A stretch of 64,000 bases of DNA from Acidobacteriota bacterium (GCA_026393755.1 JAPKZO010000006.1:1-64000); one strand, 5' to 3'; positions 1-64,000 are shown, counted from the first letter of the stretch. Numbers and translations are program-made. The notes: generated from the sequence alone by a model not told the origin.

Positions 1-209
1 ACAGACTCCCATAAAGTCAAGCCCTTTCTTCCGAATGCGACAATAGCGCCGCCCGGGCCAGCTGCCCCGTCAGCGCACCGGCGTCGACCCCGCCTGCTGT
101 TTCTCAGGGATCACTTACTATGGGTTCCGAAACGGCTGCCCGGCTCAGTGCTTCGACTCGCCCAGATGGCCGCGCGTTCTCGCGAGGCGAGCCCGCAAGA
201 AATGCCCGC
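1..209 (-). ncRNA. Possible 6S RNA region downstream of zapA
   Basis: No protein is supported here. The stretch follows zapA on the minus strand, the position where many bacteria carry 6S RNA (ssrS). Read on the minus strand it is GC-rich with short complementary arms, for example CCGGGC near 135-145 against GCCCGG near 50-60, and contains CTGAGCCG, which also occurs in the 5' arm of E. coli 6S RNA. This is weak: I could not build a full rod-like fold with a central bubble. At 15-20 the minus strand reads TTGACT, a plausible -35 box for a gene lying left of the window; its -10 box would be off the edge. Confidence 0.25.
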
Positions 210-497
210 TCAGCCGGCGAGCGCCTGGTCTATCAACTGTTCGAGGCTGGCGAGCCGTGCGGCGACTTCGGCGTCCCGGCTCTCGGCCGGGGCCCTGAGC
301 CGGAACACCTCGTCGGCGATATTGAGGGCCGCAACCACCGCCACCCGCGCCGAGTCGGTCTCCGACGTCGTGCCGGCGGCCGCCCGCATCTTCTCGTCCA
401 CAAAACTGGCGAGCTGCTGGATGTACGCGGCATCCAGCATGCCGCGGATGGGGTACCGTTGCCCGAGGATCTCGACGGGAACCACGACTTCGGCCAT
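210..497 (-). CDS. zapA: Cell division protein ZapA
   Basis: This 95-residue protein matches the ZapA family in length and layout. ZapA binds and bundles FtsZ filaments at the division site in the cytoplasm. The N-terminal half carries the ZapA-type pattern VEILGQRYPIRG followed by a helix that opens YIQQLASFVDEKM. The C-terminal half is a helix suited to dimerisation, ending LASLEQLIDQAL. The ATG at 497 is the natural start. Ten bases separate it from the zapB-like gene upstream, so the two are probably co-transcribed and may cooperate at the Z-ring. Confidence 0.88.
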   Translation of the reverse strand: MAEVVVPVEILGQRYPIRGMLDAAYIQQLASFVDEKMRAAAGTTSETDSARVAVVAALNIADEVFRLRAPAESRDAEVAARLASLEQLIDQALAG

Positions 498-507
498 GGC
501 GGGCCCC

Positions 508-783
508 TTAGAGGTTGAGATCCTCGATCTGCGCCAGCAGCGAGCTGACGCGCGTGCGAATCGTCTCCCGTTCGTCCTTGAGCGCCACGATCTCGGCGCT
601 GGCCCCGTCCGCCTCCTTGAGGCGGATCCTGGCCTGGTCGAGCTCGCCGGTGGCTCGTTGGAGCGCGTCGGCCGTCTGCGCCTGTTCGCTGCGCATCCGG
701 CCGACCAGAGCCACGAGCAATCTCACCTTGTCTTCGAGCCGATCAAGCGCCTCGGTGCCGGCCGGCCGTTCCGTCTTTGCCAT
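508..783 (-). CDS. ZapB-like coiled-coil division protein
   Basis: A 91-residue protein that is almost entirely predicted coiled coil, with regular heptad-like spacing from residue 14 (LDRLEDKVRLLVALVGRM) to the end (SSLLAQIEDLNL). Size, helical character and the position just before zapA fit the ZapB/DUF904 group, which joins ZapA at the Z-ring. The ATG at 783 is preferred: the frame stays open further upstream, but only as an Arg/Pro-rich translation typical of a shadow of rplT's 3' end. The family call rests on architecture and context, since coiled coils align poorly. Confidence 0.65.
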   Translation of the reverse strand: MAKTERPAGTEALDRLEDKVRLLVALVGRMRSEQAQTADALQRATGELDQARIRLKEADGASAEIVALKDERETIRTRVSSLLAQIEDLNL

Positions 784-811
784 AGCTGCTCCGTCGCCTG
801 TTGTCGTGGCG

Positions 812-1249
812 TTACGCCTTCGCCTTGGCCTTCGGCTTCGCGGTGGTGGCGGCCTTGGGCGGGGCGGGTGTGGGCGCCGCCGGCTTGGGCGCCGCGTCCG
901 ACGCGCGGCGCGCCTGCTCGAGGATCGCCTTGAAGCCTGGCTTGTCGTTGACCGCCAGATCCGCAAGATGCTTCCGGTCAATCGTGATGCCGGCCAGTGT
1001 CAGCCCGTGCACCAGCTCCCGGTACGTCCAGTTCTGCTCGCGGGCAGCGGCGTTGATGCGGACGATCCACAAGCGCCGGAAGTCCCGCTTCTTGTTACGA
1101 CGGCCGACAAAGGCGTATCCGAGGGCCTTGTCGACCGCCTCTTTGGCGGCCCTGTACAGCTTGCTCTTGTTGAGGAAGTACCCTTTGGCACGTCCCAGGA
1201 GCCGTTTGCGCTTGGCTCTCCGGACGGTGCCACGCTTGACTCTCGGCAT
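812..1249 (-). CDS. rplT: 50S ribosomal protein L20
   Basis: L20 binds 23S rRNA early in large-subunit assembly and often represses its own operon. The first ~115 residues are textbook L20: MPRVKRGTVRRAKRKRLL at the N-terminus, KKRDFRRLWIVRINAAAR in the middle and LTLAGITIDRKHLADLA near the end. The protein is 145 residues, longer than the usual ~118, because of an Ala/Pro/Lys-rich tail ending in KPKAKAKA, probably disordered and RNA-binding. It is the last gene of thrS-infC-rpmI-rplT and is separated from rpmI by an unusually long 177-base hairpin-rich gap. Confidence 0.97.
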   Translation of the reverse strand: MPRVKRGTVRRAKRKRLLGRAKGYFLNKSKLYRAAKEAVDKALGYAFVGRRNKKRDFRRLWIVRINAAAREQNWTYRELVHGLTLAGITIDRKHLADLAVNDKPGFKAILEQARRASDAAPKPAAPTPAPPKAATTAKPKAKAKA

Positions 1250-1384
1250 AATGGTCTCTCTTCAGCCACTTCGTTGGTCAGTGGACGTGGACGGGGCCGC
1301 AGCCCCAGCCCGTTACAGGACCGACATCGATCGCGGGGGGTGGCAACCCCGAGTCCCTGATGCGGATCCCAACTCTTCGCGCCC

Positions 1385-1418
1385 GGCGCCCTTGGGCGCC
1401 GAAGCTCCCCAGGGGAGC
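1385..1418 (-). promoter_or_regulatory. Tandem hairpins in the rpmI-rplT gap
   Basis: Two near-perfect hairpins stand side by side just after the rpmI stop codon. The one at 1404-1418 has a 7-bp stem (GCTCCCC/GGGGAGC) around one base. The one at 1385-1400 has a 7-bp stem (GGCGCCC/GGGCGCC) around two bases. Shorter GC hairpins follow at about 1300-1345. No T-tract follows, so they are not classical intrinsic terminators. They may attenuate or process the operon transcript or be part of an L20 binding site; the role is inferred only. Confidence 0.4.
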
Positions 1419-1426
1419 GAAGGCGC

Positions 1427-1624
1427 CTACTTGTACGGCAGCATCTTCTCGAGCGTCCCGTGATCTGATTTCGAGACCACGGTCGGCTTCGTCAGCTGCC
1501 GCTTGCGCTTCGTGGTCTTGCTCCCCAGCAAATGACGCTTGAACGCGGAATGGCGCACGAACTTCCCGGTCGCTGTCTTCTTGAAGCGCTTCGCGGCGCC
1601 CCGATGTGTCTTAATCTTCGGCAT
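1427..1624 (-). CDS. rpmI: 50S ribosomal protein L35
   Basis: A 65-residue basic protein with the standard L35 signature: [20 protein letters not shown] at the start, [14 protein letters not shown] in the middle and a C-terminal MLPYK. L35 is a small large-subunit protein encoded between infC and rplT in most bacteria, as here. The gap to infC is 45 bases, consistent with one transcript. Confidence 0.97.
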
Positions 1625-1669
1625 AACGTCTCTACTCTCCTGTCGTCTGACGATCGCTCGCCGGCCCGT

Positions 1670-2347
1670 TTACGCGTCCGGAGCGACATCCTCTGATTCC
1701 GGCTCCACCACGACCTCGGCCGGCGCGCTCGCGACCGCCACCGCATTTTCGATCGGCGGCACCGCCGGGCGTGGCGCCGGTCGCGGGGCCACGGGATGCT
1801 TGGGGCTGCTGCTCGTGCGCTTGGCCAGAATCACGTGCATCGTGTTGCCCTCTTTCTGGGGCATATTCTCGGCCACGGCCTCCTGGCTCAACTCGGCGAG
1901 CAGCCGATCGAGGATGCGCCTCCCGATTTCGGGGTGCGCGTTCTCGCGGCCGCGAAAGAAGATCGTCGCCTTCACCTTGTCCCCGTCGGCCAGGAAGCGC
2001 TCGATATGCTTCTTCTTGAACTCGTAGTCGTGCTCGTCGACCTTGGGGCGGAACTTGATCTCCTTGACCTCGATCACCTTCTGGTGCTTTCGGGCCTCGC
2101 GAGTGCGTTTTTGTTCCTGGTACTGGTACTTCCCGAAGTCCATGATCCGGCACACCGGTGGCGTGGCCGCGGCGGCCACCTCAACCAGGTCCAGGCCTTT
2201 GGACCGCGCCAGCGCGAGCGCCTGCGGGGGCGGCATGATGCCCAATTGCGCGCCGGTGTCGTCGATCACCCGGATCTCGCGGACGCGGATGCGTTCGTTG
2301 ATGCGGGTGCGTTCTTCACGGCGAGGACCAGAACGTTCGAAAGCGAT
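1670..2347 (-). CDS. infC: Translation initiation factor IF-3, probable AUC start
   Basis: IF-3 binds the 30S subunit, prevents premature 70S joining and discriminates against non-AUG starts. The conserved N-terminal segment INERIRVREIRVIDDTGAQ is encoded from about 2302 leftward, upstream of the first conventional start codon (GTG at 2269), which would remove it. Reading back, the thrS stop TAG (2362-2360) lies in frame, and the codons between are GGG, GAG, GCG, CAT, ATC. A strong GGGGGAGG lies 5 bases before ATC at 2347, so AUC is the best initiator and gives 225 residues. Rare AUU/AUC starts on infC are known to support autoregulation. The C-terminus has an Ala/Pro-rich extension of about 45 residues. 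Confidence 0.93.
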   Translation of the reverse strand: MAFERSGPRREERTRINERIRVREIRVIDDTGAQLGIMPPPQALALARSKGLDLVEVAAAATPPVCRIMDFGKYQYQEQKRTREARKHQKVIEVKEIKFRPKVDEHDYEFKKKHIERFLADGDKVKATIFFRGRENAHPEIGRRILDRLLAELSQEAVAENMPQKEGNTMHVILAKRTSSSPKHPVAPRPAPRPAVPPIENAVAVASAPAEVVVEPESEDVAPDA

Positions 2348-2359
2348 ATGCGCCTCCCC

Positions 2360-4288
2360 CTACAATGCCTGGGGCTTGTGCCCCTTGCGGCGAATTTCCT
2401 CGCGCGCGGTGTCGAGAAATGCCTCGACAGCGCGCGGACCCAGGTCTCCGGCGGCGCGGCTTCGCACCGCCACGGTGCCATCGGCCATCTCGCGATCGCC
2501 GACCACCAGCATGTACGGCACCTTCTGCAGTTGCGCCTCGCGGATCTTGTACCCGATCTTCTCCTGACGGTCGTCCAGCTCCACGCGCAGCCCGGCCGCC
2601 ACCAGTGTATCCCGCACGCCGGCCGCGTACGCCATGTGCCGATCCGCGATCGGCAGGACCATGGCCTGCACCGGCGCCACCCAGAGCGGGAACGCGCCGG
2701 CGTAGTTCTCGATCAGCAGGGCGATGAAGCGCTCGAAACTGCCGAAGATCGCCCGATGAATGACCACCGGGCGGTGTTCGGCATTGTCGGCCCCGATGTA
2801 CTTCAGGTCGAAACGCTGGGGCAGCTGGTAGTCGAGCTGGATCGTGGCACATTGCCACTTGCGGCCGATCGCATCCAGCACGTCGAAGTCGATCTTGGGT
2901 CCGTAGAACGCGCCGTCACCGGCGTTGATGTCGTAGGGCAGTCCGACCGCATCGAGCGCCTGCTTGAGCTCGGACTCGGCGTGATCCCATGTGGCCACTT
3001 CGCCGAGGAACTGCTCGGGCCGCGTCGACAGCTTCATCTGCACCGTCAACCCGAAGTCGCCGTACACCCGCTGCACCAGCCGGAGGAGCCGCTCGACCTC
3101 TTCGCCAATCTGCGACTCCATCACGAAGATGTGCGCGTCATCCTGCGCGAACTGCCGGACGCGGGTGAGGCCGGACAGCACGCCAGACGCTTCGTTGCGA
3201 TGCAGCGGCGTCTGCTCGTGAAGCCGCAGCGGCAGATCGCGATAGCTGCGGGTGCCCGTGCCGAACACGAGCATGTGGCCCGGGCAGTTCATCGCCTTCA
3301 CGCCCATCTGCTGGCCTTCCGACTCGACCAGGAACATGTTCTCCCGATAGTGCTGCCAGTGCCCGGACGTTTCCCAGAGCGCTTTGTTGTAGATGAGCGG
3401 CGTCTTGACCTCGGCGTAGCCGGCGGGGAACAGCACCGCGCGCATGTAGTTGGCGAGCTCATTGTAGAGCGTCGTGCCCTTCGACAGCCAGAATGCGGCG
3501 CCCGGCGCCCACGGATGAAACGTGAACAGACCCAGCTCGCGGCCGAGCTTGCGATGGTCGCGCTTCTTCGCTTCCTCGATCCGCTGCAGATAGGCCTTCA
3601 GGTCGGCGTCGCTGAAGAATGCCGTGCCGTAGATGCGCTGCATCGGCTGCCTGGACGCGTCGCCCTTCCAGTACGCGTTCGACGTGCTCAGCAGCTTGAA
3701 CGCCCTGAGCTTGTTCGCCGATGGGACGTGCGGGCCGGTGCAGAAATCGATGAACACATCGGCGATCGTGTAGCACGACACCGTTGCGCCGCCCTTCTCT
3801 TCGATCAACTCGACCTTGAGCGGTTCGCCGCGCCGGGTGAAGCGCGCCTTGGCCTCTTCCTTGGGGAGCAGCGTTCGCTCGAACCGGAGGTCGCGCGAGG
3901 CGAATTCCCGCATCTTCGCTTCGATCGCGTCGAGGTCCTCGGGCACGAACGGGCGATCCACGACGAAGTCATAGAAGAAGCCGTCGTCGGTGGCGGGCCC
4001 GACGCCGCACTGGGCGCCCGGAAACAGCGTGGTCACGGCGGCGGCCATCAGGTGCGCGGTCGAGTGCCGGTACAGACCGAGCGCTTCGGGGCTGTCCGCC
4101 GTCACGATCCGGATCGACTCGTCGGCCTCGATCGCACTCGACAGATCGACGAGCCGCCCGTCGACGACGGCCGCCAGGGCAGACTTCGCCAGCCGCGGCG
4201 AAATCGATGCCGCAAACTCGCTGATGCGAGTGCCTCGTGTGACTCCCCGGCTTGCGCCGTCAGGGAGTGTGACCGTAATCTGATCCAT
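2360..4288 (-). CDS. thrS: Threonyl-tRNA synthetase
   Basis: ThrRS (642 residues) charges tRNA-Thr and edits mischarged Ser-tRNA. An N-terminal TGS domain (about residues 1-63) is followed by the editing domain with HSTAH and the second zinc pair in FCTGPH. The class II catalytic core shows the zinc ligand Cys in MNCPGHM, motif 2 around HRNEASGVLSGLTRVRQF, and the third ligand His in VVIHRAIFGS. An anticodon-binding domain forms the C-terminus. ATG at 4288 is chosen over the TTG one codon earlier. The gene heads thrS-infC-rpmI-rplT and its stop lies 12 bases before the infC AUC. Confidence 0.97.
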   Translation of the reverse strand: MDQITVTLPDGASRGVTRGTRISEFAASISPRLAKSALAAVVDGRLVDLSSAIEADESIRIVTADSPEALGLYRHSTAHLMAAAVTTLFPGAQCGVGPATDDGFFYDFVVDRPFVPEDLDAIEAKMREFASRDLRFERTLLPKEEAKARFTRRGEPLKVELIEEKGGATVSCYTIADVFIDFCTGPHVPSANKLRAFKLLSTSNAYWKGDASRQPMQRIYGTAFFSDADLKAYLQRIEEAKKRDHRKLGRELGLFTFHPWAPGAAFWLSKGTTLYNELANYMRAVLFPAGYAEVKTPLIYNKALWETSGHWQHYRENMFLVESEGQQMGVKAMNCPGHMLVFGTGTRSYRDLPLRLHEQTPLHRNEASGVLSGLTRVRQFAQDDAHIFVMESQIGEEVERLLRLVQRVYGDFGLTVQMKLSTRPEQFLGEVATWDHAESELKQALDAVGLPYDINAGDGAFYGPKIDFDVLDAIGRKWQCATIQLDYQLPQRFDLKYIGADNAEHRPVVIHRAIFGSFERFIALLIENYAGAFPLWVAPVQAMVLPIADRHMAYAAGVRDTLVAAGLRVELDDRQEKIGYKIREAQLQKVPYMLVVGDREMADGTVAVRSRAAGDLGPRAVEAFLDTAREEIRRKGHKPQAL

Positions 4289-4373
4289 CAAGAACGTCGG
4301 CAGGTCCCGTCCCTTGCGAGGGTCCCGTTTCTCACCCCAGATGCCCTCCGCGCCGGCTGGGGGCGAGGGGCAG

Positions 4374-4451
4374 TGGTAGGCACGAGCGGACTCGAACCGC
4401 TGACCTCCTGCGTGTCAAGCAGGCGCTCTAACCAGCTGAGCTACGCGCCTA
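4374..4451 (-). tRNA. tRNA-Val (anticodon GAC)
   Basis: The minus strand folds as a standard cloverleaf. The acceptor stem is TAGGCGC paired with GTGCCTA, with one G-T wobble. The anticodon stem CCTGC/GCAGG closes the seven-base loop TTGACAC, giving anticodon GAC (valine, GUC/GUU codons). The T-arm contains GGTTCGAGTCC, and the CCA end is encoded (4376-4374). A good promoter lies upstream at 4485-4514. Confidence 0.96.
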
Positions 4452-4484
4452 ATCATCGGAAAGACAAGGCTTACCGGACCATCC

Positions 4485-4514
4485 AGTATAGCAACCGGCT
4501 TGCAGATCCGTCAA
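4485..4514 (-). promoter_or_regulatory. Sigma-70-type promoter for tRNA-Val
   Basis: On the minus strand TTGACG (4514-4509) and TATACT (4490-4485) are separated by 18 bases, placing the start about 30 bases before the tRNA 5' end. Confidence 0.7.
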
Positions 4515-4630
4515 CGCGAAGGAGGGGTTTCGAGGTGGGTTCCCGGCCCTGCCGACCAGTGCTGGATGGGCCCATCGTGAGCCCGAACCGGCAGGACCGG
4601 GGTTGTCGCGAATGCTGCAGCGCCACGCCT

Positions 4631-4903
4631 CTACTTGACGGCGTCTTTCAGGGCCTTGCCAGCCGTGAAGCGCGCGACGCGGCGCTTGGCGATCTTGATC
4701 GGGGCGCCGGTGCGCGGGTTTCGCGCGGTGCGCGCCTTGCGCTGCGATGTCTTGAACGTGCCGAAGCCGACGAACGACACGGTGTCGCCCTTCTTCAGCG
4801 CGATCCGAATCGTGGCGAGCGTGGCTTCCAGGAACTTCCCGGCAGCCGCCTTGGTCGCGCCCGTCTCTTTCACGAGCTTGGCAATAAACTCCTGCTTGTT
4901 CAT
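4631..4903 (-). CDS. hup: HU family DNA-binding protein
   Basis: A 90-residue histone-like protein that bends and compacts DNA as a dimer. MNKQEFIAKLVKETGATKAA is the typical N-terminal helix pair. FVGFGTFKTSQRKARTARNP is the HU signature leading into the beta-arm, followed by TGAPIKIAKR and a C-terminal FTAGKALKDAVK. The start is fixed by AGGAGG five bases ahead of ATG 4903. It stands alone with its own strong promoter. Confidence 0.96.
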   Translation of the reverse strand: MNKQEFIAKLVKETGATKAAAGKFLEATLATIRIALKKGDTVSFVGFGTFKTSQRKARTARNPRTGAPIKIAKRRVARFTAGKALKDAVK

Positions 4904-4962
4904 CTGTCCTCCTCTACTGGGCCGTGCGGTGGTGGGATGACCGCTCCCACTGCGCCGTCGCG

Positions 4963-4991
4963 TTTATACGCAACGTGTACTGGCGTGTCAA
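4963..4991 (-). promoter_or_regulatory. Strong sigma-70-type promoter for the HU gene
   Basis: The minus strand has TTGACA (4991-4986), a 17-base spacer and TATAAA (4968-4963), about 60 bases ahead of the HU start codon. This is close to the consensus for a vegetative promoter and fits an abundant nucleoid protein. Confidence 0.75.
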
Positions 4992-5014
4992 GCCCCAATC
5001 GTCAACGATCACGT

Positions 5015-6175
5015 TCACAGTCGGCTGCGAAGCCGCTCGACCGCCTTGTCGAGCGTCGCATCGGCAGCCGGGGGCTCCGCGCCAAATTCAAGATCGGGCT
5101 GCTCAATCGCCACATCCGGCTGCAATCCGCGCTCGTGGATCGGGTTCCCCGCCGGTGTCAGGTACCAGGCGTAGGACATCCACAGCGCGCTGCCGTCGGG
5201 CAGCTTGAACAGGCGTTGCTGCGCGGTTCGGCCTCCGGTTCGCTCGCCGAACAGCTCCGCGCGCTTCTGGCCGGCCAGCGCCGAGGCCAACAGCTCCGCC
5301 GCTCCGCTGGTCCCGCCGTCCACCAGCAGCGCCAGCGGGAGGGCGAGGCTCCCGTCGCCTGTGACAGCCGCGATCGTTTCCCGTGTCGCGCCCCGCGTAT
5401 CCCGCATGGCCAGCGTGCCGGACGCCACAAACAGCCTCGCCGTCGCCAGACCGGCCAGCAGCGGCCCCCGCGTCGTATTCCGCAGGTCGAGCACCAGCGC
5501 CTTCGCGCCGCTCTTCTGCAGTTGCGCGATGGAGGTGCGCAGCGCCGACGGTGTCTGATCGGTGAATTCGGCGATCCGAACCACCCCCACACCCGTGCCC
5601 GCCATCTTCGAGGTGAGCGGCGCAGGCATCATCTCTTCGCGTGTCAGGCTGATCACGTGCGGATCGGCCGCATTCCCCCTGATGATCGTGACGCTGACCG
5701 GCGAGCCCGGCTTGCCGCGCAGCGTGCGCACGCCTTCCCAGACCGACATCTCCCGGGTTGGCTGTCGATCGATCAGCCGCACGAAATCTCCCGAGCGCAG
5801 ACCGGCTCTGGCCGCCGGCGATCCATCGCGCACCGCGATGATCCGGAGGTAGTACTGCCGCGTCAGATCCACGCCGATTTCACCCGCGGCCAGTGGCGCG
5901 CCGGATTCGACGGCCCTGGCCTGGTCGGCCGTGAGAAACGCGCTATCGGCGTCGAGCGAATCCGCCAGGCCGGTCATCGCGCCGTGCATCAGCTTCTCGA
6001 CGTCTACCGGTTCGACGTAGTTGTTTGTCGTCAGGCTGAACACGTCGTCGAAGACCCGCAGGTGCGGATACGTTTCCTGACCAGCCGACGTCCGGCCCAG
6101 CAGACTGCCCATCACGGCGAATGCCAGGACAGGCGCCGAGATCAGGACAACAGCGATGCGGGTGCGGGTGGTCAT
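5015..6175 (-). CDS. S41 family peptidase homologue with both catalytic residues replaced
   Basis: A 386-residue exported protein laid out like carboxy-terminal processing proteases: a signal anchor at residues 7-25, a PDZ domain around 105-170 (ITVRDGSPA-like segment IIAVRDGSPAARAGLRSGD) and an S41 fold at 190-370. Aligning GGTSGAAE and FGERTGGRTAQQ with the E. coli Tsp active site puts Gly291 at the nucleophile Ser430 and Arg316 at Lys455, with identical spacing. It therefore looks catalytically dead and may act as a scaffold or regulator. ATG 6175 is preferred because the longer frame lacks a signal peptide at its end. Sixteen bases separate it from the EnvC-like gene upstream. Confidence 0.85.
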   Translation of the reverse strand: MTTRTRIAVVLISAPVLAFAVMGSLLGRTSAGQETYPHLRVFDDVFSLTTNNYVEPVDVEKLMHGAMTGLADSLDADSAFLTADQARAVESGAPLAAGEIGVDLTRQYYLRIIAVRDGSPAARAGLRSGDFVRLIDRQPTREMSVWEGVRTLRGKPGSPVSVTIIRGNAADPHVISLTREEMMPAPLTSKMAGTGVGVVRIAEFTDQTPSALRTSIAQLQKSGAKALVLDLRNTTRGPLLAGLATARLFVASGTLAMRDTRGATRETIAAVTGDGSLALPLALLVDGGTSGAAELLASALAGQKRAELFGERTGGRTAQQRLFKLPDGSALWMSYAWYLTPAGNPIHERGLQPDVAIEQPDLEFGAEPPAADATLDKAVERLRSRL

Positions 6176-6191
6176 GTTTAGGGGGAGTGTA

Positions 6192-7406
6192 TTACTTCTT
6201 CCTGAGCCATTGTAGCGGATCGACCGCCTTGCCGTCGACGCGCAGTTCGAAATAGATCGACGCCACGCCATCGGGTGACGTGCCCGCTGAGCCCACGCTC
6301 TGGCCCCTGATCACGCGGGTGCCGGCCGATACCGTCATCGTCGACAGGGTGCCGTACATGGTCCACGCCTGCCCCCCGTGGTCGACGATCACGAGGTTAC
6401 CAAATCCGGTGAACGGCTCGGCGAACACCACGGTGCCCTCGTGAATGACGTGCACCGGCGCACCCGGAGCCGCCCCGATGCGGATGCCGTTGCTGATGCC
6501 GGTGGTCCCGGGCCGCGGCTGAGCGAACTGCTGACCGAACGGCGCGAGCACGCGCCCGTCGAGCGGCCAGTCGAGGTCACCGCGGAACGGGCGGAGGGGC
6601 AAGGCGAGCGGGCCGGCCGCCTCGCCCGCGCGGCCGCCCTGCTCGAAGCCGGCCACCTGCTGCTGGAGTTTCTGCTGAGCCACCTGGAGTTCGCCCATCA
6701 ACTGGGCGGCGAGATCGCGGCGCTGATCGATCTGCCGAATCAGCGCGGCCTGTGCCGTCGCGGCCCCGGCGGCCGCGGCCTTGGAGGCGCTCACCTGTTC
6801 CTGGACCATAAGGAGCTGCCGTCGCCGGTCTTCAAGCGAGGCCCGGTCGCGCCGCAGGTCCGCGAGCGTGCGGTCGTGCTCGGCCACGCGCTGCCGGTCC
6901 AGTTGCTGCAGCGCCGAGACGAAGCGATAGGCGCGGCCTGCCTCACGCAGGTCATCCACGCTGAGCAGCAGCCGAGCGTAGCCCGCCTTGCCGAGTTTGT
7001 ACAACTCGACCATCCGCGACGACAGCACCGCCGCCTGCGCGGCCGCCCGCGCCTCGAACTGATCGATCCGTGTCACGATCGCGCCCAGATCGTGCTGGAT
7101 GCCCGCGAGGTCCCGTTCCCCTTGCGCGTATTGCTCAGCCCGCAGATCGCGCTGGACTTCGAGCCGGCGCAACTGGTCGAGCAGCGTACGTTCGTGCGCC
7201 GCGAGCGAGTCCGCCTCACGTTGCAGGGCCCTGATGCGCGCGGTGGCCCGCCTGGCCAGTTCGTCCGCGCGCGCCTTGTCGGACGGGACCTGCGCGCCGG
7301 TGGCGGCGACCAGCAGGACGCACGCCGCCGCCACGCAGAACCCCCGCCACGCCCTCGGTGGGCGAGAGGGGAACCCCGCGTGCGGGCGCGCCGTCTGGAG
7401 GGTCAT
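6192..7406 (-). CDS. envC: EnvC-like LytM-domain amidase activator
   Basis: A 404-residue periplasmic protein: a hydrophobic export signal (residues 20-38), long coiled coils from about 45 to 270, and a C-terminal LytM/M23 domain (residues 300-404). The usual M23 zinc ligands are absent; NGIRIGAAPGAPV stands where HxxxD would be, just as in EnvC, which activates cell-wall amidases instead of cutting peptidoglycan. The end SIYFELRVDGKAVDPLQWL matches EnvC closely. ftsEX, which recruit EnvC, are not adjacent. It is coupled to the S41 homologue downstream. Confidence 0.85.
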   Translation of the reverse strand: MTLQTARPHAGFPSRPPRAWRGFCVAAACVLLVAATGAQVPSDKARADELARRATARIRALQREADSLAAHERTLLDQLRRLEVQRDLRAEQYAQGERDLAGIQHDLGAIVTRIDQFEARAAAQAAVLSSRMVELYKLGKAGYARLLLSVDDLREAGRAYRFVSALQQLDRQRVAEHDRTLADLRRDRASLEDRRRQLLMVQEQVSASKAAAAGAATAQAALIRQIDQRRDLAAQLMGELQVAQQKLQQQVAGFEQGGRAGEAAGPLALPLRPFRGDLDWPLDGRVLAPFGQQFAQPRPGTTGISNGIRIGAAPGAPVHVIHEGTVVFAEPFTGFGNLVIVDHGGQAWTMYGTLSTMTVSAGTRVIRGQSVGSAGTSPDGVASIYFELRVDGKAVDPLQWLRKK

Positions 7407-7411
7407 GGGCG

Positions 7412-9472
7412 TCAGAACAGCGGCTTACCGTCGATGATCTTCGGGATGGCGATGCCGAAGTACTTGAGTACCGACGGGGCCAGGTCAACGATGTTCGGAT
7501 CAGCGGCCGTGACCTTGCGGTTCGAGATGAGCAGCCCCGGGATCGTCTTGTAGTCGAACCCGCAGTGATCGCCGCTCCACTTTCTCATGTTGGGATACAC
7601 GATGCTCCCGGGCGGCGATCCTCCGAGGGTCGTCTGCCACGACACGCGGTAGCCATCGACCATGCCGACCTGCAAGTCGGGCGCGTCCTTGACGAACTCC
7701 CCTGAGTAGATGTCGTCGCGTTTGTACACGCCGCTGATGATGCGCGCGCCGTTGGACGGGTCGGTGACGGTCAGCAGCCTGGCCGCCAGATCGTCGACCA
7801 CCTTCTTGTAGTCGTCCGGGTCGACGGTGCCCTGGCCCTCACGGCCTTTCAGGTTGATGAAGGCCTGGCCGAGGCCCATCGCGTACGCCTTGGTCCGCGA
7901 CCAGTCCACGTTTTCCCAGAACTGGCCGCTGCCGAGGAAGAGGTTGCTGAGGTTCTTCTGTTCCGTGCGCTGGCCCTTGATGGCCAGGTACCCCTCGTTC
8001 ACCAGCCAGGTATTGAGGTTGACCGCCTGCCGGAACGAATGGAATCCGTGGTCCGACATCACAATCACCTGGGTGTCCGGACCGACGCGCTTGACGACTT
8101 CGCCGACCATCTGATCCACGCGCTGGTAGACGCGCAGGATCGAGTCGCCGTATTTCGCCGCCAGCTGGGCGTCGTACATCGGGTGCGTCTTGTCCTCGAA
8201 CCGCCACATCATGTGGCTCACGCGGTCGGTGGATTCGATCACGCCGACGAGCAGATCCCACCCGCGCGCGTCGAGACGGTGCATGATGACCTGGGCGCGA
8301 TCGTCGAACGCGCGGAACAGATCGTCCATGAACGTCTTCTCGTCGATGCGGTCTTCGTTGAGCGGCCAGGTCGCCTCGGCCCAGCCCAGCGTCCGGAAGT
8401 GCCCCAGCCGATCGTCGAGATCCTTCGAGAACGACGCCGGCGACGAAATCGGGTACGGCGGATCGTCGGGCCGCCAGTTCACCGGCGAGACGTACAGCCG
8501 GAGCTCTTTGTCGGCGCCCACCAGGTACATCTGCGCCATGCCGTGCAGCCGCACGAGGTAGTTGACGCGGAACTCGATCGGCACCCATTTGCTCCAGCCG
8601 CCTTCGGCCAGACTGACGGTCGTGTCCTGGATCTCGATTGTGGCTTTGCGCTCCGGGCGATTCCAGCGGATGGTGATCGGGATCCGGATATCCTCGCGGG
8701 CCGCCAGTTCGGCCAGTTCGGCCTTGTCACCGTCGGAGAGGGCGGGGCCCTTCGCCTGAATCGTGCGCTGCTGGGCCTTGACGATCGGATTGGGCGGACC
8801 GACCAGTTCCGTGCGGGCCACGTTCTGGGCGAAGACCAGCCGCTTCAAAATGCCGCCCATCTCGGTGTTGCCTTCTTCGTACCGCGAGAGGTCGGAGGCG
8901 AAATAGTAGAACGTGCCGATGGTGCCGCGGATGTCGGGCAACGGAAGCCCGGACAGCAGCTCGCCGTTTTCCACCTGCTCCGCGGGAAACGTGATCGGCA
9001 CCGTCAGGAGGCTCGATCGCACGCCGGCCTGGCCGGCGGTGACCCAGAACGACGTGCCGCCGCGGATGGAGTGAATCTCCGGCTTCTTGATCGGAATGTA
9101 ATTGAAGAGGAACTCGGGCGGCACCTTGGTGACGATGCCCAGATCGGGCATGTACGTCTTCGGGTCGCGCACCAGGAAATCGAAGATGTTGTGCTTGCCC
9201 GCGTTGGTTCCGGTCGCAAATGACGACCACGAGGTCGGTGACTCCGGCGAATGGCTCGTGCCAAGGCGGGAGAAGCCGCCCTGTGCGGCCAGCTTCGCAA
9301 GATTCGGCAGCCGGCCTTCGGCGATCCAGCGCTCCGTCAGCACGGGGTCCATGCCGTCGTAGCCGAGGATCACCATCTTCTGTTTGAATTTCTCTGCCGG
9401 AACGGAGCGTCCGCAGTGGATCGCACCGAGTGCAATCGCGCCGGCCAGGACAACGACAGTGGTTGACTTCAC
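7412..9472 (-). CDS. Alkaline-phosphatase superfamily phosphodiesterase/nucleotide pyrophosphatase
   Basis: This 686-residue protein has the metal-site motifs of the type I phosphodiesterase group: GYDGMDP near the N-terminus, a nucleophile-type segment SPTSWSSFATG, VIMSDHGFHSF in the second half and SGDHCGF near the end. A short hydrophobic N-terminus (VVVLAGAIALGAIHCG) suggests export; the Cys might be lipidated but the lipobox is poor. GTG 9472 is chosen because it begins the signal and leaves a promoter-sized gap to the divergent ruvX; longer readings run into ruvX. The substrate is unknown. Five bases separate it from the EnvC-like gene. Confidence 0.8.
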   Translation of the reverse strand: MKSTTVVVLAGAIALGAIHCGRSVPAEKFKQKMVILGYDGMDPVLTERWIAEGRLPNLAKLAAQGGFSRLGTSHSPESPTSWSSFATGTNAGKHNIFDFLVRDPKTYMPDLGIVTKVPPEFLFNYIPIKKPEIHSIRGGTSFWVTAGQAGVRSSLLTVPITFPAEQVENGELLSGLPLPDIRGTIGTFYYFASDLSRYEEGNTEMGGILKRLVFAQNVARTELVGPPNPIVKAQQRTIQAKGPALSDGDKAELAELAAREDIRIPITIRWNRPERKATIEIQDTTVSLAEGGWSKWVPIEFRVNYLVRLHGMAQMYLVGADKELRLYVSPVNWRPDDPPYPISSPASFSKDLDDRLGHFRTLGWAEATWPLNEDRIDEKTFMDDLFRAFDDRAQVIMHRLDARGWDLLVGVIESTDRVSHMMWRFEDKTHPMYDAQLAAKYGDSILRVYQRVDQMVGEVVKRVGPDTQVIVMSDHGFHSFRQAVNLNTWLVNEGYLAIKGQRTEQKNLSNLFLGSGQFWENVDWSRTKAYAMGLGQAFINLKGREGQGTVDPDDYKKVVDDLAARLLTVTDPSNGARIISGVYKRDDIYSGEFVKDAPDLQVGMVDGYRVSWQTTLGGSPPGSIVYPNMRKWSGDHCGFDYKTIPGLLISNRKVTAADPNIVDLAPSVLKYFGIAIPKIIDGKPLF

Positions 9473-9569
9473 GGTGATTTTCCCGATATCGGTTGGCGTC
9501 TTCGCAGTATAGCGTACCGTATTTCGGTGGGCAGCCAGGGCCCCCGGCTGTAGTACCCTTCGAGCTGGC

Positions 9570-10007
9570 ATGCGGATCCTGGGCATCGACTATGGTGAGC
9601 GTCGGATCGGGATTGCGGTGAGCGATCCGACCGGCACGCTGGCGCGCCCCGTCGGAACGATTTCCGGAAGCGCGAACCAGACCGTCGCGGTCGCCCGGGT
9701 GATGGATCAACTGACAGCGCTCGAGCAAGACGACGAGCCGATTCCCCTGGTCGTGGTCGGCCTGCCGAGCCGGCTCGACGGGTCGGCCAATCAGCAGACG
9801 CCCCGGGTCCACTTGTTCGCGGAGTTGCTGCGCGCGAGATCCGGGCGGACGGTTATCCTTCAGGGCGAGCGGCTGACCAGCCACGAGGCCGACGGGTTGC
9901 TGGCGATGCGGGAGCGCGACTGGCGCAAGCGCAAACTGCGGCTGGACGCCGCAGCCGCCGCGGTGATTCTGCAGGAGTATCTGGACGGGCATGGAGGGGA
10001 GAAGTAA
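9570..10007 (+). CDS. ruvX: Putative pre-16S rRNA nuclease RuvX/YqgF
   Basis: A 145-residue RNase-H-like protein. MRILGIDYGERRIGIAVSD is the hallmark N-terminal strand with its catalytic Asp, VVVGLPSRLDGS is the second conserved loop, and the C-terminal segment RKLRLDAAAAAVILQEYLD contains the last acidic residue. The family processes the 5' end of 16S rRNA and is essential in many bacteria. It is followed by mltG, a common pairing. Confidence 0.94.
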   Translation: MRILGIDYGERRIGIAVSDPTGTLARPVGTISGSANQTVAVARVMDQLTALEQDDEPIPLVVVGLPSRLDGSANQQTPRVHLFAELLRARSGRTVILQGERLTSHEADGLLAMRERDWRKRKLRLDAAAAAVILQEYLDGHGGEK

Positions 10008-10180
10008 GCCGGCAAAAAACGCCTTGCCGGGACTCGTCGCCGGCCTGACGGTCCCGCTATTCGCGCAACCGGTCTTGGCCCTTACGGCGCATTTTGCAGA
10101 CTGACGCTGTCGGCTTGGTTCGAGGGGCCGCTTCGGAAGCCGTCCTCCTTCAGCCCCCGACCAGGGATTTCACACTGGAG

Positions 10181-10200
10181 GCCGGGTCTTGAGACCCGGC
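10181..10200. repeat. Perfect short hairpin upstream of mltG
   Basis: GCCGGGTCTTGAGACCCGGC is a 9-bp perfect stem with a two-base tip, ending 13 bases before the mltG ATG. Related hairpins with the same plan lie at 14670-14689 and 50371-50388, so it may belong to a dispersed family. A transcript starting upstream would have its leader folded here. Confidence 0.6.
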
Positions 10201-10213
10201 GCATACCATCATC

Positions 10214-11317
10214 ATGCGACGAGTCATCATCCTTCTTCTGTTGCTCGCCGTTGGTGGCGCGCTGGCGGTCTACGTTGTGCCAGGCTATGCGCGCCTGAGC
10301 GAGCCCTTCAAGGGCTACCCGGGCGCGGAGCAGTTCGTCGATGTGTCGCCGGGGACCGGACAGCAGGCGATCGGCCGGCTGTTTGTGGAGAACGGTATCG
10401 TGAGCGACATGCTCACGTGGCGGGTGGCGCTGTGGCGAAGCGGGGAAGCGACGCACCTCAAGGCCGGCGAGTACCGGTTCGACCGCGAGATGACACCTGA
10501 CGAGGTGATTCACAAGATCGCCCGCGGCGACGTGTACATGCGGTCGCTGACATTTCCGGAAGGGCTGACCATTCGCCAGATGGCGCGCTTGTACGAATCG
10601 GGGGGATTCGGTCCGGCCTCCGGATTCAGCGCGGCGGCGACCGAGGTGGCTCTCGTCTCAGGTCTCGATCCGGCCGCACGCGATCTCGAGGGTTACTTGT
10701 TTCCCGATACCTACGCGTTGCCGCGCCGCGCCACAGCATCGGATCTGGTCCGCAGGATGGTGGCGCGCTTCGAGACGGTCTTCTCCCCAGCATTACGCGA
10801 GGCCGCCGTGTCGCTCGGGATGTCGCCGCGCGAGGTTGTGATTCTCGCGTCAATGGTCGAGAAGGAGACGGCGCGTGCGGACGAGCGGGCGAGCGTGGCG
10901 GCAGTGTACCTGAACCGTCTGCGGGCGGGGATGGGACTGCAGTGCGATCCGACCGTCATCTACGCCCTCGAGCGGGCTGGGCGCTATCACGGCAATCTCA
11001 CCCACGCGGATCTCAGCTTCAATTCGCCATACAACACGTACCGCTATCCCGGTCTTCCCCCCGGCCCGATAGCGTCACCCGGACGTGCCTCGCTTGAGGC
11101 CGCGGTACGGCCCGCCCCGGTTGACTACCTCTACTTTGTCAGCCGCAACGACGGCTCGCATGCCTTCGCGTCCACGCTCGACGAGCACAACCGCAACGTG
11201 CGGATGTATCAGGTCGATTTCTTCAGGGACCAGCGGACCAGAGCGACGCTGACGCGCGGCGACCCGCCATCGCGCAAGAGCCCAGCGCGAGTGCCGCCGG
11301 CCTCCCGCCGCCGTTAG
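10214..11317 (+). CDS. mltG: Endolytic murein transglycosylase MltG
   Basis: MltG cuts nascent glycan strands in the inner membrane and sets peptidoglycan chain length. The 367-residue protein has an N-terminal membrane anchor (residues 4-25), a LysM-like segment, and the YceG catalytic domain with the active-site Glu in SMVEKETARADER. It then shows VYLNRLRAGMGLQCDPTV and NTYRYPGLPPGPIASPG, both family signatures. The tail beyond residue 345 is Arg/Pro-rich. It sits 206 bases after ruvX, separated by hairpins, so co-transcription is uncertain. Confidence 0.95.
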   Translation: MRRVIILLLLLAVGGALAVYVVPGYARLSEPFKGYPGAEQFVDVSPGTGQQAIGRLFVENGIVSDMLTWRVALWRSGEATHLKAGEYRFDREMTPDEVIHKIARGDVYMRSLTFPEGLTIRQMARLYESGGFGPASGFSAAATEVALVSGLDPAARDLEGYLFPDTYALPRRATASDLVRRMVARFETVFSPALREAAVSLGMSPREVVILASMVEKETARADERASVAAVYLNRLRAGMGLQCDPTVIYALERAGRYHGNLTHADLSFNSPYNTYRYPGLPPGPIASPGRASLEAAVRPAPVDYLYFVSRNDGSHAFASTLDEHNRNVRMYQVDFFRDQRTRATLTRGDPPSRKSPARVPPASRRR

Positions 11318-11357
11318 CCGGGGCGAGTACTGATTGATTCGCGGCTGGAGATTCGTC

Positions 11358-11474
11358 CTACTTCGCCGGTGGCGTGATGATGAGGTCCGCGAGCGGCTTG
11401 CGCGTCTTCGATGCTGGCTGGTCGGTGTAGGCCCGGACGCTGCAGCGCGTTTCGATGAGCGTGAAGAAGTCCAT
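11358..11474 (-). pseudogene. Nitroreductase relic with the middle deleted
   Basis: A 38-codon frame five bases after the nadK stop reads like a nitroreductase start, MDFFTLIETRCSVRAYTD, and then jumps to what looks like the family's C-terminal end, RKPLADLIITPPAK. About 130-150 residues of the FMN-binding core are missing, with the frame preserved. Either it is a neutral in-frame deletion remnant or a very short peptide is still made; no FMN-binding function is possible. Confidence 0.6.
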
Positions 11475-11479
11475 GCGCG

Positions 11480-12406
11480 CTACCTCTCGGTCCACCGCAG
11501 CTTTGTGCGCAGGACCTCGTAGTAGCTGCGGGCCGACCCTCGCACCAGGCGCATCGGCCGGCGCGCACGCCGAATGTGGACGACGTCTCCGGTCTCGAGC
11601 TGCAGACCAGCCTGGCCGTCGAACGTCACGAAGGCCTCGTCTCCCGGGCGCTGCAGCACGGGCTGGACGGCCACTTCCGCACTGGCTGGGATGACAATCG
11701 GCCGGTTGGTGAGCGCATGCGGCGCGATGGGATTCAGCACCATCGCATCGACCGCCGGATGCACGATGGGGCCGCCCGCCGACAGGTTGTACGCGGTCGA
11801 TCCGGTTGGACTCGAAATGATGAGGCCGTCGGCGTTGAACCTGGCGACGAAGTCGCCGCTCACGAATACCTCGAACTCGACAATCCGGGAAAGCGATCCG
11901 CCGGTGACCGCGACGTCGTTGAGCACGATCCGATCGACGTGCACCAGGCCCGCCCGCTCGACCCGCGAGCGCAGCATCATGCGGGATTCAATCGTCGCGG
12001 TGCCGTCGAGCGCGGCCTCGAGCGACGGCAGCAGTTCGGATGCCGAAATCTCGGTGAGGAATCCCAGCGTGCCGAAGTTGACGCCGCGAATCGGGATCTC
12101 GCGATCGGCTTGCGCAATCCGATCAGCCATGCCAAGCAGCGTCCCGTCTCCGCCGAACACCAGCATCAGATCGACCCGGAGTGGCAGATCGTCGCGCGAC
12201 GCTCTCGGTCTGGACCTCAAGTCGGCCATCATCGAGGTCTCGTCTTCCACCACCGATTCGACGCCGCGCGCATCGAGCCACGCCGTCACTGCCGTCAATT
12301 CGACGGCGGTCTCGGTCAGTCCGGGCTTGGCGACGATCCCGACACGAGTGATGCGCGGTGGGCTCTGCGTCGTCGACGAGTGAATCGCGTTCTGCTCCGA
12401 TGGCAT
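11480..12406 (-). CDS. nadK: NAD kinase
   Basis: NAD kinase phosphorylates NAD to NADP in the cytoplasm. The 308-residue protein contains the diagnostic LVFGGDGTLLGMA with the catalytic Asp, NDVAVTGGS, and DGLIISSPTGSTAYNLSAGG. ATG 12406 is chosen over upstream readings because the sequence before it is low-complexity and antisense to the repeat in tlyA's 3' end. The start of the mature fold, ITRVGIVAKPG, follows about 20 residues of variable N-terminus. It lies 55 bases after tlyA, a frequent partner. Confidence 0.95.
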   Translation of the reverse strand: MPSEQNAIHSSTTQSPPRITRVGIVAKPGLTETAVELTAVTAWLDARGVESVVEDETSMMADLRSRPRASRDDLPLRVDLMLVFGGDGTLLGMADRIAQADREIPIRGVNFGTLGFLTEISASELLPSLEAALDGTATIESRMMLRSRVERAGLVHVDRIVLNDVAVTGGSLSRIVEFEVFVSGDFVARFNADGLIISSPTGSTAYNLSAGGPIVHPAVDAMVLNPIAPHALTNRPIVIPASAEVAVQPVLQRPGDEAFVTFDGQAGLQLETGDVVHIRRARRPMRLVRGSARSYYEVLRTKLRWTER

Positions 12407-12461
12407 ATGTGCAGCTTCCGTGCACCAGATTCTACACCGCGCGCCCGATGCTGATGTGGTT

Positions 12462-13304
12462 CTACAAGACTGGGTTGTGTTCCTGGGCTGGATTCCGGCT
12501 TTCCGCCTTCGCCCCCACCGTCGTGCCAGGGCTACGGCGGGACAAGTCGCCGGAATGACGGGCTGAAATCCGCAGGTGCAGGAAGTACTCCTGGTTACCG
12601 GTCGCACCGGTGATTGCCGACGGCGTCATCCCCACTCTTGTGAAGCCGCACGCCGTGGCCGTGTCGGTGACGCGCGCGAGGACGGCCTCGTGGACGGCCG
12701 TGTCGAGCACAAGTCCGCCGCGGCCGACTTCGTCGCGGCCCGCTTCGAACTGCGGCTTGACGAGCGCCAGGATCTGCCCCCCGGGATTCATCACCGCCGG
12801 CACGGCCGGCAGGATCAGCCGGAGGGAGATAAACGAAACGTCAATGGTCACGATGTCAACCGGCGCGGGCAGCCACTCGCGCACCATCTCCCGCGCGTTG
12901 CGGTGCTCGAGGACGACGACGCGGGGATCGGTCCGAATCTTCCAGTCGAGCTGGCCGTGTCCGACGTCGAGCGCCACCACGCGGACGGCCCCGCGGCTGA
13001 GCAGGACCTCGGTGAATCCGCCGGTCGAGGCGCCGATGTCAAGCGCCTCGCACCCGTTTGGATCGATCTGAAACGTGTCGAGCGCGTGCACCAGCTTGAG
13101 GCCGCCTCGCCCGACCCACGGCATGTCGGATCCTTCGATCTCGACCACCGCATCGATGGAAACAGGGGCGCCGGCCTTTGTGACGGGGACTCCGTTCACC
13201 CGCGCGCGGCCGGCGAGGATCAGGGCGCGGGCTCGCTCGCGCGACGTCACCAGGCCGCGCTCGACGAGCAGAACATCCAGACGCGATCGCGGCTTGGCGG
13301 CCAT
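12462..13304 (-). CDS. tlyA: TlyA family rRNA 2'-O-methyltransferase, tail encoded by a repeat
   Basis: TlyA-type enzymes methylate ribose in 16S/23S rRNA. The 280-residue protein begins with an S4 RNA-binding domain (RLDVLLVERGLVTSRERAR) followed by a SAM-dependent methyltransferase fold with DIGASTGGFTEVLL, the catalytic-region lysine in VALDVGHGQLDWK and DVSFISLRLILP. The family normally ends near FLHLRI; here about 33 extra residues follow, encoded by the inverted-repeat element at 12490-12560. ATG 13304 is used; a TTG four codons earlier is less likely. Confidence 0.93.
   Translation of the reverse strand: MAAKPRSRLDVLLVERGLVTSRERARALILAGRARVNGVPVTKAGAPVSIDAVVEIEGSDMPWVGRGGLKLVHALDTFQIDPNGCEALDIGASTGGFTEVLLSRGAVRVVALDVGHGQLDWKIRTDPRVVVLEHRNAREMVREWLPAPVDIVTIDVSFISLRLILPAVPAVMNPGGQILALVKPQFEAGRDEVGRGGLVLDTAVHEAVLARVTDTATACGFTRVGMTPSAITGATGNQEYFLHLRISARHSGDLSRRSPGTTVGAKAESRNPAQEHNPVL
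12490..12560. repeat. Dispersed palindromic element, copy 1 (inside the 3' end of tlyA)
   Basis: This ~70-bp element is nearly the same as 45445-45513. It has nested inverted arms: outer ATTCCGGC/GCCGGAAT and inner CCGCCTTCGCCCC against GGGCTACGGCGG. The second copy keeps pairing by compensatory changes in the outer arm, suggesting that the folded form matters. Here it is translated in the minus direction as the TlyA tail. Confidence 0.8.
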
Positions 13305-13354
13305 AGTGGCTGGCAACTGTTTCGTCTTGCAACCCGGAATCGTGAAACCCGCAA

Positions 13355-13374
13355 GGGCACGGCATGCCGTGCCC
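13355..13374. repeat. 20-bp perfect palindrome between tlyA and ispA
   Basis: GGGCACGGCATGCCGTGCCC reads identically on both strands and lies in the 121-base gap between ispA and tlyA. It resembles short palindromic elements dispersed in many bacterial genomes. It could fold in RNA as a hairpin after the ispA stop, but no T-run follows. Confidence 0.6.
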
Positions 13375-13425
13375 CTACCATCAGAAACGCCTCACCGATC
13401 ACATTCGCTCAAGTGGTCTCGGAGA

Positions 13426-14367
13426 CTACGACGTCCGCGAGACGACCCACCGGGCGATCTCGGCGAGGCGGTGGCCGCGCAGATGCGCGCCAGCGAGCGC
13501 GGCGACGGCCGTATCGGCGGCCTCGCGGGCGAGACGCGTCGATTCGTCGAGGCCGAACATCGCCGGGTATGTTGGTTTGTTGGCGGCCGCGTCCTTGCCT
13601 ACGGTCTTGCCGAGCTCCCCGCGATCTCCGACAACATCAAGCACATCGTCGACGATCTGGAACGCGAGACCGAGGCCCGTGGCGTACTGATCGATGGCGG
13701 CAATGTGCTCGGGTGATCCACCGGCCATGATGGCGCCCGCGACGGCCGACGCGCGGATGAGCGCGCCGGTCTTGCGTGCGTGCATGTCGCGCAGGCCGTC
13801 GGCATCCATCGCCGACCGATCAGCGGCGTGTCCCGCGGCCAGCAGATCAATCGCCTGACCGCCGACCATGCCAATTGAACCTGCCGCCTCGGCGATGCGG
13901 TTGATCGCGGCAAGCTTGCGAAGCGCGACGACCCCGTCGCCGGCATCGACCGGCAGCCTGGCGAGCAGCGCGAACGCCTCTGCGAGGAGGGCGTCTCCCG
14001 CCAGAATCGCCATGCCCTCGCCGCAGACGACGTGCAGCGTCGGCTTGCCGCGCCGCATCGTGTCGTTGTCCATGGCGGGCAGGTCGTCGTGGATGAGCGA
14101 GTACGTGTGGATCATCTCGATCGCGCATGCCGCCGGCATCGCCAGTGTCTGTGTCGCGGGTGTGTCGGGCGCAACGGCGTCGGCCGCCGCCAGCACGAGG
14201 ATCGGCCGGAAGCGCTTGCCGCCGGCGAACACGCTGTAGCGCATCGCGTCGGCGATGACGGCCGGGCAGGTCGGGCTGCCGGGAAGCACCGCGCTCAGCT
14301 CGCGCTCGACGTCGCTTCGGAGCGAAACGAGGTAGTCGCGCAGCGCGACGGGAACGGTCGCAGTCAC
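13426..14367 (-). CDS. ispA: Polyprenyl synthetase (farnesyl/geranyl diphosphate synthase type)
   Basis: A trans-prenyltransferase (313 residues) condensing isopentenyl and allylic diphosphates. It has both aspartate-rich motifs: HDDLPAMDND (first, short-chain bacterial FPP synthase spacing) and FQIVDDVLDVVGD (second), plus GKRFRPILVLAAAD and KTGALIRASAVAG. The order xseA-xseB-ispA is a classic bacterial cluster, often followed by dxs; here tlyA follows. The start codon is GTG, and only 2 bases separate it from the xseB stop. Confidence 0.93.
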   Translation of the reverse strand: MTATVPVALRDYLVSLRSDVERELSAVLPGSPTCPAVIADAMRYSVFAGGKRFRPILVLAAADAVAPDTPATQTLAMPAACAIEMIHTYSLIHDDLPAMDNDTMRRGKPTLHVVCGEGMAILAGDALLAEAFALLARLPVDAGDGVVALRKLAAINRIAEAAGSIGMVGGQAIDLLAAGHAADRSAMDADGLRDMHARKTGALIRASAVAGAIMAGGSPEHIAAIDQYATGLGLAFQIVDDVLDVVGDRGELGKTVGKDAAANKPTYPAMFGLDESTRLAREAADTAVAALAGAHLRGHRLAEIARWVVSRTS

Positions 14368-14369
14368 GA

Positions 14370-14654
14370 TTATCGCCCCCTCTCGTCCCGATCCGCTCGC
14401 GCCGCCCGCGGATCGTCATCGTCGGTCACCGCGGCGAGCCCGGGTGGAGCAGGCTGCAAATCGCCGCGCTCGCCGAGGATCTCGATGCGCCGCTCCGCTT
14501 CTTCGAGTCGGCCGTGGCAGTATCGCGAGAGTCGCACGCCGCGCTCGTAGAGTTCGAGCGACTGCTCGAGCGCCAGATCGCCATCTTCGAGTTTCTTGAC
14601 GATGCCTTCCAGTTCGGCGATGGCGGCTTCGAAATCCTTGATCTTGACGTCCAT
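14370..14654 (-). CDS. xseB: Exodeoxyribonuclease VII small subunit
   Basis: A 94-residue protein whose first 70 residues are typical XseB: FEAAIAELEGIVKKLEDGDL then LEQSLELYERGVRLSRYC, a helical hairpin that packs on the large subunit. The tail is acidic and variable. It lies between xseA and ispA. Confidence 0.95.
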   Translation of the reverse strand: MDVKIKDFEAAIAELEGIVKKLEDGDLALEQSLELYERGVRLSRYCHGRLEEAERRIEILGERGDLQPAPPGLAAVTDDDDPRAARADRDERGR

Positions 14655-14669
14655 CCCTGCTCCCTGATC

Positions 14670-14689
14670 GCTGGGTCAAGAGACCCAGC
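14670..14689. repeat. Short hairpin between xseA and xseB
   Basis: GCTGGGTC-AAGA-GACCCAGC is a perfect 8-bp stem with a 4-base loop, built like the hairpins at 10181-10200 and 50371-50388. It lies within the 110-base xseA-xseB gap. That gap also holds a short direct repeat of GACCCGCCGCCC. Confidence 0.55.
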
Positions 14690-14764
14690 CTCTATTCGGA
14701 CCGCCCCGGCGATCCCAGGCACACAACCATTCCCCGACCCGCCGCCCGACCCGCCGCCCGATAA

Positions 14765-16198
14765 CTACGTCCCCGAGTCCGGTTGGCCAGCCAGCGTGCG
14801 TCCGGTGACGACACACGCGAGCTCGCCTTTGTGGAGCGTCACCCGTACGCCGGTTCCCGTTGCAACCGAGGCCGCGTCGACGACGATGGCTCCTCGCGTG
14901 GCATCCCAGCAGACCGCATACCCGCGGCCGAGCACCGCGAGCGGACTCAGGGCGTCGAGCCGGGCCGCGAGTGCGCCGAATGCGACGTCGGCGGCGTGGT
15001 ACCGGTTCGTGATGCCGGCGGCCAGCTTCGCGTCGGCCACGGCGAGGTGCTTCTGCACGCGGGCGAGCGTGCGCCTGACATCGAGCGCGTCGAGGCGATC
15101 GCGCAGCAGTTGATAGGCGCGCATTCGCCGGGCAATCGTGCCGCGGCCCGCCCGCTGCAGATCGCCAAGCAGTTCGGCGACGTGGCGGCCGCGCAACGCG
15201 AGCCGCGACCGAAAGCCTGCAAACGCCGGCCGTCCCTCGATCCGCTGCAGCACGTGACGGCTGTCCTGCGCTCGGCGGGTGATGGCAGAGGCGAGCCGAT
15301 CGGCCAGCGCATCGATGTGGCCGACGAACTCGTTCTTCGCGGCCACCACCACTTCGGCGGCGGCCGAGGGTGTAGGCGCCCGCCGATCGGCCACCAGGTC
15401 CGACAGTGTCACGTCCACTTCGTGGCCGACAGCCGAGATCACCGGGACCGGGCAGGCGGCGATCGCGCGGGCGACGGGTTCCTCGTTGAACGCCCACAGG
15501 TCTTCGATCGAACCCCCTCCACGCCCGACAATCACGACGTCGACGCCCTCAACTCGCCCGACATTGCCGAGCGCGCGCGCGATATCCTCGGCCGCCCCCT
15601 CGCCCTGCACGCGCGTCGGCGCGATCACCAGGTGTGCGTTCGGGTACCGGCGGCCGAGCACCTTGATGATGTCGCGCAGGGCGGCGCCATCGATCGACGT
15701 CACGATGCCGATCTTGCGCGGCAGAGTCGGGAGGGGACGCTTGCGGGCCGCGTCGAGCAACCCTTCGGCCTGCAGCCGCCGCTTCAACTGTTCGAGTGCC
15801 AGTTGCAGGGCCCCGAGGCCCTTCGGCTCGATCCGGTCGCAGACCAGTTGATACTCGCCCTTGGCCTCGTACACCGTCAGGCGTCCGCGGGCCACGACCT
15901 GCAGGCCATCTTCGAGCTTGAACCTGACGAGCCGGGCGGCCGACTTCCACATCACGGCCTTCAGTTGCGCCGACCGATCCTTCAGCGTGAAGTACACGTG
16001 GCCCGTCGTCCACGGGCGGCAGTTCGAAATCTCGCCCTCGACGAAGACCTCGGCAAACGCCGACTCCATCAGGTTGCGGACCTCCGCGGTCACCTCCGTC
16101 ACCGTGAAGACACGGGGCGGCCGTTCGATCTCGCCAGCTTCCTCCAGCGGATCGGGGTCGTCGTCTTCGTCAAACGGCAAGTCAAACAGATCGCTCAT
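14765..16198 (-). CDS. xseA: Exodeoxyribonuclease VII large subunit
   Basis: XseA forms the catalytic subunit of ExoVII, which degrades single-stranded DNA. The 477-residue protein has an N-terminal OB-fold (VFTVTEVTAEVRNLMES, then VEGEISNCRPWTTGHVYFTL) and the catalytic domain with GIVTSIDGAALRDI, VDVVIVGRGGGSIEDLWAFN and SAVGHEVDVTLSDLVADRRA. A long helical region and the C-terminal LSPLAVLGRGYAVC segment complete it. The extra ~25 acidic N-terminal residues are unremarkable. Confidence 0.96.
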   Translation of the reverse strand: MSDLFDLPFDEDDDPDPLEEAGEIERPPRVFTVTEVTAEVRNLMESAFAEVFVEGEISNCRPWTTGHVYFTLKDRSAQLKAVMWKSAARLVRFKLEDGLQVVARGRLTVYEAKGEYQLVCDRIEPKGLGALQLALEQLKRRLQAEGLLDAARKRPLPTLPRKIGIVTSIDGAALRDIIKVLGRRYPNAHLVIAPTRVQGEGAAEDIARALGNVGRVEGVDVVIVGRGGGSIEDLWAFNEEPVARAIAACPVPVISAVGHEVDVTLSDLVADRRAPTPSAAAEVVVAAKNEFVGHIDALADRLASAITRRAQDSRHVLQRIEGRPAFAGFRSRLALRGRHVAELLGDLQRAGRGTIARRMRAYQLLRDRLDALDVRRTLARVQKHLAVADAKLAAGITNRYHAADVAFGALAARLDALSPLAVLGRGYAVCWDATRGAIVVDAASVATGTGVRVTLHKGELACVVTGRTLAGQPDSGT

Positions 16199-16207
16199 GG
16201 GTCGGAG

Positions 16208-17038
16208 CTACTCTTCGTCGCGGTCCCGGTCGTCGTCGCGGCCCGCGCTGATGATCTCGTCCAGTGTCCAGTCAAGCCGCTCGATCGCCTCGGCGTGGCC
16301 GCTCTGGTCATTCGCCGTGATGATCACTGCCTGGAAGCGCAGACCCTCGCTCGCCGGCTCCAGTCGCGCCGGCAGACCCGTGAGAAAACGCGAGAGCGCC
16401 GCCGCCTTCTGCACGCCGATGATCGAGTCGTGCGGACCGGTCATGCCCACGTCGGTGACGTACGCCGTGCCGCCTTCGAGTACACGGGCGTCGGCGGTCG
16501 GCACGTGCGTGTGGGTGCCGACCACGGCTGTCACCTTGCCCGCCAGGTAGCATCCCATCGCGACCTTTTCGGCCGAGGCCTCGGCGTGAACGTCGACAAT
16601 CACAAACCGGCACTCCTGCCGCAATCGTTCGACTTCGGCAAGGACCGCGGGGAACGGGTTGTCGACCGGCGGCATGAACACGCGTCCCATCGCGTTGATG
16701 ACGCCGACCATCATGCCGTTGGACGCACGCGCCACGAAGGAGCCCCGCCCCGGCGCTTCGGCCGACATGTTCAGCGGACGGAGCAGCCGCGGTTCGGCGC
16801 CGATATAGGCGAGCGCCTCCCGCTTGTCCCACACGTGGTTGCCAGTGGTCATCACGTCGACGCCGTACGAGAGCAGCGCATCGCCGCTATCCCTGGTGAT
16901 GCCGGCACCGGCTGCGGCATTCTCCACGTTGGCAATCGTCAGGTCGATCCCGAACCGATCGACGATGAGGGGCACTCCCCGCCGGATCAAGTCCCGGCCC
17001 GGCCGCCCGACGACATCGCCGATGAACAGAATTTTCAT
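16208..17038 (-). CDS. ymdB: YmdB-type metallophosphoesterase
   Basis: A 276-residue protein of the TIGR00282/YmdB family, binuclear-metal phosphodiesterases active on 2',3'-cyclic nucleotides. MKILFIGDVVGRPGRD, VMTTGNHVWDKRE, VDVHAEASAEK and VVGTHTHVPTADAR supply the expected metal ligands. TDVGMTGPHDSIIG is the characteristic family motif. It overlaps the hsp20 stop by 4 bases (ATGA) and precedes xseA by 9 bases. The C-terminal 15 residues are Asp/Arg/Glu-rich. Confidence 0.92.
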   Translation of the reverse strand: MKILFIGDVVGRPGRDLIRRGVPLIVDRFGIDLTIANVENAAAGAGITRDSGDALLSYGVDVMTTGNHVWDKREALAYIGAEPRLLRPLNMSAEAPGRGSFVARASNGMMVGVINAMGRVFMPPVDNPFPAVLAEVERLRQECRFVIVDVHAEASAEKVAMGCYLAGKVTAVVGTHTHVPTADARVLEGGTAYVTDVGMTGPHDSIIGVQKAAALSRFLTGLPARLEPASEGLRFQAVIITANDQSGHAEAIERLDWTLDEIISAGRDDDRDRDEE

Positions 17039-17505
17039 GCGCTTGGTGCGCGCGTGACCGGCACGATGATGTCCCGGCCGCGGCGGTTTTCGATCTTCGG
17101 GATCCGGACGCGCAGTTCGCCATTGCCCAGCGTGGCGGACGCCCGGCTGGCATCGAGCGCGCCCCCCACGCGAACGGCGCGCGCGAAGCGGCCGAAGTCG
17201 CGTTCGACGAGGTGAAAACTCGCGGCGGTCCGATCGCCGGGATCCGACGGCATCTTCCCGCCGACGATCAGGACGATATCGTCTTTCAGCAGCACCCGGA
17301 TATCTTCGATCGCGACGCCGGGCAAATCGGCGACGATTTCGACCGCATCCGCCGTCTCCAGCGCGTCGAGCGTCGGTGAGAACACGCCGGGCTGCAGACG
17401 CCGATCAAGCGGCCGTGCGCGGTCCAGATCCGCGAATAACCGCTGGACCTCGTCGGCCAGATCCTTGACGTCGTCAAGCGGCAGCATCGTATCGATCTGG
17501 CGCAT
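17035..17505 (-). CDS. Hsp20 family small heat-shock protein
   Basis: A 156-residue alpha-crystallin-domain protein. VEIVADLPGVAIEDIRVLL is the start of the domain, and LGNGELRVRIPKI ends it with the I-x-I-like anchor region. The N-terminal ~45 residues are helical and variable. It overlaps ymdB by 4 bases, so they are translationally coupled; a second, divergent Hsp20 lies at 23080. ATG 17505 is the only start giving the full domain. Confidence 0.85.
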   Translation of the reverse strand: MRQIDTMLPLDDVKDLADEVQRLFADLDRARPLDRRLQPGVFSPTLDALETADAVEIVADLPGVAIEDIRVLLKDDIVLIVGGKMPSDPGDRTAASFHLVERDFGRFARAVRVGGALDASRASATLGNGELRVRIPKIENRRGRDIIVPVTRAPSA

Positions 17506-17560
17506 ACCCGATCATGATCGCACGAGACGTCAGGCGGAGGCTACCGAATCCCCGATCCCG

Positions 17561-18049
17561 CTATTTCCCCACCAGCCTTCTCCGCGTGTAGGCGATCAGG
17601 CCCCCGGCGTCGATGATGGCCTGGCGCGCGGGCGGTAGCGGGAGGATGGGGAAGTCGCGGCCCTTCGTCAGATTGCGGACCGCGGTGGCTGTGATGTCGA
17701 GTTCGTCTCCCAGATCGGCTTCGATCGACGGACAGATGACTGTGGGCACTCCGAGGTTGCACGAGTTCTGCAGGAAAATCCGCGCGAAGCCGCGGGCGAC
17801 CACGACAAGGCCGTGTCCCTTGAGCGTGGAGGCTGCCTGTTCGCGCGAGGACCCACAGCCGAAGTTCTGGCCGGCGACGATGACGCTGCCTGGCGCGAAC
17901 GCCCTCTTCTGGAGCGCTCCGTTGAACGCCTTGTCGTCGGCAAAGCAGAACTGCGGCGTTTCGGCCGGCAGCACCGTCGCCATGAAGCGGCCCGGATAGA
18001 TCGTGTCGGTCGATACGTCATCGCCTGTTCGGTAGACCACCGTTGCCAT
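17561..18049 (-). CDS. LeuD-like small subunit of an isopropylmalate/homoaconitate-type dehydratase
   Basis: The 162-residue swivel subunit pairs with the LeuC-like protein encoded 5 bases upstream. YRTGDDVSTDTIYPGRF, GQNFGCGSSREQAASTLKG and IFLQNSCNLGVPTV are the conserved segments of the archaeal-type LeuD group. ATG 18049 is supported by MATVVYRTGDD aligning with the family start. Substrate may be isopropylmalate or a related methylated or homologous hydroxy-diacid; the YxxGDxxxT loop region that sets specificity was not resolved. Confidence 0.88.
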   Translation of the reverse strand: MATVVYRTGDDVSTDTIYPGRFMATVLPAETPQFCFADDKAFNGALQKRAFAPGSVIVAGQNFGCGSSREQAASTLKGHGLVVVARGFARIFLQNSCNLGVPTVICPSIEADLGDELDITATAVRNLTKGRDFPILPLPPARQAIIDAGGLIAYTRRRLVGK

Positions 18050-18054
18050 GATGT

Positions 18055-19344
18055 TCAGTCTCCCACGCGCGGATCGGTAACGACGCCGGTGATGGCGCTC
18101 GCGGCTGCGACCGCCGGCGAGCACAGATAGACGTTGGCCGTCGGGTTGCCCATCCGGCCCTTGAAGTTCCGGTTCGTGGTCGATAGTGCCGTTTCGCCGT
18201 CGCCGAGCGCCCCCTGGTGCACGCCCAGGCAGCAGCCGCACCCTGGGTTCATGACCACCGCGCCCGCCTCGATCAGATTCGCGAGATAACCTCGGCGCAT
18301 CGCCTCTTTGTAGATCTTCCAGGATGCCGGGAACACCAGCATGCGCACGCCCTGCGCCACCTTCCGGTCCTTGAGCCGTTTGGAGGCTACCTCCAGATCA
18401 TCGAGCCGGCCGTTGGTGCAGGAACCGATCACGATCTGGTGCACCGTCGTGCCGGCGACCGCGCCCACGCCCTTCACGTTGTCGACCGTGTGCGGGCAGG
18501 CGATTTGCGGCTCGAGCGTCGAGACATCGATCTCGACGATTCGGTCGTAGGTCGCGTCCGGATCCGGCTGGACGAGATCGAGCGGATCGGTGACCCCGGC
18601 TTCGTCGCGGAGGTAGCGCACCGTTTCGGCGTCGGCCGGCACGATGCCCGACGTGGCGCCCGCCTCGACCGACATGTTGCAGAGCACCAGGCGGCCCGAC
18701 ATCGACATGTTCGTGATCCCGTCGCCGTGGAATTCAATCACCTTGAAGTTCGCCCCTTCAGCAGTCAGCAGTCCGATGAGGTGGAGGATCAGATCCTTCG
18801 GCGTGACGTGACGGCTGAACCCTCCGCGCGCCACCACCTTGATGGTGGCCGGCACCTGGATGTTGACTGCGCGTCCGAGCGCCCACACGGATGCCAATTC
18901 TGTCGCGCCCACGCCGAAGGCCAGCGCGCCGAACGCGCCGTGGCTCGTCGTATGGCTGTCGGCGCCGACAATCAGGTAGCCAGGCCGGTCGTAGCCTTCC
19001 TCGGCCAGCACCTGGTGACAGATGCCGCCGGTGTCGCCCCGGACGTCGTGGAACTTCGTGATGCGGTGCGCGCCGACGAATTCGCGGACCTTCTTCTGAT
19101 TGGTGGCCGTCTTGGCCGACTCGGCGGGCACCCGATGGTCGAAGATCACCGCGATGCGATTCGGGTCCCAGACGGCCGGCGCGAGGCCAGTGCCCTCGAA
19201 GACTTCGGCGAACTGATTGATGACCAGCGCCGTGTTCTCATGCGACATGGCCAGATCGACCGCCGGCTCGACCACGTCACCGACCGTGACCGAGGCGAGG
19301 CCGGAGGCCCTTGCCAGGATTTTCTGCGCAACCGTCATCCCCAT
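18055..19344 (-). CDS. LeuC-like large subunit of an aconitase-family dehydratase
   Basis: A 429-residue 4Fe-4S hydro-lyase of the archaeal-type LeuC/homoaconitase group. Cluster cysteines are visible in VIGSCTNGRLDDL and in NPGCGCCLGVHQGAL. VGADSHTTSHGAFGALAFG is the conserved His/Ser substrate region. It is shorter than the enterobacterial LeuC (~466), as expected of this subgroup. No leuA or leuB of standard type is adjacent, so leucine biosynthesis is not the only reading. The CoA-transferase gene ends 3 bases before it. Confidence 0.88.
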   Translation of the reverse strand: MGMTVAQKILARASGLASVTVGDVVEPAVDLAMSHENTALVINQFAEVFEGTGLAPAVWDPNRIAVIFDHRVPAESAKTATNQKKVREFVGAHRITKFHDVRGDTGGICHQVLAEEGYDRPGYLIVGADSHTTSHGAFGALAFGVGATELASVWALGRAVNIQVPATIKVVARGGFSRHVTPKDLILHLIGLLTAEGANFKVIEFHGDGITNMSMSGRLVLCNMSVEAGATSGIVPADAETVRYLRDEAGVTDPLDLVQPDPDATYDRIVEIDVSTLEPQIACPHTVDNVKGVGAVAGTTVHQIVIGSCTNGRLDDLEVASKRLKDRKVAQGVRMLVFPASWKIYKEAMRRGYLANLIEAGAVVMNPGCGCCLGVHQGALGDGETALSTTNRNFKGRMGNPTANVYLCSPAVAAASAITGVVTDPRVGD

Positions 19345-19347
19345 ACG

Positions 19348-20541
19348 TCAGACGACTCCCTTCTTCCGGAATGCCGCAATCTCGTCGGCGGAGTAGCCGA
19401 GGCTCATGAGAATCTCCTCGGTGTGCTCCGACAGGCGGGGCGGCGGCGAATCGATGGTCCCGGGTGTCTTCTCGAATCTTGCCGTCAGGCCGAACAGCTT
19501 GACCGTCCCAACGCCCGGCACGGACACCTCCTGGAGTGTCCCCCGGTGCGCGATCTGCGGCGCATTCAACGCGTCCTCCAGGCTCAGAATTTCGCCCGAC
19601 GGGACGCCCCTCTTGTTGAGCATCTCGATCCAGTACGCGGCCGGCCGCTCGGTGAGCCGCGCTTCGAGCAGCGGCGTGAGCGCCTTGCGGTTGGCTTTGC
19701 GGATGTCCCGTTTCTGGAAGCGATCGTCGGTCTTCAACTCCGGCACGCCCAGCACGTCGCAGACCGATTCCCATTGCTCCTGTTGATTGGCGGCGATATT
19801 GATGCGGCCATCCTGCGTCGCAAACACCCCTGACGGCGCCGCGGTGAAGTTGTCGTTGCCCATGGGCACAGGCGGCTGGCCTCCGATCAGCAGATTGGCG
19901 GCCACCCACGCCATAAACGGCATCACGGAATCGAGCATCGCGATGTCGATGAACTGGCCTTCGCCGGTGCGCTCGCGATGGTACAGCGCACCCATGATGG
20001 CGAACGCCGCATTGATGCCGCCGATGGTGTCGCAGACCGGGAAGCCGCAACGCAGCGGATGCAGGCGCTCGTCGCCGTTGACGTCCATCACACCGCTGAG
20101 GCCCTGAATGATCTGGTCGTACGCGGGCTTCAAGGCGTCGGGGCCGTCCTGGCCGAATCCCGAGATGGCGCAATAGATGAGCCGGGGATTGACCTCGCGC
20201 AGCGAGGCGAACGAGAGGCCCAGCCGGTCCATCACGCCGGGCCGGAAGTTCTCCACGACGACGTCGGAGGATTTCGCGAGCGCGCGAAAGATCTCGCGCG
20301 CCTCCTCGAGCTTCAGATTGAGCGTCAGCGACCGCTTGTTGGCGTTCTGCGCCAGAAAGCTCGTGCCCATCAATTTCTGGTTAAGCGCAGGCACATTGCC
20401 GAGTTTGCGCGCCAGGTCGCCGCCTTCCGGATGCTCGACCTTGATGACCTCCGCGCCTGACAGCGCCAGATGCAGCGTCGCAAACGGGCCGGAGAGCACG
20501 TTGGTCAGGTCGAGCACGCGGATGCCGTCGAGCAGCTTCAT
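19348..20541 (-). CDS. CaiB/BaiF (class III) CoA-transferase
   Basis: A 397-residue family III CoA-transferase. LDLTNVLSGPFATLHLALSG and AEVIKVEHPEGGDLAR form the N-terminal CoA-binding segment; SLTLNLKLEEAREIF, DVVVENFRPGVMDRLGL and GEGQFIDIAMLDSVM follow, the Asp of the last being the likely catalytic aspartate. This family moves CoA between organic acids (formate, succinate, citramalate, itaconate, glutarate). AAGGAC precedes ATG 20541. Its place between a LeuCD pair and an HMG-CoA-lyase-like gene suggests a branched or hydroxylated dicarboxylate as acceptor. Confidence 0.88.
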   Translation of the reverse strand: MKLLDGIRVLDLTNVLSGPFATLHLALSGAEVIKVEHPEGGDLARKLGNVPALNQKLMGTSFLAQNANKRSLTLNLKLEEAREIFRALAKSSDVVVENFRPGVMDRLGLSFASLREVNPRLIYCAISGFGQDGPDALKPAYDQIIQGLSGVMDVNGDERLHPLRCGFPVCDTIGGINAAFAIMGALYHRERTGEGQFIDIAMLDSVMPFMAWVAANLLIGGQPPVPMGNDNFTAAPSGVFATQDGRINIAANQQEQWESVCDVLGVPELKTDDRFQKRDIRKANRKALTPLLEARLTERPAAYWIEMLNKRGVPSGEILSLEDALNAPQIAHRGTLQEVSVPGVGTVKLFGLTARFEKTPGTIDSPPPRLSEHTEEILMSLGYSADEIAAFRKKGVV

Positions 20542-20571
20542 GAAATGTCCTTGCCTGACCTCAATCTTCCC

Positions 20572-21489
20572 TCAGCAGGCCTGGCCGCCCGGGATCGGAC
20601 CGGTTGTGTGAATCCTGCCGGGAAGGGCCCGTTTGAAGAACTGTGCGGCATCGTTCGCCACGCTCACGATCGGCTCGAGCAGGACGTCGCGCCGCTCGTG
20701 CATTCGGTGGAACAGGTGCACGAGATCTTCGGTGCAGATGTTGCCGGCCGCCACGGCCGCGAACGGACAGCCTCCCAGGCCGCCGAACGCCGACTCGAAG
20801 CACGTCACGCCCGCCGTCCAGGCCGCGTACGCATTGGCGAGCCCGAGGCCGTATGTGTCGTGGAAGTGGCAGACCATCGAGATTCGGGAGTCGAGCGCGC
20901 CGACGGCGCCAAACAGATCCTGGACCTGGGCCGGACTGGCGTGTCCGGCGGTGTCCGCCAGACTGACCGTCGTCAAATCCGCGTCGAGGAAACGCGCAAC
21001 AATGCCGAGGACGCGTTCCTGCGGGACAAGGCCCTCAAAGCCGCAGCCGAAGGCCGACTGCACCGACACTTGAACCCCCCGGCCTGCGGCCACCGTCCGG
21101 CGGCCCATCGCGATGATCCGATCGGTCGCCTCTGTCGTGCCCATGCCGGTGTTCTTCCGGCTGTGCGTATCACTGGCCGAGACGCCCATACAGAAGTAGT
21201 CGACGCCGCAGGCGAGTCCTCGCTCGAGGCCCTTCTCGTTGAGCACCAGTCCCGTGTAGACCACGCCCGGGCGCCGACGGCCGGGCGCTGCGAGCCGGCG
21301 GAACAGGTCGTCGGTGTCCGCCATCTGTGGCATCTTCTGCGGATTCACGAACGAGCCCACCTGGATCATGTCCAGGCCGGAGGCGGCGAGCTGATCGATC
21401 CATTGAAGTTTGCGATCGGTCGGGACCGTCTGCTCTTCGATCTGCAACCCGTCACGCAAACCGACTTCGTGTAGCAGGACCTTGGCCAT
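20572..21489 (-). CDS. HMG-CoA lyase family enzyme
   Basis: This 305-residue TIM-barrel protein retains the HMG-CoA lyase active site: the RDGLQ motif with Arg-Asp, the metal-binding HFHDTYG pair of histidines, and the flexible-loop cysteine in GLGGCPFA, followed by GNICTEDLVHLF. It should cleave a 3-hydroxy-3-methyl-type acyl-CoA to acetyl-CoA and a keto product; HMG-CoA and citramalyl-CoA are the obvious candidates. Start taken at ATG 21489, where MAKVLLHEVGLRDG fits the family. A gap of 30 bases leads to the CoA-transferase. Confidence 0.85.
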   Translation of the reverse strand: MAKVLLHEVGLRDGLQIEEQTVPTDRKLQWIDQLAASGLDMIQVGSFVNPQKMPQMADTDDLFRRLAAPGRRRPGVVYTGLVLNEKGLERGLACGVDYFCMGVSASDTHSRKNTGMGTTEATDRIIAMGRRTVAAGRGVQVSVQSAFGCGFEGLVPQERVLGIVARFLDADLTTVSLADTAGHASPAQVQDLFGAVGALDSRISMVCHFHDTYGLGLANAYAAWTAGVTCFESAFGGLGGCPFAAVAAGNICTEDLVHLFHRMHERRDVLLEPIVSVANDAAQFFKRALPGRIHTTGPIPGGQAC

Positions 21490-21593
21490 CATGCATCCAG
21501 AGATCATCTCTGGGCGCTATTGTACCCAAAGACGTACGCTCACGCAGGACGCCCTTCCGGAAGCTGCTCAGGGCCGGCGAGCGGCGCGGGCGG

Positions 21594-22712
21594 CTACAGT
21601 TCCCTCGCGATGGCCTCACCCATTTCGAGTGTCGTGTCGGTGCCGCCCATGTCGTAGGTGCGAACGCGGCCCTGCTTGATGACGAGGGCGGTAGCGCGCT
21701 CCAACCGCGCGGCCATCTCCTTCTCACCCAGCCAGTCCAGCATCATCTTGGCCGTCAGGATCGTCGCGATCGGATTGACCTTGTACAGCCCCGCGTATTT
21801 CGGCGCGGAACCATGCGACGGCTCGAAGACCCCGAGCGTGTCGCCGATGTTGGCCGAACAGCCGAAGCCGAGGCCGCCGACCATCTGCGCGCACAGATCC
21901 GAAATGATGTCGCCGTAGAGATTCGGGGCCACCAGCACGTCGTAGTTCAACGGGTTCTTCAGCAGCCACATCGTCATCGCATCGACGTTGGCTTCGTCAA
22001 AGATGATCTCCGGATAGCGCGCCGCCACGTCCTTGGCGATCTCCAGGAACATGCCGTCAGTCGCACGCACGACATTCGCCTTGTGCACGACCGTGACCTT
22101 CTTGCGCCCGTGCTGGCGGGCGAACGCGAACGCCGCCTCGATGATGCGCTCCGAGCCCTTCCGCGTGTTGATCTTGCACGACACGGCGTACTCGTCGCCC
22201 TTGAGTCCGGCAAAATGCGCGAACGGCTTGGAGAGCTTCGTCAGCGCCGCCGCCAGTTCATCGGGGACCGGATTGAACTCGACACCCGAGTACAAATCCT
22301 CCGTGTTCTCGCGGAAGACCACCAGATCGATGGCGTCCTTGAAGTTGAGCGGATTGCCGGGATATGCCTTGCACGGCCGGAGGCAGAGATAGAGATCGAA
22401 CAGCTGTCGCATTCTGACGATCGGAGAGCGATAGACGAGCCCTGTACCGCGCAGGGCAGGCGCAAGTTCAGCTTCGGCCGTCTTGACCGGCTTCGACGTG
22501 ATGGCGCCAAACAGCGCCGCCCGCACGTGCTTCAACAGTTCGATCGTCCGCGCCGGAAACGCGTCGCCCTCGGCGCACCAGAACTCCCAGCCGATATCGC
22601 CGTGAATGTACTCGGCGTCGAGCTTCAGGCGGTCGAGCACGATCCGCGTCGCGTCGAGCACGTCTACGCCAACACCATCACCAGGCAGCCACGCGATCCT
22701 ATATGTCGCCAT
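21594..22712 (-). CDS. Isocitrate/isopropylmalate-family dehydrogenase
   Basis: A 372-residue beta-decarboxylating dehydrogenase. WLPGDGVGVDV starts the fold, VVFRENTEDLYSGVEF and NLYGDIISDLCAQMVGGLG are family signatures. Compared with E. coli isocitrate dehydrogenase, the substrate-loop Ser (SPIVRMRQ) and both Arg residues are kept but the Asn is Ile, so substrate could be isocitrate, homoisocitrate or another 2-hydroxy-diacid with a different side group. It heads the five-gene cluster. The next gene's start follows after 104 bases. Confidence 0.85.
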   Translation of the reverse strand: MATYRIAWLPGDGVGVDVLDATRIVLDRLKLDAEYIHGDIGWEFWCAEGDAFPARTIELLKHVRAALFGAITSKPVKTAEAELAPALRGTGLVYRSPIVRMRQLFDLYLCLRPCKAYPGNPLNFKDAIDLVVFRENTEDLYSGVEFNPVPDELAAALTKLSKPFAHFAGLKGDEYAVSCKINTRKGSERIIEAAFAFARQHGRKKVTVVHKANVVRATDGMFLEIAKDVAARYPEIIFDEANVDAMTMWLLKNPLNYDVLVAPNLYGDIISDLCAQMVGGLGFGCSANIGDTLGVFEPSHGSAPKYAGLYKVNPIATILTAKMMLDWLGEKEMAARLERATALVIKQGRVRTYDMGGTDTTLEMGEAIAREL

Positions 22713-22935
22713 TGATCGTCAACCTCGAGAACACGAGTCGGGATTTGTCTGCAGGAGCCGGCACCGGATCCTGAACCGAGCGGCAGGGTCTGCCGCCCCC
22801 GGGTCCGATCAGGATACCCGAGAGGCGGCATCGCGGGCCAGCAGCCTGTTTCGCAGCCCGTCCTGACATTCCCTGGGCGCTGCCAGCAGAAAGCTCTGCC
22901 GCACACGGCGAACTGCGTTCTTCACCAACATATGA
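22713..22935. other. Intergenic region without a recognised gene
   Basis: This 223-base stretch separates the divergent dehydrogenase cluster and hsp20. No coding frame or RNA is supported. On the minus strand GAGG and an ATG at 22712 define the dehydrogenase start. The right-hand end passes into the AT-rich operator of hsp20. Confidence 0.5.
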
Positions 22936-22988
22936 GTGTTAACATATCATATAATATATTTGACACAGACGCAGATGTGGGGTAGAGT
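22936..22988 (+). promoter_or_regulatory. hsp20 promoter with overlapping inverted repeat
   Basis: TTGACA (22960-22965), a 17-base spacer and TAGAGT (22983-22988) form a near-ideal promoter. GTGTTAA (22936-22942) and TTGACAC (22960-22966) are inverted arms with one mismatch around a strikingly AT-rich centre, and the right arm covers the -35 box. This is the geometry of a repressor operator. The GAGTGTTAA half also resembles one half of CIRCE (GAGTGCTAA), but the matching half-site is absent. Confidence 0.65.
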
Positions 22989-23079
22989 ACTCCCAGCTGG
23001 CTGACGAAGTGACTCTCGGGCGACTGAAGCTCAGGGGTTGTTGGCCGGCGACAACCGATTTTCAACAGGAGGTAATGTC

Positions 23080-23529
23080 ATGACACTCGTTCGCTGGGAA
23101 CCGTCTCGTGAATTCAGTGCGATGCAGGATCGCGTCAATCGCGTCTTCAACGAGTTCTACAGGGGCGCTGACGATGACGTGATGCGCCGTGGAATGTGGG
23201 TGCCGGCCGTCGACATCTACAACAAGGGCAAGGAAGAGATCGTCATCAAAGCGGAGCTGCCCGATCTCAGCAAGGATGAGATCGAAATCACCGTCGAGAA
23301 CAGCACGCTGACCATCAAGGGCGAGAAGAAGATGGACGCGGCGGTGACCGACGACCAGTACCACCGGATCGAGCGCGTCTACGGCACGTTCAGCCGTACG
23401 TTCTCGCTGCCGCAGACGGTGGACACCGAGAAGGTCTCGGCCGACTACAGGAACGGCGTGCTGACCATCACGCTGCAGATGAAGGAAGAGGCCAAGCCGA
23501 AGCAAATCCAGGTGAAGGTCTCGGCCTAG
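23080..23529 (+). CDS. Hsp20 family small heat-shock protein
   Basis: A 149-residue class A small heat-shock protein that holds unfolding proteins in the cytoplasm. MTLVRWEPSREFSAMQDRVN is the common N-terminal region, VDIYNKGKEEIVIKAELPDL opens the alpha-crystallin domain, YGTFSRTFSLPQTVD is its hallmark and YRNGVLTITLQ its last strand; the tail ends IQVKVSA with an IxV anchor. AGGAGG at 23067-23072 lies seven bases before ATG 23080. A strong promoter with a putative operator lies 90 bases upstream. Confidence 0.95.
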   Translation: MTLVRWEPSREFSAMQDRVNRVFNEFYRGADDDVMRRGMWVPAVDIYNKGKEEIVIKAELPDLSKDEIEITVENSTLTIKGEKKMDAAVTDDQYHRIERVYGTFSRTFSLPQTVDTEKVSADYRNGVLTITLQMKEEAKPKQIQVKVSA

Positions 23530-23634
23530 TTCGCGTTCGGGGGACGGGTTTGGTCTCCACGGATCCCGTGCCAGTCCAGCCCGTTCCCCGTCGTGCTTGC
23601 GTCCGGCAGGTTCCGTAAGGTACGCTTGACTGTT

Positions 23635-23934
23635 GTGAATGAGATACTTGATCCGGGAACGACACCACCTCCGCCTCCACAGGCTGATGCGCGCTTTGCC
23701 GTTGAGCCCTTGCAGCGGCGATTCCTGTTCGTCGATATCGCCGCGCAGCGTGCCAAGCAGCTCCGCCGGGGAGCCTTGAATCGTCTGACGCTCGCGGGTA
23801 TTGACTCCGAGACCGCGCCGGGCCTGCCGCACAAGGCCGAGCGCGTGGCTATGGAAGAAGTCCGCCTGGGCTTCATCCACTACGATCTTCCCGATCACAA
23901 GCCCCCGCAGGCTCCCCCGAAGAGTGTGGCGTGA
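23635..23934 (+). CDS. RNA polymerase omega (RpoZ)-like protein
   Basis: A ~99-residue protein with the pattern of an omega subunit: RFLFVDIAAQRAKQLRRG corresponds to the conserved AAxRARQLxxG helix, and ERVAMEEVRLGFIHYDL to the AxEEIxxG segment. Omega assists RNA polymerase assembly. Many bacteria place rpoZ after gmk, which is not seen here. The start is unsure: GTG 23635 is used, but TTG 23626 sits better behind AAGG (23616-23619). The downstream gene starts within its stop codon, so both are translated together. A divergent paralogue is possible. Confidence 0.6.
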   Translation: MNEILDPGTTPPPPPQADARFAVEPLQRRFLFVDIAAQRAKQLRRGALNRLTLAGIDSETAPGLPHKAERVAMEEVRLGFIHYDLPDHKPPQAPPKSVA

Positions 23935-24182
23935 GTCCCTCCGACCTCCTCAATTCGCTCGGCGCGCTTGTTCAGGGAACCGCCAGCGGCGCGGTTTTCG
24001 TGCTGTTGCTGCTCGTCGGCGCGTGCCTGACGCTCGATCTCTTCAAGCTCCGCAAGAGCGGTCCGGCGACGATGACCGTCCGAAGTCTGGACGAGGCGCT
24101 GGGCCGGCCGGCCCAGTACTTGCCCTCCTCCACACCGCGTGGGGTGACGGATCGGTTGAAGGGATTCCGTCCCGCACCTTGA
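23931..24182 (+). CDS. Small single-pass membrane protein, unknown function
   Basis: The 83-residue protein begins at a GTG overlapping the previous stop (GTGA). Residues 17-38 form one hydrophobic helix (GAVFVLLLLVGACLTLDLF), followed by a basic-polar cytosolic-like tail of about 45 residues. I recognise no family. The 4-base overlap with the RpoZ-like gene implies translational coupling. Confidence 0.55.
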   Translation: MSPSDLLNSLGALVQGTASGAVFVLLLLVGACLTLDLFKLRKSGPATMTVRSLDEALGRPAQYLPSSTPRGVTDRLKGFRPAP

Positions 24183-24311
24183 TCTCGTCGCCACTTCTAC
24201 GAAACCAATCGGGCCCCAGCCTCGTAAGATCCAGATAACGGGGATGCCGCCGCACGTGTCGCGGGGCATCCACGGTGGCTGCGCGTAGATGCGGCCAGGA
24301 AGCGAGGCCCC

Positions 24312-24629
24312 GTGTTCGCATTGCTGATGATCGGCGCAGTCCTCATGGGGATCGCGCTTGTGCTCGGACTGATTGCCGCCGTCTTCCACGTCGTGTTCTG
24401 GCTCGCCTTCCTCCCGTTCCGAATCGTGGGCGTGGTCTTCAGACTCGCGTTCGGCGTTCTGCTGCTGCCGATTCTGGCAATCGTCGGGATCGTCGTGCTG
24501 CTGGGCCTTGGCATCGCCGCGATTTTCGCCGTGCTGCTGCCGCTGGTTCCGGTCGTGCTGGCGGTGCTGGTGGTGTGGGGGCTCGCGAAGCTGCTTGCGC
24601 GTCCGGCAGTCGCGCCGCCTCGAGCCTAA
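24312..24629 (+). CDS. Hydrophobic membrane protein, unknown
   Basis: A 105-residue, low-complexity protein made of three or four Val/Leu/Ala/Ile-rich helices with hardly any charge (for example PILAIVGIVVLLGLGIAAIF). The start is GTG. Its 3' end overlaps the gatA stop by 4 bases in the opposite direction. No family is recognised, and compositional bias makes any match unreliable. Confidence 0.5.
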   Translation: MFALLMIGAVLMGIALVLGLIAAVFHVVFWLAFLPFRIVGVVFRLAFGVLLLPILAIVGIVVLLGLGIAAIFAVLLPLVPVVLAVLVVWGLAKLLARPAVAPPRA

Positions 24630-26131
24630 GACCGGCCCCTCTCGTCAACGGTGGCGCGGTCATTCCGGCAGTCGCAGACGGGCGCCCGGCGTTCGATCCA
24701 CCGGGTGTCCCGTTCGTACGCGTCGGCCACGCGAAACAACCCCGCCTCGTCGTATCGCCGGCCGATCAACTGGACGCCGATGGGCAGGCCGGATTCCGTG
24801 AATCCTCCCGCGATCGAGATGGCCGGCAGTCCGGCCAGCGACGACCCGACGGTGAAGACATCGGCGAGGTACATCTGAAGAGGGTTGTCCACGCGTTCGC
24901 CGAGGAGAAAGGCGGCCGTCGGACTGGTCGGGAGCATCACCGCATCGCACCGGGTCAGCACCGACTCCAGTTCGGCGGTGATGACGCGACGCACCTGCTG
25001 GGCCTTGAGATAGAACGCGTCGTAGTACCCGGCACTCAGCACGAACGTGCCCAGGATGATGCGGCGCTTGACCTCTGCCCCGAATCCCTCGTCGCGCGAT
25101 CGCTCGTACATCTCGCGGAGTGATCCGACCCGGGCCGCGCGATATCCGTAGCGGACTCCGTCATAGCGCGCGAGATTGGAGCTGGCCTCGGCCGTCGCGA
25201 TCACGTAGTAGACCGGGATGGCCAGGCCCGAATGCGGGAGGGCCACGTCGATGACGCTGGCACCCCGATCGCGCAGCACGGCGCCGACGCCGGTGATCGC
25301 GCGAGCAACTTCCAAATCGACACCCTCGCCGAGCAGCGCGGCTGGCACGCCGATTCGGCATCCGCGGATGTCGCCAGTCAGCCCGGACGCCCAGTCTGGC
25401 ACGGGCTCACGCGACGCTGTCGCATCCAGATCATCGTGGCCGGCCATCGTCTGGAGCACGAGGGCCGCGTCGGCAACGGTGGACGCAAGCGGGCCGATCT
25501 GATCGAGCGATGAGGCGAACGACACGAGCCCGTACCGGGACACGCGGCCATACGTCGGGCGCATCCCCACCAGTCCGCAGAATCCCGCCGGCTGCCGCAC
25601 CGATCCGCCTGTGTCAGATCCGAGCGCGACCGGCGCCATCCCGGCCGCCACGGCCGCGGCCGATCCGCCGCTCGATCCGCCGGGCGTGCGATCGAGTGCC
25701 CACGGATTGCGAACCGGACCAAAGGCCGAGTGCTCGTTCGACGATCCCATGGCGAATTCGTCGCAATTGGTCTTGCCGATGACGATGGCGCCGGCGGCTT
25801 CGAGACGGGCCACCGCGGTGGCGGTGTACGGCGGGCGATAACCCTCCAGCATGCGTGAACCCGCCGTGGTCGGCAGGCCCTTCGTGCAGAGGTTGTCCTT
25901 GACCGCGATGGGCACGCCGGCAAGCGCACCGCACGCGCCGCGATCGGGGGCGCGGTCGAGCTCCGCGGCGCGCTCTCGCGCGCCCTCGGCATTGACCGAC
26001 AGGAAGGCACCAATCGTCTGATTGCCGGCGCTGATACGCGCCAGAGCCGTTTCACAGACGTCGGCGGCCGACAGGTCACCGCTGACAAACGACGCGCGGA
26101 TTGACGTCGCGGTCCAGCAGGGATCGGGCAT
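24626..26131 (-). CDS. gatA: Glu-tRNA(Gln)/Asp-tRNA(Asn) amidotransferase subunit A
   Basis: GatA provides ammonia for transamidation of misacylated Glu-tRNA(Gln) or Asp-tRNA(Asn). The 501-residue amidase carries the Lys-cisSer-Ser triad: Lys in VPIAVKDNLC, Ser in GGSSGGSAAAVAAG and nucleophile Ser in GSDTGGSVRQPA. ATG 26131 overlaps the gatC stop by one base; the longer upstream reading is a shadow of gatC. The last ~20 residues are an unusual Arg/Asp/Cys-rich extension. gatB is not in the window. Confidence 0.96.
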   Translation of the reverse strand: MPDPCWTATSIRASFVSGDLSAADVCETALARISAGNQTIGAFLSVNAEGARERAAELDRAPDRGACGALAGVPIAVKDNLCTKGLPTTAGSRMLEGYRPPYTATAVARLEAAGAIVIGKTNCDEFAMGSSNEHSAFGPVRNPWALDRTPGGSSGGSAAAVAAGMAPVALGSDTGGSVRQPAGFCGLVGMRPTYGRVSRYGLVSFASSLDQIGPLASTVADAALVLQTMAGHDDLDATASREPVPDWASGLTGDIRGCRIGVPAALLGEGVDLEVARAITGVGAVLRDRGASVIDVALPHSGLAIPVYYVIATAEASSNLARYDGVRYGYRAARVGSLREMYERSRDEGFGAEVKRRIILGTFVLSAGYYDAFYLKAQQVRRVITAELESVLTRCDAVMLPTSPTAAFLLGERVDNPLQMYLADVFTVGSSLAGLPAISIAGGFTESGLPIGVQLIGRRYDEAGLFRVADAYERDTRWIERRAPVCDCRNDRATVDERGRS

Positions 26132-26430
26132 CAGCCGATCACCCTGGGGACGCGAAACAGGCCCTCGTCGTCTTTGCGATCGGGCGCGCCGCCGCGCACG
26201 GCCTCGCGCTCGACCGGCGGCCGAACGCAGTCCTCCCGCAGCGACATGGGCGCCGCGCCAGCTGGCGGCGTCGACGCTGTGGCGGCGGTATCGAACAGGA
26301 GAAGTTGTCTGGCGTACGTCAGGATATCGCCAAGCTGCCTGGCATAAAGGACTTCTTCGTCTCTGGTCAGTTGGAGCCTGGCCAGCGAGGCGACGTGGCG
26401 GATCGCGAAGTCGTCTCGCCGGTCGGGCAT
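26131..26430 (-). CDS. gatC: Amidotransferase subunit C
   Basis: A 99-residue GatC that stabilises the GatA-GatB complex. The family segment IRHVASLARLQLTRDEEVLY opens it, then LGDILTYARQL and the C-terminal LREDCVRP and VPRVIG follow. ATG 26430 is preferred, though an ATG five codons earlier is also in frame. It leads directly into gatA with a one-base overlap. Confidence 0.92.
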   Translation of the reverse strand: MPDRRDDFAIRHVASLARLQLTRDEEVLYARQLGDILTYARQLLLFDTAATASTPPAGAAPMSLREDCVRPPVEREAVRGGAPDRKDDEGLFRVPRVIG

Positions 26431-26456
26431 GGCCGATGCTAACATTCAGCTTGACG

Positions 26457-27314
26457 ATGCCGCAACCAATCAGGCGCGCCGCCGTGGCTGGGACGTGGTA
26501 CGCGGGACGGCCCGACGTGCTCGCGCAGGACATCGATCGGTGTCTCGGCCAGGTCCCCCACGCGGTCGATGGCGACATCGTCGGTCTCGTCGTTCCGCAC
26601 GCCGGACTCATGTATTCCGGATCTGTCGCGGCACATGCCTACAAGGCGGTTGCCGGCCGCGCCTATGATGTCGCCGTGCTGATCGGACCCTCCCACTACG
26701 TCGGATTCGAAGGCGTGGCGATTCAGCGAACCGGATCGTTCGAGACGCCGCTGGGACGGGTCGTGATCTCGGAGGTCGATGCGGAGGCGATCGCGGCGGC
26801 CTCGCCCGCGGTGCACGATCGGGCGGCCGCCCACTTGCGCGAGCACTCGCTGGAGATGCAGTTGCCGTTTCTGCAGCGCGTGCTCCCAGAGACGCCGATC
26901 GTGCCGCTCGTGATGGGACACCAGACGCCGGCGACCATCAGCCGGCTCGCCGACGCCATCGTGGAGGCGTTGCCGACCCGTCGTGCGCTGCTCGTCGCGA
27001 GCAGCGATCTCTCGCATTTTCACCGCGCGGCCGACGCGGCGCGGCTCGACGCCGTGGTCGTCGATGCGATCAATCGATTTGATCCCGAGACGCTGGGGCG
27101 TGCGCTCGCCAAGTTCCCGGATCACGCCTGCGGCGGCGGGCCCATCGTGACGGTGATGCTCGCGGCGCGTGGCATGGGAGCAGCGGATGCCCGCGTGATG
27201 AAGTACGCCGATTCTGGCGATGTCTCAGGCGACAAGAGCTCCGTCGTCGGGTATCTGGCCGCGGTGCTGGGCACGCTGTCCGCATCGCGCGGGGGGGAGG
27301 CAGTTCCGCGATGA
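26457..27314 (+). CDS. amrB: MEMO family protein (AmmeMemoRadiSam protein B)
   Basis: A 285-residue protein of the MEMO family, structurally like extradiol dioxygenases. VVPHAGLMYSG, IGPSHYVGFEG, HSLEMQLPFLQ and VASSDLSHFH contain the expected metal-site His/Asp/Cys-type positions. In bacteria it is encoded with an AMMECR1-domain protein and a radical SAM enzyme; only the AMMECR1 partner is next to it, overlapping the stop by 4 bases. The function is undefined. ATG 26457 is 27 bases from the divergent gatC start. Confidence 0.9.
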   Translation: MPQPIRRAAVAGTWYAGRPDVLAQDIDRCLGQVPHAVDGDIVGLVVPHAGLMYSGSVAAHAYKAVAGRAYDVAVLIGPSHYVGFEGVAIQRTGSFETPLGRVVISEVDAEAIAAASPAVHDRAAAHLREHSLEMQLPFLQRVLPETPIVPLVMGHQTPATISRLADAIVEALPTRRALLVASSDLSHFHRAADAARLDAVVVDAINRFDPETLGRALAKFPDHACGGGPIVTVMLAARGMGAADARVMKYADSGDVSGDKSSVVGYLAAVLGTLSASRGGEAVPR

Positions 27315-27856
27315 CCACACCGTTGACGGCGCAAGAACGGCGCAGCCTGCTCGATGTGGCGCGCCAGGCCATTGCCGACCAACTGGCCGGCAGGCCGCAG
27401 GCATCAGCAAGTTCGGACGGTGTCTTCGAGCGGCGGTGCGGAGTATTTGTGTCCCTGCACCACGACGGCGAACTGCGAGGCTGCATCGGTTATCCCGATG
27501 GTGCACAGCCTCTCGGTATTGCCGTGCCGCGATGCGCGGTGTCGGCCGCGACCGGCGATCCCCGGTTTGCTGCCGTGACCGCCGCCGAACTCCCCGAGAT
27601 CGACATCGAAATCTCCGTGCTGACGCCAGTCGAACCGGTGACGAGTCCGGCCGACATCGAGGTCGGGCGAGACGGCCTGATCGTCGAACAGCACTGGCAT
27701 CGAGGGCTGCTGCTGCCTCAGGTGGCCACCGAATGGGGGTGGGACCGCGACACCTTCCTGGCGCAGACGTGTGTGAAGGCGGGCTTACCGCGCGAGGCCT
27801 GGAAGCGCGGAGCGTCAATCTTCCGCTTTCAGGCGGAGGTATTCGGCGACAGGTGA
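27311..27856 (+). CDS. amrA: AMMECR1 domain protein (AmmeMemoRadiSam protein A)
   Basis: A 181-residue AMMECR1-domain protein. The signature LRGCIGYPD is intact, with VFVSLHHDGELRG before it and LLLPQVATEWGWDRDTFL near the end. The ATG overlaps the MEMO stop (ATGA), and its own TGA overlaps the ATG of the next gene, so three proteins are made from one message. The family function is unknown. Confidence 0.92.
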   Translation: MTTPLTAQERRSLLDVARQAIADQLAGRPQASASSDGVFERRCGVFVSLHHDGELRGCIGYPDGAQPLGIAVPRCAVSAATGDPRFAAVTAAELPEIDIEISVLTPVEPVTSPADIEVGRDGLIVEQHWHRGLLLPQVATEWGWDRDTFLAQTCVKAGLPREAWKRGASIFRFQAEVFGDR

Positions 27857-28569
27857 TGAACGGCCCCGGCATCGATATCCACCTCGTGCCCGTCGGTTCG
27901 CAGGGCTACGAACTCTACTGTGAGGTCGAGGCGCAGACGGCTGTCCAGGCGGTCGGCAAGGCGGGAGGCCTGCGCGGTCGAATCGCACAAGGCTTTCATC
28001 GGACCATCCTCTACGTCGAGAGCGAGCGGCAACGGCGCTACGAACACGCGCACGAGGCGTCCGAACGGACGTGGGCCCAGCGGGTGCGCGACCGCGTAGT
28101 GGCGTGGGTCGCCGAACGCGTGGCCGAACAGCGCCTGCTGTGGCATCTGCGGACCCAGGCCTCGGCGACGGTGCATCATCCTGACGACCTGAGCGGAGCC
28201 GAGGCGTCAACGATCGTGATGGCCTCGCTGCGGCGAGACGCGCGCCGTCACCTCGTGTGGATGATCATCGACGCATGCGGATTTCTGGCCTTCCTGCCGC
28301 TGACGGCCATCCCGGGTCCGAATCTGCCGACCTACTACTTCTCGTTCCGGATGATCGGGCATTTCCTCTCGGCGATGGGGGCGCGCCACGGGCTCGCGCG
28401 CGTGGACTGGACCTACGTGCGAAGTGCTGAGATGACGGAGTTGCGCGTGTGCGCCGGGCTGGAGGCCGACGCGCGTGACGCCCTCGCCGCCGACGTGGCC
28501 GCACGGCTCAACCTGCGACATCTGGCGACCTTCGTGGAGCGGATGACGGCTGTGAAGCCCGTGCTATAA
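27856..28569 (+). CDS. Mit_KHE1-like membrane protein
   Basis: A 237-residue protein resembling the family named after yeast mitochondrial K+/H+ exchange factors (Pfam Mit_KHE1). The strongest match is the central HLVWMIIDACGFLAFLPLT-AIPGPN segment, a hydrophobic helix ending in the family's PGPN, and YYFSFRMIGHFLSAMGARHG after it. Only one or two membrane segments are evident, so it is unlikely to be a transporter by itself. It overlaps AMMECR1 by one base. Confidence 0.6.
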   Translation: MNGPGIDIHLVPVGSQGYELYCEVEAQTAVQAVGKAGGLRGRIAQGFHRTILYVESERQRRYEHAHEASERTWAQRVRDRVVAWVAERVAEQRLLWHLRTQASATVHHPDDLSGAEASTIVMASLRRDARRHLVWMIIDACGFLAFLPLTAIPGPNLPTYYFSFRMIGHFLSAMGARHGLARVDWTYVRSAEMTELRVCAGLEADARDALAADVAARLNLRHLATFVERMTAVKPVL

Positions 28570-28570
28570 T
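28562..28570 (+). promoter_or_regulatory. Extended -10 box just before lpxD
   Basis: TGCTATAAT is a perfect TGnTATAAT extended -10 element, overlapping the Mit_KHE1-like stop codon. Transcription would begin around 28577, at or next to the lpxD TTG, which has no Shine-Dalgarno. No convincing -35 box is seen. Confidence 0.45.
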
Positions 28571-28578
28571 TTTGCGAT

Positions 28579-29625
28579 TTGACACTGCGCGAACTGGCTG
28601 ACCGTCTTGGCTGTCGCCTCGACGGTGACGGAAGCGTCACCGTGGGGCGCGTGGCCGGGCTCGACGAAGCGGGCCCGGGCGACGTGTCGTTTCTCGCCAA
28701 CAGAAAATACACATCTTCGCTTGCCGCCACGAGAGCGTCTGCGGTGATCGTCGGCATCGACGGCCCGGCCGCGCCCTGTGCGACGCTGCGCACGCCTGAT
28801 CCCTACCTCGCCTTCGCGAACGCGGCGACCCTGCTCGCTCCGGACGATCGTGTGCTGCCAGGCGTTTCGACGCATGCCGTGCTCGCGTCCGACGTGACGC
28901 TTGGCAAGGACGTGTCGATTGGACCGTTTGCGACGATCGGCTCAGGAGTGGTCGTCGGCGACCGCACCGTCATTCACTCGCACGCGGTCATCTATCCCGG
29001 CGTGCACGTGGGTGACGACTGCGTCATTCACTCTCTCGTCTCGATCCGCGAGCGCTGCCGCCTGGGCCACCGCGTGATCGTCCAGAACGGCGCGGTGATC
29101 GGGAGTGACGGATTCGGGTTCGCGCCGAGACCGGACGGGACCTACCAGAAGATCCCGCAGGTGGCCAGCGTCGTCATCGAGGATGATGTGGAGATCGGCG
29201 CCAACACTACCATCGATCGACCGGCGGTCGGCGAGACGCGAATTGGATCGGGAACCAAGATCGACAACCTGGTCCAGATCGCCCATGGCGTCCACGTTGG
29301 CCACCACGTGATGCTCGCGGCCCAGGTCGGGATCGCCGGCAGCACCACGATTGGCGATTCGGTCATGCTGGGCGGTCAGGTCGGCGTGGCGGGACACCTC
29401 GAGATCGGCGCGGGCACCCGGGCCACGGCGCAGAGCGGAATTCCGAACTCGGTGCCGGCCGGTTCGTTTGTTTCCGGCTACCCGGCGATCGACAATCGCG
29501 ACTGGCTCAAGTCGTCGGCCGTGTTCCGTCGACTCCCCGAACTGAAGAAGGCCGTCGCGGACCTGGAGCGGCGTCTGGCGGCGATCGAGGCCGGGTCTCC
29601 GAAGACACCCACCGAAGAGCCGTAG
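28579..29625 (+). CDS. lpxD: UDP-3-O-acylglucosamine N-acyltransferase
   Basis: LpxD adds the N-linked acyl chain in lipid A synthesis, indicating a lipopolysaccharide outer membrane. The 348-residue protein starts with the UDP-binding domain ([16 protein letters not shown]), followed by a left-handed beta-helix of hexapeptide repeats (for example [16 protein letters not shown]) with the catalytic His in [12 protein letters not shown]. The start is TTG 28579 without a recognisable ribosome-binding site. lpxB follows after 12 bases. Confidence 0.96.
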
Positions 29626-29637
29626 CGGCCCCACATC

Positions 29638-30795
29638 ATGGCCAGCGTGATGATTTCGTGCGGCGAGGCGTCGGGCGATCTCTACGCCGGCGCGTTGACG
29701 ACGGAACTCAGGCGGCTGCGGCCGGACATCCGGGTCACCGGACTTGGAGGCGAGCGGCTGCGGACCGCGGGCGCAGAACTGGTGGGCGACTACCGAGGGC
29801 TGGCGGTGACGGGCCTGGTCGAGGCGCTTCGCGTGCTGCCGCGCGCGTGGCGCATGCAGCAGATGCTGGTCGCCCACGCGCGGGCGAACCGACCGGACGC
29901 CCTGGTCGTCATCGATTTTCCGGACTTCAATTTCCGCCTGGCCTCGACGCTGCACCGGCTGGGCGTGCCGGTCGTCTACTACATCTGTCCGCAGGTGTGG
30001 GCCTGGAGGCGAAGCCGTCTTCGCGAGATGAAGCGGTTCACCGACCGCGCCCTGGTCATCTTTCCGTTCGAAGAAGCCATCTACCGTGAGGCCGGCATCC
30101 CGGTCCGTTTCGTCGGCCACCCGCTGCTCGATCTGGAGGTGGCTGGTCCGTCGCGCGAGGAGATTCTGGCGCAGGTGGGCTTCGAGCCCGACCGGCCGAC
30201 GATCGCGCTCCTGCCCGGCAGCCGTCCCAACGAGCTGCGGGCCATCCTGCCGACCATCAGCCGGGCGCTGCCCCTGATTGTCGCGCGCCTGCCGCGCGCG
30301 CAGTTCCTGGTGGCGCGGGCACCGGGCCTGGCTGACGATCTATTCGCGCCTGTGCTCAGACAGGCGGTCTCGTTCAGGATTGCGACACTCGAGGCGCGGG
30401 CCGACGACGTGCTGGCGGCGGCCGATGTGGTCATCACGGCATCTGGAACGGCAACAGTGCAGACGGCCATGCACGAGCGGCCGATGGTCATCGTCTACCG
30501 GGTGTCCCCGTTGACCTATCAACTGGGCAAGCGGTTCGTGACGGTGACGACGTTCGGCATGGCGAACCTGGTGGCAGGCGAGCGCATCGTGCCGGAACTC
30601 ATTCAGGATGGATTCACCCCCGAGGCGGTGGCGGCCGAGACCCTGCGGTACTTTGACGACCCGGCATACGCGGCGCACACGCGTGCCCGGCTGCACGACG
30701 TGCGGACGGCGCTTGGAGCCACTGGGGCCAGCCGCCGCGCGGCCGAGCAGGTACTCGAGGTCTGCGCGCTCGCCGGAAAGACGTCCGCTACCTGA
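29638..30795 (+). CDS. lpxB: Lipid A disaccharide synthase
   Basis: LpxB joins UDP-diacylglucosamine with lipid X at the inner membrane. The 385-residue GT-B protein shows [44 protein letters not shown] and the C-terminal nucleotide-binding [15 protein letters not shown]. The length is typical (E. coli: 382). Directly after lpxD; lpxA and lpxC are not here. Confidence 0.96.
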
Positions 30796-30886
30796 TAAAC
30801 TACTGAGTTGCTGCGCCGACGCCCGCGCCTGTTCACGAGGGCGACGGACGGTCGCACGATCCCGCATTCGTGGAGTACACGACATC

Positions 30887-33517
30887 ATGACGATCCTCAA
30901 TTCATTCGATGCCTTTCGTGATCTCGACGTCAGCGGCGAGCGGCTGCGCTACGCCAGTCTTCCGGCTCTTGCGGCTGGCGGCTATCCGGAGGTGGCCCGC
31001 CTGCCGTTCTCGTTGAAGATCCTGCTCGAGAACCTGCTCCGCAACGAGGATGGCACCCACGTCACGAAGACAGACATCGAGGTGCTGGCGACGTGGAATC
31101 CGTCGCGGCGCGTGGAGAAGGAGATCGCGTTCACGCCGGCGCGCGTTCTGCTGCAGGATTTCACTGGCGTGCCGGCCGTTGTCGATCTTGCGGCGATGCG
31201 CGATGCGACAGCGCGGCTCGGCGGCGATCCAAACCGCGTCAATCCGATACAGCCGATGGAACTCGTCATCGACCACTCCGTCCAGGTTGACCACTTCGGC
31301 ACGGCCGACGCATTCCCGCTGAACGCCGACCTCGAATACGCGCGCAACAAGGAGCGATATCGCTTCCTGCGCTGGGGCCAGAATGCGTTCTCCAACTTCC
31401 GCGTCGTGCCGCCCGAGACGGGCATCGTCCACCAGGTCAACCTCGAGTTCCTGGCGCGCGTCGTGTTCCGCGCGGAAATCGATGGCGTGGCGTGGGCCTA
31501 CCCCGACACGGTCGTCGGCACCGACTCTCACACGACGATGGTCAATGGGCTGGGAGTTGTCGGGTGGGGCGTCGGCGGGATTGAGGCCGAGGCGCCGGCT
31601 GGGACTACGGCGACCGATGTCGTGCTCACCGTCACCGAAGCGCTGCGCAAGAAGGGCGTGGTGGGGAAGTTCGTCGAGTTCTTCGGTCCGGGCCTGGCGT
31701 CGCTGACGCTGGCGGATCGCGCGACGCTCTCGAACATGTGTCCAGAGTACGGTGCGACGATCGCGGTCTTCCCGATCGATGCGATGACGACGGACTATCT
31801 GCGCTTGACGGGCCGCGATGCGAAGAGCGTTGCGCTGGTCGAGGCGTATGCGAGGGCACAAGGGTTCTTCGTCGAGGGCACAGTGCCAGAGGCCGCGTAC
31901 GACGACGTGATTGAGCTGGACCTGGCGACGGTGGTGCCATCGCTGGCGGGCCCGAAGAGGCCACAGGATCGCGTGTCGCTGTCGGCCGCGAAGTCGAAGT
32001 TTGCCGAGGTTCTGCCTCAGTTGCTGGCCGAGCGCAAGAAGCCTGCGGCGGCTGAGGGGGCGGGCGGGGTCGCGGTCGCGTCGGAAATGGCGATTGATCA
32101 CGGCGCCGTGGTGGTGGCGGCCATCACCAGTTGCACGAACACATCGAATCCGAGCGTGCTCATCGCCGCGGGCCTCGTGGCGAAGAAGGCTGTCGAGCGC
32201 GGGTTGATGCGTAAGCCGTGGGTCAAGACGAGCCTGGCACCCGGATCAAAAGTGGTGACCGACTACCTCGCGAAGGCCGGCCTCACGAAGTATCTCGACG
32301 CGTTGGGCTTCAACCTGGTCGGGTACGGCTGCACGACGTGCATCGGCAACAGCGGCCCGCTGATTGACGAAGTGACGGCGCAGGTGGAGGAGCGCGGGCT
32401 GATCGTGGCCTCCGTGCTGAGTGGCAACCGGAACTTCGAGGGCCGGGTGCAGCCGCTCGCCCGGGCCAGCTACCTGGCGTCGCCGCCGCTCGTGGTGGCG
32501 TACGCGCTGGCTGGCACGATGACGCTCGATCTGACCACCGAGCCCCTTGGCCGCGACAAGAGCGGCGCGCCGGTCTATCTCAAGGACATCTGGCCGACCG
32601 AGCGCGAAATCCAGCAGACGATGGGCACCGCCATCAAGGCTGAGATGTTCCGTGAGGTATACAGCAAGGTGTTCGAAGGAGATTCGCGGTGGCAGAAGAT
32701 TGTGCCGCCCGCCGGTGCTCGATTTGCCTGGGATGCTTCATCCACCTATATCCAGAACCCGCCGTACTTTGACGGACTGACACCCGAGCCGCCCGCTCCT
32801 CAGACCATCGCGGGGGCGCGGGTGCTGGCGGTGCTCGGCGACAGCATTACGACGGATCATATTTCGCCGGCCGGCAACATCAAGGCCGATAGCCCGGCGG
32901 GGAAGTACCTCCAGTCGAAGGACGTCCAGCCGAAGGACTTCAACCAGTACGGCGCGCGGCGCGGGAACCACGAGGTGATGATGCGGGGCACATTCGCCAA
33001 CATCCGCCTGAAGAACGAGATGGTGCCGGGCGTGGAGGGAGGCATCACCACCTATCTGCCGGGCGGCGAGGTGATGCCGATCTTCGATGCCGCGATGAAG
33101 TACAAGGCGGCTGGTGTGCCGCTCGTCATCCTGGCAGGCAAGGAGTACGGGTCGGGCTCGTCGCGCGATTGGGCCGCCAAGGGCGCGGCGCTGCTGGGGG
33201 TCAAACTGGTCATCGCGGAGAGCTTCGAGCGCATTCACCGCAACAATCTGGTCAATATGGGCGTGCTGGCGCTGCAGTTCAAGGCGGGTCAGAATGCTGC
33301 TGCGCTCGGTCTGAGCGGACAGGAGACGTTTGAGATTGTGAGCGTGGCAACCGATGCGTTGAAGCCCCGCGGCGACATCACTGTGAAGGCCACGCTGCCC
33401 GATCGTTCGGTCAAGGAGTTCACGGCGACGGTGCGAATCGACACGCCCGAAGAGCTGGTCGCGTTCAGGCACGGCGGCATCCTGCAGTACATGGTGCGGC
33501 AGATGCTCAAGAAGTAG
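30887..33517 (+). CDS. acnA: Aconitate hydratase A
   Basis: The TCA-cycle aconitase of the AcnA/IRP1 type, 876 residues. The 4Fe-4S ligands are visible in [12 protein letters not shown] and in [33 protein letters not shown] and the swivel-domain [15 protein letters not shown] are conserved. ATG 30887 gives an N-terminus at [17 protein letters not shown], matching the family. It runs 91 bases after lpxB and only 3 bases before queG. A second aconitase (AcnB) lies on the opposite strand 1 kb away. Confidence 0.97.
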
Positions 33518-33520
33518 ACG

Positions 33521-34567
33521 GTGACCTCCGCCCAGATCAAGGCTCGGGCGACAGAACTCGGGTTCGATCTGTGCGGCGTCGCGCCGGTCGGCGACTTTCC
33601 GGAATTGGGCTACCTGCCGTCGTGGCTGGCCGAAGGCCGCGCCGGCCGCATGACCTATCTCAATCGCACCGCCAGACGCCGGGCCGATGTCCGGCAGTGG
33701 CAGCCGTCGGCCCGCTCGGTCATCGTCGTCGCGTGTCTCTACAACACCGATCGGCCGTACTCCACCGAGATCGCCGACCACGGCGTCGCGCTCATCGCGC
33801 GGTACGCGTCTGGCTCTGACTACCACCGGCTGATGACGGAGCGGCTCAACGATCTGCTGAACTGGCTGACGGCCGCCAGTTCCGTAGCGTTCGACGCGCG
33901 CGTGTCGGTCGACACCGGGCCCGTTCAGGAGCGTGTCTATGCGCAGCGTGCCGGCATCGGCTGGATCGGGAAGAACACGTGCGTCATTAACCCGGAACTC
34001 GGTTCGTGGATCCTGCTCGGCGAGCTCATCACCAGTCTTCCGCTCGAGCCGGACACACCGGCACTTGATCAGTGCGGGACGTGCACGCTGTGCCTCGAGG
34101 CCTGCCCGACCCACGCGATTGTCGAGCCGCGCGTGCTCGACGCCAGGCTGTGCCTGTCGTATCTGACCATCGAGATCAAGGGGAGCATTCCCGTTGAGCA
34201 GCGCGCCGGCATGGGCGCGCACGTGTTCGGTTGTGACATCTGCCAGGACGTCTGTCCGTACAACCTGCGCGAGCCGCGCGTGGCGGGGCCGGAATGGGCG
34301 CCTCGCCCGGCGCTCGATCGGCCCCGTCTCGTAGACCTGTGGTCGCGATCGGACCGTGGGCTGGAGGACGCGATCGAGGGCACCGCACTCGTCAGGCGCG
34401 GTGTCGCCGGCCTGCGGCGCAATCTCGCGGTCGCGCTTGGCAACAGCGGCGACGCGGCGACACGGCGCGCGCTGGCCGAGCCACCGAGCGACACTGGCGC
34501 GCCATCGCTCAGCGATCCCGTCATTGCCGAGCACCTGGCGTGGGCGCGAGAGCGCTGCGGCCGGTGA
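33521..34567 (+). CDS. queG: Epoxyqueuosine reductase
   Basis: QueG uses cobalamin and two 4Fe-4S clusters to make queuosine in tRNA. The 348-residue protein has both cluster motifs, CGTCTLCLEACPTHAI and CDICQDVCPYN, and the N-terminal cobalamin-binding region. DTGPVQERVYAQRAGIGWIGKNT is the family's catalytic-Asp segment. A HEAT-like C-terminal extension includes TRRALAEPPS. The start is GTG 33521, 3 bases after acnA; co-transcription is likely though no functional link is known. Confidence 0.95.
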   Translation: MTSAQIKARATELGFDLCGVAPVGDFPELGYLPSWLAEGRAGRMTYLNRTARRRADVRQWQPSARSVIVVACLYNTDRPYSTEIADHGVALIARYASGSDYHRLMTERLNDLLNWLTAASSVAFDARVSVDTGPVQERVYAQRAGIGWIGKNTCVINPELGSWILLGELITSLPLEPDTPALDQCGTCTLCLEACPTHAIVEPRVLDARLCLSYLTIEIKGSIPVEQRAGMGAHVFGCDICQDVCPYNLREPRVAGPEWAPRPALDRPRLVDLWSRSDRGLEDAIEGTALVRRGVAGLRRNLAVALGNSGDAATRRALAEPPSDTGAPSLSDPVIAEHLAWARERCGR

Positions 34568-34585
34568 CCAGGCTCGGCATATCAA

Positions 34586-37168
34586 CTAGATCCGTACGGT
34601 GTCTGCCACCTCCCGGAAGTCCGCGATCTGATCGAAATTCATGTAGCGGTAGATGTCCTTGGACTTTGCGCTCACGATAGCCACGTGGGCCATGTACTCG
34701 GCCATCGTGGGGATCTTCCCGAGGATGGCGCAGACGGCCGACAACTCGGCGCTGGCGAGGTAGACCTGTGTGTCTAGCCCCAGGCGGTTGGGGAAGTTGC
34801 GGGTGGATGTGGAGACGGCGGTGCTGCCCTTGCGGATCTGCGCCTGGTTGCCCATGCAGAGCGAGCAGCCGGGCATCTCCAGGCGGGCGCCGGTGCGGCC
34901 CAGGATGCCGTAGTAGCCTTCCTGCCTGAGGATGTACTCGTCCATCTTGGTGGGCGGTGCGATCCAGAGCCGGGTGTTGAGGTCCGTCTTCCCATCGAGC
35001 AGCAGGCCTGCCGCGCGGAAGTGGCCGATGTTCGTCATGCAGGAGCCGATGAAGACCTCGTCGATCTTCTGGCCGGCCACCTCGCCGAGCGGCTTCACAT
35101 CGTCTGGATCGTTGGGGCAGGCGAGGATGGGTTCCTTGACGTCGGCCAGGTCGATCTCGATGACGGCGGCATAACTGGCGTCGGCGTCCGGCGCGAGCAG
35201 TTCGGGCCTGGCCAACCAGGCCTGCATGGCCTTGATGCGGTTCTCGAGCGTTTGGCGATGCTCGTAGCCGTTGGCAATCATCCACTTCATGAGCGTGATG
35301 TTCGAGCGTATGTACTCGATGATCGGTTCCTTGCCGAGATGCACGGTGCAGCCGGCGGCGGAGCGCTCGGCGGAGGAGTCGGACAGCTCAAAGGCCTGTT
35401 CCACCTTCAGCTTGGGCAGGCCCTCGATCTCGACGATGCGACCCGAGAACACGTTCTTCTTGCCCTTCTTCTCCACGGTCAGCAGGCCCTGCCGGATGGC
35501 GTACAGGGGAATGGCGTTGACCAAGTCGCGCAGGGTGATGCCTGGATGCATCTCGCCCTTGAAGCGCACCAGCACGGACTCTGGCATGTCGAGGGGCATG
35601 ACGCCGGCCGCGGCGGCGAAGGCCACGAGGCCAGAGCCCGCAGGGAAGGAGATGCCGATCGGGAAGCGGGTGTGAGAGTCGCCGCCGGTGCCGACGGTAT
35701 CAGGCAGCAGCAGGCGGTTCAACCAGCTGTGGATGACGCCGTCACCGGGCTTGAGCGACACACCGTGGCGGTTGATGATGAAGGGCGGCAGCTCGCGGTG
35801 GGTCTTCACGTCCACGAGCTTGGGATAGGGCGCGGTGTGGCAGAAGGACTGCATCACCATGTCGGCGGAAAACTGGAGGCAGGCCAGGTCCTTCAACTCG
35901 TCCCGGGTCATCGGACCCGTGGTGTCTTGCGAGCCCACGGTGGTCATCTTCGGCTCGCAGTAGGCGCCGGGACGGACGCCTGTCATGCCGCAGGCACGGC
36001 CCACGATCTTCTGGGCCAGGGAGTACCCCTTGCCCGTGTCGGCTGGCGTGGCGGGCATGCGGAAGGCCGTGGAGGGCGCGAGGCCCAGGGCCTTGCGCGC
36101 TCTGGCGGTCAGGCCCCGGCCGATGATGAGGGGGATACGGCCGCCGGCGCGGACCTCGTCGAAGATGACGTCGGACTTGATCCTGAACTCGGCGATGACC
36201 TGGCCGTTCTTCAGGGCCTTGCCCTCGTAGGGGCGCAACTCGATACAATCGCCCATGTCCATGCCGTTCACGTCCAGTTCGATGGGCAGGGCGCCGGAGT
36301 CCTCCATCGTGTTGAAGAAGATGGGCGCGATCTTGGCGCCCAGGCAGACGCCGCCGAAGCGCTTGTTGGGCACGAAGGGGATGTCCTCGCCTGTGAACCA
36401 CAACACTGAGTTGGTGGCGGACTTGCGGGACGAACCCGTGCCCACCACATCGCCCACGTAGGCCACCAGGTGACCCTTGGCCCGCAGAGCCTCCAGTTGC
36501 TTGAGGGGGCCGATCTTGCCGGGAACGTCGGCCTCGATGCCAGGCCGCGGGTTTTTCAGCATGGCCAGCGCGTGCAGCGGAATGTCGGGACGGCTCCATG
36601 CATCCGGGGCCGGCGACAGGTCATCGGTGTTGGTTTCGCCCGTGACCTTGAACACGGTGAGCGTCAGGCTATGCGGGACGTCGGGACGGCTGGTGAACCA
36701 TTCGGCCTCGGCCCACGACGTCAGAACCGATTTCGCGTGGACATTGCCGGCGTCGGCCTTGGCCTTGACCTCCTCAAATGCATCGAAGACCAGCAGAGTC
36801 TTCTTCAGGCCCTTGGCGGCCAGGCCACCGACTTGAGAATCGTCCAGGAGGTCGATCAGTGGCTGCACGTTGAACCCGCCGAGCATGGTCCCCAGCAGCT
36901 CGGTAGCCTTTTCGCGCGAGACCAGGGCACACGTTTCGGCGCCCTTCGCCACGCGAGCGAGGAAGCCGGCTTTCACGCGGGCGGCGTCATCCACACCGGC
37001 GGGGACGCGGTGGACGAGCAGATCCAGCAGAAAGGCCTCTTCGCCTTTGGGAGGAGTCGCGAGGAGCGGGAGCAGGCTCTGGGTCTGAGCTTCGGTCAGG
37101 GGTTCTGGCGGGATGTCCTGAGCGGCTCGCTCGGCGACGTGTTGACGGTAGGATTCGAGCACGATCAT
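34586..37168 (-). CDS. acnB: Aconitate hydratase B
   Basis: AcnB-type aconitase, 860 residues, with the extra N-terminal HEAT-like domain seen in this type ([20 protein letters not shown]). The 4Fe-4S ligands are in [13 protein letters not shown] and [23 protein letters not shown] is the swivel-domain motif after [12 protein letters not shown]. AcnB commonly serves as the main growth-phase enzyme while AcnA is stress- or stationary-phase; how they share work here is unknown. The base composition of this gene seems richer in AAG and CTG-type codons than its neighbours. Confidence 0.97.
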
Positions 37169-37376
37169 CTCCTGTATGGATGCGGGTCAGCAGCGCAAAA
37201 GAACATTCTACATCCCCCTTCGCGATCCCATGGCGGTCGAGCGCTTGGCATGGATCCGCCGCCGGCGAACTACGGAGGCTGCTGCCTGATTCTCGAAGTA
37301 GAATCTCGACGACAGGCCCCGGCTGAGGGCCATTCCGCCCCGGCAGCCCGTCGTGCCCCGCATCGAGGAGTGTGTT
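37169..37376. other. Divergent promoter region of acnB and the tricorn gene
   Basis: About 200 bases separate acnB (minus) and the tricorn homologue (plus). GGAG precedes the tricorn ATG by 9 bases. No sigma-70-type box convincing enough to place a start was found, and no RNA gene is seen. Confidence 0.4.
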
Positions 37377-40300
37377 ATGACGCACGTGCATCGATCATTC
37401 GCTCTCGTTCTGGTCTGCGCCACGCTGTTCGCCGGCGTCTTCGTCCTCACCGGCCGCGGAGCCGAGGAAGCGCGCGCGATCCGGTTCGCGCACATCCCGC
37501 ACGTCGCGAACGACGGGCGCGTGGCCTTCTCGTACCACGAGGACATCTGGATCGCCGAACCGACCGGCGCGAATGTGCGGCGACTGACCAACAACCTGGG
37601 CAATGATTTCGGACCGCGATTCTCGCCCGACGGCAAGTGGATCGCGTTCACGAGCAATCGCACGGGCAACAACGACGTCTTCCTGATGGCCGCGGCCGGT
37701 GGCGAGCCGCGCCAGTTGACGTTTCACTCCGGCGACGACCAGGCGCTCTACTGGATGCCGGACGGCAAGTCGATCCTGATCTCGAGCAACCGAGGGCCGT
37801 TCGCGTACGGATCGCCGCTCTACACCCTGCCGATCGACGGCGGCATCGAAGAGCCGCTGAAGATGGCCAACGCCCGCCTCGGCATGATGAAGCAGGACGG
37901 GACACTCCTGGCTTTCAACCGCACCCTGCCTTCGTCGGGCGTCTGGCGCAAGACCTTTCGCGGCAACTCCGCGCCCGGCATCGCCGTGCAGGATGTGAAG
38001 ACCGGCGACATCACCGAGATCACCAACGGCGACATGAAGACCTACCAGGATCATTTCCAGGACGTGTACCCCATGTGGGGCGCCGACGGGATGATCTACT
38101 TCGCGTCCGAGCGCGACGGCACTTACAACATCTGGCGCATTGGCGCGAAGGGCGGTCCGGCACAGCAGGTGACGCGCTTCAAGTCCGGCGGCGTGTTCTA
38201 TCCGTCGATCTCGCCAGACGGCAAGAAGATGGCGTTCCAGAACGAGTTCGATCTGTGGACGCTCGACCTGCCGAACGGCCAGCCCAAGAAACTGACGATC
38301 CCGCTCTCGTTCGACGCGAAGGACAGTGACCTCAACGTGCTGATAACGACCAATCTCGCCGACGGATTCAGTCCGGCGCCGGACGGGAACTACGTCGCCG
38401 TGGACGTCCGTGGCGACATCCAGCTCGTGCCGAGCGAGCAGGGCATCGGCGAGCAGACGGCGGTCGCGCGCACCGCGTGGAAGGAATTCGGCGAGCAGTT
38501 CTCGCCCGATGGAAAGACGATCGCCTATATCGCAGACGAGTCCGGCGATCAGGAGGTGTGGACGTACGACCTGGCCAGCGGTTCGAGGAAGCGGCTGACG
38601 AAGCAGGAGTCCGAAAAGAGCGGGATCGCGTGGGCGTCGAACTCGCAGAAGCTGCTCTACGGCGGGGACAACAAGATCTGGGAAGTCGACCTGACGGCGG
38701 CGCAAGCGGCGCCCAAGGAACTGGCGTCGAACCCGGCGGGCGGATTCAGCGGCGTGCAGTACGCCGCGAACGCGACGTGGCTCACTTACAGCCGCCGAGA
38801 CGTCGAGTCGAACGCCGATGTGTATCTGTACGACATCGCGGCGAAGAAGGAATACAACGTCACGCACCATCCGTTGACCGACGGGAGCGGCGTCCTCACG
38901 CCCGACGGCAAGTCAGTCGTGTTCACGTCGAGCCGCGACGGTGCCACCAACCAGCTCTTCGTCGTGTCTCTGGCGAAGCGGACCGAGGATCCTGACGATC
39001 CGCTTGTGCGGGAACGGATTCGGAATGCGGCGGCGGCGACATCCGGGCGCGGGGCCAGAGGGGCAGCCGCCGCGGGGGGCAGCGAGCCAGGCGCTGCGGC
39101 GGGCGCCGCCAGCGCTCAAACGGCGCCGGCGACGATCGAGCTCGACGGCATCGAGAAGCGCGCGCGGCAGCTGACGCGCGGGACGACCCCCGTCAGCGGC
39201 TTCTTCCTTTCCAATGACGGCAAGACGATCTACTTCGCGATCGGCGCTGGCGGCCGAGGCCGCGGCGCGGCTCCGGCTCCGACTCCCGCACCCACTCCGG
39301 TCCCGGCGCGTGGGCGTGGCGCGTCGACGCCGGCGGCCGAGGACAGCACTTCGGGGCTCTTCGCGATTGGCATCGACGGGCGCGATCGCCGCAGCGTCGC
39401 GACAGGGTCCTTTCCCGGCATGGTGCCGACGCCCGATCGGCGCGCCGTGTTCTTCCGCGCGGCGTCGACCGAAGCCGCGGGCGGACGCGGAGCGGCGCCA
39501 GGCAACACGGTGTCGGGCCAGGAGGTCCATCGGCTGGTCCTGCAAGGCGGCCGCCAGGAGCGCGTCAGCTTCACGTTCCCAATCCGCGTCGACCGCTCCG
39601 CCGAGTGGAAGCAGATGTTCGAAGAGACGTGGCGGGTGATGAAGTACCGCTACTACAACCCCGCGATGAACGGCCATGACTGGGCCGCCGTCAAGGCGAA
39701 GTACGAGCCGATGCTCGAGTTCGTCGGGACCAACGAGGACGTCTACGACCTCGGCAACGCGATGATCGGCGAGCTCGGCAGCTCGCACACCGGGATGAGC
39801 GGGCCGCCGACGCACACGATGGACCGGCTGTACCAGACGCGCTTTCTCGGTTTCGAGATCGAAGCCGCGAACGGCGCGTACAGAATCAACCACATCTACC
39901 GGGACGGACCGGCCGACAAGGAGTGGCTCGGCCTCGGCGTCGGCGACTACGTGCTCGCGATCGACGGCCAGCACATCAAGGCGGGCGACAACTACTGGAA
40001 GATCCTCTCGGACCGGACGACAGAGTACGTGCCGGTGAAGGTGGCGAAGACGCCGGCTGGCGAGGGCGCGCGCGTGGTGCGGATCGCGAGCGTCACGAAC
40101 CTCTCGAACATCAAGTACGAGGAGTTCGTGCAGACCAACCGCGACGCGGTGGAGAAGGCGACCGGCGGGCAGATCGCCTACGTGCACATCCGGTCGATGG
40201 ATCAGCCGTCCCTGGAGCGCTTCCGGAGCGAGATCGACCGCTACTGGCAGAAGAAAGGGATCATCGTCGACGTCCGGTACAACACCGGTGGCAACATCGA

Positions 40301-40748
40301 TTTCGAGCTGCTCGACATCCTGGAGCGGCGCCCGTACATGTTCACGAATCAGCGCACCGGAGCCCGCACATGGGGCCGGCGGCCGCAGCAGGCGATCGCG
40401 GGGCCGAAGGTCATGATGATCAACCAGCGGTCGTTCTCGGATGCCGAGGCGACGCCGATGGGTTTCCGCACGCTCGGGATCGGCAGGTTGGTCGGCACGC
40501 CGACGGCTGGCGGCGTGATCTGGACGGGCAGCTACGCGTTGATCAACGGCGGATCGGTTCGCACGCCGGGTTCGCTGGCGGCCGTCTACGATCCGGCCAA
40601 GCCGAACAACTACGGCACGAATCTCGAGAACTACGGCGTCCCGCCCGACGTGTGGGTGCAGAACTCGCTCAACGACGAAATGAAGGGGATCGATCGCGAA
40701 CTCGCGACGGCGATCGAAGAAGTGATGCGGATGCTGACGGCGCGGTAG
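37377..40748 (+). CDS. Tricorn-type S41 protease with beta-propeller domains
   Basis: A 1123-residue exported protease. After a signal peptide (residues 6-27), PD40/WD40-like propeller blades dominate the first ~700 residues (for example RFSPDGKWIAFTSNRTGNND). Then come a C1-type domain, a PDZ domain (about 830-900) and the S41 core with NQRSFSDAEATPMGF, whose first Ser of SDAE aligns with the tricorn nucleophile, and GTPTAGG. So, unlike the S41 homologue at 5015, this one looks active. A 110-residue Ala/Gly/Pro-rich insert (about 560-670) separates propeller units. Confidence 0.93.
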   Translation: MTHVHRSFALVLVCATLFAGVFVLTGRGAEEARAIRFAHIPHVANDGRVAFSYHEDIWIAEPTGANVRRLTNNLGNDFGPRFSPDGKWIAFTSNRTGNNDVFLMAAAGGEPRQLTFHSGDDQALYWMPDGKSILISSNRGPFAYGSPLYTLPIDGGIEEPLKMANARLGMMKQDGTLLAFNRTLPSSGVWRKTFRGNSAPGIAVQDVKTGDITEITNGDMKTYQDHFQDVYPMWGADGMIYFASERDGTYNIWRIGAKGGPAQQVTRFKSGGVFYPSISPDGKKMAFQNEFDLWTLDLPNGQPKKLTIPLSFDAKDSDLNVLITTNLADGFSPAPDGNYVAVDVRGDIQLVPSEQGIGEQTAVARTAWKEFGEQFSPDGKTIAYIADESGDQEVWTYDLASGSRKRLTKQESEKSGIAWASNSQKLLYGGDNKIWEVDLTAAQAAPKELASNPAGGFSGVQYAANATWLTYSRRDVESNADVYLYDIAAKKEYNVTHHPLTDGSGVLTPDGKSVVFTSSRDGATNQLFVVSLAKRTEDPDDPLVRERIRNAAAATSGRGARGAAAAGGSEPGAAAGAASAQTAPATIELDGIEKRARQLTRGTTPVSGFFLSNDGKTIYFAIGAGGRGRGAAPAPTPAPTPVPARGRGASTPAAEDSTSGLFAIGIDGRDRRSVATGSFPGMVPTPDRRAVFFRAASTEAAGGRGAAPGNTVSGQEVHRLVLQGGRQERVSFTFPIRVDRSAEWKQMFEETWRVMKYRYYNPAMNGHDWAAVKAKYEPMLEFVGTNEDVYDLGNAMIGELGSSHTGMSGPPTHTMDRLYQTRFLGFEIEAANGAYRINHIYRDGPADKEWLGLGVGDYVLAIDGQHIKAGDNYWKILSDRTTEYVPVKVAKTPAGEGARVVRIASVTNLSNIKYEEFVQTNRDAVEKATGGQIAYVHIRSMDQPSLERFRSEIDRYWQKKGIIVDVRYNTGGNIDFELLDILERRPYMFTNQRTGARTWGRRPQQAIAGPKVMMINQRSFSDAEATPMGFRTLGIGRLVGTPTAGGVIWTGSYALINGGSVRTPGSLAAVYDPAKPNNYGTNLENYGVPPDVWVQNSLNDEMKGIDRELATAIEEVMRMLTAR

Positions 40749-40882
40749 CGCGCCGGCGCCGCAGTTGATCCGGCTCTCGATCAAGCTCAGGTCAAGACCC
40801 GTCTATGTTTCCGTCCTACCCACGATCGGGTCATGTAGCGCCCTTCTTCTGCCGTGGTCGTGTGCTATAACTCGGCTGCCGG

Positions 40883-41175
40883 ATGCCGCATCCACTTGAG
40901 ACTCGCCTCCGTTCTCGCGTCTGGTCTTACCCGATTGCGTTGTTTGCCATCGCGATACTCGTGCCCGGCGTGGTGCTCGTGCTGGTGGCCCTTCGTGTCG
41001 GAGGCCGGTGTCCGCGTCTCGCCGGACCGGCAGCTTCTCTACGACATGTCCGGGCCTCACGTTCCCGTGACATTTGCACTCGCCCCGTCCCTCGCATCAG
41101 CCGACGCCATCGAACTCCACGAGTAGGACTTTGCAAGGGCGGCGAAGGCGTACCAGGGTTTGCTGGTTGCGGTGG
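40883..41175 (+). pseudogene. Relic of a sensor histidine kinase N-terminus
   Basis: A hydrophobic helix (FAIAILVPGVVLVLVAL) is followed, after a +1-type shift near 40995, by SEAGVRVSPDRQLLYD and ADAIELHE in the next frame. That frame then meets a TAG at 41124-41126 and continues as DFARAAKAYQGLLVAV. This order, a helix then a sensor segment then an (E-x-DF-x-RAAxAYQ) repeat start, is typical of large acidobacterial sensor kinases. At least one shift and one nonsense codon make it non-functional. Confidence 0.5.
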
Positions 41176-41463
41176 GTCGCCGGGGCTCTGGCAACTGGAC
41201 GTGATAAACGGACGACAACGTGGCGATGCGCGACTGCTCAGGCCGGATCTGGGTCCGTTGATCGCCCGAGGCGCGAGAGTGGCCCGAGACGGCTCGGTGC
41301 TTTACGCGCGGTCGGGGTCCAGCACAGACGTCATGATCGCATCGACTGACCCGTCGACAGGCGTTTGCTCTATACGGAGTTGGCCTCAGAGCCCGGGCAG
41401 CTGTGGGCACTCGAAAACGTCCTCCCGATCCCGACGCCGTCCAAGCCAAAGGGTGCGAAGTAA
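41176..41463 (+). pseudogene. Relic of a PD40 beta-propeller protein C-terminus
   Basis: GLWQLDVINGRQRGDARLL and DGSVLYARSGSSTDVMIAS, in one frame, read like a propeller blade. A shift then leads to LLYTELASEPGQLWALENVL ending at TAA 41461-41463. The last part matches the typical C-terminus of acidobacterial PD40 proteins. A second, related C-terminus lies at 43560-43688. The gene start is missing. Confidence 0.6.
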
Positions 41464-41597
41464 GGGCTCGTGGGGCTACAGTCAGGTCGGCACCGGGTGT
41501 TGGACTCGATACGTGCTCGGAGGATGGGAAGAGCCAGGGACGGTTCGGCGGGCGCCCGCCGGTTGAAGCGAACCAACAATCCCGCTATGCTGACCCC

Positions 41598-41924
41598 GTG
41601 AAACCCCTTGCGCCGATCCTTTCGCCCGACGGGCTCCGCACCGCGCTCCGTGCGTTCTGCGAAAGACATCCGATCCGACGACTCGACGTCTTTGGATCGG
41701 CGGCAAGCGGGCAGGCGGGACCTCGCAGTGACGTCGATTTGCTCGTGACGTTGGACGACTCCGTTCCCGTGTCGACGCTCGAGATTCTGGAGATGGCAGG
41801 CGAGGCTGAGGAGCTTGTGGGGGTGCCAGTAGACTTCGTCCTGCGTCAGGCGCTCGACCGGTCCTCCAATGGCTCCGCCAGGCAGCACATTCTCGCGACG
41901 GCCGTGAAGTTGTATGGACGCTGA
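41598..41924 (+). CDS. MNT-type nucleotidyltransferase (antitoxin-like)
   Basis: A 108-residue minimal nucleotidyltransferase. LDVFGSAASGQAGPRSDVDL is the GS-x10-DxD active-site motif. These small proteins pair with HEPN-domain toxins in type VII-like toxin-antitoxin loci and modify the toxin. The start is GTG 41598, preceded by an AG-poor leader. The expected HEPN partner begins at 41914 within this gene's stop but ends after 15 codons, so this appears to be an orphan antitoxin. Confidence 0.75.
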   Translation: MKPLAPILSPDGLRTALRAFCERHPIRRLDVFGSAASGQAGPRSDVDLLVTLDDSVPVSTLEILEMAGEAEELVGVPVDFVLRQALDRSSNGSARQHILATAVKLYGR

Positions 41925-41961
41925 TCAAGTTGGGCGCCTTCGAGACATTCTCGGTTCCTGA
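41914..41961 (+). pseudogene. Truncated HEPN-like partner of the MNT gene
   Basis: The frame ATG at 41914 overlaps the MNT stop and reads MDADQVGRLRDILGS before TGA at 41959. MDAD...LxDIL is a usual opening for HEPN partners of MNT proteins, so this looks like a toxin start whose body was lost. Too short to verify. Confidence 0.4.
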
Positions 41962-42014
41962 ACTGCTAACTGTCCTCGAGCAGTTCTTTGCCTCTCCGTC
42001 CTCGTAGTCTCGGG

Positions 42015-42110
42015 ATGGCGGACTAACAGACCAGACGGGAACTGAAGCAGTACGTAGAACGCTGGCGCTTCGCGGCGCCTGCACTTGAGGCTCAGCGTCT
42101 GTCGGAGCTC
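42015..42110 (+). pseudogene. Small protein relic with a stop at codon 4
   Basis: ATG at 42015 gives MAD, then TAA (42024-42026), and the same frame continues QTRRELKQYVERWRFAAPAL and EAQRLSELGRLDDE. The continuation looks like a common small antitoxin-like or uncharacterised protein (ExxxYVExWxxAxPxLE-xxRxxEL). The frame then diverges. A single nonsense codon in an otherwise clean frame suggests recent loss. Confidence 0.45.
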
Positions 42111-42141
42111 GGACGTCTGGACGACGAGACCCTGAGGAGTC

Positions 42142-43131
42142 CTACAACGCCACACACTCCGGTTTCGGCTGTTGCTTTGCGAGCAACCAGCCAAGAACCG
42201 CTCCTGCGGCCGCGAACGGCAGCGCTGCTTGCAGGAGCATGACTGGCGAGGAGAGCCAGTAGTTCCAGAGTCGTCCATCGGCGAAGAACAAGAACAGTCC
42301 CGCCATCGGGGCAGGGGACAGGGCTGCACCGAGCAGGGCGAGCCAACGTCTTCTCTTTATGCCTCGGCGTGCGGCGAGCAGAATCGGCAGGTGAACGACT
42401 CCGGCCACGGCGGTGAACCACAAGCCGAGCAGGAAGGCACCATTGAGGAAGTGAATCGCCGCCGACGGTGATCGCACGACGGGCACCCCGACAGCTACGA
42501 TGAGGAACGCCGCATAGCCTCCCGCAAGACAGAACAGCGGACGGCGGTAGATGGGATCGCCACCGCCAGGCGTTTTCGACGCGACGGCGGCAACGATCGC
42601 GCTCATGAATGCCACGCACGCGACAAGAAATGCCACGCGCCATAAGTGGCCATACAGTGGCATCGACGGGTGGGGATGACGGAGATTCAACCATCCGTAG
42701 AAGGACATCCCCATGATCAATCCAACGGCGAAGCAGTTGGCGAACATCTGGCGGAAGTGGAGGCCGATACCAGAAGCACGCAGCACAATCGGAGCCACAA
42801 TGGCCATGACGAAGAAGGGGTTCACTTGTGCGGGGCCGCTTCTGAAACCGGTCTCTGACCAGACAAGAAGAGCTGCTCCCGTCAAACCCAACACCGCGAT
42901 CACGAGCGAGCGACTCATAGGCCCCCCCCCGAACAGACACGGACCGACCAGGACTCGAATAAGCGCACCGTAGCCACGAAGATAGACAACCAATCGGCGC
43001 CAGCCCTCGGTGTCGGCTTGTCGCACTTCATATTGAAGATCTGCTACGGTCGGCGCGATGAGAGCCTCGACGGTGACCGGGTCGAGAAACCGCCGAGCGA
43101 TCCTGTAGAGCCGGCCGCCAGGTGCGTTCAT
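42142..43131 (-). CDS. Polytopic membrane protein paired with PadR
   Basis: A 329-residue protein: a short cytosolic N-terminus (RLYRIARRFLDPVTVEALI then VADLQYEVRQA) leads into about eight hydrophobic helices from residue 65 on. The N-terminal region recalls the permease-prefix domain seen in acidobacterial PadR-linked membrane proteins. Its ATG overlaps the padR stop (ATGA), so PadR probably controls it and is translated with it. The cargo or function is unknown. Confidence 0.65.
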   Translation of the reverse strand: MNAPGGRLYRIARRFLDPVTVEALIAPTVADLQYEVRQADTEGWRRLVVYLRGYGALIRVLVGPCLFGGGPMSRSLVIAVLGLTGAALLVWSETGFRSGPAQVNPFFVMAIVAPIVLRASGIGLHFRQMFANCFAVGLIMGMSFYGWLNLRHPHPSMPLYGHLWRVAFLVACVAFMSAIVAAVASKTPGGGDPIYRRPLFCLAGGYAAFLIVAVGVPVVRSPSAAIHFLNGAFLLGLWFTAVAGVVHLPILLAARRGIKRRRWLALLGAALSPAPMAGLFLFFADGRLWNYWLSSPVMLLQAALPFAAAGAVLGWLLAKQQPKPECVAL

Positions 43132-43436
43132 GACCGCGCCGCCCACGCCAGTTCTCTGGCCAGAACGGTCCACGCCTTGAGCGCACGCTCTCCCAAACCC
43201 GTCGGCCGATAAGTCCGACGCGGTAGCCCAATTGCGCCGGCCTGCCGGGGTTCCTGTTCTGATTCGATGAAGCCCTTTTGCTCCATCCGTCCCAGGGTGA
43301 CGTAAACGGTGCCGCGTTTCAGTTTCCCAGCCGATGCCTCAACCATCTGCAGGCCGAACATTGAGCCGGTGGAAACCAGCATCTGGAGAATCAGCCGTTC
43401 CTTGGCTGGCAGCGTCGGAACTGTCTCGGAGTTCAT
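43128..43436 (-). CDS. PadR family transcriptional regulator
   Basis: A 102-residue winged-helix regulator: LPAKERLILQMLVSTGSMFG, then KLKRGTVYVTLGRMEQKGFI, the recognition helix and wing typical of PadR, and RRTYRPTGLGERAL at the C-terminus. These regulators usually repress their own operon in response to small molecules. ATG 43436 is preferred over an upstream in-frame start because promoter boxes sit between them. The predicted transcript starts at the ATG itself, so it may be leaderless. Confidence 0.88.
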   Translation of the reverse strand: MNSETVPTLPAKERLILQMLVSTGSMFGLQMVEASAGKLKRGTVYVTLGRMEQKGFIESEQEPRQAGAIGLPRRTYRPTGLGERALKAWTVLARELAWAARS

Positions 43437-43442
43437 ATTGAC

Positions 43443-43471
43443 TATCTTATTGTATGTAAGACCGATGTCAA
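43443..43471 (-). promoter_or_regulatory. padR promoter giving a probably leaderless transcript
   Basis: On the minus strand TTGACA (43471-43466) and TAAGAT (43449-43444) are 16 bases apart. Transcription should start near 43437, at the padR ATG (43436). TTGAC and GTCAA at the two ends of this region form an inverted pair, a possible PadR operator, though the inner arms do not match well. Confidence 0.5.
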
Positions 43472-43559
43472 CTGCTTCTGTGCCTGCAGTTGTCATTCCC
43501 GGTTGCAACGCCAACGGAGACTGTTCCTACGATTTCGACCCGCGAGCGGTTGTTCCGCC

Positions 43560-43688
43560 CTGTGTCTGCCCCCAAGGCCCGGGCAACTATGGTCGCTCGA
43601 GAATGTCCTCCCGAGGTCGACATTGCTCAACCCGAAGGGCGCGAAGTCAGCGAACCCTGGGTCCGGGCTGAAAGCACTCCGGGAGTGA
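43560..43688 (+). pseudogene. Second PD40 protein C-terminal relic
   Basis: The frame ending at TGA 43686-43688 contains PGQLWSLENVLPRSTLLN followed by PKGAKSANPGSG. It aligns with PGQLWALENVLPIPTPSK at 41388-41450. No start, signal or propeller body remains upstream, so it is a fragment. The two related fragments flank the MNT/padR segment. Confidence 0.55.
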
Positions 43689-43808
43689 TCCTCTTCTGAA
43701 GCGTTCGGCTTGCACGGTAATCGGTCGCTTCTCTCACTGCGTGTGCAGATCCAGTTGAGCCGGACGTGCGGTCTCTCTACCATCGGCGTCACGAAGGGAG
43801 AGATCGCT

Positions 43809-45344
43809 ATGATCAATGTGTCCGCGTGGGAAGACGATCCCAAGTCCGATCCATTCGCACGACCAATCAGTCGGCCAGTTCCGGCCCTCAAGCAACGCCG
43901 GCTCGGCGTCGCCGTCGTCGGCGAGGCGCCGCCGCCCGGCCGCTATCGCCGAGGCACGGACGCGTTCCGATTCTGGAACGCGGCCGATTCGCTGACGCGA
44001 GGCGCGCAGTACTGGGCCGGGCTCATGCCCGAGAAGGCGCGATGGCATACGGGCGACGTGCTGCCGGCGATGGTTGACGCCGGCAACGACCTCAACGCCT
44101 ACTACGACCGCCATGGTCTCTACTTCTTTCACGATCACGTCGGCGGCGAGGCGGTCTACTCGGGCGAAAGCCCCGACGTGCTCTGCCACGAACTTGGCCA
44201 CGCGGTGCTCGACGCGCTGGCGCCGGCACTGTGGAATGCCGCCGCGATCGAAGCGGCCGCGCTGCACGAGTCGTTTGGCGACATCAGTGCCATGCTGTCG
44301 GCGCTCGAACTCGAATCGGTCAGAACAGCCGTGCTCACCGAGACCGCCGGCCGGCTGTCTCGCAGTTCGCGTATCTCGCGGCTGGCCGAGCAGTTGGGCT
44401 GGGCGATTCGGCAGTCGCATCCCGATGCGGTCGATCGCGACTGCCTCCGGAATGCGGCGAATTCGTTTTTCTACAGCGCGCCCGAATCGCTGCCTCCCCT
44501 GGCGCCAGCCTCGGCGCTGTCGTCTGAGCCGCACTCATTCTCGCGTGTGTTCACGGCCACGTTCCTCGACGCCCTTGCCGGAATGGCGGACATCGCAAAT
44601 GCGATTGGCGGCGCGAGTCACCCGGGCCAGCCTCGGGAAGCGGGTCAGGCGGGCAAATCTCGCGATGCGGACCAGGTGGGCCATCCCCGCACGCCGGGTC
44701 AGTCTGGAGCTTCTCGCCAGTCGGACCAGCCGGGTCGGTCTGGCGGGTCGTGCCAGGTCGGCTGGTCGGCAGATGATCTGCTTCGGGTGTCTCGTGACGC
44801 GGGCGCGCTCCTCGTGCACGCCGTCGAACGCGCACGGATCGCGTCGAATTACTTCGCCCAGGTAGCCGCCGAGGTGCTTCAAGCCGACGCGGATCTGTTC
44901 CACGGCAACTACCGCGAAGCTCTCCGCCGCGCCTTCGTCGGCCGGGGTGTGCTCTCATCGTCGTCAGCCGCGATGCTGACCACTGGTAATGGAAGCCGCA
45001 CGCGTCCCGCGGCGACTGGGGCAGGCGGATCAACCACGAGGTGGGTAAGCGTACCGATTGAGGGCGCCACCTTCGGGCTGCGCGTCCGGCGGCTCCTGGT
45101 GGAGGCACCACCCGCGAACGTGGGCCTCGGCGTCACATCGGCTGCGCCCGATCTCGGGTCTTTGCCGCCGGTCTCGTCCGAACGAGCGAGCCTGGCATTT
45201 GTCGAGGATCTGTTCCGGCGAGACCGAATCGACCCCGGCGATCTCGCCGTGCCGGGCGGGCCTCGTGTCCGTGTCGCCCGGACGACGCACCGGTTGGAGC
45301 GGCACGGAAGAGATGTGAAGCTTGTGCGCAGGCGCTTTCACTAG
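43809..45344 (+). CDS. Putative HExxH metallopeptidase with an internal tandem repeat
   Basis: A 511-residue protein with HELGH at residues 127-131 and a downstream ALHESFGD (Glu154) about 23 residues later, the layout of gluzincin (thermolysin-like) peptidases. No signal peptide is evident. Residues ~270-323 form six 9-residue repeats, such as GQAGKSRDA, DQVGHPRTP, GQSGASRQS and DQPGRSGGS. AGGGAGAG precedes the ATG by about 6 bases, fixing the start. The C-terminal 120 residues have no recognised fold. The substrate is unknown. Confidence 0.65.
   Translation: MINVSAWEDDPKSDPFARPISRPVPALKQRRLGVAVVGEAPPPGRYRRGTDAFRFWNAADSLTRGAQYWAGLMPEKARWHTGDVLPAMVDAGNDLNAYYDRHGLYFFHDHVGGEAVYSGESPDVLCHELGHAVLDALAPALWNAAAIEAAALHESFGDISAMLSALELESVRTAVLTETAGRLSRSSRISRLAEQLGWAIRQSHPDAVDRDCLRNAANSFFYSAPESLPPLAPASALSSEPHSFSRVFTATFLDALAGMADIANAIGGASHPGQPREAGQAGKSRDADQVGHPRTPGQSGASRQSDQPGRSGGSCQVGWSADDLLRVSRDAGALLVHAVERARIASNYFAQVAAEVLQADADLFHGNYREALRRAFVGRGVLSSSSAAMLTTGNGSRTRPAATGAGGSTTRWVSVPIEGATFGLRVRRLLVEAPPANVGLGVTSAAPDLGSLPPVSSERASLAFVEDLFRRDRIDPGDLAVPGGPRVRVARTTHRLERHGRDVKLVRRRFH
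44616..44777 (+). repeat. 27-bp tandem repeat inside the metallopeptidase gene
   Basis: Six degenerate copies of 27 bases encode a Gly/Gln-rich nine-residue unit of the type (G/D)Q-x-G-x-(S/P)-R-x-x. The frame is kept across all copies. It makes a flexible linker; copy number may vary among strains. Confidence 0.7.
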
Positions 45345-45444
45345 GCCCCGATTTGCCTCCCGCTCGCATTCACCCCTCCGCTCGGTGTACAACGTCATAG
45401 GAGAGTCCTGGTTCGCACTCCCGTATTATCGGGAACCGGGACTC

Positions 45445-45513
45445 GATCCCGGCTTTCCGCCTTCGCCCCACCATCGTCCCGGGGCTACGGCGGGACAGGG
45501 CGCCGGGGTGACG
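45445..45513. repeat. Dispersed palindromic element, copy 2
   Basis: Same element as at 12490-12560, here in an intergenic gap between two peptidase genes. The outer arms read ATCCCGGC/GCCGGGGT (one G-T pair) and the inner arms CCGCCTTCGCCCC/GGGGCTACGGCGG. About 85% of the bases match copy 1 by eye, and outer-arm differences are compensatory. Confidence 0.8.
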
Positions 45514-45553
45514 AACGGTCCAGACGCATCGCCATTCTTAAGAGGTCATGATC

Positions 45554-47254
45554 ATGCGGTACCAAGGCGCCGTTGCCGTTGTCGTTGCCGTTGTCGTTGT
45601 CGTGCTGCTCGTCGGAGGTGTCGTGGTGGCTGGCGTACAACAGGACCAGGCGATGCCCGACGCGGCGCGCCTCCAGACCATGACAGCCCGATTCGTAGCT
45701 GTCGAAATCGGAGCCGACATCTCCGCGTTGCCGCCCAACGAACAGAATGCGCTCGCCAAGCTGGTCGAGGCGGGCTTCGTGATGGACAGGCTGTTCATCC
45801 GCCAGGTGTGGGATCGGAACGAAGCGACGCTGCGAACGCTAGAGGCCGACAAGTCGCCGCTCGGTCAAGCTCGTCTCACCTACTTCCAGATCAATAAGGG
45901 CCCGTGGTCGCGGCTCGACCACAACGCCCCGTTCGTGCCGGGCGTCGCGGCCAAGCCCGCGGGCGCGAATTTCTATCCGCCCGGGGCGACGAAGGCGTTT
46001 CTGGAGACGTGGCTGTCGACGCTGTCGCCGACCGACCACGCCAGGGCGACGGGGTTCTTTACGACCATTCGAAGGGGCGCGGATGGCAAGTTCGAGATCG
46101 TCCCGTACAGCACGGAGTACCGGGCCGAGCTGACGAGGGCGGCGGGGATGCTTCGCGACGCAGCCGCGCTCACCGCGGACGCGACGCTGAAGAAGTTCCT
46201 GACGAGCCGTGCCGACGCGTTTCTCTCGAACGACTACTACGCGAGCGACGTCGCGTGGATGGAGCTCGATTCGGCCATCGAGCCGACGATCGGGCCATAC
46301 GAGGTCTATGAGGACGAGTGGTTCAACTACAAGGCGGCGTTCGAGGCGTTCATCACGGTGCGCGACGCGGCCGAGTCGGCGAAGCTGGCGAAGTTCTCGA
46401 CCGAGCTGCAGGACATCGAAAACCACCTCCCGATCGACCCCAAGCTGCGCAATCCGAGACTCGGCGGCATGGCCCCGATCCGCGTGGTCAATGTGGTCCT
46501 GGCGGCCGGTGACGGCAACCGGGGCGTCCAGACGGCCGCCTACAACCTGCCGAACGACGAGCGCGTCGTCCGGGAGAAGGGCGCCAAGCGCGTCATGCTC
46601 AAGAACGTGCAGGAAGCCAAGTTCGCCAAGGCGCTCGTGCCGATTGCGAAGGTGGTGCTGTCGGCCGCCGATCAGAAAAACGTGTCGTTCGACGCGTTCT
46701 TCACGCATATTTTGATGCACGAGCTGATGCACGGCCTCGGGCCGCACAACATCACGGTGGCCGGGCGTGCGACGACGGTGCGGCAGGAACTGAAGGACAC
46801 CTATAGCGCGATCGAAGAGGCCAAGGCCGACGTGTCTGGCCTGTTCGCTCTGCAGCACCTGGTGGACAAGGGCGTGATTGCGAAGCCGATGGAACAGACG
46901 ATGTATACGACGTTCCTGGCGTCGGCGTTCCGCTCGATCCGGTTCGGCATCAACGAGGCGCACGGCCGCGGCATCGCGATTCAGCTGAACTATCTATTGG
47001 ATGCCGGCGCGTTCGTCGTGGCCAAAGACGGGACGTTCGCGGTCAATATGGCGAAGATCAAGCCCGCAGTGGCGGCGCTCACCGGCGAGTTCATGACCCT
47101 GGAATCCGAGGGCAGCTACGCAAAGGCCAAGCTCCTCATCGACAAACTGGCGGTCGTGAGGCCGGTGGTCAAGCGCGCGCTGGACAAGCTGGCGGATGTG
47201 CCGGTCGACATCCAGCCAATCTTCACCACGGCCGCGAAACTCGCGGGGAAATAA
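45554..47254 (+). CDS. Exported zinc peptidase of DPP III (M49)-like type
   Basis: A 566-residue protein with a very hydrophobic signal anchor (residues 6-28). HELMH at 389-393 and the pair EEAK with Glu421/422 correspond to the HExx(G)H and EExxAE motifs of dipeptidyl peptidase III-like hydrolases; the surrounding HGLGPHNI and DVSGLFALQHL fit that group. Note the shorter HExxH compared with true DPP III. The 5' codons are a GTTGCC/GTTGTC repeat. Two ATGs are in frame; the second, 8 bases after AAGAGG, is chosen. Confidence 0.75.
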   Translation: MRYQGAVAVVVAVVVVVLLVGGVVVAGVQQDQAMPDAARLQTMTARFVAVEIGADISALPPNEQNALAKLVEAGFVMDRLFIRQVWDRNEATLRTLEADKSPLGQARLTYFQINKGPWSRLDHNAPFVPGVAAKPAGANFYPPGATKAFLETWLSTLSPTDHARATGFFTTIRRGADGKFEIVPYSTEYRAELTRAAGMLRDAAALTADATLKKFLTSRADAFLSNDYYASDVAWMELDSAIEPTIGPYEVYEDEWFNYKAAFEAFITVRDAAESAKLAKFSTELQDIENHLPIDPKLRNPRLGGMAPIRVVNVVLAAGDGNRGVQTAAYNLPNDERVVREKGAKRVMLKNVQEAKFAKALVPIAKVVLSAADQKNVSFDAFFTHILMHELMHGLGPHNITVAGRATTVRQELKDTYSAIEEAKADVSGLFALQHLVDKGVIAKPMEQTMYTTFLASAFRSIRFGINEAHGRGIAIQLNYLLDAGAFVVAKDGTFAVNMAKIKPAVAALTGEFMTLESEGSYAKAKLLIDKLAVVRPVVKRALDKLADVPVDIQPIFTTAAKLAGK

Positions 47255-47476
47255 TCAGTTCGCGAACTGGCAGGCGCCGGGGTTCTGGCAGGAACTGCAG
47301 GGACTGCCGGCCGGCATTGGCGCGGCCTTCGGCGAACTGGCGCCGACGGCGAACACCGACAGCTGCTTTTCGACCTGCTCGCTCTTGCAGGCGGGGCAGG
47401 CCGGGGCGAGTTCGCCGCGCACCAGGAACTCGAAGCGCGTTCCGCACGGCGTGCACTTGTATTCAAATAGCGGCAT
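47255..47476 (-). CDS. FmdB family zinc-ribbon protein
   Basis: A 73-residue protein with YKCTPCGTRFEF and ACPACKSEQVEKQL, the two CxxC pairs of the FmdB zinc ribbon, and a Gly/Pro-rich tail with a third CSSC. These are small putative regulatory proteins. It converges with the peptidase, ending directly against its stop. Confidence 0.85.
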   Translation of the reverse strand: MPLFEYKCTPCGTRFEFLVRGELAPACPACKSEQVEKQLSVFAVGASSPKAAPMPAGSPCSSCQNPGACQFAN

Positions 47477-47621
47477 ACGGCAAGTATACCAAACGAGCCG
47501 CCGTGGCTGCGGCTGCGGGCTCGGGACCTGATAGGATTGTAAGGTTGAGGAACCGGTTGAAAAACCCGTTCTGTTGGTCTGATCGCGGGCCGTTTACGCA
47601 GGTTTTGAAACCGTCTCCATT

Positions 47622-49148
47622 ATGTCCACGTTCTACATCACCACCGCCATCGACTACGTGAACAGCCGGCCGCACCTGGGCACGGCGTACGAGAAGATCA
47701 CCGCCGATGTCATCGCGCGCTACAAGAGGCTCGCGGGCGTGCCCACGTGGTTCCTGATGGGCAACGACGAGCACTCGCTGAACGTGTATCGCCGCGCCCG
47801 GGAGCAGGGGCTCGATCCGAAGGCGTACTGCGACCGGATGGAACAGGAGTTCCGCGAGGTCTGGCAGCAGCTGGATATTTCGTTCGACGACTTCGTGAGG
47901 ACCACCGAGGAGCGGCATCGCGTCGGCGTCACCGAACTGGTCAGCCGCATCCGCGCGGCGGGCGACATCTACGAGAGCCACTACGAAGGTTGGTACTGCG
48001 TGTCCTGCGAGGCGTTCAAGCAGGACAAGGACCTGGCTGACGGTCTCTGCCCGACGCACAAGCGCAAGCCCGACTGGATCCGCGAGAAGAATCACTTCTT
48101 CCGGCTGTCGAAGTACCAGGAACCACTGCTGCGCCACTTCGAATCCCATCCGGACTTTCTTGCGCCAGATGCACGGCGCAACGAAATCGTCAGTCTGATC
48201 CAGGGCGGGCTCGAGGACATCTCGATCAGCCGCGCCGAGCAGGCCTGGGGCATTCCGCTGCCTTTCGATCCGGCGAGCGTGGTGTATGTCTGGTTCGACG
48301 CGCTTATCAATTACATCTCGGCGCTCGGATTCGGAGGCGACCAGGCGGCATTTGAGCGCTGGTGGCCTGCCTCGCTGCACGTCATCGGCAAGGACATCAC
48401 GCGGTTCCATTGCGTGATTTGGCCCGCGATGCTCATGAGCGCTGGCGTGCCCCTGCCGCGGCAGGTGTTCGGCCACGGGTTCGTATACTTCAAGGGCGAG
48501 AAGATGAGCAAGTCGCTGGGCACGATCGTCGATCCGCTGGAGGCGGCGTCGAAGTTCGGCCCGGATCCGCTGCGCCTGTTTTTCGTGCGCGAATTCGCCT
48601 ACGGGCAGGATGGCGACTTCTCGTGGGAACGGTTCGAAGAACGGTACAACTCGGATCTCGCCAACAACCTGGGCAACCTGGTCAGCCGCATCGCGACGAT
48701 GGCCGACAAGTACTGCGGCGGGCGGCTGCCGCAATCCGGGGCCGCCGCCGGACGCCTGGCGCAGGTGGCGGATGACGCGCTGGCCGCGTACCGCGCATCG
48801 ATGGAGCGGTTCGCGCTGCAGGACGGCGTGGCTGCGGCGTTCAGCCTCGTAGATGCGGCCAACCAGTACATCGCCGAGACTGAACCGTGGAAGCTCGCCA
48901 AGGAACCCGCCAACGCCGGACGCGTCGGAGCGATTCTCTACGACGTGGCAGAGGCGCTGCGCGTCGCGGCTGTGCTGCTGCTGCCGGTGATGCCCGCGTC
49001 GGCGGCAGAGATCCTGCGGCGCGTCGGCGCCCCGAAGCCGGCTGCCGAACACCGCCTGGAAGATGCGGTGTGGAACGCGGCCGGCGATCGGCAGACCGTG
49101 AAGGCCGATCCGATGTGGCCGCGCATCGGCGGCACGGGAAGGAAGTAG
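47622..49148 (+). CDS. metG: Methionyl-tRNA synthetase
   Basis: MetRS (508 residues) charges tRNA-Met. HLGT is the HIGH-type motif after TTAIDYVNSRP. The connective peptide contains CVSC and CPTH zinc-type residues. KMSKS is intact in GEKMSKSLGTIVDP. The C-terminal tRNA-binding (Trbp111-like) domain found in longer MetRS is absent. The start is ATG 47622; the leader of 145 bases has no recognisable T-box. Confidence 0.96.
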   Translation: MSTFYITTAIDYVNSRPHLGTAYEKITADVIARYKRLAGVPTWFLMGNDEHSLNVYRRAREQGLDPKAYCDRMEQEFREVWQQLDISFDDFVRTTEERHRVGVTELVSRIRAAGDIYESHYEGWYCVSCEAFKQDKDLADGLCPTHKRKPDWIREKNHFFRLSKYQEPLLRHFESHPDFLAPDARRNEIVSLIQGGLEDISISRAEQAWGIPLPFDPASVVYVWFDALINYISALGFGGDQAAFERWWPASLHVIGKDITRFHCVIWPAMLMSAGVPLPRQVFGHGFVYFKGEKMSKSLGTIVDPLEAASKFGPDPLRLFFVREFAYGQDGDFSWERFEERYNSDLANNLGNLVSRIATMADKYCGGRLPQSGAAAGRLAQVADDALAAYRASMERFALQDGVAAAFSLVDAANQYIAETEPWKLAKEPANAGRVGAILYDVAEALRVAAVLLLPVMPASAAEILRRVGAPKPAAEHRLEDAVWNAAGDRQTVKADPMWPRIGGTGRK

Positions 49149-49160
49149 TCCCGATCCCCG

Positions 49161-50309
49161 TTACGCCTTCAGCTTCACGACCCCGATGCCCGGCCGGCTG
49201 GTCAGCGTCACCTTGCCGTCGATGACCTTCGTGCCGTCAAACAGGTCGTTCGAGATGAGGAGTGCCCCGTCGAGATCGGCCCAGTCGACCATCGGCGAGA
49301 GGTGCGAGGCGGCCGAAATCCCGCACGAGGTTTCCGTCATGCAGCCGAGCATGACCTTCATGCCCAGGGTCCGCGCCAGCAGGAGCATCTTCTGCGCTTC
49401 GCGCATGCCGGTCGACTTCATCAGCTTGATATTGATGCCCGAATAGACGCCCTGCGCCTTGTGCACATCGGCGAGTCGCTGGACGCCTTCGTCACCGATG
49501 ACAGGCAACGGGCTGCGCTCCGTGATCCACGCCATGTCGTCGACGCGCTCCTTGGGGAGCGGCTGCTCGACGTACAGGAATCCGCGCTCCTTCAACCAGA
49601 AGATCATGTCGAGCGCCTGTTGCCGATCGGTCCAGCCCTGGTTGGCGTCGCCGCTCATCGGCTTGTCCGAGACCGATCGGATGGCCTCGACCATCACCTT
49701 GTCCGTGTCGCGCCCAAGCTTGATCTTGAGCACTTTGAACTCGGCGGCTTCTTTCGTCTTCGCCTTGACCACCTCGGGCGTGTCGATCCCGATCGTGAAC
49801 GACGTGACTGGCGCTCTGGCCGGGTCGTAGCCCCAGATGTTGTACCAAGGCTGCTTCATCAGTTTGCCCACGACATCATGCAGCGCGATGTCGATCGACG
49901 CTTTCGCCGCGGGGTTGCCCGGGGCGATGGCATCGATCGCCGTCAGGATCGTCTCGAGATCGAACGGGTTGGAGAACGGGCTGAGATCGACCTTCGCGAG
50001 AAACGCCGTCGCCGTCTCGTGGGATTCTCCCAGGTACGGGGGCATCGAGGCTTCGCCGTACCCGATGATGCCGTCGTATTCGATTTCGGTCAGCACGACC
50101 GGCGTCGTGGTTCGCGAGTTCACGGCGACCGTGAACACGTGCTTCAGCTGCAGCGTGTAGGGACGGAACCGCAGCACCATGCGGGCTCGCCCCTGTACGG
50201 TCTTAGTGCCCTGAGCCTGCAGCCACGATCCAGCCGGGACGAGTACGGAGCCGGCTGCCAGCGTGGAGTGACGAAGAAAGTCGCGTCGCGTGTGAGTCAT
50301 GGTCCCCAT
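49161..50309 (-). CDS. Tat-exported dipeptide epimerase-like enolase-superfamily enzyme
   Basis: A 382-residue enolase-superfamily member. The twin-arginine signal TRRDFLRH begins at residue 7. The barrel shows the acid-base Lys in KIKLG, metal ligands in GDANQGW, VEQPL and GDEGVQ, and a second Lys in NIKLMKS, the muconate-lactonising/dipeptide-epimerase pattern. It would recycle Ala-Glu-type dipeptides from peptidoglycan or similar, in the periplasm, which is unusual because most are cytosolic. GGGAGG lies 4 bases before ATG 50309; another ATG follows 3 codons later. Confidence 0.85.
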   Translation of the reverse strand: MGTMTHTRRDFLRHSTLAAGSVLVPAGSWLQAQGTKTVQGRARMVLRFRPYTLQLKHVFTVAVNSRTTTPVVLTEIEYDGIIGYGEASMPPYLGESHETATAFLAKVDLSPFSNPFDLETILTAIDAIAPGNPAAKASIDIALHDVVGKLMKQPWYNIWGYDPARAPVTSFTIGIDTPEVVKAKTKEAAEFKVLKIKLGRDTDKVMVEAIRSVSDKPMSGDANQGWTDRQQALDMIFWLKERGFLYVEQPLPKERVDDMAWITERSPLPVIGDEGVQRLADVHKAQGVYSGINIKLMKSTGMREAQKMLLLARTLGMKVMLGCMTETSCGISAASHLSPMVDWADLDGALLISNDLFDGTKVIDGKVTLTSRPGIGVVKLKA

Positions 50310-50370
50310 CTTACCTCCCGAAGTGGTCTTTCACTCGGACTGTCTCGCCGCTCGGACTGTGAACGCTGTT

Positions 50371-50388
50371 GCCGGGCTCCAGCCCGGC
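50371..50388. repeat. Short perfect hairpin
   Basis: GCCGGGCT-CC-AGCCCGGC, 8-bp stem with a 2-base tip, in a gap of about 470 bases without an intact gene. Same design as the hairpins at 10181 and 14670. Confidence 0.5.
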
Positions 50389-50525
50389 TCGACACGAGTC
50401 GCGAGAACCGGCGATTCGAGCCGGACACGTCAACGCCGAACGCGACGTAGGTGACGATCAGCACCCCGGCCAGAGCATCGGTCCAAGCGACTCGGGCCGA
50501 GGAGCGGCCTTCCCGGCGACCGCCG

Positions 50526-50783
50526 TCAGCACAAGGACCGAGACGACGGCGCCCGGTGCCAGCTGACGCCCGTGTCGTCGAGAGCGGGAGCGGCGGCCGG
50601 CACGATGCTCGTCCGGTAGACGGGTTTGGCGCCAGCGTCGTGCAGCGAGAGACTGTGCCAGGTGATCTGATGAAGGCCGCGCCAGGCAATGGCGCTCCCA
50701 TAGGCGATTGCGACACGTCCATCGGCATCGACGCAGTCGAGATACCACTTCGTCAGGGAGAAGGCCTGTATGCGAGCGCCGGC
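50526..50783 (-). pseudogene. Open frame without a start codon; CrtC/Svf1-like relic
   Basis: Between the DUF2007 stop and TGA 50528-50526 a clean minus-strand frame of 85 codons runs without ATG, GTG or TTG at its head. It reads WYLDCVDADGRVAIAYGSAI, then AWRGLHQITWHSLSLHD, then TSIVPAAAPALDDTGVSWH. This pattern suggests the beginning of a carotenoid-hydratase/Svf1-like lipocalin fold, cut off after about 75 residues. The original start codon is lost or was CTG. Confidence 0.4.
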
Positions 50784-51029
50784 CTAGTCCGCAGAAGATG
50801 GGCCAGCGGTTCCGTCCTCTTGCGCGGCGCCCAGGACGCGCTCGGCCTGTTCGAGCTGCTCGGTCGCCACGAGGACCTTGACGCCGCGGACCAATCCCAG
50901 CGCGGGATCAAGGGCACCGCAGTCGTCGCTGCTCGTGATCGCCTCAATGCCGCTGCCTTCGAGGACGCTCTTGACGATCTCAGCTTCGTGCTGGTAACTG
51001 AAGGTCCTGACCACGGCCCATTCCGACAC
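50784..51029 (-). CDS. DUF2007-type small protein
   Basis: An 81-residue protein; VVRTFSYQHEAEIVKSVLEG, then GIEAITSSDDCG and VKVLVATEQLEQAERVL, matches the DUF2007 fold (often called putative signal-transducing). The start is GTG 51029, six bases behind AGGAGG; longer readings upstream are not supported. Its stop is directly followed by the CrtC-like relic frame. Confidence 0.8.
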   Translation of the reverse strand: MSEWAVVRTFSYQHEAEIVKSVLEGSGIEAITSSDDCGALDPALGLVRGVKVLVATEQLEQAERVLGAAQEDGTAGPSSAD

Positions 51030-51673
51030 CGGTCGCCTCCTGACGTGGCGCATCGGCCGCCTCGGCCGGCGTGAACGCCGGGCAGATGCCCCAGCGCCGC
51101 CATTCTATACCCTGCGCGCACCTGTGGGACGATCGCCGGCGGCCCTTGAGGTACCCAGATCAGACTGACCCCTCCTGGTGTCCCGAGGCGGAAATTCGCC
51201 GACATATTCCGGGCGGGGCATCCCGCGTCCCACCCCAACGCGGCTGCCGCGTCGGGCCCCCCGGCTCGCTGCGTTGCTCAGCGTTCAAATACTCCCGGTA
51301 CTCTCGCGTTTCGCGCCTTGCGATCCGGGCGCCGCGCTCCGGACTATTCGTCACCGAACTTCTGACTCGGGACACTACCGCGGGCCGGTCCAATCGACAA
51401 CGTCCAACGTGCACGCGCTTCCGTCAACGCGAATCTCCGAGTCTCGCCCTCGGAGTGTGTCCCCTGTTCGGAACCCGGCATTGCGCGTCGACCGACGAGC
51501 GGACGAGAGGCTGACCCCACGCCGTTCTACGTGGATTCGCCCGGAGGCGACCGCCTTTGCTATAATCCTGCGGACGACGGAGGGATTCCGGCTCGGCCCC
51601 TGCAAGTCACTTCATGGTTGAGCCGAGGCGCGGTTGCAGCGCGTCGCCGAACGCTCAACGAGAGGATTCCGTG
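51030..51673. other. Long intergenic region
   Basis: About 640 bases between the DUF2007 gene and the UspA gene. It contains GC-rich sequence with several short, open but unconvincing frames in each direction. The only clear sites are a TAGAAT -10-like box on the minus strand (51102-51107) and an extended -10 for uspA on the plus strand. I see no gene. Confidence 0.4.
51558..51566 (+). promoter_or_regulatory. Extended -10 box upstream of uspA
   Basis: TGCTATAAT is a consensus extended -10 (TGnTATAAT) about 100 bases before the uspA start. No -35 box is visible, as allowed for extended -10 promoters. Confidence 0.5.
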
Positions 51674-52138
51674 GTGACTGTGAAGTCCATTCTGGTTCCG
51701 ACCGACTTCAGCGAGACCGCGGCTGCCGCGGTTCGTTGCGCCGCCGGCCTGGCCGAGATATTCGGCTCTTCGCTCACGCTGCTGCACGTGGTGGAAGACC
51801 TGGTCGTGAAGGGACTGAGCGCCGACGTCGGCACGGCGGCTGCGGGCCGTCTCAGGGATGACGCAGTCAGAAGCGCCATGGTCTCCCTCGATCGCGTGCT
51901 GACAGAACCCCCGCTCAATCGGACGGGTGTCGACAAGGTTGTGCTCGCCGGAGATCCACTCGACGTCATTCTTCGCTATGCCACCGAACACCTCGTCGAC
52001 CTCATCGTGATTGGCACTCACGGACGGACCGGACTCCCCCGCGTGCTGCTCGGGAGTGTGGCCGAACGCGTGGTCCGCACCTCACCGTGTCCGGTATTGA
52101 GCGTTCGGCAGTGTCAGCACGCCTTCGAGAACACGTGA
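51674..52138 (+). CDS. Universal stress protein (UspA family)
   Basis: A 154-residue Usp-domain protein: VKSILVPTDFSETAAAAVRC begins the Rossmann-like fold, LVDLIVIGTHGRTGLPRVLLG is the ATP-binding GxxGx9G(S) loop region, and TSPCPVLSV ends the fold. Three GTG codons compete; 51674, eight bases after AGAGG, is preferred. It is followed by the Rrf2 gene in the same direction after 40 bases, which suggests a common role in stress. Confidence 0.9.
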   Translation: MTVKSILVPTDFSETAAAAVRCAAGLAEIFGSSLTLLHVVEDLVVKGLSADVGTAAAGRLRDDAVRSAMVSLDRVLTEPPLNRTGVDKVVLAGDPLDVILRYATEHLVDLIVIGTHGRTGLPRVLLGSVAERVVRTSPCPVLSVRQCQHAFENT

Positions 52139-52178
52139 GTCGCAAGCGCCCGTCCTAGATCCCGACAGAGGAACCGAC

Positions 52179-52712
52179 ATGCTATCGGCAAAGGCGAAAT
52201 ACGGGCTGAAAGCCCTCTTGAGTCTGGCGATGGAGCCACAGTCGCGTCCCGCCCTCGGTGCGGTGATCGCGGCACGGGAGGACATCCCGAAGAAGTTTCT
52301 CGAACAAATCCTGCTGGAACTGAAACATCGGGGGTTGCTCCAGACCAAGCGGGGCCGGCACGGGGGCTACCTGTTGACGCGCGACCCCGCCGAGATCACC
52401 GTCGGCCAGATCATCCGGGCGCTGGACGGTCCGATTGCGCCCATTCCCTGTGTATCCCAGTCGGCGTACGTGAAGTGCGACGAGTGCAAGGACGAAACGA
52501 CGTGCGGAATCCGTCTCGTCATGAAGCAGGTCCGGGACGCCATGGCGAGAATCCTTGATACGGCAACGCTCGCCGATGTCGTCCGGATGATCGCGGCGGC
52601 TTCCAAGCCCTCAGACGTCGTGGCGCCTCCGGCGTCGACCAAGGCCAAACGTCCCGAGCCTGAGGGGCAGACCGTGCACTTCCGGAAACTTCGAGGAAAG
52701 CTCAGGCGATAG
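52179..52712 (+). CDS. Rrf2 family regulator with cysteine cluster
   Basis: The 177-residue regulator has a winged helix (MLSAKAKYGLKALLSLAM then GLLQTKRGRHGGYLLTRDP) and the cysteine-rich loop CDECKDETTCG, preceded by another Cys (PIPCVS). IscR/NsrR-type Rrf2 proteins bind an Fe-S cluster here and sense redox state or NO; other members (CymR) lack it. An additional ~35-residue basic tail is present. It probably governs part of this island. AGAGGAACCGAC precedes the ATG. Confidence 0.9.
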   Translation: MLSAKAKYGLKALLSLAMEPQSRPALGAVIAAREDIPKKFLEQILLELKHRGLLQTKRGRHGGYLLTRDPAEITVGQIIRALDGPIAPIPCVSQSAYVKCDECKDETTCGIRLVMKQVRDAMARILDTATLADVVRMIAAASKPSDVVAPPASTKAKRPEPEGQTVHFRKLRGKLRR

Positions 52713-52743
52713 CGCCGCGCGGCCCCGCCGACGTGGAATCCGG

Positions 52744-53094
52744 TCAGAACGTCAGCACTTTTTCGGCGTCAAGCACCATCATGCCGACTTCACCGAGTCT
52801 GGCCTGTTTGCATCCCTCAAGCAGGTCCTGGGCCTGCAGCCCTCGAGCGGCCATGCAGGTTTCACAGACGAGCACCAGGCCGCGCCGCAACACTGGACGC
52901 AGCATGCGGCCGATGTTGTAGAACCCCTCGGGTGTCTGCTGCCCCTGTTTCGCGCACCACACGGCGTCGCCGAGCAGGCAGACCGTCAGTTCGAGATGCT
53001 CATCGAGCGCCAGCATCGCGTCGGCGAGACGCAGCGCCGCGTACGGGCGTTCACTTCCGTACGGGGTGTCGTTCAGTACCATTGTGATTCCCAT
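52744..53094 (-). CDS. DsrE-like sulfur-relay family protein
   Basis: A 116-residue protein with the DsrE/TusD-type fold pattern: VLNDTPYGSERPYAALRLA, LTVCLLGDAVWCAKQGQ and GLVLVCETCMAARGL with a conserved Cys that would carry sulfur. The start ATG 53094 lies seven bases after AGGAG. It is transcribed opposite to its neighbours, opening a divergent region toward adk. A role in sulfur transfer is inferred from the family. Confidence 0.8.
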   Translation of the reverse strand: MGITMVLNDTPYGSERPYAALRLADAMLALDEHLELTVCLLGDAVWCAKQGQQTPEGFYNIGRMLRPVLRRGLVLVCETCMAARGLQAQDLLEGCKQARLGEVGMMVLDAEKVLTF

Positions 53095-53203
53095 GTTGCG
53101 GCTCCTGGATCGTACCGCCCAGCATAGCGAACAACGATCGGTTGACGCGAATGGAACGGCTAGTCCATCGATTCTATCGACTGGACCGGCACATGCCTGG
53201 TTA

Positions 53204-53232
53204 TTGACACCCGCGGTGCCCGGCTCTATGCT
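53204..53232 (+). promoter_or_regulatory. Consensus-like promoter for adenylate kinase
   Basis: TTGACA (53204-53209), 17 bases, TATGCT (53227-53232). The start would be near 53240, giving a ~120-base leader for the adk gene at 53363. Confidence 0.65.
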
Positions 53233-53362
53233 CCTGCGCGATGACGGACTCGTGGATGAGGGCGCACGCCCCTTCACGATCCGTGTTGGGAGGCTCCCAT
53301 GCGTTCGGGTTCCGGTGTCGGCGCCTGGCGTGACATGCCTCCATCTGACCGAGATCATTACC

Positions 53363-54040
53363 ATGAACGTGATTCTGCTTGGACCGCCGGGCGCGGGGAA
53401 GGGTACACAGGCTGCGGCCATCGTGGAGCATTGCCACGTGCCGCACGTGTCGACCGGGGACATCATCCGAGACGCGATCGCCAGGAACACGCCGCGCGGA
53501 CGAGAGTTCCGGTGCTTTTCCGACACGGGCCGACTGGTGCCTGACGATCTGGTGAACGAGGTTGTCGCTGACCGTCTGGTCTATCCCGATTGCGACGCGG
53601 GTTTCCTGCTCGACGGCTACCCGCGAACCATCGAACAGGCGTGTACGCTCGATATGGTGCTCGAACGCCGCAGTCGCTCGCTCGACCATGTCATACTGCT
53701 CGACGTGGCCGACGCAATCCTCATCGAACGCATCACAGGTCGACGGTCCGATCCGGTGACCCGGCGGGTGTTTCATCTGCGTTTCGATCCGCCGCCACCT
53801 GAAATTGCCGGCCGTCTCGTTCAGCGGCATGACGATACCGCGGAGGTGCTGACGCGGCGGCTTGCCGAGTACCATCAGAAGACCGACGCGCTGGTGCCCT
53901 ACTACGAGCGGCTGGGCCTGTTGAGGCGGGTCGACGGCACGGGCCGGGTCGACGAGGTTCGGCAGCGTACGCTGTCGGTGCTGGGCCAGGCACCGGTGCG
54001 CGCGCGCGCAGCGGCTTCCCAGGTCGGCGCCGATTCTTGA
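53363..54040 (+). CDS. adk: Adenylate kinase
   Basis: A 225-residue nucleoside monophosphate kinase. MNVILLGPPGAGKGTQAAAI is the P-loop, VSTGDIIRDAI the AMP-binding start, LLDGYPRTIEQA the family motif. It has the long LID insert (TGRRSDPVTRRVFHL) without zinc cysteines. ATG 53363 is chosen; the frame upstream of it is not conserved. It may be an extra copy since housekeeping adk usually lies near secY, and its location in a stress island suggests special regulation. Confidence 0.93.
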   Translation: MNVILLGPPGAGKGTQAAAIVEHCHVPHVSTGDIIRDAIARNTPRGREFRCFSDTGRLVPDDLVNEVVADRLVYPDCDAGFLLDGYPRTIEQACTLDMVLERRSRSLDHVILLDVADAILIERITGRRSDPVTRRVFHLRFDPPPPEIAGRLVQRHDDTAEVLTRRLAEYHQKTDALVPYYERLGLLRRVDGTGRVDEVRQRTLSVLGQAPVRARAAASQVGADS

Positions 54041-54187
54041 CAGCACCGGGACGCGTCCATATCATCGGGGGGCCGGTCGTTCCCGGCAACAGACGACGCA
54101 GCCTCGCTGGCCTGTGCTCGATTCTGAAGCTGTGATGGGTTTCGTTCCTGCCTGAGCGCGATCGGACTCGCGCGAACCGGGGGTCGC

Positions 54188-54952
54188 ATGCCAGCCGGAA
54201 CCGTCTACTTGGTTGGCGCAGGACCTGGACATCCTGATCTGCTCACCCTGAGAGCCGCCGCGCTCCTGCAGATCGCAGACGTCATTGTCTACGACCGCCT
54301 CATTCAGCCGGCGGTACTCGATCTGGCAAGTCCGGCCGCTGAGCGCATCTTCATGGGCAAACGGCCCGATGGTCCCGAGTCGCAGCAGGACGACATTCAC
54401 ACGGTGCTGCTCCGGAAGTCGAACGAAGGAAAGACCGTCGTCAGGCTGAAAGGCGGCGACCCTTTCATGTTCGGCCGCGGCGGCGAGGAAGCGGAGTTCC
54501 TGGCAGGACACGGCGTGCCCTTCGAGGTGGTGCCGGGCGTGTCCTCCGCGTTGGCCGCGCCGTTGCGGGCGGGCATTCCTGTCACCCACCGAGGCGTGGC
54601 CTCTTCTGTGGCGTTTGTCACTGGCCACGAGGCCAACGACGACGTATCGGGCCTGGACTGGCCCGCCCTGGCACGGATGCACACGCTGGTGTTCATGATG
54701 GCGGTCGGCAACGTGCGCCGGATCGCGGCGCGCCTGATCGAAGACGGCCGCCTCGCGTCTACGCCTGTTGCGATCATCAAGTCGGCGTACTGGGACACTG
54801 AACAGATCGTCACCTCGACGCTCGACGCGATTGCCGACGAGGTAGATCGCTTGGGGATTCAACCTCCGGCCACGTTGGTCGTTGGCGATGTCGTGCGGTT
54901 GCGCCGGAAGCTGGCCGGCACGCGGATGCTGCCGAAATCGGAGTCCCTGTGA
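54188..54952 (+). CDS. cobA: Uroporphyrinogen-III C-methyltransferase
   Basis: A 254-residue SUMT, making precorrin-2 for siroheme and cobalamin. VYLVGAGPGHPDLLTLRAA opens it; VVRLKGGDPFMFGRGGEEAE and PGVSSALAAPLRAGIPVTHR are diagnostic, and FMMAVGNVRRIAARLI follows. The next gene starts 7 bases after its stop. Confidence 0.94.
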   Translation: MPAGTVYLVGAGPGHPDLLTLRAAALLQIADVIVYDRLIQPAVLDLASPAAERIFMGKRPDGPESQQDDIHTVLLRKSNEGKTVVRLKGGDPFMFGRGGEEAEFLAGHGVPFEVVPGVSSALAAPLRAGIPVTHRGVASSVAFVTGHEANDDVSGLDWPALARMHTLVFMMAVGNVRRIAARLIEDGRLASTPVAIIKSAYWDTEQIVTSTLDAIADEVDRLGIQPPATLVVGDVVRLRRKLAGTRMLPKSESL

Positions 54953-54959
54953 TCGAACC

Positions 54960-55616
54960 ATGAGCTATGTGGTGAATCTCGTCGTGCAGGACCGTCCTGC
55001 CCTTGTCGTCGGCGCCGGCGCCGTCGCGGCCCGGAAGATCGCGGCGCTCGTGGACGCGAAGGCACGCGTCACGGTGGTCGCCCCGAGGATGTGCGACGCC
55101 GTCCACCGGCTCGAACTGGACGGGCATGTGCGAGTCGAGCACCGGCTTTTCGAGCCCGGCGATACGCGCGGGGCATTTCTGGTCGTCGCCGCCACCGACG
55201 ATGACCGAGTCAACCGGCAGGTGGCCGCGGAGGCCCGCGCCGCGGGAGCCCTCGTCAATGTCGTCGATCGCCCCGCGCTATGCGCTTTCACCGTGCCGGC
55301 CGTCGTCCGCCGTGGAGACCTCACGCTCGCGGTGGCGACCGAGGGCCGATGTCCGTCGCTGGCCCGCGCGATCCGGGAGCAACTCGAGCGCCAGTACGGA
55401 CCGGAGTATGCCGAGGCCGTCACGCGCCTGGCCGATCTGCGACAGCGCCTGATCGCCGCCGGGTGGTCATCCTCCCGGATCAGGGCCGCCGTGTCGGCCG
55501 TGATCGGCGATGGGCTGGTCGAGGCGATCGCCTCCGGCGACCAGGCCCGTTCGGACCGCTTGCTGACCAACCTGCTTGTCGACGCCGGCGATGTCGCCGT
55601 CGCGCACGACGGCTGA
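54960..55616 (+). CDS. Precorrin-2 dehydrogenase/sirohydrochlorin ferrochelatase
   Basis: A 218-residue protein of the CysG N-terminal/Met8p type which completes siroheme with NAD and ferrous iron. ALVVGAGAVAARKIAALVDA is its NAD-binding motif; FLVVAATDDDRVNRQVAAEA, NVVDRPALCAFTVPAVVRRG and LTLAVATEGRCPSLAR follow. ATG 54960 is 7 bases after cobA. Siroheme is used by sulfite and nitrite reductases, tying the island to sulfur or nitrogen redox. Confidence 0.92.
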   Translation: MSYVVNLVVQDRPALVVGAGAVAARKIAALVDAKARVTVVAPRMCDAVHRLELDGHVRVEHRLFEPGDTRGAFLVVAATDDDRVNRQVAAEARAAGALVNVVDRPALCAFTVPAVVRRGDLTLAVATEGRCPSLARAIREQLERQYGPEYAEAVTRLADLRQRLIAAGWSSSRIRAAVSAVIGDGLVEAIASGDQARSDRLLTNLLVDAGDVAVAHDG

Positions 55617-55632
55617 ACGGACACACCACGCC

Positions 55633-56439
55633 ATGCCAGTGATCACGATTTCACGAGGCTCATTCAGCGGGGGCAAGATGCTCGGCGAATGTCTCGCCGA
55701 CAGGCTCGGATACCGATGCATCGACCGCGACGTGATCGTCGCGCGTGCAGCCGCCTACGGCGTTCCGCAGGAAGCGTTGCGGGATGCCCTGTCGAAGCCG
55801 CCGTCGTTCTGGGATCGCTTTCGACACACGAAGTATGTCTACCTCACCCTGATCCAGGCCGCGCTCACCGAGGAAGTGCGGGCCGGCCAGGCGGTCTATC
55901 ACGGGAACGCCGGCCATCTCCTTCTGCGCGGTGTCAGTCACGTGCTTCGGACGCGCATCATTGCGCCCATGCCTTTCCGAGTGTCTGCGGTGCAGGATCG
56001 CCTCACGATGAGCGAATCCGACGCGCTCGCGCACATTCAGAAGATGGATCAGGATCGACAGAAATGGACCCAGTACCTGTACGGCGTCGATTGGGGTGAT
56101 CCGTCCCTCTACGATCTCGTGCTGAACCTCGAATCGCTCGACATCCAGGCTGCCTGCACCATCATCGGTCAGATGGCCGCCGAGCGGTGTTTCGCGGAAA
56201 CAGCCGAGAGCCAGGCGGCGATGGAAGACCTGACGCTTGCCAGCCGCGTCCGGGCCAGTCTGGCGGTGGCGAACCGCACATCGACCCTCGAGGTGGAGGT
56301 CAGCGCGCGCGGCGGGGCAGTCACGATCACCGGCAAGCTTCCGACGGCCGACCGGGCGGCCGACCTCCAGGCGATTGTCCGGCAGGTGCCCGGCGTGACC
56401 GATGTGCAGCTGAACGTCTTCACGCTGTCCGACGTCTGA
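55633..56439 (+). CDS. Cytidylate-kinase-like protein with BON domain (copy A)
   Basis: A 268-residue protein in two parts. Residues 1-190 resemble the Cytidylate_kin2 group, with ITISRGSFSGGKMLGECLA as a P-loop-like start, SKPPSFWDRFR, GQAVYHGNAGHLLLRG and DRQKWTQYLYGVDWGDPSLY. Residues 205-265 are a BON domain (LEVEVSARGGAVTITGKLPT ... VPGVTDVQLNVF), a membrane or lipid-binding fold. The nucleotide substrate is unknown. A paralogue with the same layout is at 63059, so the pair brackets the minus-strand operon. It starts 16 bases after the siroheme gene. Confidence 0.75.
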   Translation: MPVITISRGSFSGGKMLGECLADRLGYRCIDRDVIVARAAAYGVPQEALRDALSKPPSFWDRFRHTKYVYLTLIQAALTEEVRAGQAVYHGNAGHLLLRGVSHVLRTRIIAPMPFRVSAVQDRLTMSESDALAHIQKMDQDRQKWTQYLYGVDWGDPSLYDLVLNLESLDIQAACTIIGQMAAERCFAETAESQAAMEDLTLASRVRASLAVANRTSTLEVEVSARGGAVTITGKLPTADRAADLQAIVRQVPGVTDVQLNVFTLSDV

Positions 56440-56455
56440 CGAAGTATCGGCAGGC

Positions 56456-56851
56456 CTAGCGCGGATCGCTGCCGCCTTCACCAGCCGGGCCGAGGATGCG
56501 CAGCACCAGATCGCGGAGGTACCGCATCTTGAATGGCTTCGGGATGAAGTCTACCGCGCCTCCCTTGAGTGCCTCTCGTGCCGTTTCCTTGGTGGCAAAC
56601 CCGGTGATGACGATCACCTTGGTGGCCGGGTAATTCTCTCTGACGAAGTGCATGAGGTCGATCCCGGTTGGACCGCGCATCTTGATGTCGGTGATCACCA
56701 GACTGAAGGGTCGCTCGGAGATCCGTCTCAAGGCGGCGGTGCTGTCAACATCGGTCTCCACGTCCAGCCCCAGGCGCTCGAGTTCCGCTCCGATCCGATC
56801 GCACACGATTCGCTCATCGTCGACGATGAGGACGCGCGGTCTCGCTGTCAT
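56456..56851 (-). CDS. Single-domain response regulator
   Basis: A 131-residue CheY-like receiver: VLIVDDERIVCDRI, phospho-acceptor Asp55 in LVITDIKMRGP, VIVITGFATKETA and the Lys in FIPKPFKM. It has no output domain, so it acts by protein contact. Its ATG overlaps the stop of the PEP-synthase-like/receiver gene by 4 bases. The receiver is a close relative of the one fused to the C-terminus of that neighbour. Confidence 0.92.
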   Translation of the reverse strand: MTARPRVLIVDDERIVCDRIGAELERLGLDVETDVDSTAALRRISERPFSLVITDIKMRGPTGIDLMHFVRENYPATKVIVITGFATKETAREALKGGAVDFIPKPFKMRYLRDLVLRILGPAGEGGSDPR

Positions 56852-59805
56852 AGGGTCTCCCTGGTACGGTGTTCCGGCAGCCAGCGCTTGGCCTTCTTCG
56901 CGGCCTGTTTCACCATCGCCTCGAGGTCTTCCAGCCGAAACGGCTTGTCGAGAAAACCGAAGGCCCCTACGGCCTCCGCTCCCCGAAGCGCTTCAATCGA
57001 ACGGTAGCCGGTGATGATGATGACCTCGGTGGGCAGGCTGTACTGTTTGACTGCCACCAACACGTCGAGCCCCGTGGGGCCGCTCATCTTGAGGTCAGTC
57101 ACCACCACGTGGAATTGCCGTTCCGTCAAGCGCGAGATTGCCGTCCGGCTGTCGAGGTACGTTTCCACCGACATGCCGCGTGCCTCCAAGTGGTCCTTCA
57201 GCCGCTGGCACACCGTCGTCTCGTCGTCCAACACCAGCACGTTGATCGTGTCTGCCATGCCCTGATCTCCTCTCACACCTTCGAGGACCGGCTCAAACTG
57301 CCCCTTCAGAAACCGATCGACCATCACCTCGACCACGTTGTCGGCACGAAGGAAAATGTCCAGCTGACGGGTGAATCCGACAAGCCGGCCGAGCATCGAA
57401 AGACGGTCTTCGACCAGCGACCGGGGAACGCCCCCGAGGCGGGCGATAACAAGCTCGCCCTTCTGCTCGACCTGGAAGTCGTGGTGCAGGAGGATGGCGG
57501 CCAGCACGCGTGCCCGGCGGGTGCGCCGCGTCACGTCGGTCACGCCGCCGATGAAGCGAAACACGATGCGCGAACTCTCCGGGCCATCCCCCAAGTAGGC
57601 GTCGATCACGTTGAAGTGGTAGCCCACCCTCAGATTGACGTTCACGTAGTGGGCCGAGGCGATGGCCACATTGCGAGGCACCGGCACAGCGCCGGGCAGC
57701 ATCATGGCTGTGCCCCGTGTTGCGCTAGCCATGAACCCCTCGAGGTCCATGTCTGCAGCCGAGGTCGCCCAGACTCCCGGGGTCATCACGCCCCGCAGCA
57801 GCAGGCGGAGGGGCTCGGACGCGATCATGTCCGGCGTGATGCGCGCCGGCAGGGCGTCCCGCACGAGCGCGCCCCCGAGGTCGATGACCCGCAGATCGAG
57901 CGGCACGTCCAGTTCCAGCCGGTGTACCCACTTCGGACAATCGCGCAGCCGCACCTCGTCGAGCCTGGCCAGTTCATCGAGTGCCCGCTCGTGGGCGAAC
58001 CGGATGATGTCGTGGTAGGTCCGGCAGGCTTCAGGGACGAAGTCCGGCGCGTCGGGGTCGGTCAGCGACAGCGGGGCGATGTGGTGCAGCGCACGTCGTA
58101 GCGCCTGAAATTCGGGACTCTCGGTGCAGGAGCGCCCTTCCAGCACCTCGTACTGCAACAGTGCTTCGACCCGGCCCTCATAGATAGCGGCGTCGTTGGC
58201 ATCGACGGTCACTTCCATGCCCGGCCGGAGTCTGGTGGTGGCTCCGGCCACGCCGACGAGCGTCGGGATTCGGAATTCACGGGCGACGGTCGCCATGTGG
58301 CCGGTGATCGCGCCGACCTCGGTGACAACAGCGCTCGCGATCGGCACCAGCGGCGCCAGGCGCGGCGTGGCGTATTTCGTCACGAGCACATGGCCGGGCT
58401 GAAACGTCTTGCCATCGGCATCGCTGGCAACGATGCTGACCGGTCCGGCTCCGACACCGCGGCAGGCGACGGTGCCGGCGCCATCGAGCAGCATGGGCCG
58501 CTCACGCAGCACCGCCGACACCGCTTCCGCGAGTCGGGCCGGCGGCCGGGTCAGCCGGAGCGGCCGGGCCTGCAGGATTTGCAATTCTCTGTCAGGCGTC
58601 ATCGCCCATTCGATGTCCTGCGGGCACTTCATGTGGCGCTCGATCTGGAGCGCCGCGCTCGCCAGGGCCACGACTTGTTGGGCCGTCAGCGCTGGCGAGG
58701 TGCGCCTGGCTGGCGCGACGTCGACGGTGGCGACCCCCCCGGCGTCTGCGGGGGCGACCATCTGCAGCTTGGACACGACGTTCGTGTGCATCACGCGCGG
58801 GATCTGCGTACGCGATACCCGAAACGTGTCGGCGCTGCCCGTGCCTTCGACCACCGTTACGCCGAGGCCGTACGCCGCCGTGACCAGCATGGTTGGGTCG
58901 TCGGGATCCGCCGGGTTCATCGTATAGATGACGCCGCTTGCTTCTGCCGGCACCATCGTCAGACACGCCACCGCCATGCTGGCCTGACGATGCGGCATTC
59001 CGAGGCGCCTCCGGTAGTCGATGGCACGCGGGGAGAACAGGCTGGCGACGACCTCTTGCCACGCGCGCACGACACCCTTGCTCGCGACGTTCAGCCGCGT
59101 GTCGAACTGCCCGGCGAAGCTGTGTTCGCGGTCTTCACCGATGGCACTGCTGCGCACCGAGAATCTCGTTCCACGATCGAACGCCGCCAGCGCGCGGCGG
59201 ATGGCCACGACGACGGCGCGAGGAGGCGGAAGTTCGAGGATGGCCTCGACCAGGTCCCTCGAAGCCACCTCGGGGTCGTGGCCGTCGACCGCGTGCAGCC
59301 GACTTGCGAGCCTGCGATCGTCGAGCAGCATCTGGCACGCGCGGGCCGTGATGGCGAACCCAGGCGGCACGCGCAGTCCCACGCGATGGGCGATCTCGCC
59401 GAGCCTCGCGGACTTCTCTCCAACCGTGTCGGCGTGCTCGCTGCGAATCTGTTCGAGGCCGATCACGAGGCGATCATCGTGAGAACCCGCATCGCACCCC
59501 AGGCTCGACCGGACGCGGGCGCGGATCTGTTCCCACGCGACCGCCAGCCCCGGGTACCGGTTGTCCGACATGGCTGCCAGATCCCGAATCGTGCTGAGCA
59601 CCGCCTCTGCCAGATCGGATTCAAGCGTGCACAGGTACTGCTTGTCGAAGAGGTACTCGCCCCCGAGTGATTCTTCTGCGCCCGCGATGAGCTCCAGGGT
59701 CCTGTTGTCCATCGACAGGAGGTGAGTGAAGTGATCGAACCGTGCGCGAAGCGCATCCCGGCCGTGGGTCCGTCGAAGCCGGAACAGGGCGGCCAGCCTG
59801 ACCAT
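56848..59805 (-). CDS. PEP synthase-like protein fused to a receiver domain
   Basis: A 985-residue fusion. After a helical N-terminus (1-115) comes an ATP-grasp PPDK N-terminal-like domain (~125-420: EKSARLGEIAHRVGL, FSVRSSAIGEDREHSFAGQF, DIEWAMTPDRELQILQARPL). A mobile phosphohistidine-like domain (~445-545) keeps His503 in GAITGHMATVAREF where PPS has TCHAA. The PEP/pyruvate-binding barrel is missing; residues ~550-850 are of unknown fold. A receiver domain occupies 854-975 with phospho-acceptor Asp904 in VVTDLKMSGP. This would let two phosphosignals meet in one protein. ATG 59805 gives the proper N-terminus. Confidence 0.85.
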   Translation of the reverse strand: MVRLAALFRLRRTHGRDALRARFDHFTHLLSMDNRTLELIAGAEESLGGEYLFDKQYLCTLESDLAEAVLSTIRDLAAMSDNRYPGLAVAWEQIRARVRSSLGCDAGSHDDRLVIGLEQIRSEHADTVGEKSARLGEIAHRVGLRVPPGFAITARACQMLLDDRRLASRLHAVDGHDPEVASRDLVEAILELPPPRAVVVAIRRALAAFDRGTRFSVRSSAIGEDREHSFAGQFDTRLNVASKGVVRAWQEVVASLFSPRAIDYRRRLGMPHRQASMAVACLTMVPAEASGVIYTMNPADPDDPTMLVTAAYGLGVTVVEGTGSADTFRVSRTQIPRVMHTNVVSKLQMVAPADAGGVATVDVAPARRTSPALTAQQVVALASAALQIERHMKCPQDIEWAMTPDRELQILQARPLRLTRPPARLAEAVSAVLRERPMLLDGAGTVACRGVGAGPVSIVASDADGKTFQPGHVLVTKYATPRLAPLVPIASAVVTEVGAITGHMATVAREFRIPTLVGVAGATTRLRPGMEVTVDANDAAIYEGRVEALLQYEVLEGRSCTESPEFQALRRALHHIAPLSLTDPDAPDFVPEACRTYHDIIRFAHERALDELARLDEVRLRDCPKWVHRLELDVPLDLRVIDLGGALVRDALPARITPDMIASEPLRLLLRGVMTPGVWATSAADMDLEGFMASATRGTAMMLPGAVPVPRNVAIASAHYVNVNLRVGYHFNVIDAYLGDGPESSRIVFRFIGGVTDVTRRTRRARVLAAILLHHDFQVEQKGELVIARLGGVPRSLVEDRLSMLGRLVGFTRQLDIFLRADNVVEVMVDRFLKGQFEPVLEGVRGDQGMADTINVLVLDDETTVCQRLKDHLEARGMSVETYLDSRTAISRLTERQFHVVVTDLKMSGPTGLDVLVAVKQYSLPTEVIIITGYRSIEALRGAEAVGAFGFLDKPFRLEDLEAMVKQAAKKAKRWLPEHRTRETL

Positions 59806-59813
59806 GATGCGCC

Positions 59814-60560
59814 TCAGTGCCCCTTCTGGGACTTCGTGCTGAACAGCACCCCCGTCAGCAGTCCGACGGCGATGGCAATCACGACGGACATCCACCCATA
59901 GACGGTTCCATGGTCCATGGCCAAGCCGTGCATGGCGCGGACGACGCCCGCGTACTCAATGGTCAGGGGAACCGCCGCGAGCCGCGCCACATGCCCGTGC
60001 TCGAACCCGAACAGTTCGACCTGCCAGGTGCCTGGCGGAATCTTGGCGGGTAGTGACAGCGTGCCCTCGAATACCGCGCTGCCACCCTCGCCCCCACCCG
60101 TCTTCGTGAGGGCGCCTTCCAGCACCCGGTACAGGCCGTCCCGCTGCTTGAGCTTCACGAACTGGTCACGGTACGGTCCCCCGGGCGACTCGTCTGGCAG
60201 GAGCGCTTCGCTGCCCAGCTTCCAGGTCGCAAGTTCGCGAGGCGGCGCCATGTCGCGAAGCGGAGCGCTTGTCAGGAGATAGTAGATGATCGGCACACCG
60301 TCCAGGTCGACGTCGGCGACGTTCATCCACAGGATGCCGGCCACCTTACCCTTCTGTTTGAGTTCCACACGGCCAGAGAGGCCAGTCAGACGCACGGCGG
60401 CGCCGGCGTTGGCCGGGAGCTGGACCCGAATATGGAGGTCGCTGCCGTTGTAGAAGAGATTGACGGTTACGTGGTCGGGTGCCACGACAATCGCCCCCGC
60501 CTCCGCGGCGGCTGACGACGCAGCGGGCCAGACCAGCATGCCCACCAGCAGCGCGACCAT
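59814..60560 (-). CDS. TIGR02186/Alph_Pro_TM-like membrane protein
   Basis: A 248-residue protein with an N-terminal signal (MVALLVGMLVWPAASSAAAE), a periplasmic beta-rich body beginning IVVAPDHVTVNLFYNGSDL, and a C-terminal membrane helix (GWMSVVIAIAVGLLTGVLF). This matches proteins often encoded next to TauE/SafE transporters in Proteobacteria. The start ATG 60560 is 5 bases after the tauE stop. Its function is not known; a partner of the transporter is likely. Confidence 0.75.
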   Translation of the reverse strand: MVALLVGMLVWPAASSAAAEAGAIVVAPDHVTVNLFYNGSDLHIRVQLPANAGAAVRLTGLSGRVELKQKGKVAGILWMNVADVDLDGVPIIYYLLTSAPLRDMAPPRELATWKLGSEALLPDESPGGPYRDQFVKLKQRDGLYRVLEGALTKTGGGEGGSAVFEGTLSLPAKIPPGTWQVELFGFEHGHVARLAAVPLTIEYAGVVRAMHGLAMDHGTVYGWMSVVIAIAVGLLTGVLFSTKSQKGH

Positions 60561-60565
60561 CACGT

Positions 60566-61483
60566 CTAGTACCCCCCTTTGTAGTCGAGAAGAACCTCGG
60601 GGTGCTGCATCAGCCCAAGCAGCATCTTCGTCATGACGGCCAGGACAACGATCGCCATGAGGATCTTGAGCTGCTCGGCTCCGAGGCGCTTTCCGAGGCG
60701 CACGCCGATCTGCGCGCCCAGGACCGACCCGACCAGCAGCAAGAGGGCCAGGACGAAGTCGACGGTGTGATTGAGCGCGGCCTGCAGCACCGTCACGTTG
60801 ATGCACGTGAAAAGGACCTGGAACAGGCTGGTGGCGACGACGACGTGGATCGGCATCCGCAGGAGGTAAATCATCACTGGCACCATGATGAATCCTCCGC
60901 CGACGCCCATAATGGCGGCCAGGATGCCCACGAGCACGCCGAGCAGGAGCGGCAAGAGGGCTGACACCGACACCTTCGACCTGGGGAAGTGCATCTTCCA
61001 GGGCAAAGCCTCCACGGCCCGGCGGTAGATGGAGTGGCGCACGGACACTACTCGTCTGCGCCGCTGCCGCATCGAGGTCAGGCTCTCGAAGAACATGTAC
61101 GCCCCGATGCCGCCCAGCATCACGACGTACACGACCGTGATGACGAAACCGGCCTCCCCAAGGCCGCGCAGCATCTTGATGAGCTGCACGCCGACCGAAC
61201 CGCCCGCCAGACCGCCGACGAGCATGAGCAACCCCATCTTGAAATCGATGTTGCCCTCACGAAAGTGGGCGTAGCATCCGGACGCCGACGCCGCGACGAT
61301 CTGGTTCGAATCGGAGGCCGCAGCGACCGCGGCGGGGATGCCCAGCATCATCAGCAGCGGCGTCATGAGAAATCCGCCGCCGACCCCAAACAGCCCTGAG
61401 AGGAGCCCGACGAGCCCACCCAGCCCGACGAGCAGCAGCGCATTGACCGCGTTGCCGGCGATAGGCAGATATATGTACATCAT
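60566..61483 (-). CDS. TauE/SafE family membrane transporter
   Basis: A 305-residue protein with about eight transmembrane helices in two halves, each starting with a SGxxGxGGGFxMxPL-type motif (GLLSGLFGVGGGFLMTPLLM and ILAAIMGVGGGFIMVPVMIY). These carry sulfite, sulfoacetate or other organosulfur anions out of cells. A central cytosolic loop (about residues 140-180) is Arg-rich (MRQRRRRVVSVR). The start is ATG 61483, 4 bases downstream of the sensor kinase stop codon. Confidence 0.88.
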   Translation of the reverse strand: MMYIYLPIAGNAVNALLLVGLGGLVGLLSGLFGVGGGFLMTPLLMMLGIPAAVAAASDSNQIVAASASGCYAHFREGNIDFKMGLLMLVGGLAGGSVGVQLIKMLRGLGEAGFVITVVYVVMLGGIGAYMFFESLTSMRQRRRRVVSVRHSIYRRAVEALPWKMHFPRSKVSVSALLPLLLGVLVGILAAIMGVGGGFIMVPVMIYLLRMPIHVVVATSLFQVLFTCINVTVLQAALNHTVDFVLALLLLVGSVLGAQIGVRLGKRLGAEQLKILMAIVVLAVMTKMLLGLMQHPEVLLDYKGGY

Positions 61484-61487
61484 CGCG

Positions 61488-63041
61488 TCATCCTGACACC
61501 CGCGCAGCGACGGCCCCGGGTGACCCCGGCACGGGCAGCATGACGGTGAACACCGTCCCCTGGCCGACCCGGCTCTCCACTTCAATGCGGCCGCCGTGCC
61601 GCTTGACGGTCTGGTAGCTCACGAACAGCCCCAGCCCCGTACCCACACCGACCTCCTTGGAGGTGAAAAAGGGGTCGAAGATCGATCCCAGGTCCTCCTC
61701 GGGAATCCCGAGACCGGTGTCGGCGATCTCGATGCTGATCGTTGCGTGATCCACCCGCGTTGCCCGAACGGTGATCGTGCCGCCGTTCGGCATGGCCTGG
61801 ATCGCATTCAGGAAGAGATTCACGAACACCTGCTGAAGCTCCCGCGGGTTGCCGTCGACCATCGGCAGGTCATCCGGCAGGGCCACGTCGACGTGGCTGA
61901 TTTGCGCCTCGTTGCCGATCAGGCGGCGCGCGCCGGCGAGGACCTCGGCCAGCGAGACAGGCACGAACACCGGCTTCTCGACCCGGGTGAAGTCGAGGAG
62001 ATTGTGCACGGTCCCGCTCGCCCGCTCGACCTGATTGACGACGTCCTCGATCATGGCGAGCTTCTGCGCGTCGGCGTAGGCGTCGAAGTGTTCGAGGAGA
62101 GCCTCGGCGTTCAGGCTGATATTGTTGAGCGGGTTGTTGAGCTCGTGCGCGATGCCGGCCGTCAGCGTTCCGACCGCGGCCATGCGGCTGCTGCGCTCGA
62201 GCCGGTGCTCGCGATCTCGCAGCCGGAACACCATTCGGTTGATGGCGATCGCCAGGTCCGAGAACTCGTCGCGGTACCGTCGCGCCGGCTGAACTGGTGA
62301 GTAGTCGCCCCCGGCGATGCGCTGCGTGTAGCCGACGAATCGGCGGAGCGGGCTGGCAATCTGCCGCGTCATCGCGTAACCCATGGTGGCCATGACCACG
62401 AAGACCAGCAGCAACGCTCCGATCGACACGAGTGACGAAGTCCGGATGGCCGTGTGCAGCTGCATGCGCTCTCGCTGGACGACGTCGTTGGCATCGGCCA
62501 GCAACTGGGCGCCGACCCGGCGCAGTCCGTGCTCGATCGTGGCGTGCTCAGCCAAGGCCGGCGGGTCCCGACGTGTGCCGAGCGCCCCGAACCGCTCCAG
62601 CAGCGTCGCGTAGTTGTCGAGCTCACCCTCCATCCGCTCGAAGGTTGGCGCGCCCACCAGGGCGACCACGGCGTCCCGGGACCCACGCAACAGCTGATGG
62701 GCCGCCTGGGCCTGGTTCATTGCGTCGTCCAGGTTGGTGCCGTAGAGCAGATAGTTCTTCTCGTAGCGCCGCGCGTGCTCGAGTTCGAGGGTGTAGGTGC
62801 TGACTCGTTCGAGAAACTCCTGGAACATCGCGACACGCGACATGAGCATCATGGAGGCGACGACAACACTGGCCACTAGCAGGAACGAGGTGAGCATGGT
62901 CAGTGCGATGCGCAACCCGATGCTGACGTTGGGCCGATCGGCTAGAGCCCGCTCGGAGCCGAGCGCGCGGCGCGCGTCCTCGTCGCCTCGAACCGGATCA
63001 GGCGTGCGTCCTGCTCCTGGGTAGGGGTGCTGCGGCGTCAT
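61488..63041 (-). CDS. Membrane sensor histidine kinase
   Basis: A 517-residue kinase. Transmembrane helices at about 44-68 and 205-224 enclose a helical periplasmic sensor whose RRYEKNYLLYG resembles four-helix-bundle sensors. HAMP follows (~224-277), then HisKA with His299 in AGIAHELNNPLNN and a HATPase domain with N (FLNAIQAM), G1 (IADTGLGIPEED) and G2 (GVGTGLGL) boxes. It has a cytosolic N-terminal tail of about 40 polar residues. Its likely partners are the two receivers later in the operon. Confidence 0.93.
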   Translation of the reverse strand: MTPQHPYPGAGRTPDPVRGDEDARRALGSERALADRPNVSIGLRIALTMLTSFLLVASVVVASMMLMSRVAMFQEFLERVSTYTLELEHARRYEKNYLLYGTNLDDAMNQAQAAHQLLRGSRDAVVALVGAPTFERMEGELDNYATLLERFGALGTRRDPPALAEHATIEHGLRRVGAQLLADANDVVQRERMQLHTAIRTSSLVSIGALLLVFVVMATMGYAMTRQIASPLRRFVGYTQRIAGGDYSPVQPARRYRDEFSDLAIAINRMVFRLRDREHRLERSSRMAAVGTLTAGIAHELNNPLNNISLNAEALLEHFDAYADAQKLAMIEDVVNQVERASGTVHNLLDFTRVEKPVFVPVSLAEVLAGARRLIGNEAQISHVDVALPDDLPMVDGNPRELQQVFVNLFLNAIQAMPNGGTITVRATRVDHATISIEIADTGLGIPEEDLGSIFDPFFTSKEVGVGTGLGLFVSYQTVKRHGGRIEVESRVGQGTVFTVMLPVPGSPGAVAARVSG

Positions 63042-63058
63042 CCCAAGTCTGCTCGAGG

Positions 63059-63868
63059 CTACAGGGCCAGCGTCGCCGTGACGACGTGGTTGACGACGGC
63101 CCTTACGCCCTCGGTGGCCGACGCAACCTCCGCGGCCTCACCCACGGTGGCAGCCATGCGGACCATCCCTTCGATCGTGACAGTGCCCGCGTCGGCCTGG
63201 ACGCGGAAGTCCGAATCCCGAGTCCGCTGGTCGCGCGCCAGCGCCGCCGTGACCAAACTGGCCACCGCGAGGTTCTGCATCGCCGTCTGTGATTGCTCCG
63301 TCTGTTCGAACTGTTCCAACTCCGTCATCCGGACGACGACCTCACACGCACCGGCCGCACCCAGGTACTCCAGGTTGAGCACCACGTCGTAGTTCGACGC
63401 GTCCTCCCAGGCAACACCATAGAGGAAGCGCGTCCACTTTCGGCGATCTTCGTCCACCTTGTTGATGTAGGCCTCGGCCTGACCGCTCGTCATGTTGCAC
63501 TGCGCCATCGCGGCGTGGATGCGGTAGCTGAGGTCTGCGACGACGCGCACTCGGATGACGTGCCTGACGCCCGCGAGCAGGTGATGGCCGGCGTGGCCGT
63601 GGTAGATGAGGTTGCCAACCTTGGCGCGCTGGCAGAGGACGGCTCGAATATAGGCCAGGTAGCGGTCGCGGTCGCGCCGGAACCGATCCCAGAACGACGG
63701 GGGTTGGCTGAGGGCTGCGCCCAACTCGACCTGCGACACGCCGTACACCGCGGCCGCTTCTGCGATGACCTCGCGGCTCAAACAGGGGTAGCCGAGCCGA
63801 TCTGCGAGGCATTCAGCCAGCCGCTTGCCACCGCTGAACGTCCCACGCGAAATGGTGATGATGGACAC
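63059..63868 (-). CDS. Cytidylate-kinase-like protein with BON domain (copy B)
   Basis: A 269-residue paralogue of the protein at 55633 with the same plan. ITISRGTFSGGKRLAECLAD starts it; SQPPSFWDRFRRD, GNLIYHGHAGHHLLAG and DRRKWTRFLYGVAWEDASNY are all shared. The C-terminal BON-like part (FRVQADAGTVTIEGMVRMAA ... VNHVVTATLAL) is more divergent. GTG 63868 follows GGGGGAAG by 4 bases. First gene of the six-gene operon, 17 bases before the sensor kinase. Confidence 0.75.
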   Translation of the reverse strand: MSIITISRGTFSGGKRLAECLADRLGYPCLSREVIAEAAAVYGVSQVELGAALSQPPSFWDRFRRDRDRYLAYIRAVLCQRAKVGNLIYHGHAGHHLLAGVRHVIRVRVVADLSYRIHAAMAQCNMTSGQAEAYINKVDEDRRKWTRFLYGVAWEDASNYDVVLNLEYLGAAGACEVVVRMTELEQFEQTEQSQTAMQNLAVASLVTAALARDQRTRDSDFRVQADAGTVTIEGMVRMAATVGEAAEVASATEGVRAVVNHVVTATLAL

Positions 63869-63942
63869 GGGACTTCCCCCTTGATCGTGCAGACGCGGGC
63901 GCAGGGGGCAGAACGGGAGCCCAAACGTGGCAAGGCGTGCCC

Positions 63943-63970
63943 AGTATACTGCGGTCGGTGAGCGAGTCAA
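63943..63970 (-). promoter_or_regulatory. Promoter of the six-gene kinase/transport/receiver operon
   Basis: On the minus strand TTGACT (63970-63965), a 16-base spacer and TATACT (63948-63943). Start expected near 63936, about 70 bases before GTG 63868. This seems to drive 63868 down to 56456. Confidence 0.65.
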
Positions 63971-64000
63971 CGCGCGCGTAGCGAATCACCTGCGTGAAGC

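Follow-up and report, generated by a model that had tools for sequence, protein, structure and literature searches.

The locus studied here raises the question of what a protein may do that resembles phosphoenolpyruvate (PEP) synthase, has lost the PEP-binding barrel and seems to end in a receiver domain. It lies on contig C6 of an Acidobacteriota genome, within the stretch of 64,000 nucleotides that we analysed (the window), and the ATG of its gene follows just past the stop of the preceding Alph_Pro_TM gene. A preliminary description had seen in the protein (P0001) a PEP-synthase-like phosphotransferase whose acceptor domain has been exchanged, and both the loss of the barrel and the ATP-to-His residues described below support this core idea.

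Table 1. Features of the P0001 locus in window positions, with residue ranges of P0001 where a domain is listed.
Feature	Position	Strand	Remarks
PEP-synthase-like protein plus receiver (P0001)	56848..59805	-	single open frame, 985 aa
N-terminal helical region, residues 1-110	59476..59805	-	kept across the family; no Pfam match
ATP-grasp domain PPDK_N, residues 126-419	58549..59430	-	Pfam match; K131, R218, E399, Q412 and R414 invariant in 32 members
PEP-utilizers swivelling domain, residues 468-537	58195..58404	-	catalytic-type His503 at 58299-58297
C-terminal domain (CTD), residues ~548-838	57292..58164	-	where the PEP barrel would be; family with invariant C594, H598, D599, R602, H605, Y720, H730, G754, R764 and D816
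Junction	57256..57275	-	+1-frame TGA 57275-57273; Shine-Dalgarno AGGAG 57271-57267; receiver's own ATG 57258-57256 (Met850)
Receiver domain, residues 856-966	56908..57240	-	Asp904 at 57096-57094; acidic pair 860-861; Lys954
Second, stand-alone receiver, 131 aa	56456..56851	-	overlaps the stop of the PEP-synthase-like gene by 4 nt
Alph_Pro_TM / TIGR02186-like membrane protein	59814..60806	-	9 nt separate its end from the PEP-synthase-like gene; its real start is probably later than 60806
TauE/SafE (TSUP) transporter	60566..61585	-	domain match
Sensor histidine kinase (HAMP, HisKA, HATPase_c)	61488..63041	-	domain match
Cytidylate-kinase-like protein with BON domain	63059..63970	-	domain match
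Second cytidylate-kinase-like protein with BON domain	55576..56439	+	faces the operon

Domain searches identify three parts of P0001. The ATP-grasp part is of the PEP synthase/PPDK type (PPDK_N, E = 3.9e-74; PF01326, 250 bits against a cut-off of 27), the swivelling domain matches PF00391 with 64.7 bits (E = 5.8e-18), and the receiver (Response_reg, E = 2.4e-20) carries the complete PF00072 signature, with DDE at 860-862, Asp904, IITGY from 930 and Lys954. Translation of the open frame confirms the numbering of His503 and Asp904 in the preliminary description, and its reading of TGHMAT as the phospho-His motif also holds, with the histidine kept in all 32 family members aligned. In fact, K131, R218, S219, E224, E399, Q412, R414, G498 and H503 are each conserved in 32/32 members, and the view that the ATP-to-His half of P0001 is intact is supported at the level of sequence.

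The PEP/pyruvate barrel (PF02896) has no Pfam match in P0001 or in its three paralogues of the same make-up on contig C6 (C6:78346-80919, about 81.4-84.0 kb, and 90422-92944; 33-39% identity to P0001 over about 820 residues). A search of all contigs finds PF02896 in only two other proteins of the genome: one on C19, of 984 aa and also with PPDK_N, looks like an ordinary PPDK, and one on C22, of 603 aa, resembles enzyme I. Together these searches bear out the earlier claim that the barrel was lost, and on their basis we reject a diverged barrel in residues 550-850. With no barrel and an intact ATP-to-His half, P0001 is not expected to synthesise PEP in the usual way, as had been proposed, and phosphoryl transfer to another target is the best reading. 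We note that another protein of the same genome (L017:7447-10242, on C8), of 931 aa, combines PPDK_N (180 bits) with about 340 other residues before it and is devoid of the CTD; it apparently stands outside the module described below.

What occupies the place of the barrel? The preliminary description spoke of about 300 residues of unknown fold, and Pfam indeed finds no match within residues 538-855, but this stretch is a conserved domain family and not a leftover. When the four paralogues are aligned with relatives from Gemmatimonadetes (one) and Nitrospirae (two), residues 548-840 are conserved as much as the rest of the protein, and an alignment of 44 CTD sequences reveals 14 invariant columns. 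Many of these are polar, a pattern that suggests a ligand-binding or active site rather than filler. Searches of family members against Pfam and NCBIfam gave nothing convincing, and the best PDB match of a CTD profile (a UPF0166 protein, E = 0.024 over 71 columns) is not trusted. The CTD has no match in plasmids, and viral contigs hold PPDK_N/His-type relatives only, none extending into the CTD. At the locus itself, PADLOC detects the receiver only, weakly, and Rfam nothing over 50000-64000.

Structure prediction of residues 550-850 had been suggested as the check on the barrel. AlphaFold2 reached a pLDDT of 48 for the full length with four sequences and a mean pLDDT of 49 for the CTD alone, a model too poor for a fold and limiting for fold searches, so that the loss of the barrel rests on the Pfam and genome searches; the strand pattern of this poor model, which lacks an eightfold beta/alpha repeat, is a weak point in the same direction. 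With the full-length model, Foldseek and VIA-align matched the first two domains only. Searches with the CTD model returned scattered weak matches, none significant (best E 0.19, best Z 6.1); candidates such as a guanidino kinase, the C-terminal part of an aminotransferase or a ferredoxin-like design were rejected as weak and non-significant, and no fold is claimed. Two Nitrospirota members (L087:7257-10454 and L088:6550-9750) carry about 200 additional C-terminal residues that are weakly lectin-like, with Glyco_hydro_59_C just under the cut-off in L088.

Comparison with known systems helps to narrow the chemistry. P0001 shares with PEP synthase (PpsA) and PPDK an ATP-grasp domain followed by a swivelling phospho-His domain, in the same order, but differs from them in the missing barrel, in the extra N-terminal helical region and new CTD, and in scores far under the family cut-offs: its top NCBIfam match, PRK06464 (PEP synthase), covers residues 111-551 only with 315.6 of 598 bits, and TIGR01418 reaches 293.8 of 739.75 bits (under the equivalog cut-off). 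Phosphoryl transfer to a non-pyruvate target without a PEP barrel is documented for rifampin phosphotransferase (RPH; PMC4844700) and for HpeHI/PpsAB (PMC12167813). RPH is likewise a PEP-synthase-like dikinase with a replaced acceptor domain, and its Lys22, Arg117 and His825, which are needed for catalysis (PMC4844700), have invariant counterparts in the P0001 family by alignment. However, RPH holds its acceptor domain in the middle and its His domain at the C-terminus, whereas the His domain of P0001 precedes the CTD, and P0001 has no match to the RPH acceptor domain and falls under the cut-off of the NCBIfam model RIF_Ptrans_rph (247.3 of 999 bits). HpeHI, CreHI and the phenylphosphate synthase PpsAB perform the ATP-to-His chemistry predicted for P0001, also without the barrel (PMC12167813), and one of the closest structural matches to the ATP-grasp part is HpeI (9goj; Z 20.9, rmsd 2.0 over 167 residues). 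Unlike P0001, whose ATP-grasp and His parts share one open frame, these enzymes consist of two polypeptides, act on aromatic substrates and lack a sulfur or two-component setting.

The same invariant residues bear on whether P0001 catalyses anything at all. A PEP-synthase fold could serve as a non-catalytic nucleotide sensor or scaffold that reads ATP/AMP and passes its state to a transporter or kinase, a role to which the regulatory neighbourhood described below would be suited; strict conservation of His503 and of the ATP-grasp catalytic residues in 32 members is unexpected for a pseudoenzyme, and we consider such a role unlikely.

We return to a dikinase, in which the steps would be as follows: (I) ATP binds to the ATP-grasp domain; (II) His503 on the swivelling domain would take the beta-phosphate, with release of AMP and Pi; (III) the phospho-His domain would swing to the CTD, where a putative acceptor is phosphorylated; and (IV) the membrane histidine kinase encoded nearby would phosphorylate one or two single-domain receivers, which may switch the enzyme on or off. 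The enzyme would serve a sulfur-anion transport module (TSUP transporter and Alph_Pro_TM membrane protein) in bacteria using the Apr/Dsr pathway. A receiver-controlled dikinase of this kind is the most likely explanation, and one that we hold to be about evenly poised between right and wrong. Its acceptor site would lie in the CTD; the receiver control is suggested by the gene neighbourhood, and the role in sulfur-anion transport by the TSUP partner together with the dsr/apr link.

Does the receiver belong to the same polypeptide? A single base would, from the junction, decide between one gene and two. The fused reading of the preliminary description stands insofar as a single open frame, of normal coding character, joins the receiver to the rest, but the fusion itself is doubtful and could reflect an indel in the assembly or have arisen very recently. 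The junction reads ...GGTGTGAGAGGAGATCAGGGCATGGCAGAC..., with an AGGAG 8 nt upstream of the receiver's own ATG, which is an ideal Shine-Dalgarno; in the +1 frame, the upstream part would end in ...RSSKV-TGA just before these signals, and the unfused orthologue in a relative, at locus L009, ends in ...SPKV. L009 has the same gene order but two separate receivers after the PEP-synthase-like gene; the fused receiver, 53% identical to the first of them, is its orthologue, and the second receiver of the window is 52% identical to the second, the best matches falling in that order. Among the loci read, P0001 is alone in the family in having a receiver after the CTD. On the same contig, dsrA (C6:104160-105360; L016:10160-11360) has one base more than its homologues, which breaks it into two frames at about C6:104564, with the adjoining dsrB intact. 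Either an assembly error or a broken gene, it shows that C6 is not free of single-base frame errors or mutations; a frame check of about 43 kb found one more possible frameshift case besides dsrA.

Taken together, these features lead us to treat the fusion as doubtful. The receiver could equally be a separate gene, in which case the unit would consist of a PEP-synthase-like protein and two stand-alone receivers, as in L009, and the fusion would go back to an indel in the assembly or to a one-base mutation of very recent date. Besides the open frame, two points speak against this: REC-PPDK response regulators, in which a receiver is joined to a PPDK-type domain, are recorded in Bacteroides and Heimdallarchaeota (PMC5847659), and the prior chance that an error falls within just these 40 nt or so is low. 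We give the separate gene an even chance. The matter concerns the fusion only, and either outcome is compatible with a receiver-controlled dikinase. Another genome of the order encodes an Alph_Pro_TM and a PEP-synthase-like protein in one open frame (L107:12077-15466), with a start codon and a Shine-Dalgarno-like stretch at the junction; because the junction is of the same kind, this fusion is as uncertain as that of the receiver.

A link to receivers holds up without the fusion, through the gene neighbourhood, a point that the preliminary description did not raise. On the minus strand, the genes follow one another in the order cytidylate-kinase-like/BON, histidine kinase, TauE/SafE, Alph_Pro_TM, PEP-synthase-like (plus receiver) and second receiver, and the same set is found again in L009. 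Neighbours were counted within 5 kb of 30 family genes drawn from Acidobacteriota and Nitrospirota loci: a histidine kinase lies near 24/30, a lone receiver near 20/30 and a TSUP transporter near 20/30. ORFs were picked mechanically for these counts, and single cases may be wrong. These frequencies are far above the several percent that we estimate from about 40 receiver matches in the 4.43-Mb genome. The TSUP transporter of the module is of the same family as those present, according to one survey, in all 44 sulfate-reducer genomes considered (PMC5840216); there, TSUP function is described as not settled, and the passages of the survey retrieved by a term search make no mention of a histidine kinase or a PEP-synthase-like partner.

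With His503 and the receiver Asp, Thr and Lys all intact, and receivers adjoining the gene in most loci, the phosphoryl group might instead pass from phospho-His503 to a receiver aspartate (Asp904 or that of the lone receivers), ATP thereby charging the receiver without a classical histidine kinase. Such a phosphorelay is improbable in our estimate: the histidine kinase nearby in most loci would suffice as donor, nothing would be left for the CTD and its invariant polar residues to do, and copies exist without a receiver nearby (in L081 and L085, the stretch read contains no kinase, receiver or transporter). Cytidylate-kinase-like proteins (Cytidylate_kin2, some with BON) also accompany the module, both in the window (Table 1) and at C6:64260-65801 and 69808-70779 and L009:228-923, 11434-12282 and 13238-14152.

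The tie of the third domain to dissimilatory sulfur metabolism was missed in the preliminary description and emerges from genome counts. Further along contig C6, the island continues with aprB, aprA, qmo-like genes and dsrAB at 95.7-106.5 kb. Among 297 genomes of the Acidobacteriota, the CTD is present in 13, dsrB over cut-off in 24 and both in 12 (Fisher 4e-14, shared ancestry ignored), and the single carrier devoid of dsrB is 67% complete. In Nitrospirota (246 genomes, dsrB counted at E 1e-60 or better), 71 have the CTD, 113 dsrB and 66 both (Fisher 6e-23, shared ancestry ignored), leaving 5/71 carriers without a dsrB match; relatives found by name have dsrB in 3/3. Within the Acidobacteriota, all 12 dsrB-positive carriers have aprA, compared with 5/12 dsrB-positive non-carriers (p = 0.005, shared ancestry ignored), and in 7/12 of these carrier genomes one contig carries both a family gene and aprA, no more than 15 kb apart. 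In the Nitrospirota sample, aprA does not separate dsrB-positive carriers (25/28) from other dsrB-positive genomes (27/28). DsrD was dropped as a marker of reductive Dsr, having been found in too few genomes. Carriers hold up to four or five family copies per genome, and the spread is patchy (2/162 genomes of the order), which would fit transfer together with sulfur genes. We note that uroporphyrinogen methyltransferase-like and CysG N-terminal-like genes adjoin the module at 54188-55616 of the window, likely for synthesis of sirohaem for DsrAB.

The C6 sulfur island also contains a membrane H+-pyrophosphatase (C6:70863-73391; L014:16863-19391), as expected for sulfate activation. This gene, the presence of aprA in every dsrB-positive carrier of the Acidobacteriota and its closeness to family genes would suit an enzyme running backwards on AMP/PPi (or AMP/Pi) beside APS reductase and the pyrophosphatase, with a phosphorylated donor bound to the CTD from which ATP is remade; in bacteria and protozoa, PPDK itself is a source of ATP (PMC5371819). 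However, no phosphorylated donor is known, P0001 is closest in sequence to PEP synthases, enzymes that release Pi and do not use PPi, and receivers and several paralogues would hardly be needed. We regard salvage of this kind as very unlikely. A bolder form of the preferred dikinase reading is that the CTD family constitutes a new receiver-gated dikinase phosphorylating a component of sulfate/sulfite handling, be it a sulfur-anion transporter, the membrane protein that goes with it or a small metabolite of the sulfur pathway. The transfer would then be a step of dissimilatory sulfur metabolism itself, a reading that we advance tentatively and consider doubtful.

PEP-synthase-like enzymes with exchanged acceptor domains are already known, as are the REC-PPDK fusions of Bacteroides and Heimdallarchaeota (PMC5847659). 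Neither the CTD family nor its connection with dissimilatory sulfur metabolism and two-component/TSUP modules appears to have been described: the literature libraries searched hold no description of the family, and a term search found no mention of it in the dsr/apr and sulfate-transporter papers examined.

How sulfate activation and sulfite handling are controlled and coupled to energy is understood only in part. Missing parts may be sought among genes that accompany apr/dsr from phylum to phylum, and a multi-copy PEP-synthase-like family set among two-component genes is a concrete, testable candidate. It also adds another case of an ATP-grasp/phospho-His pair given a new acceptor domain. In sum, a CTD family nearly confined to bacteria of sulfate/sulfite respiration hints at a phosphate-transfer step in the sulfur cycle.
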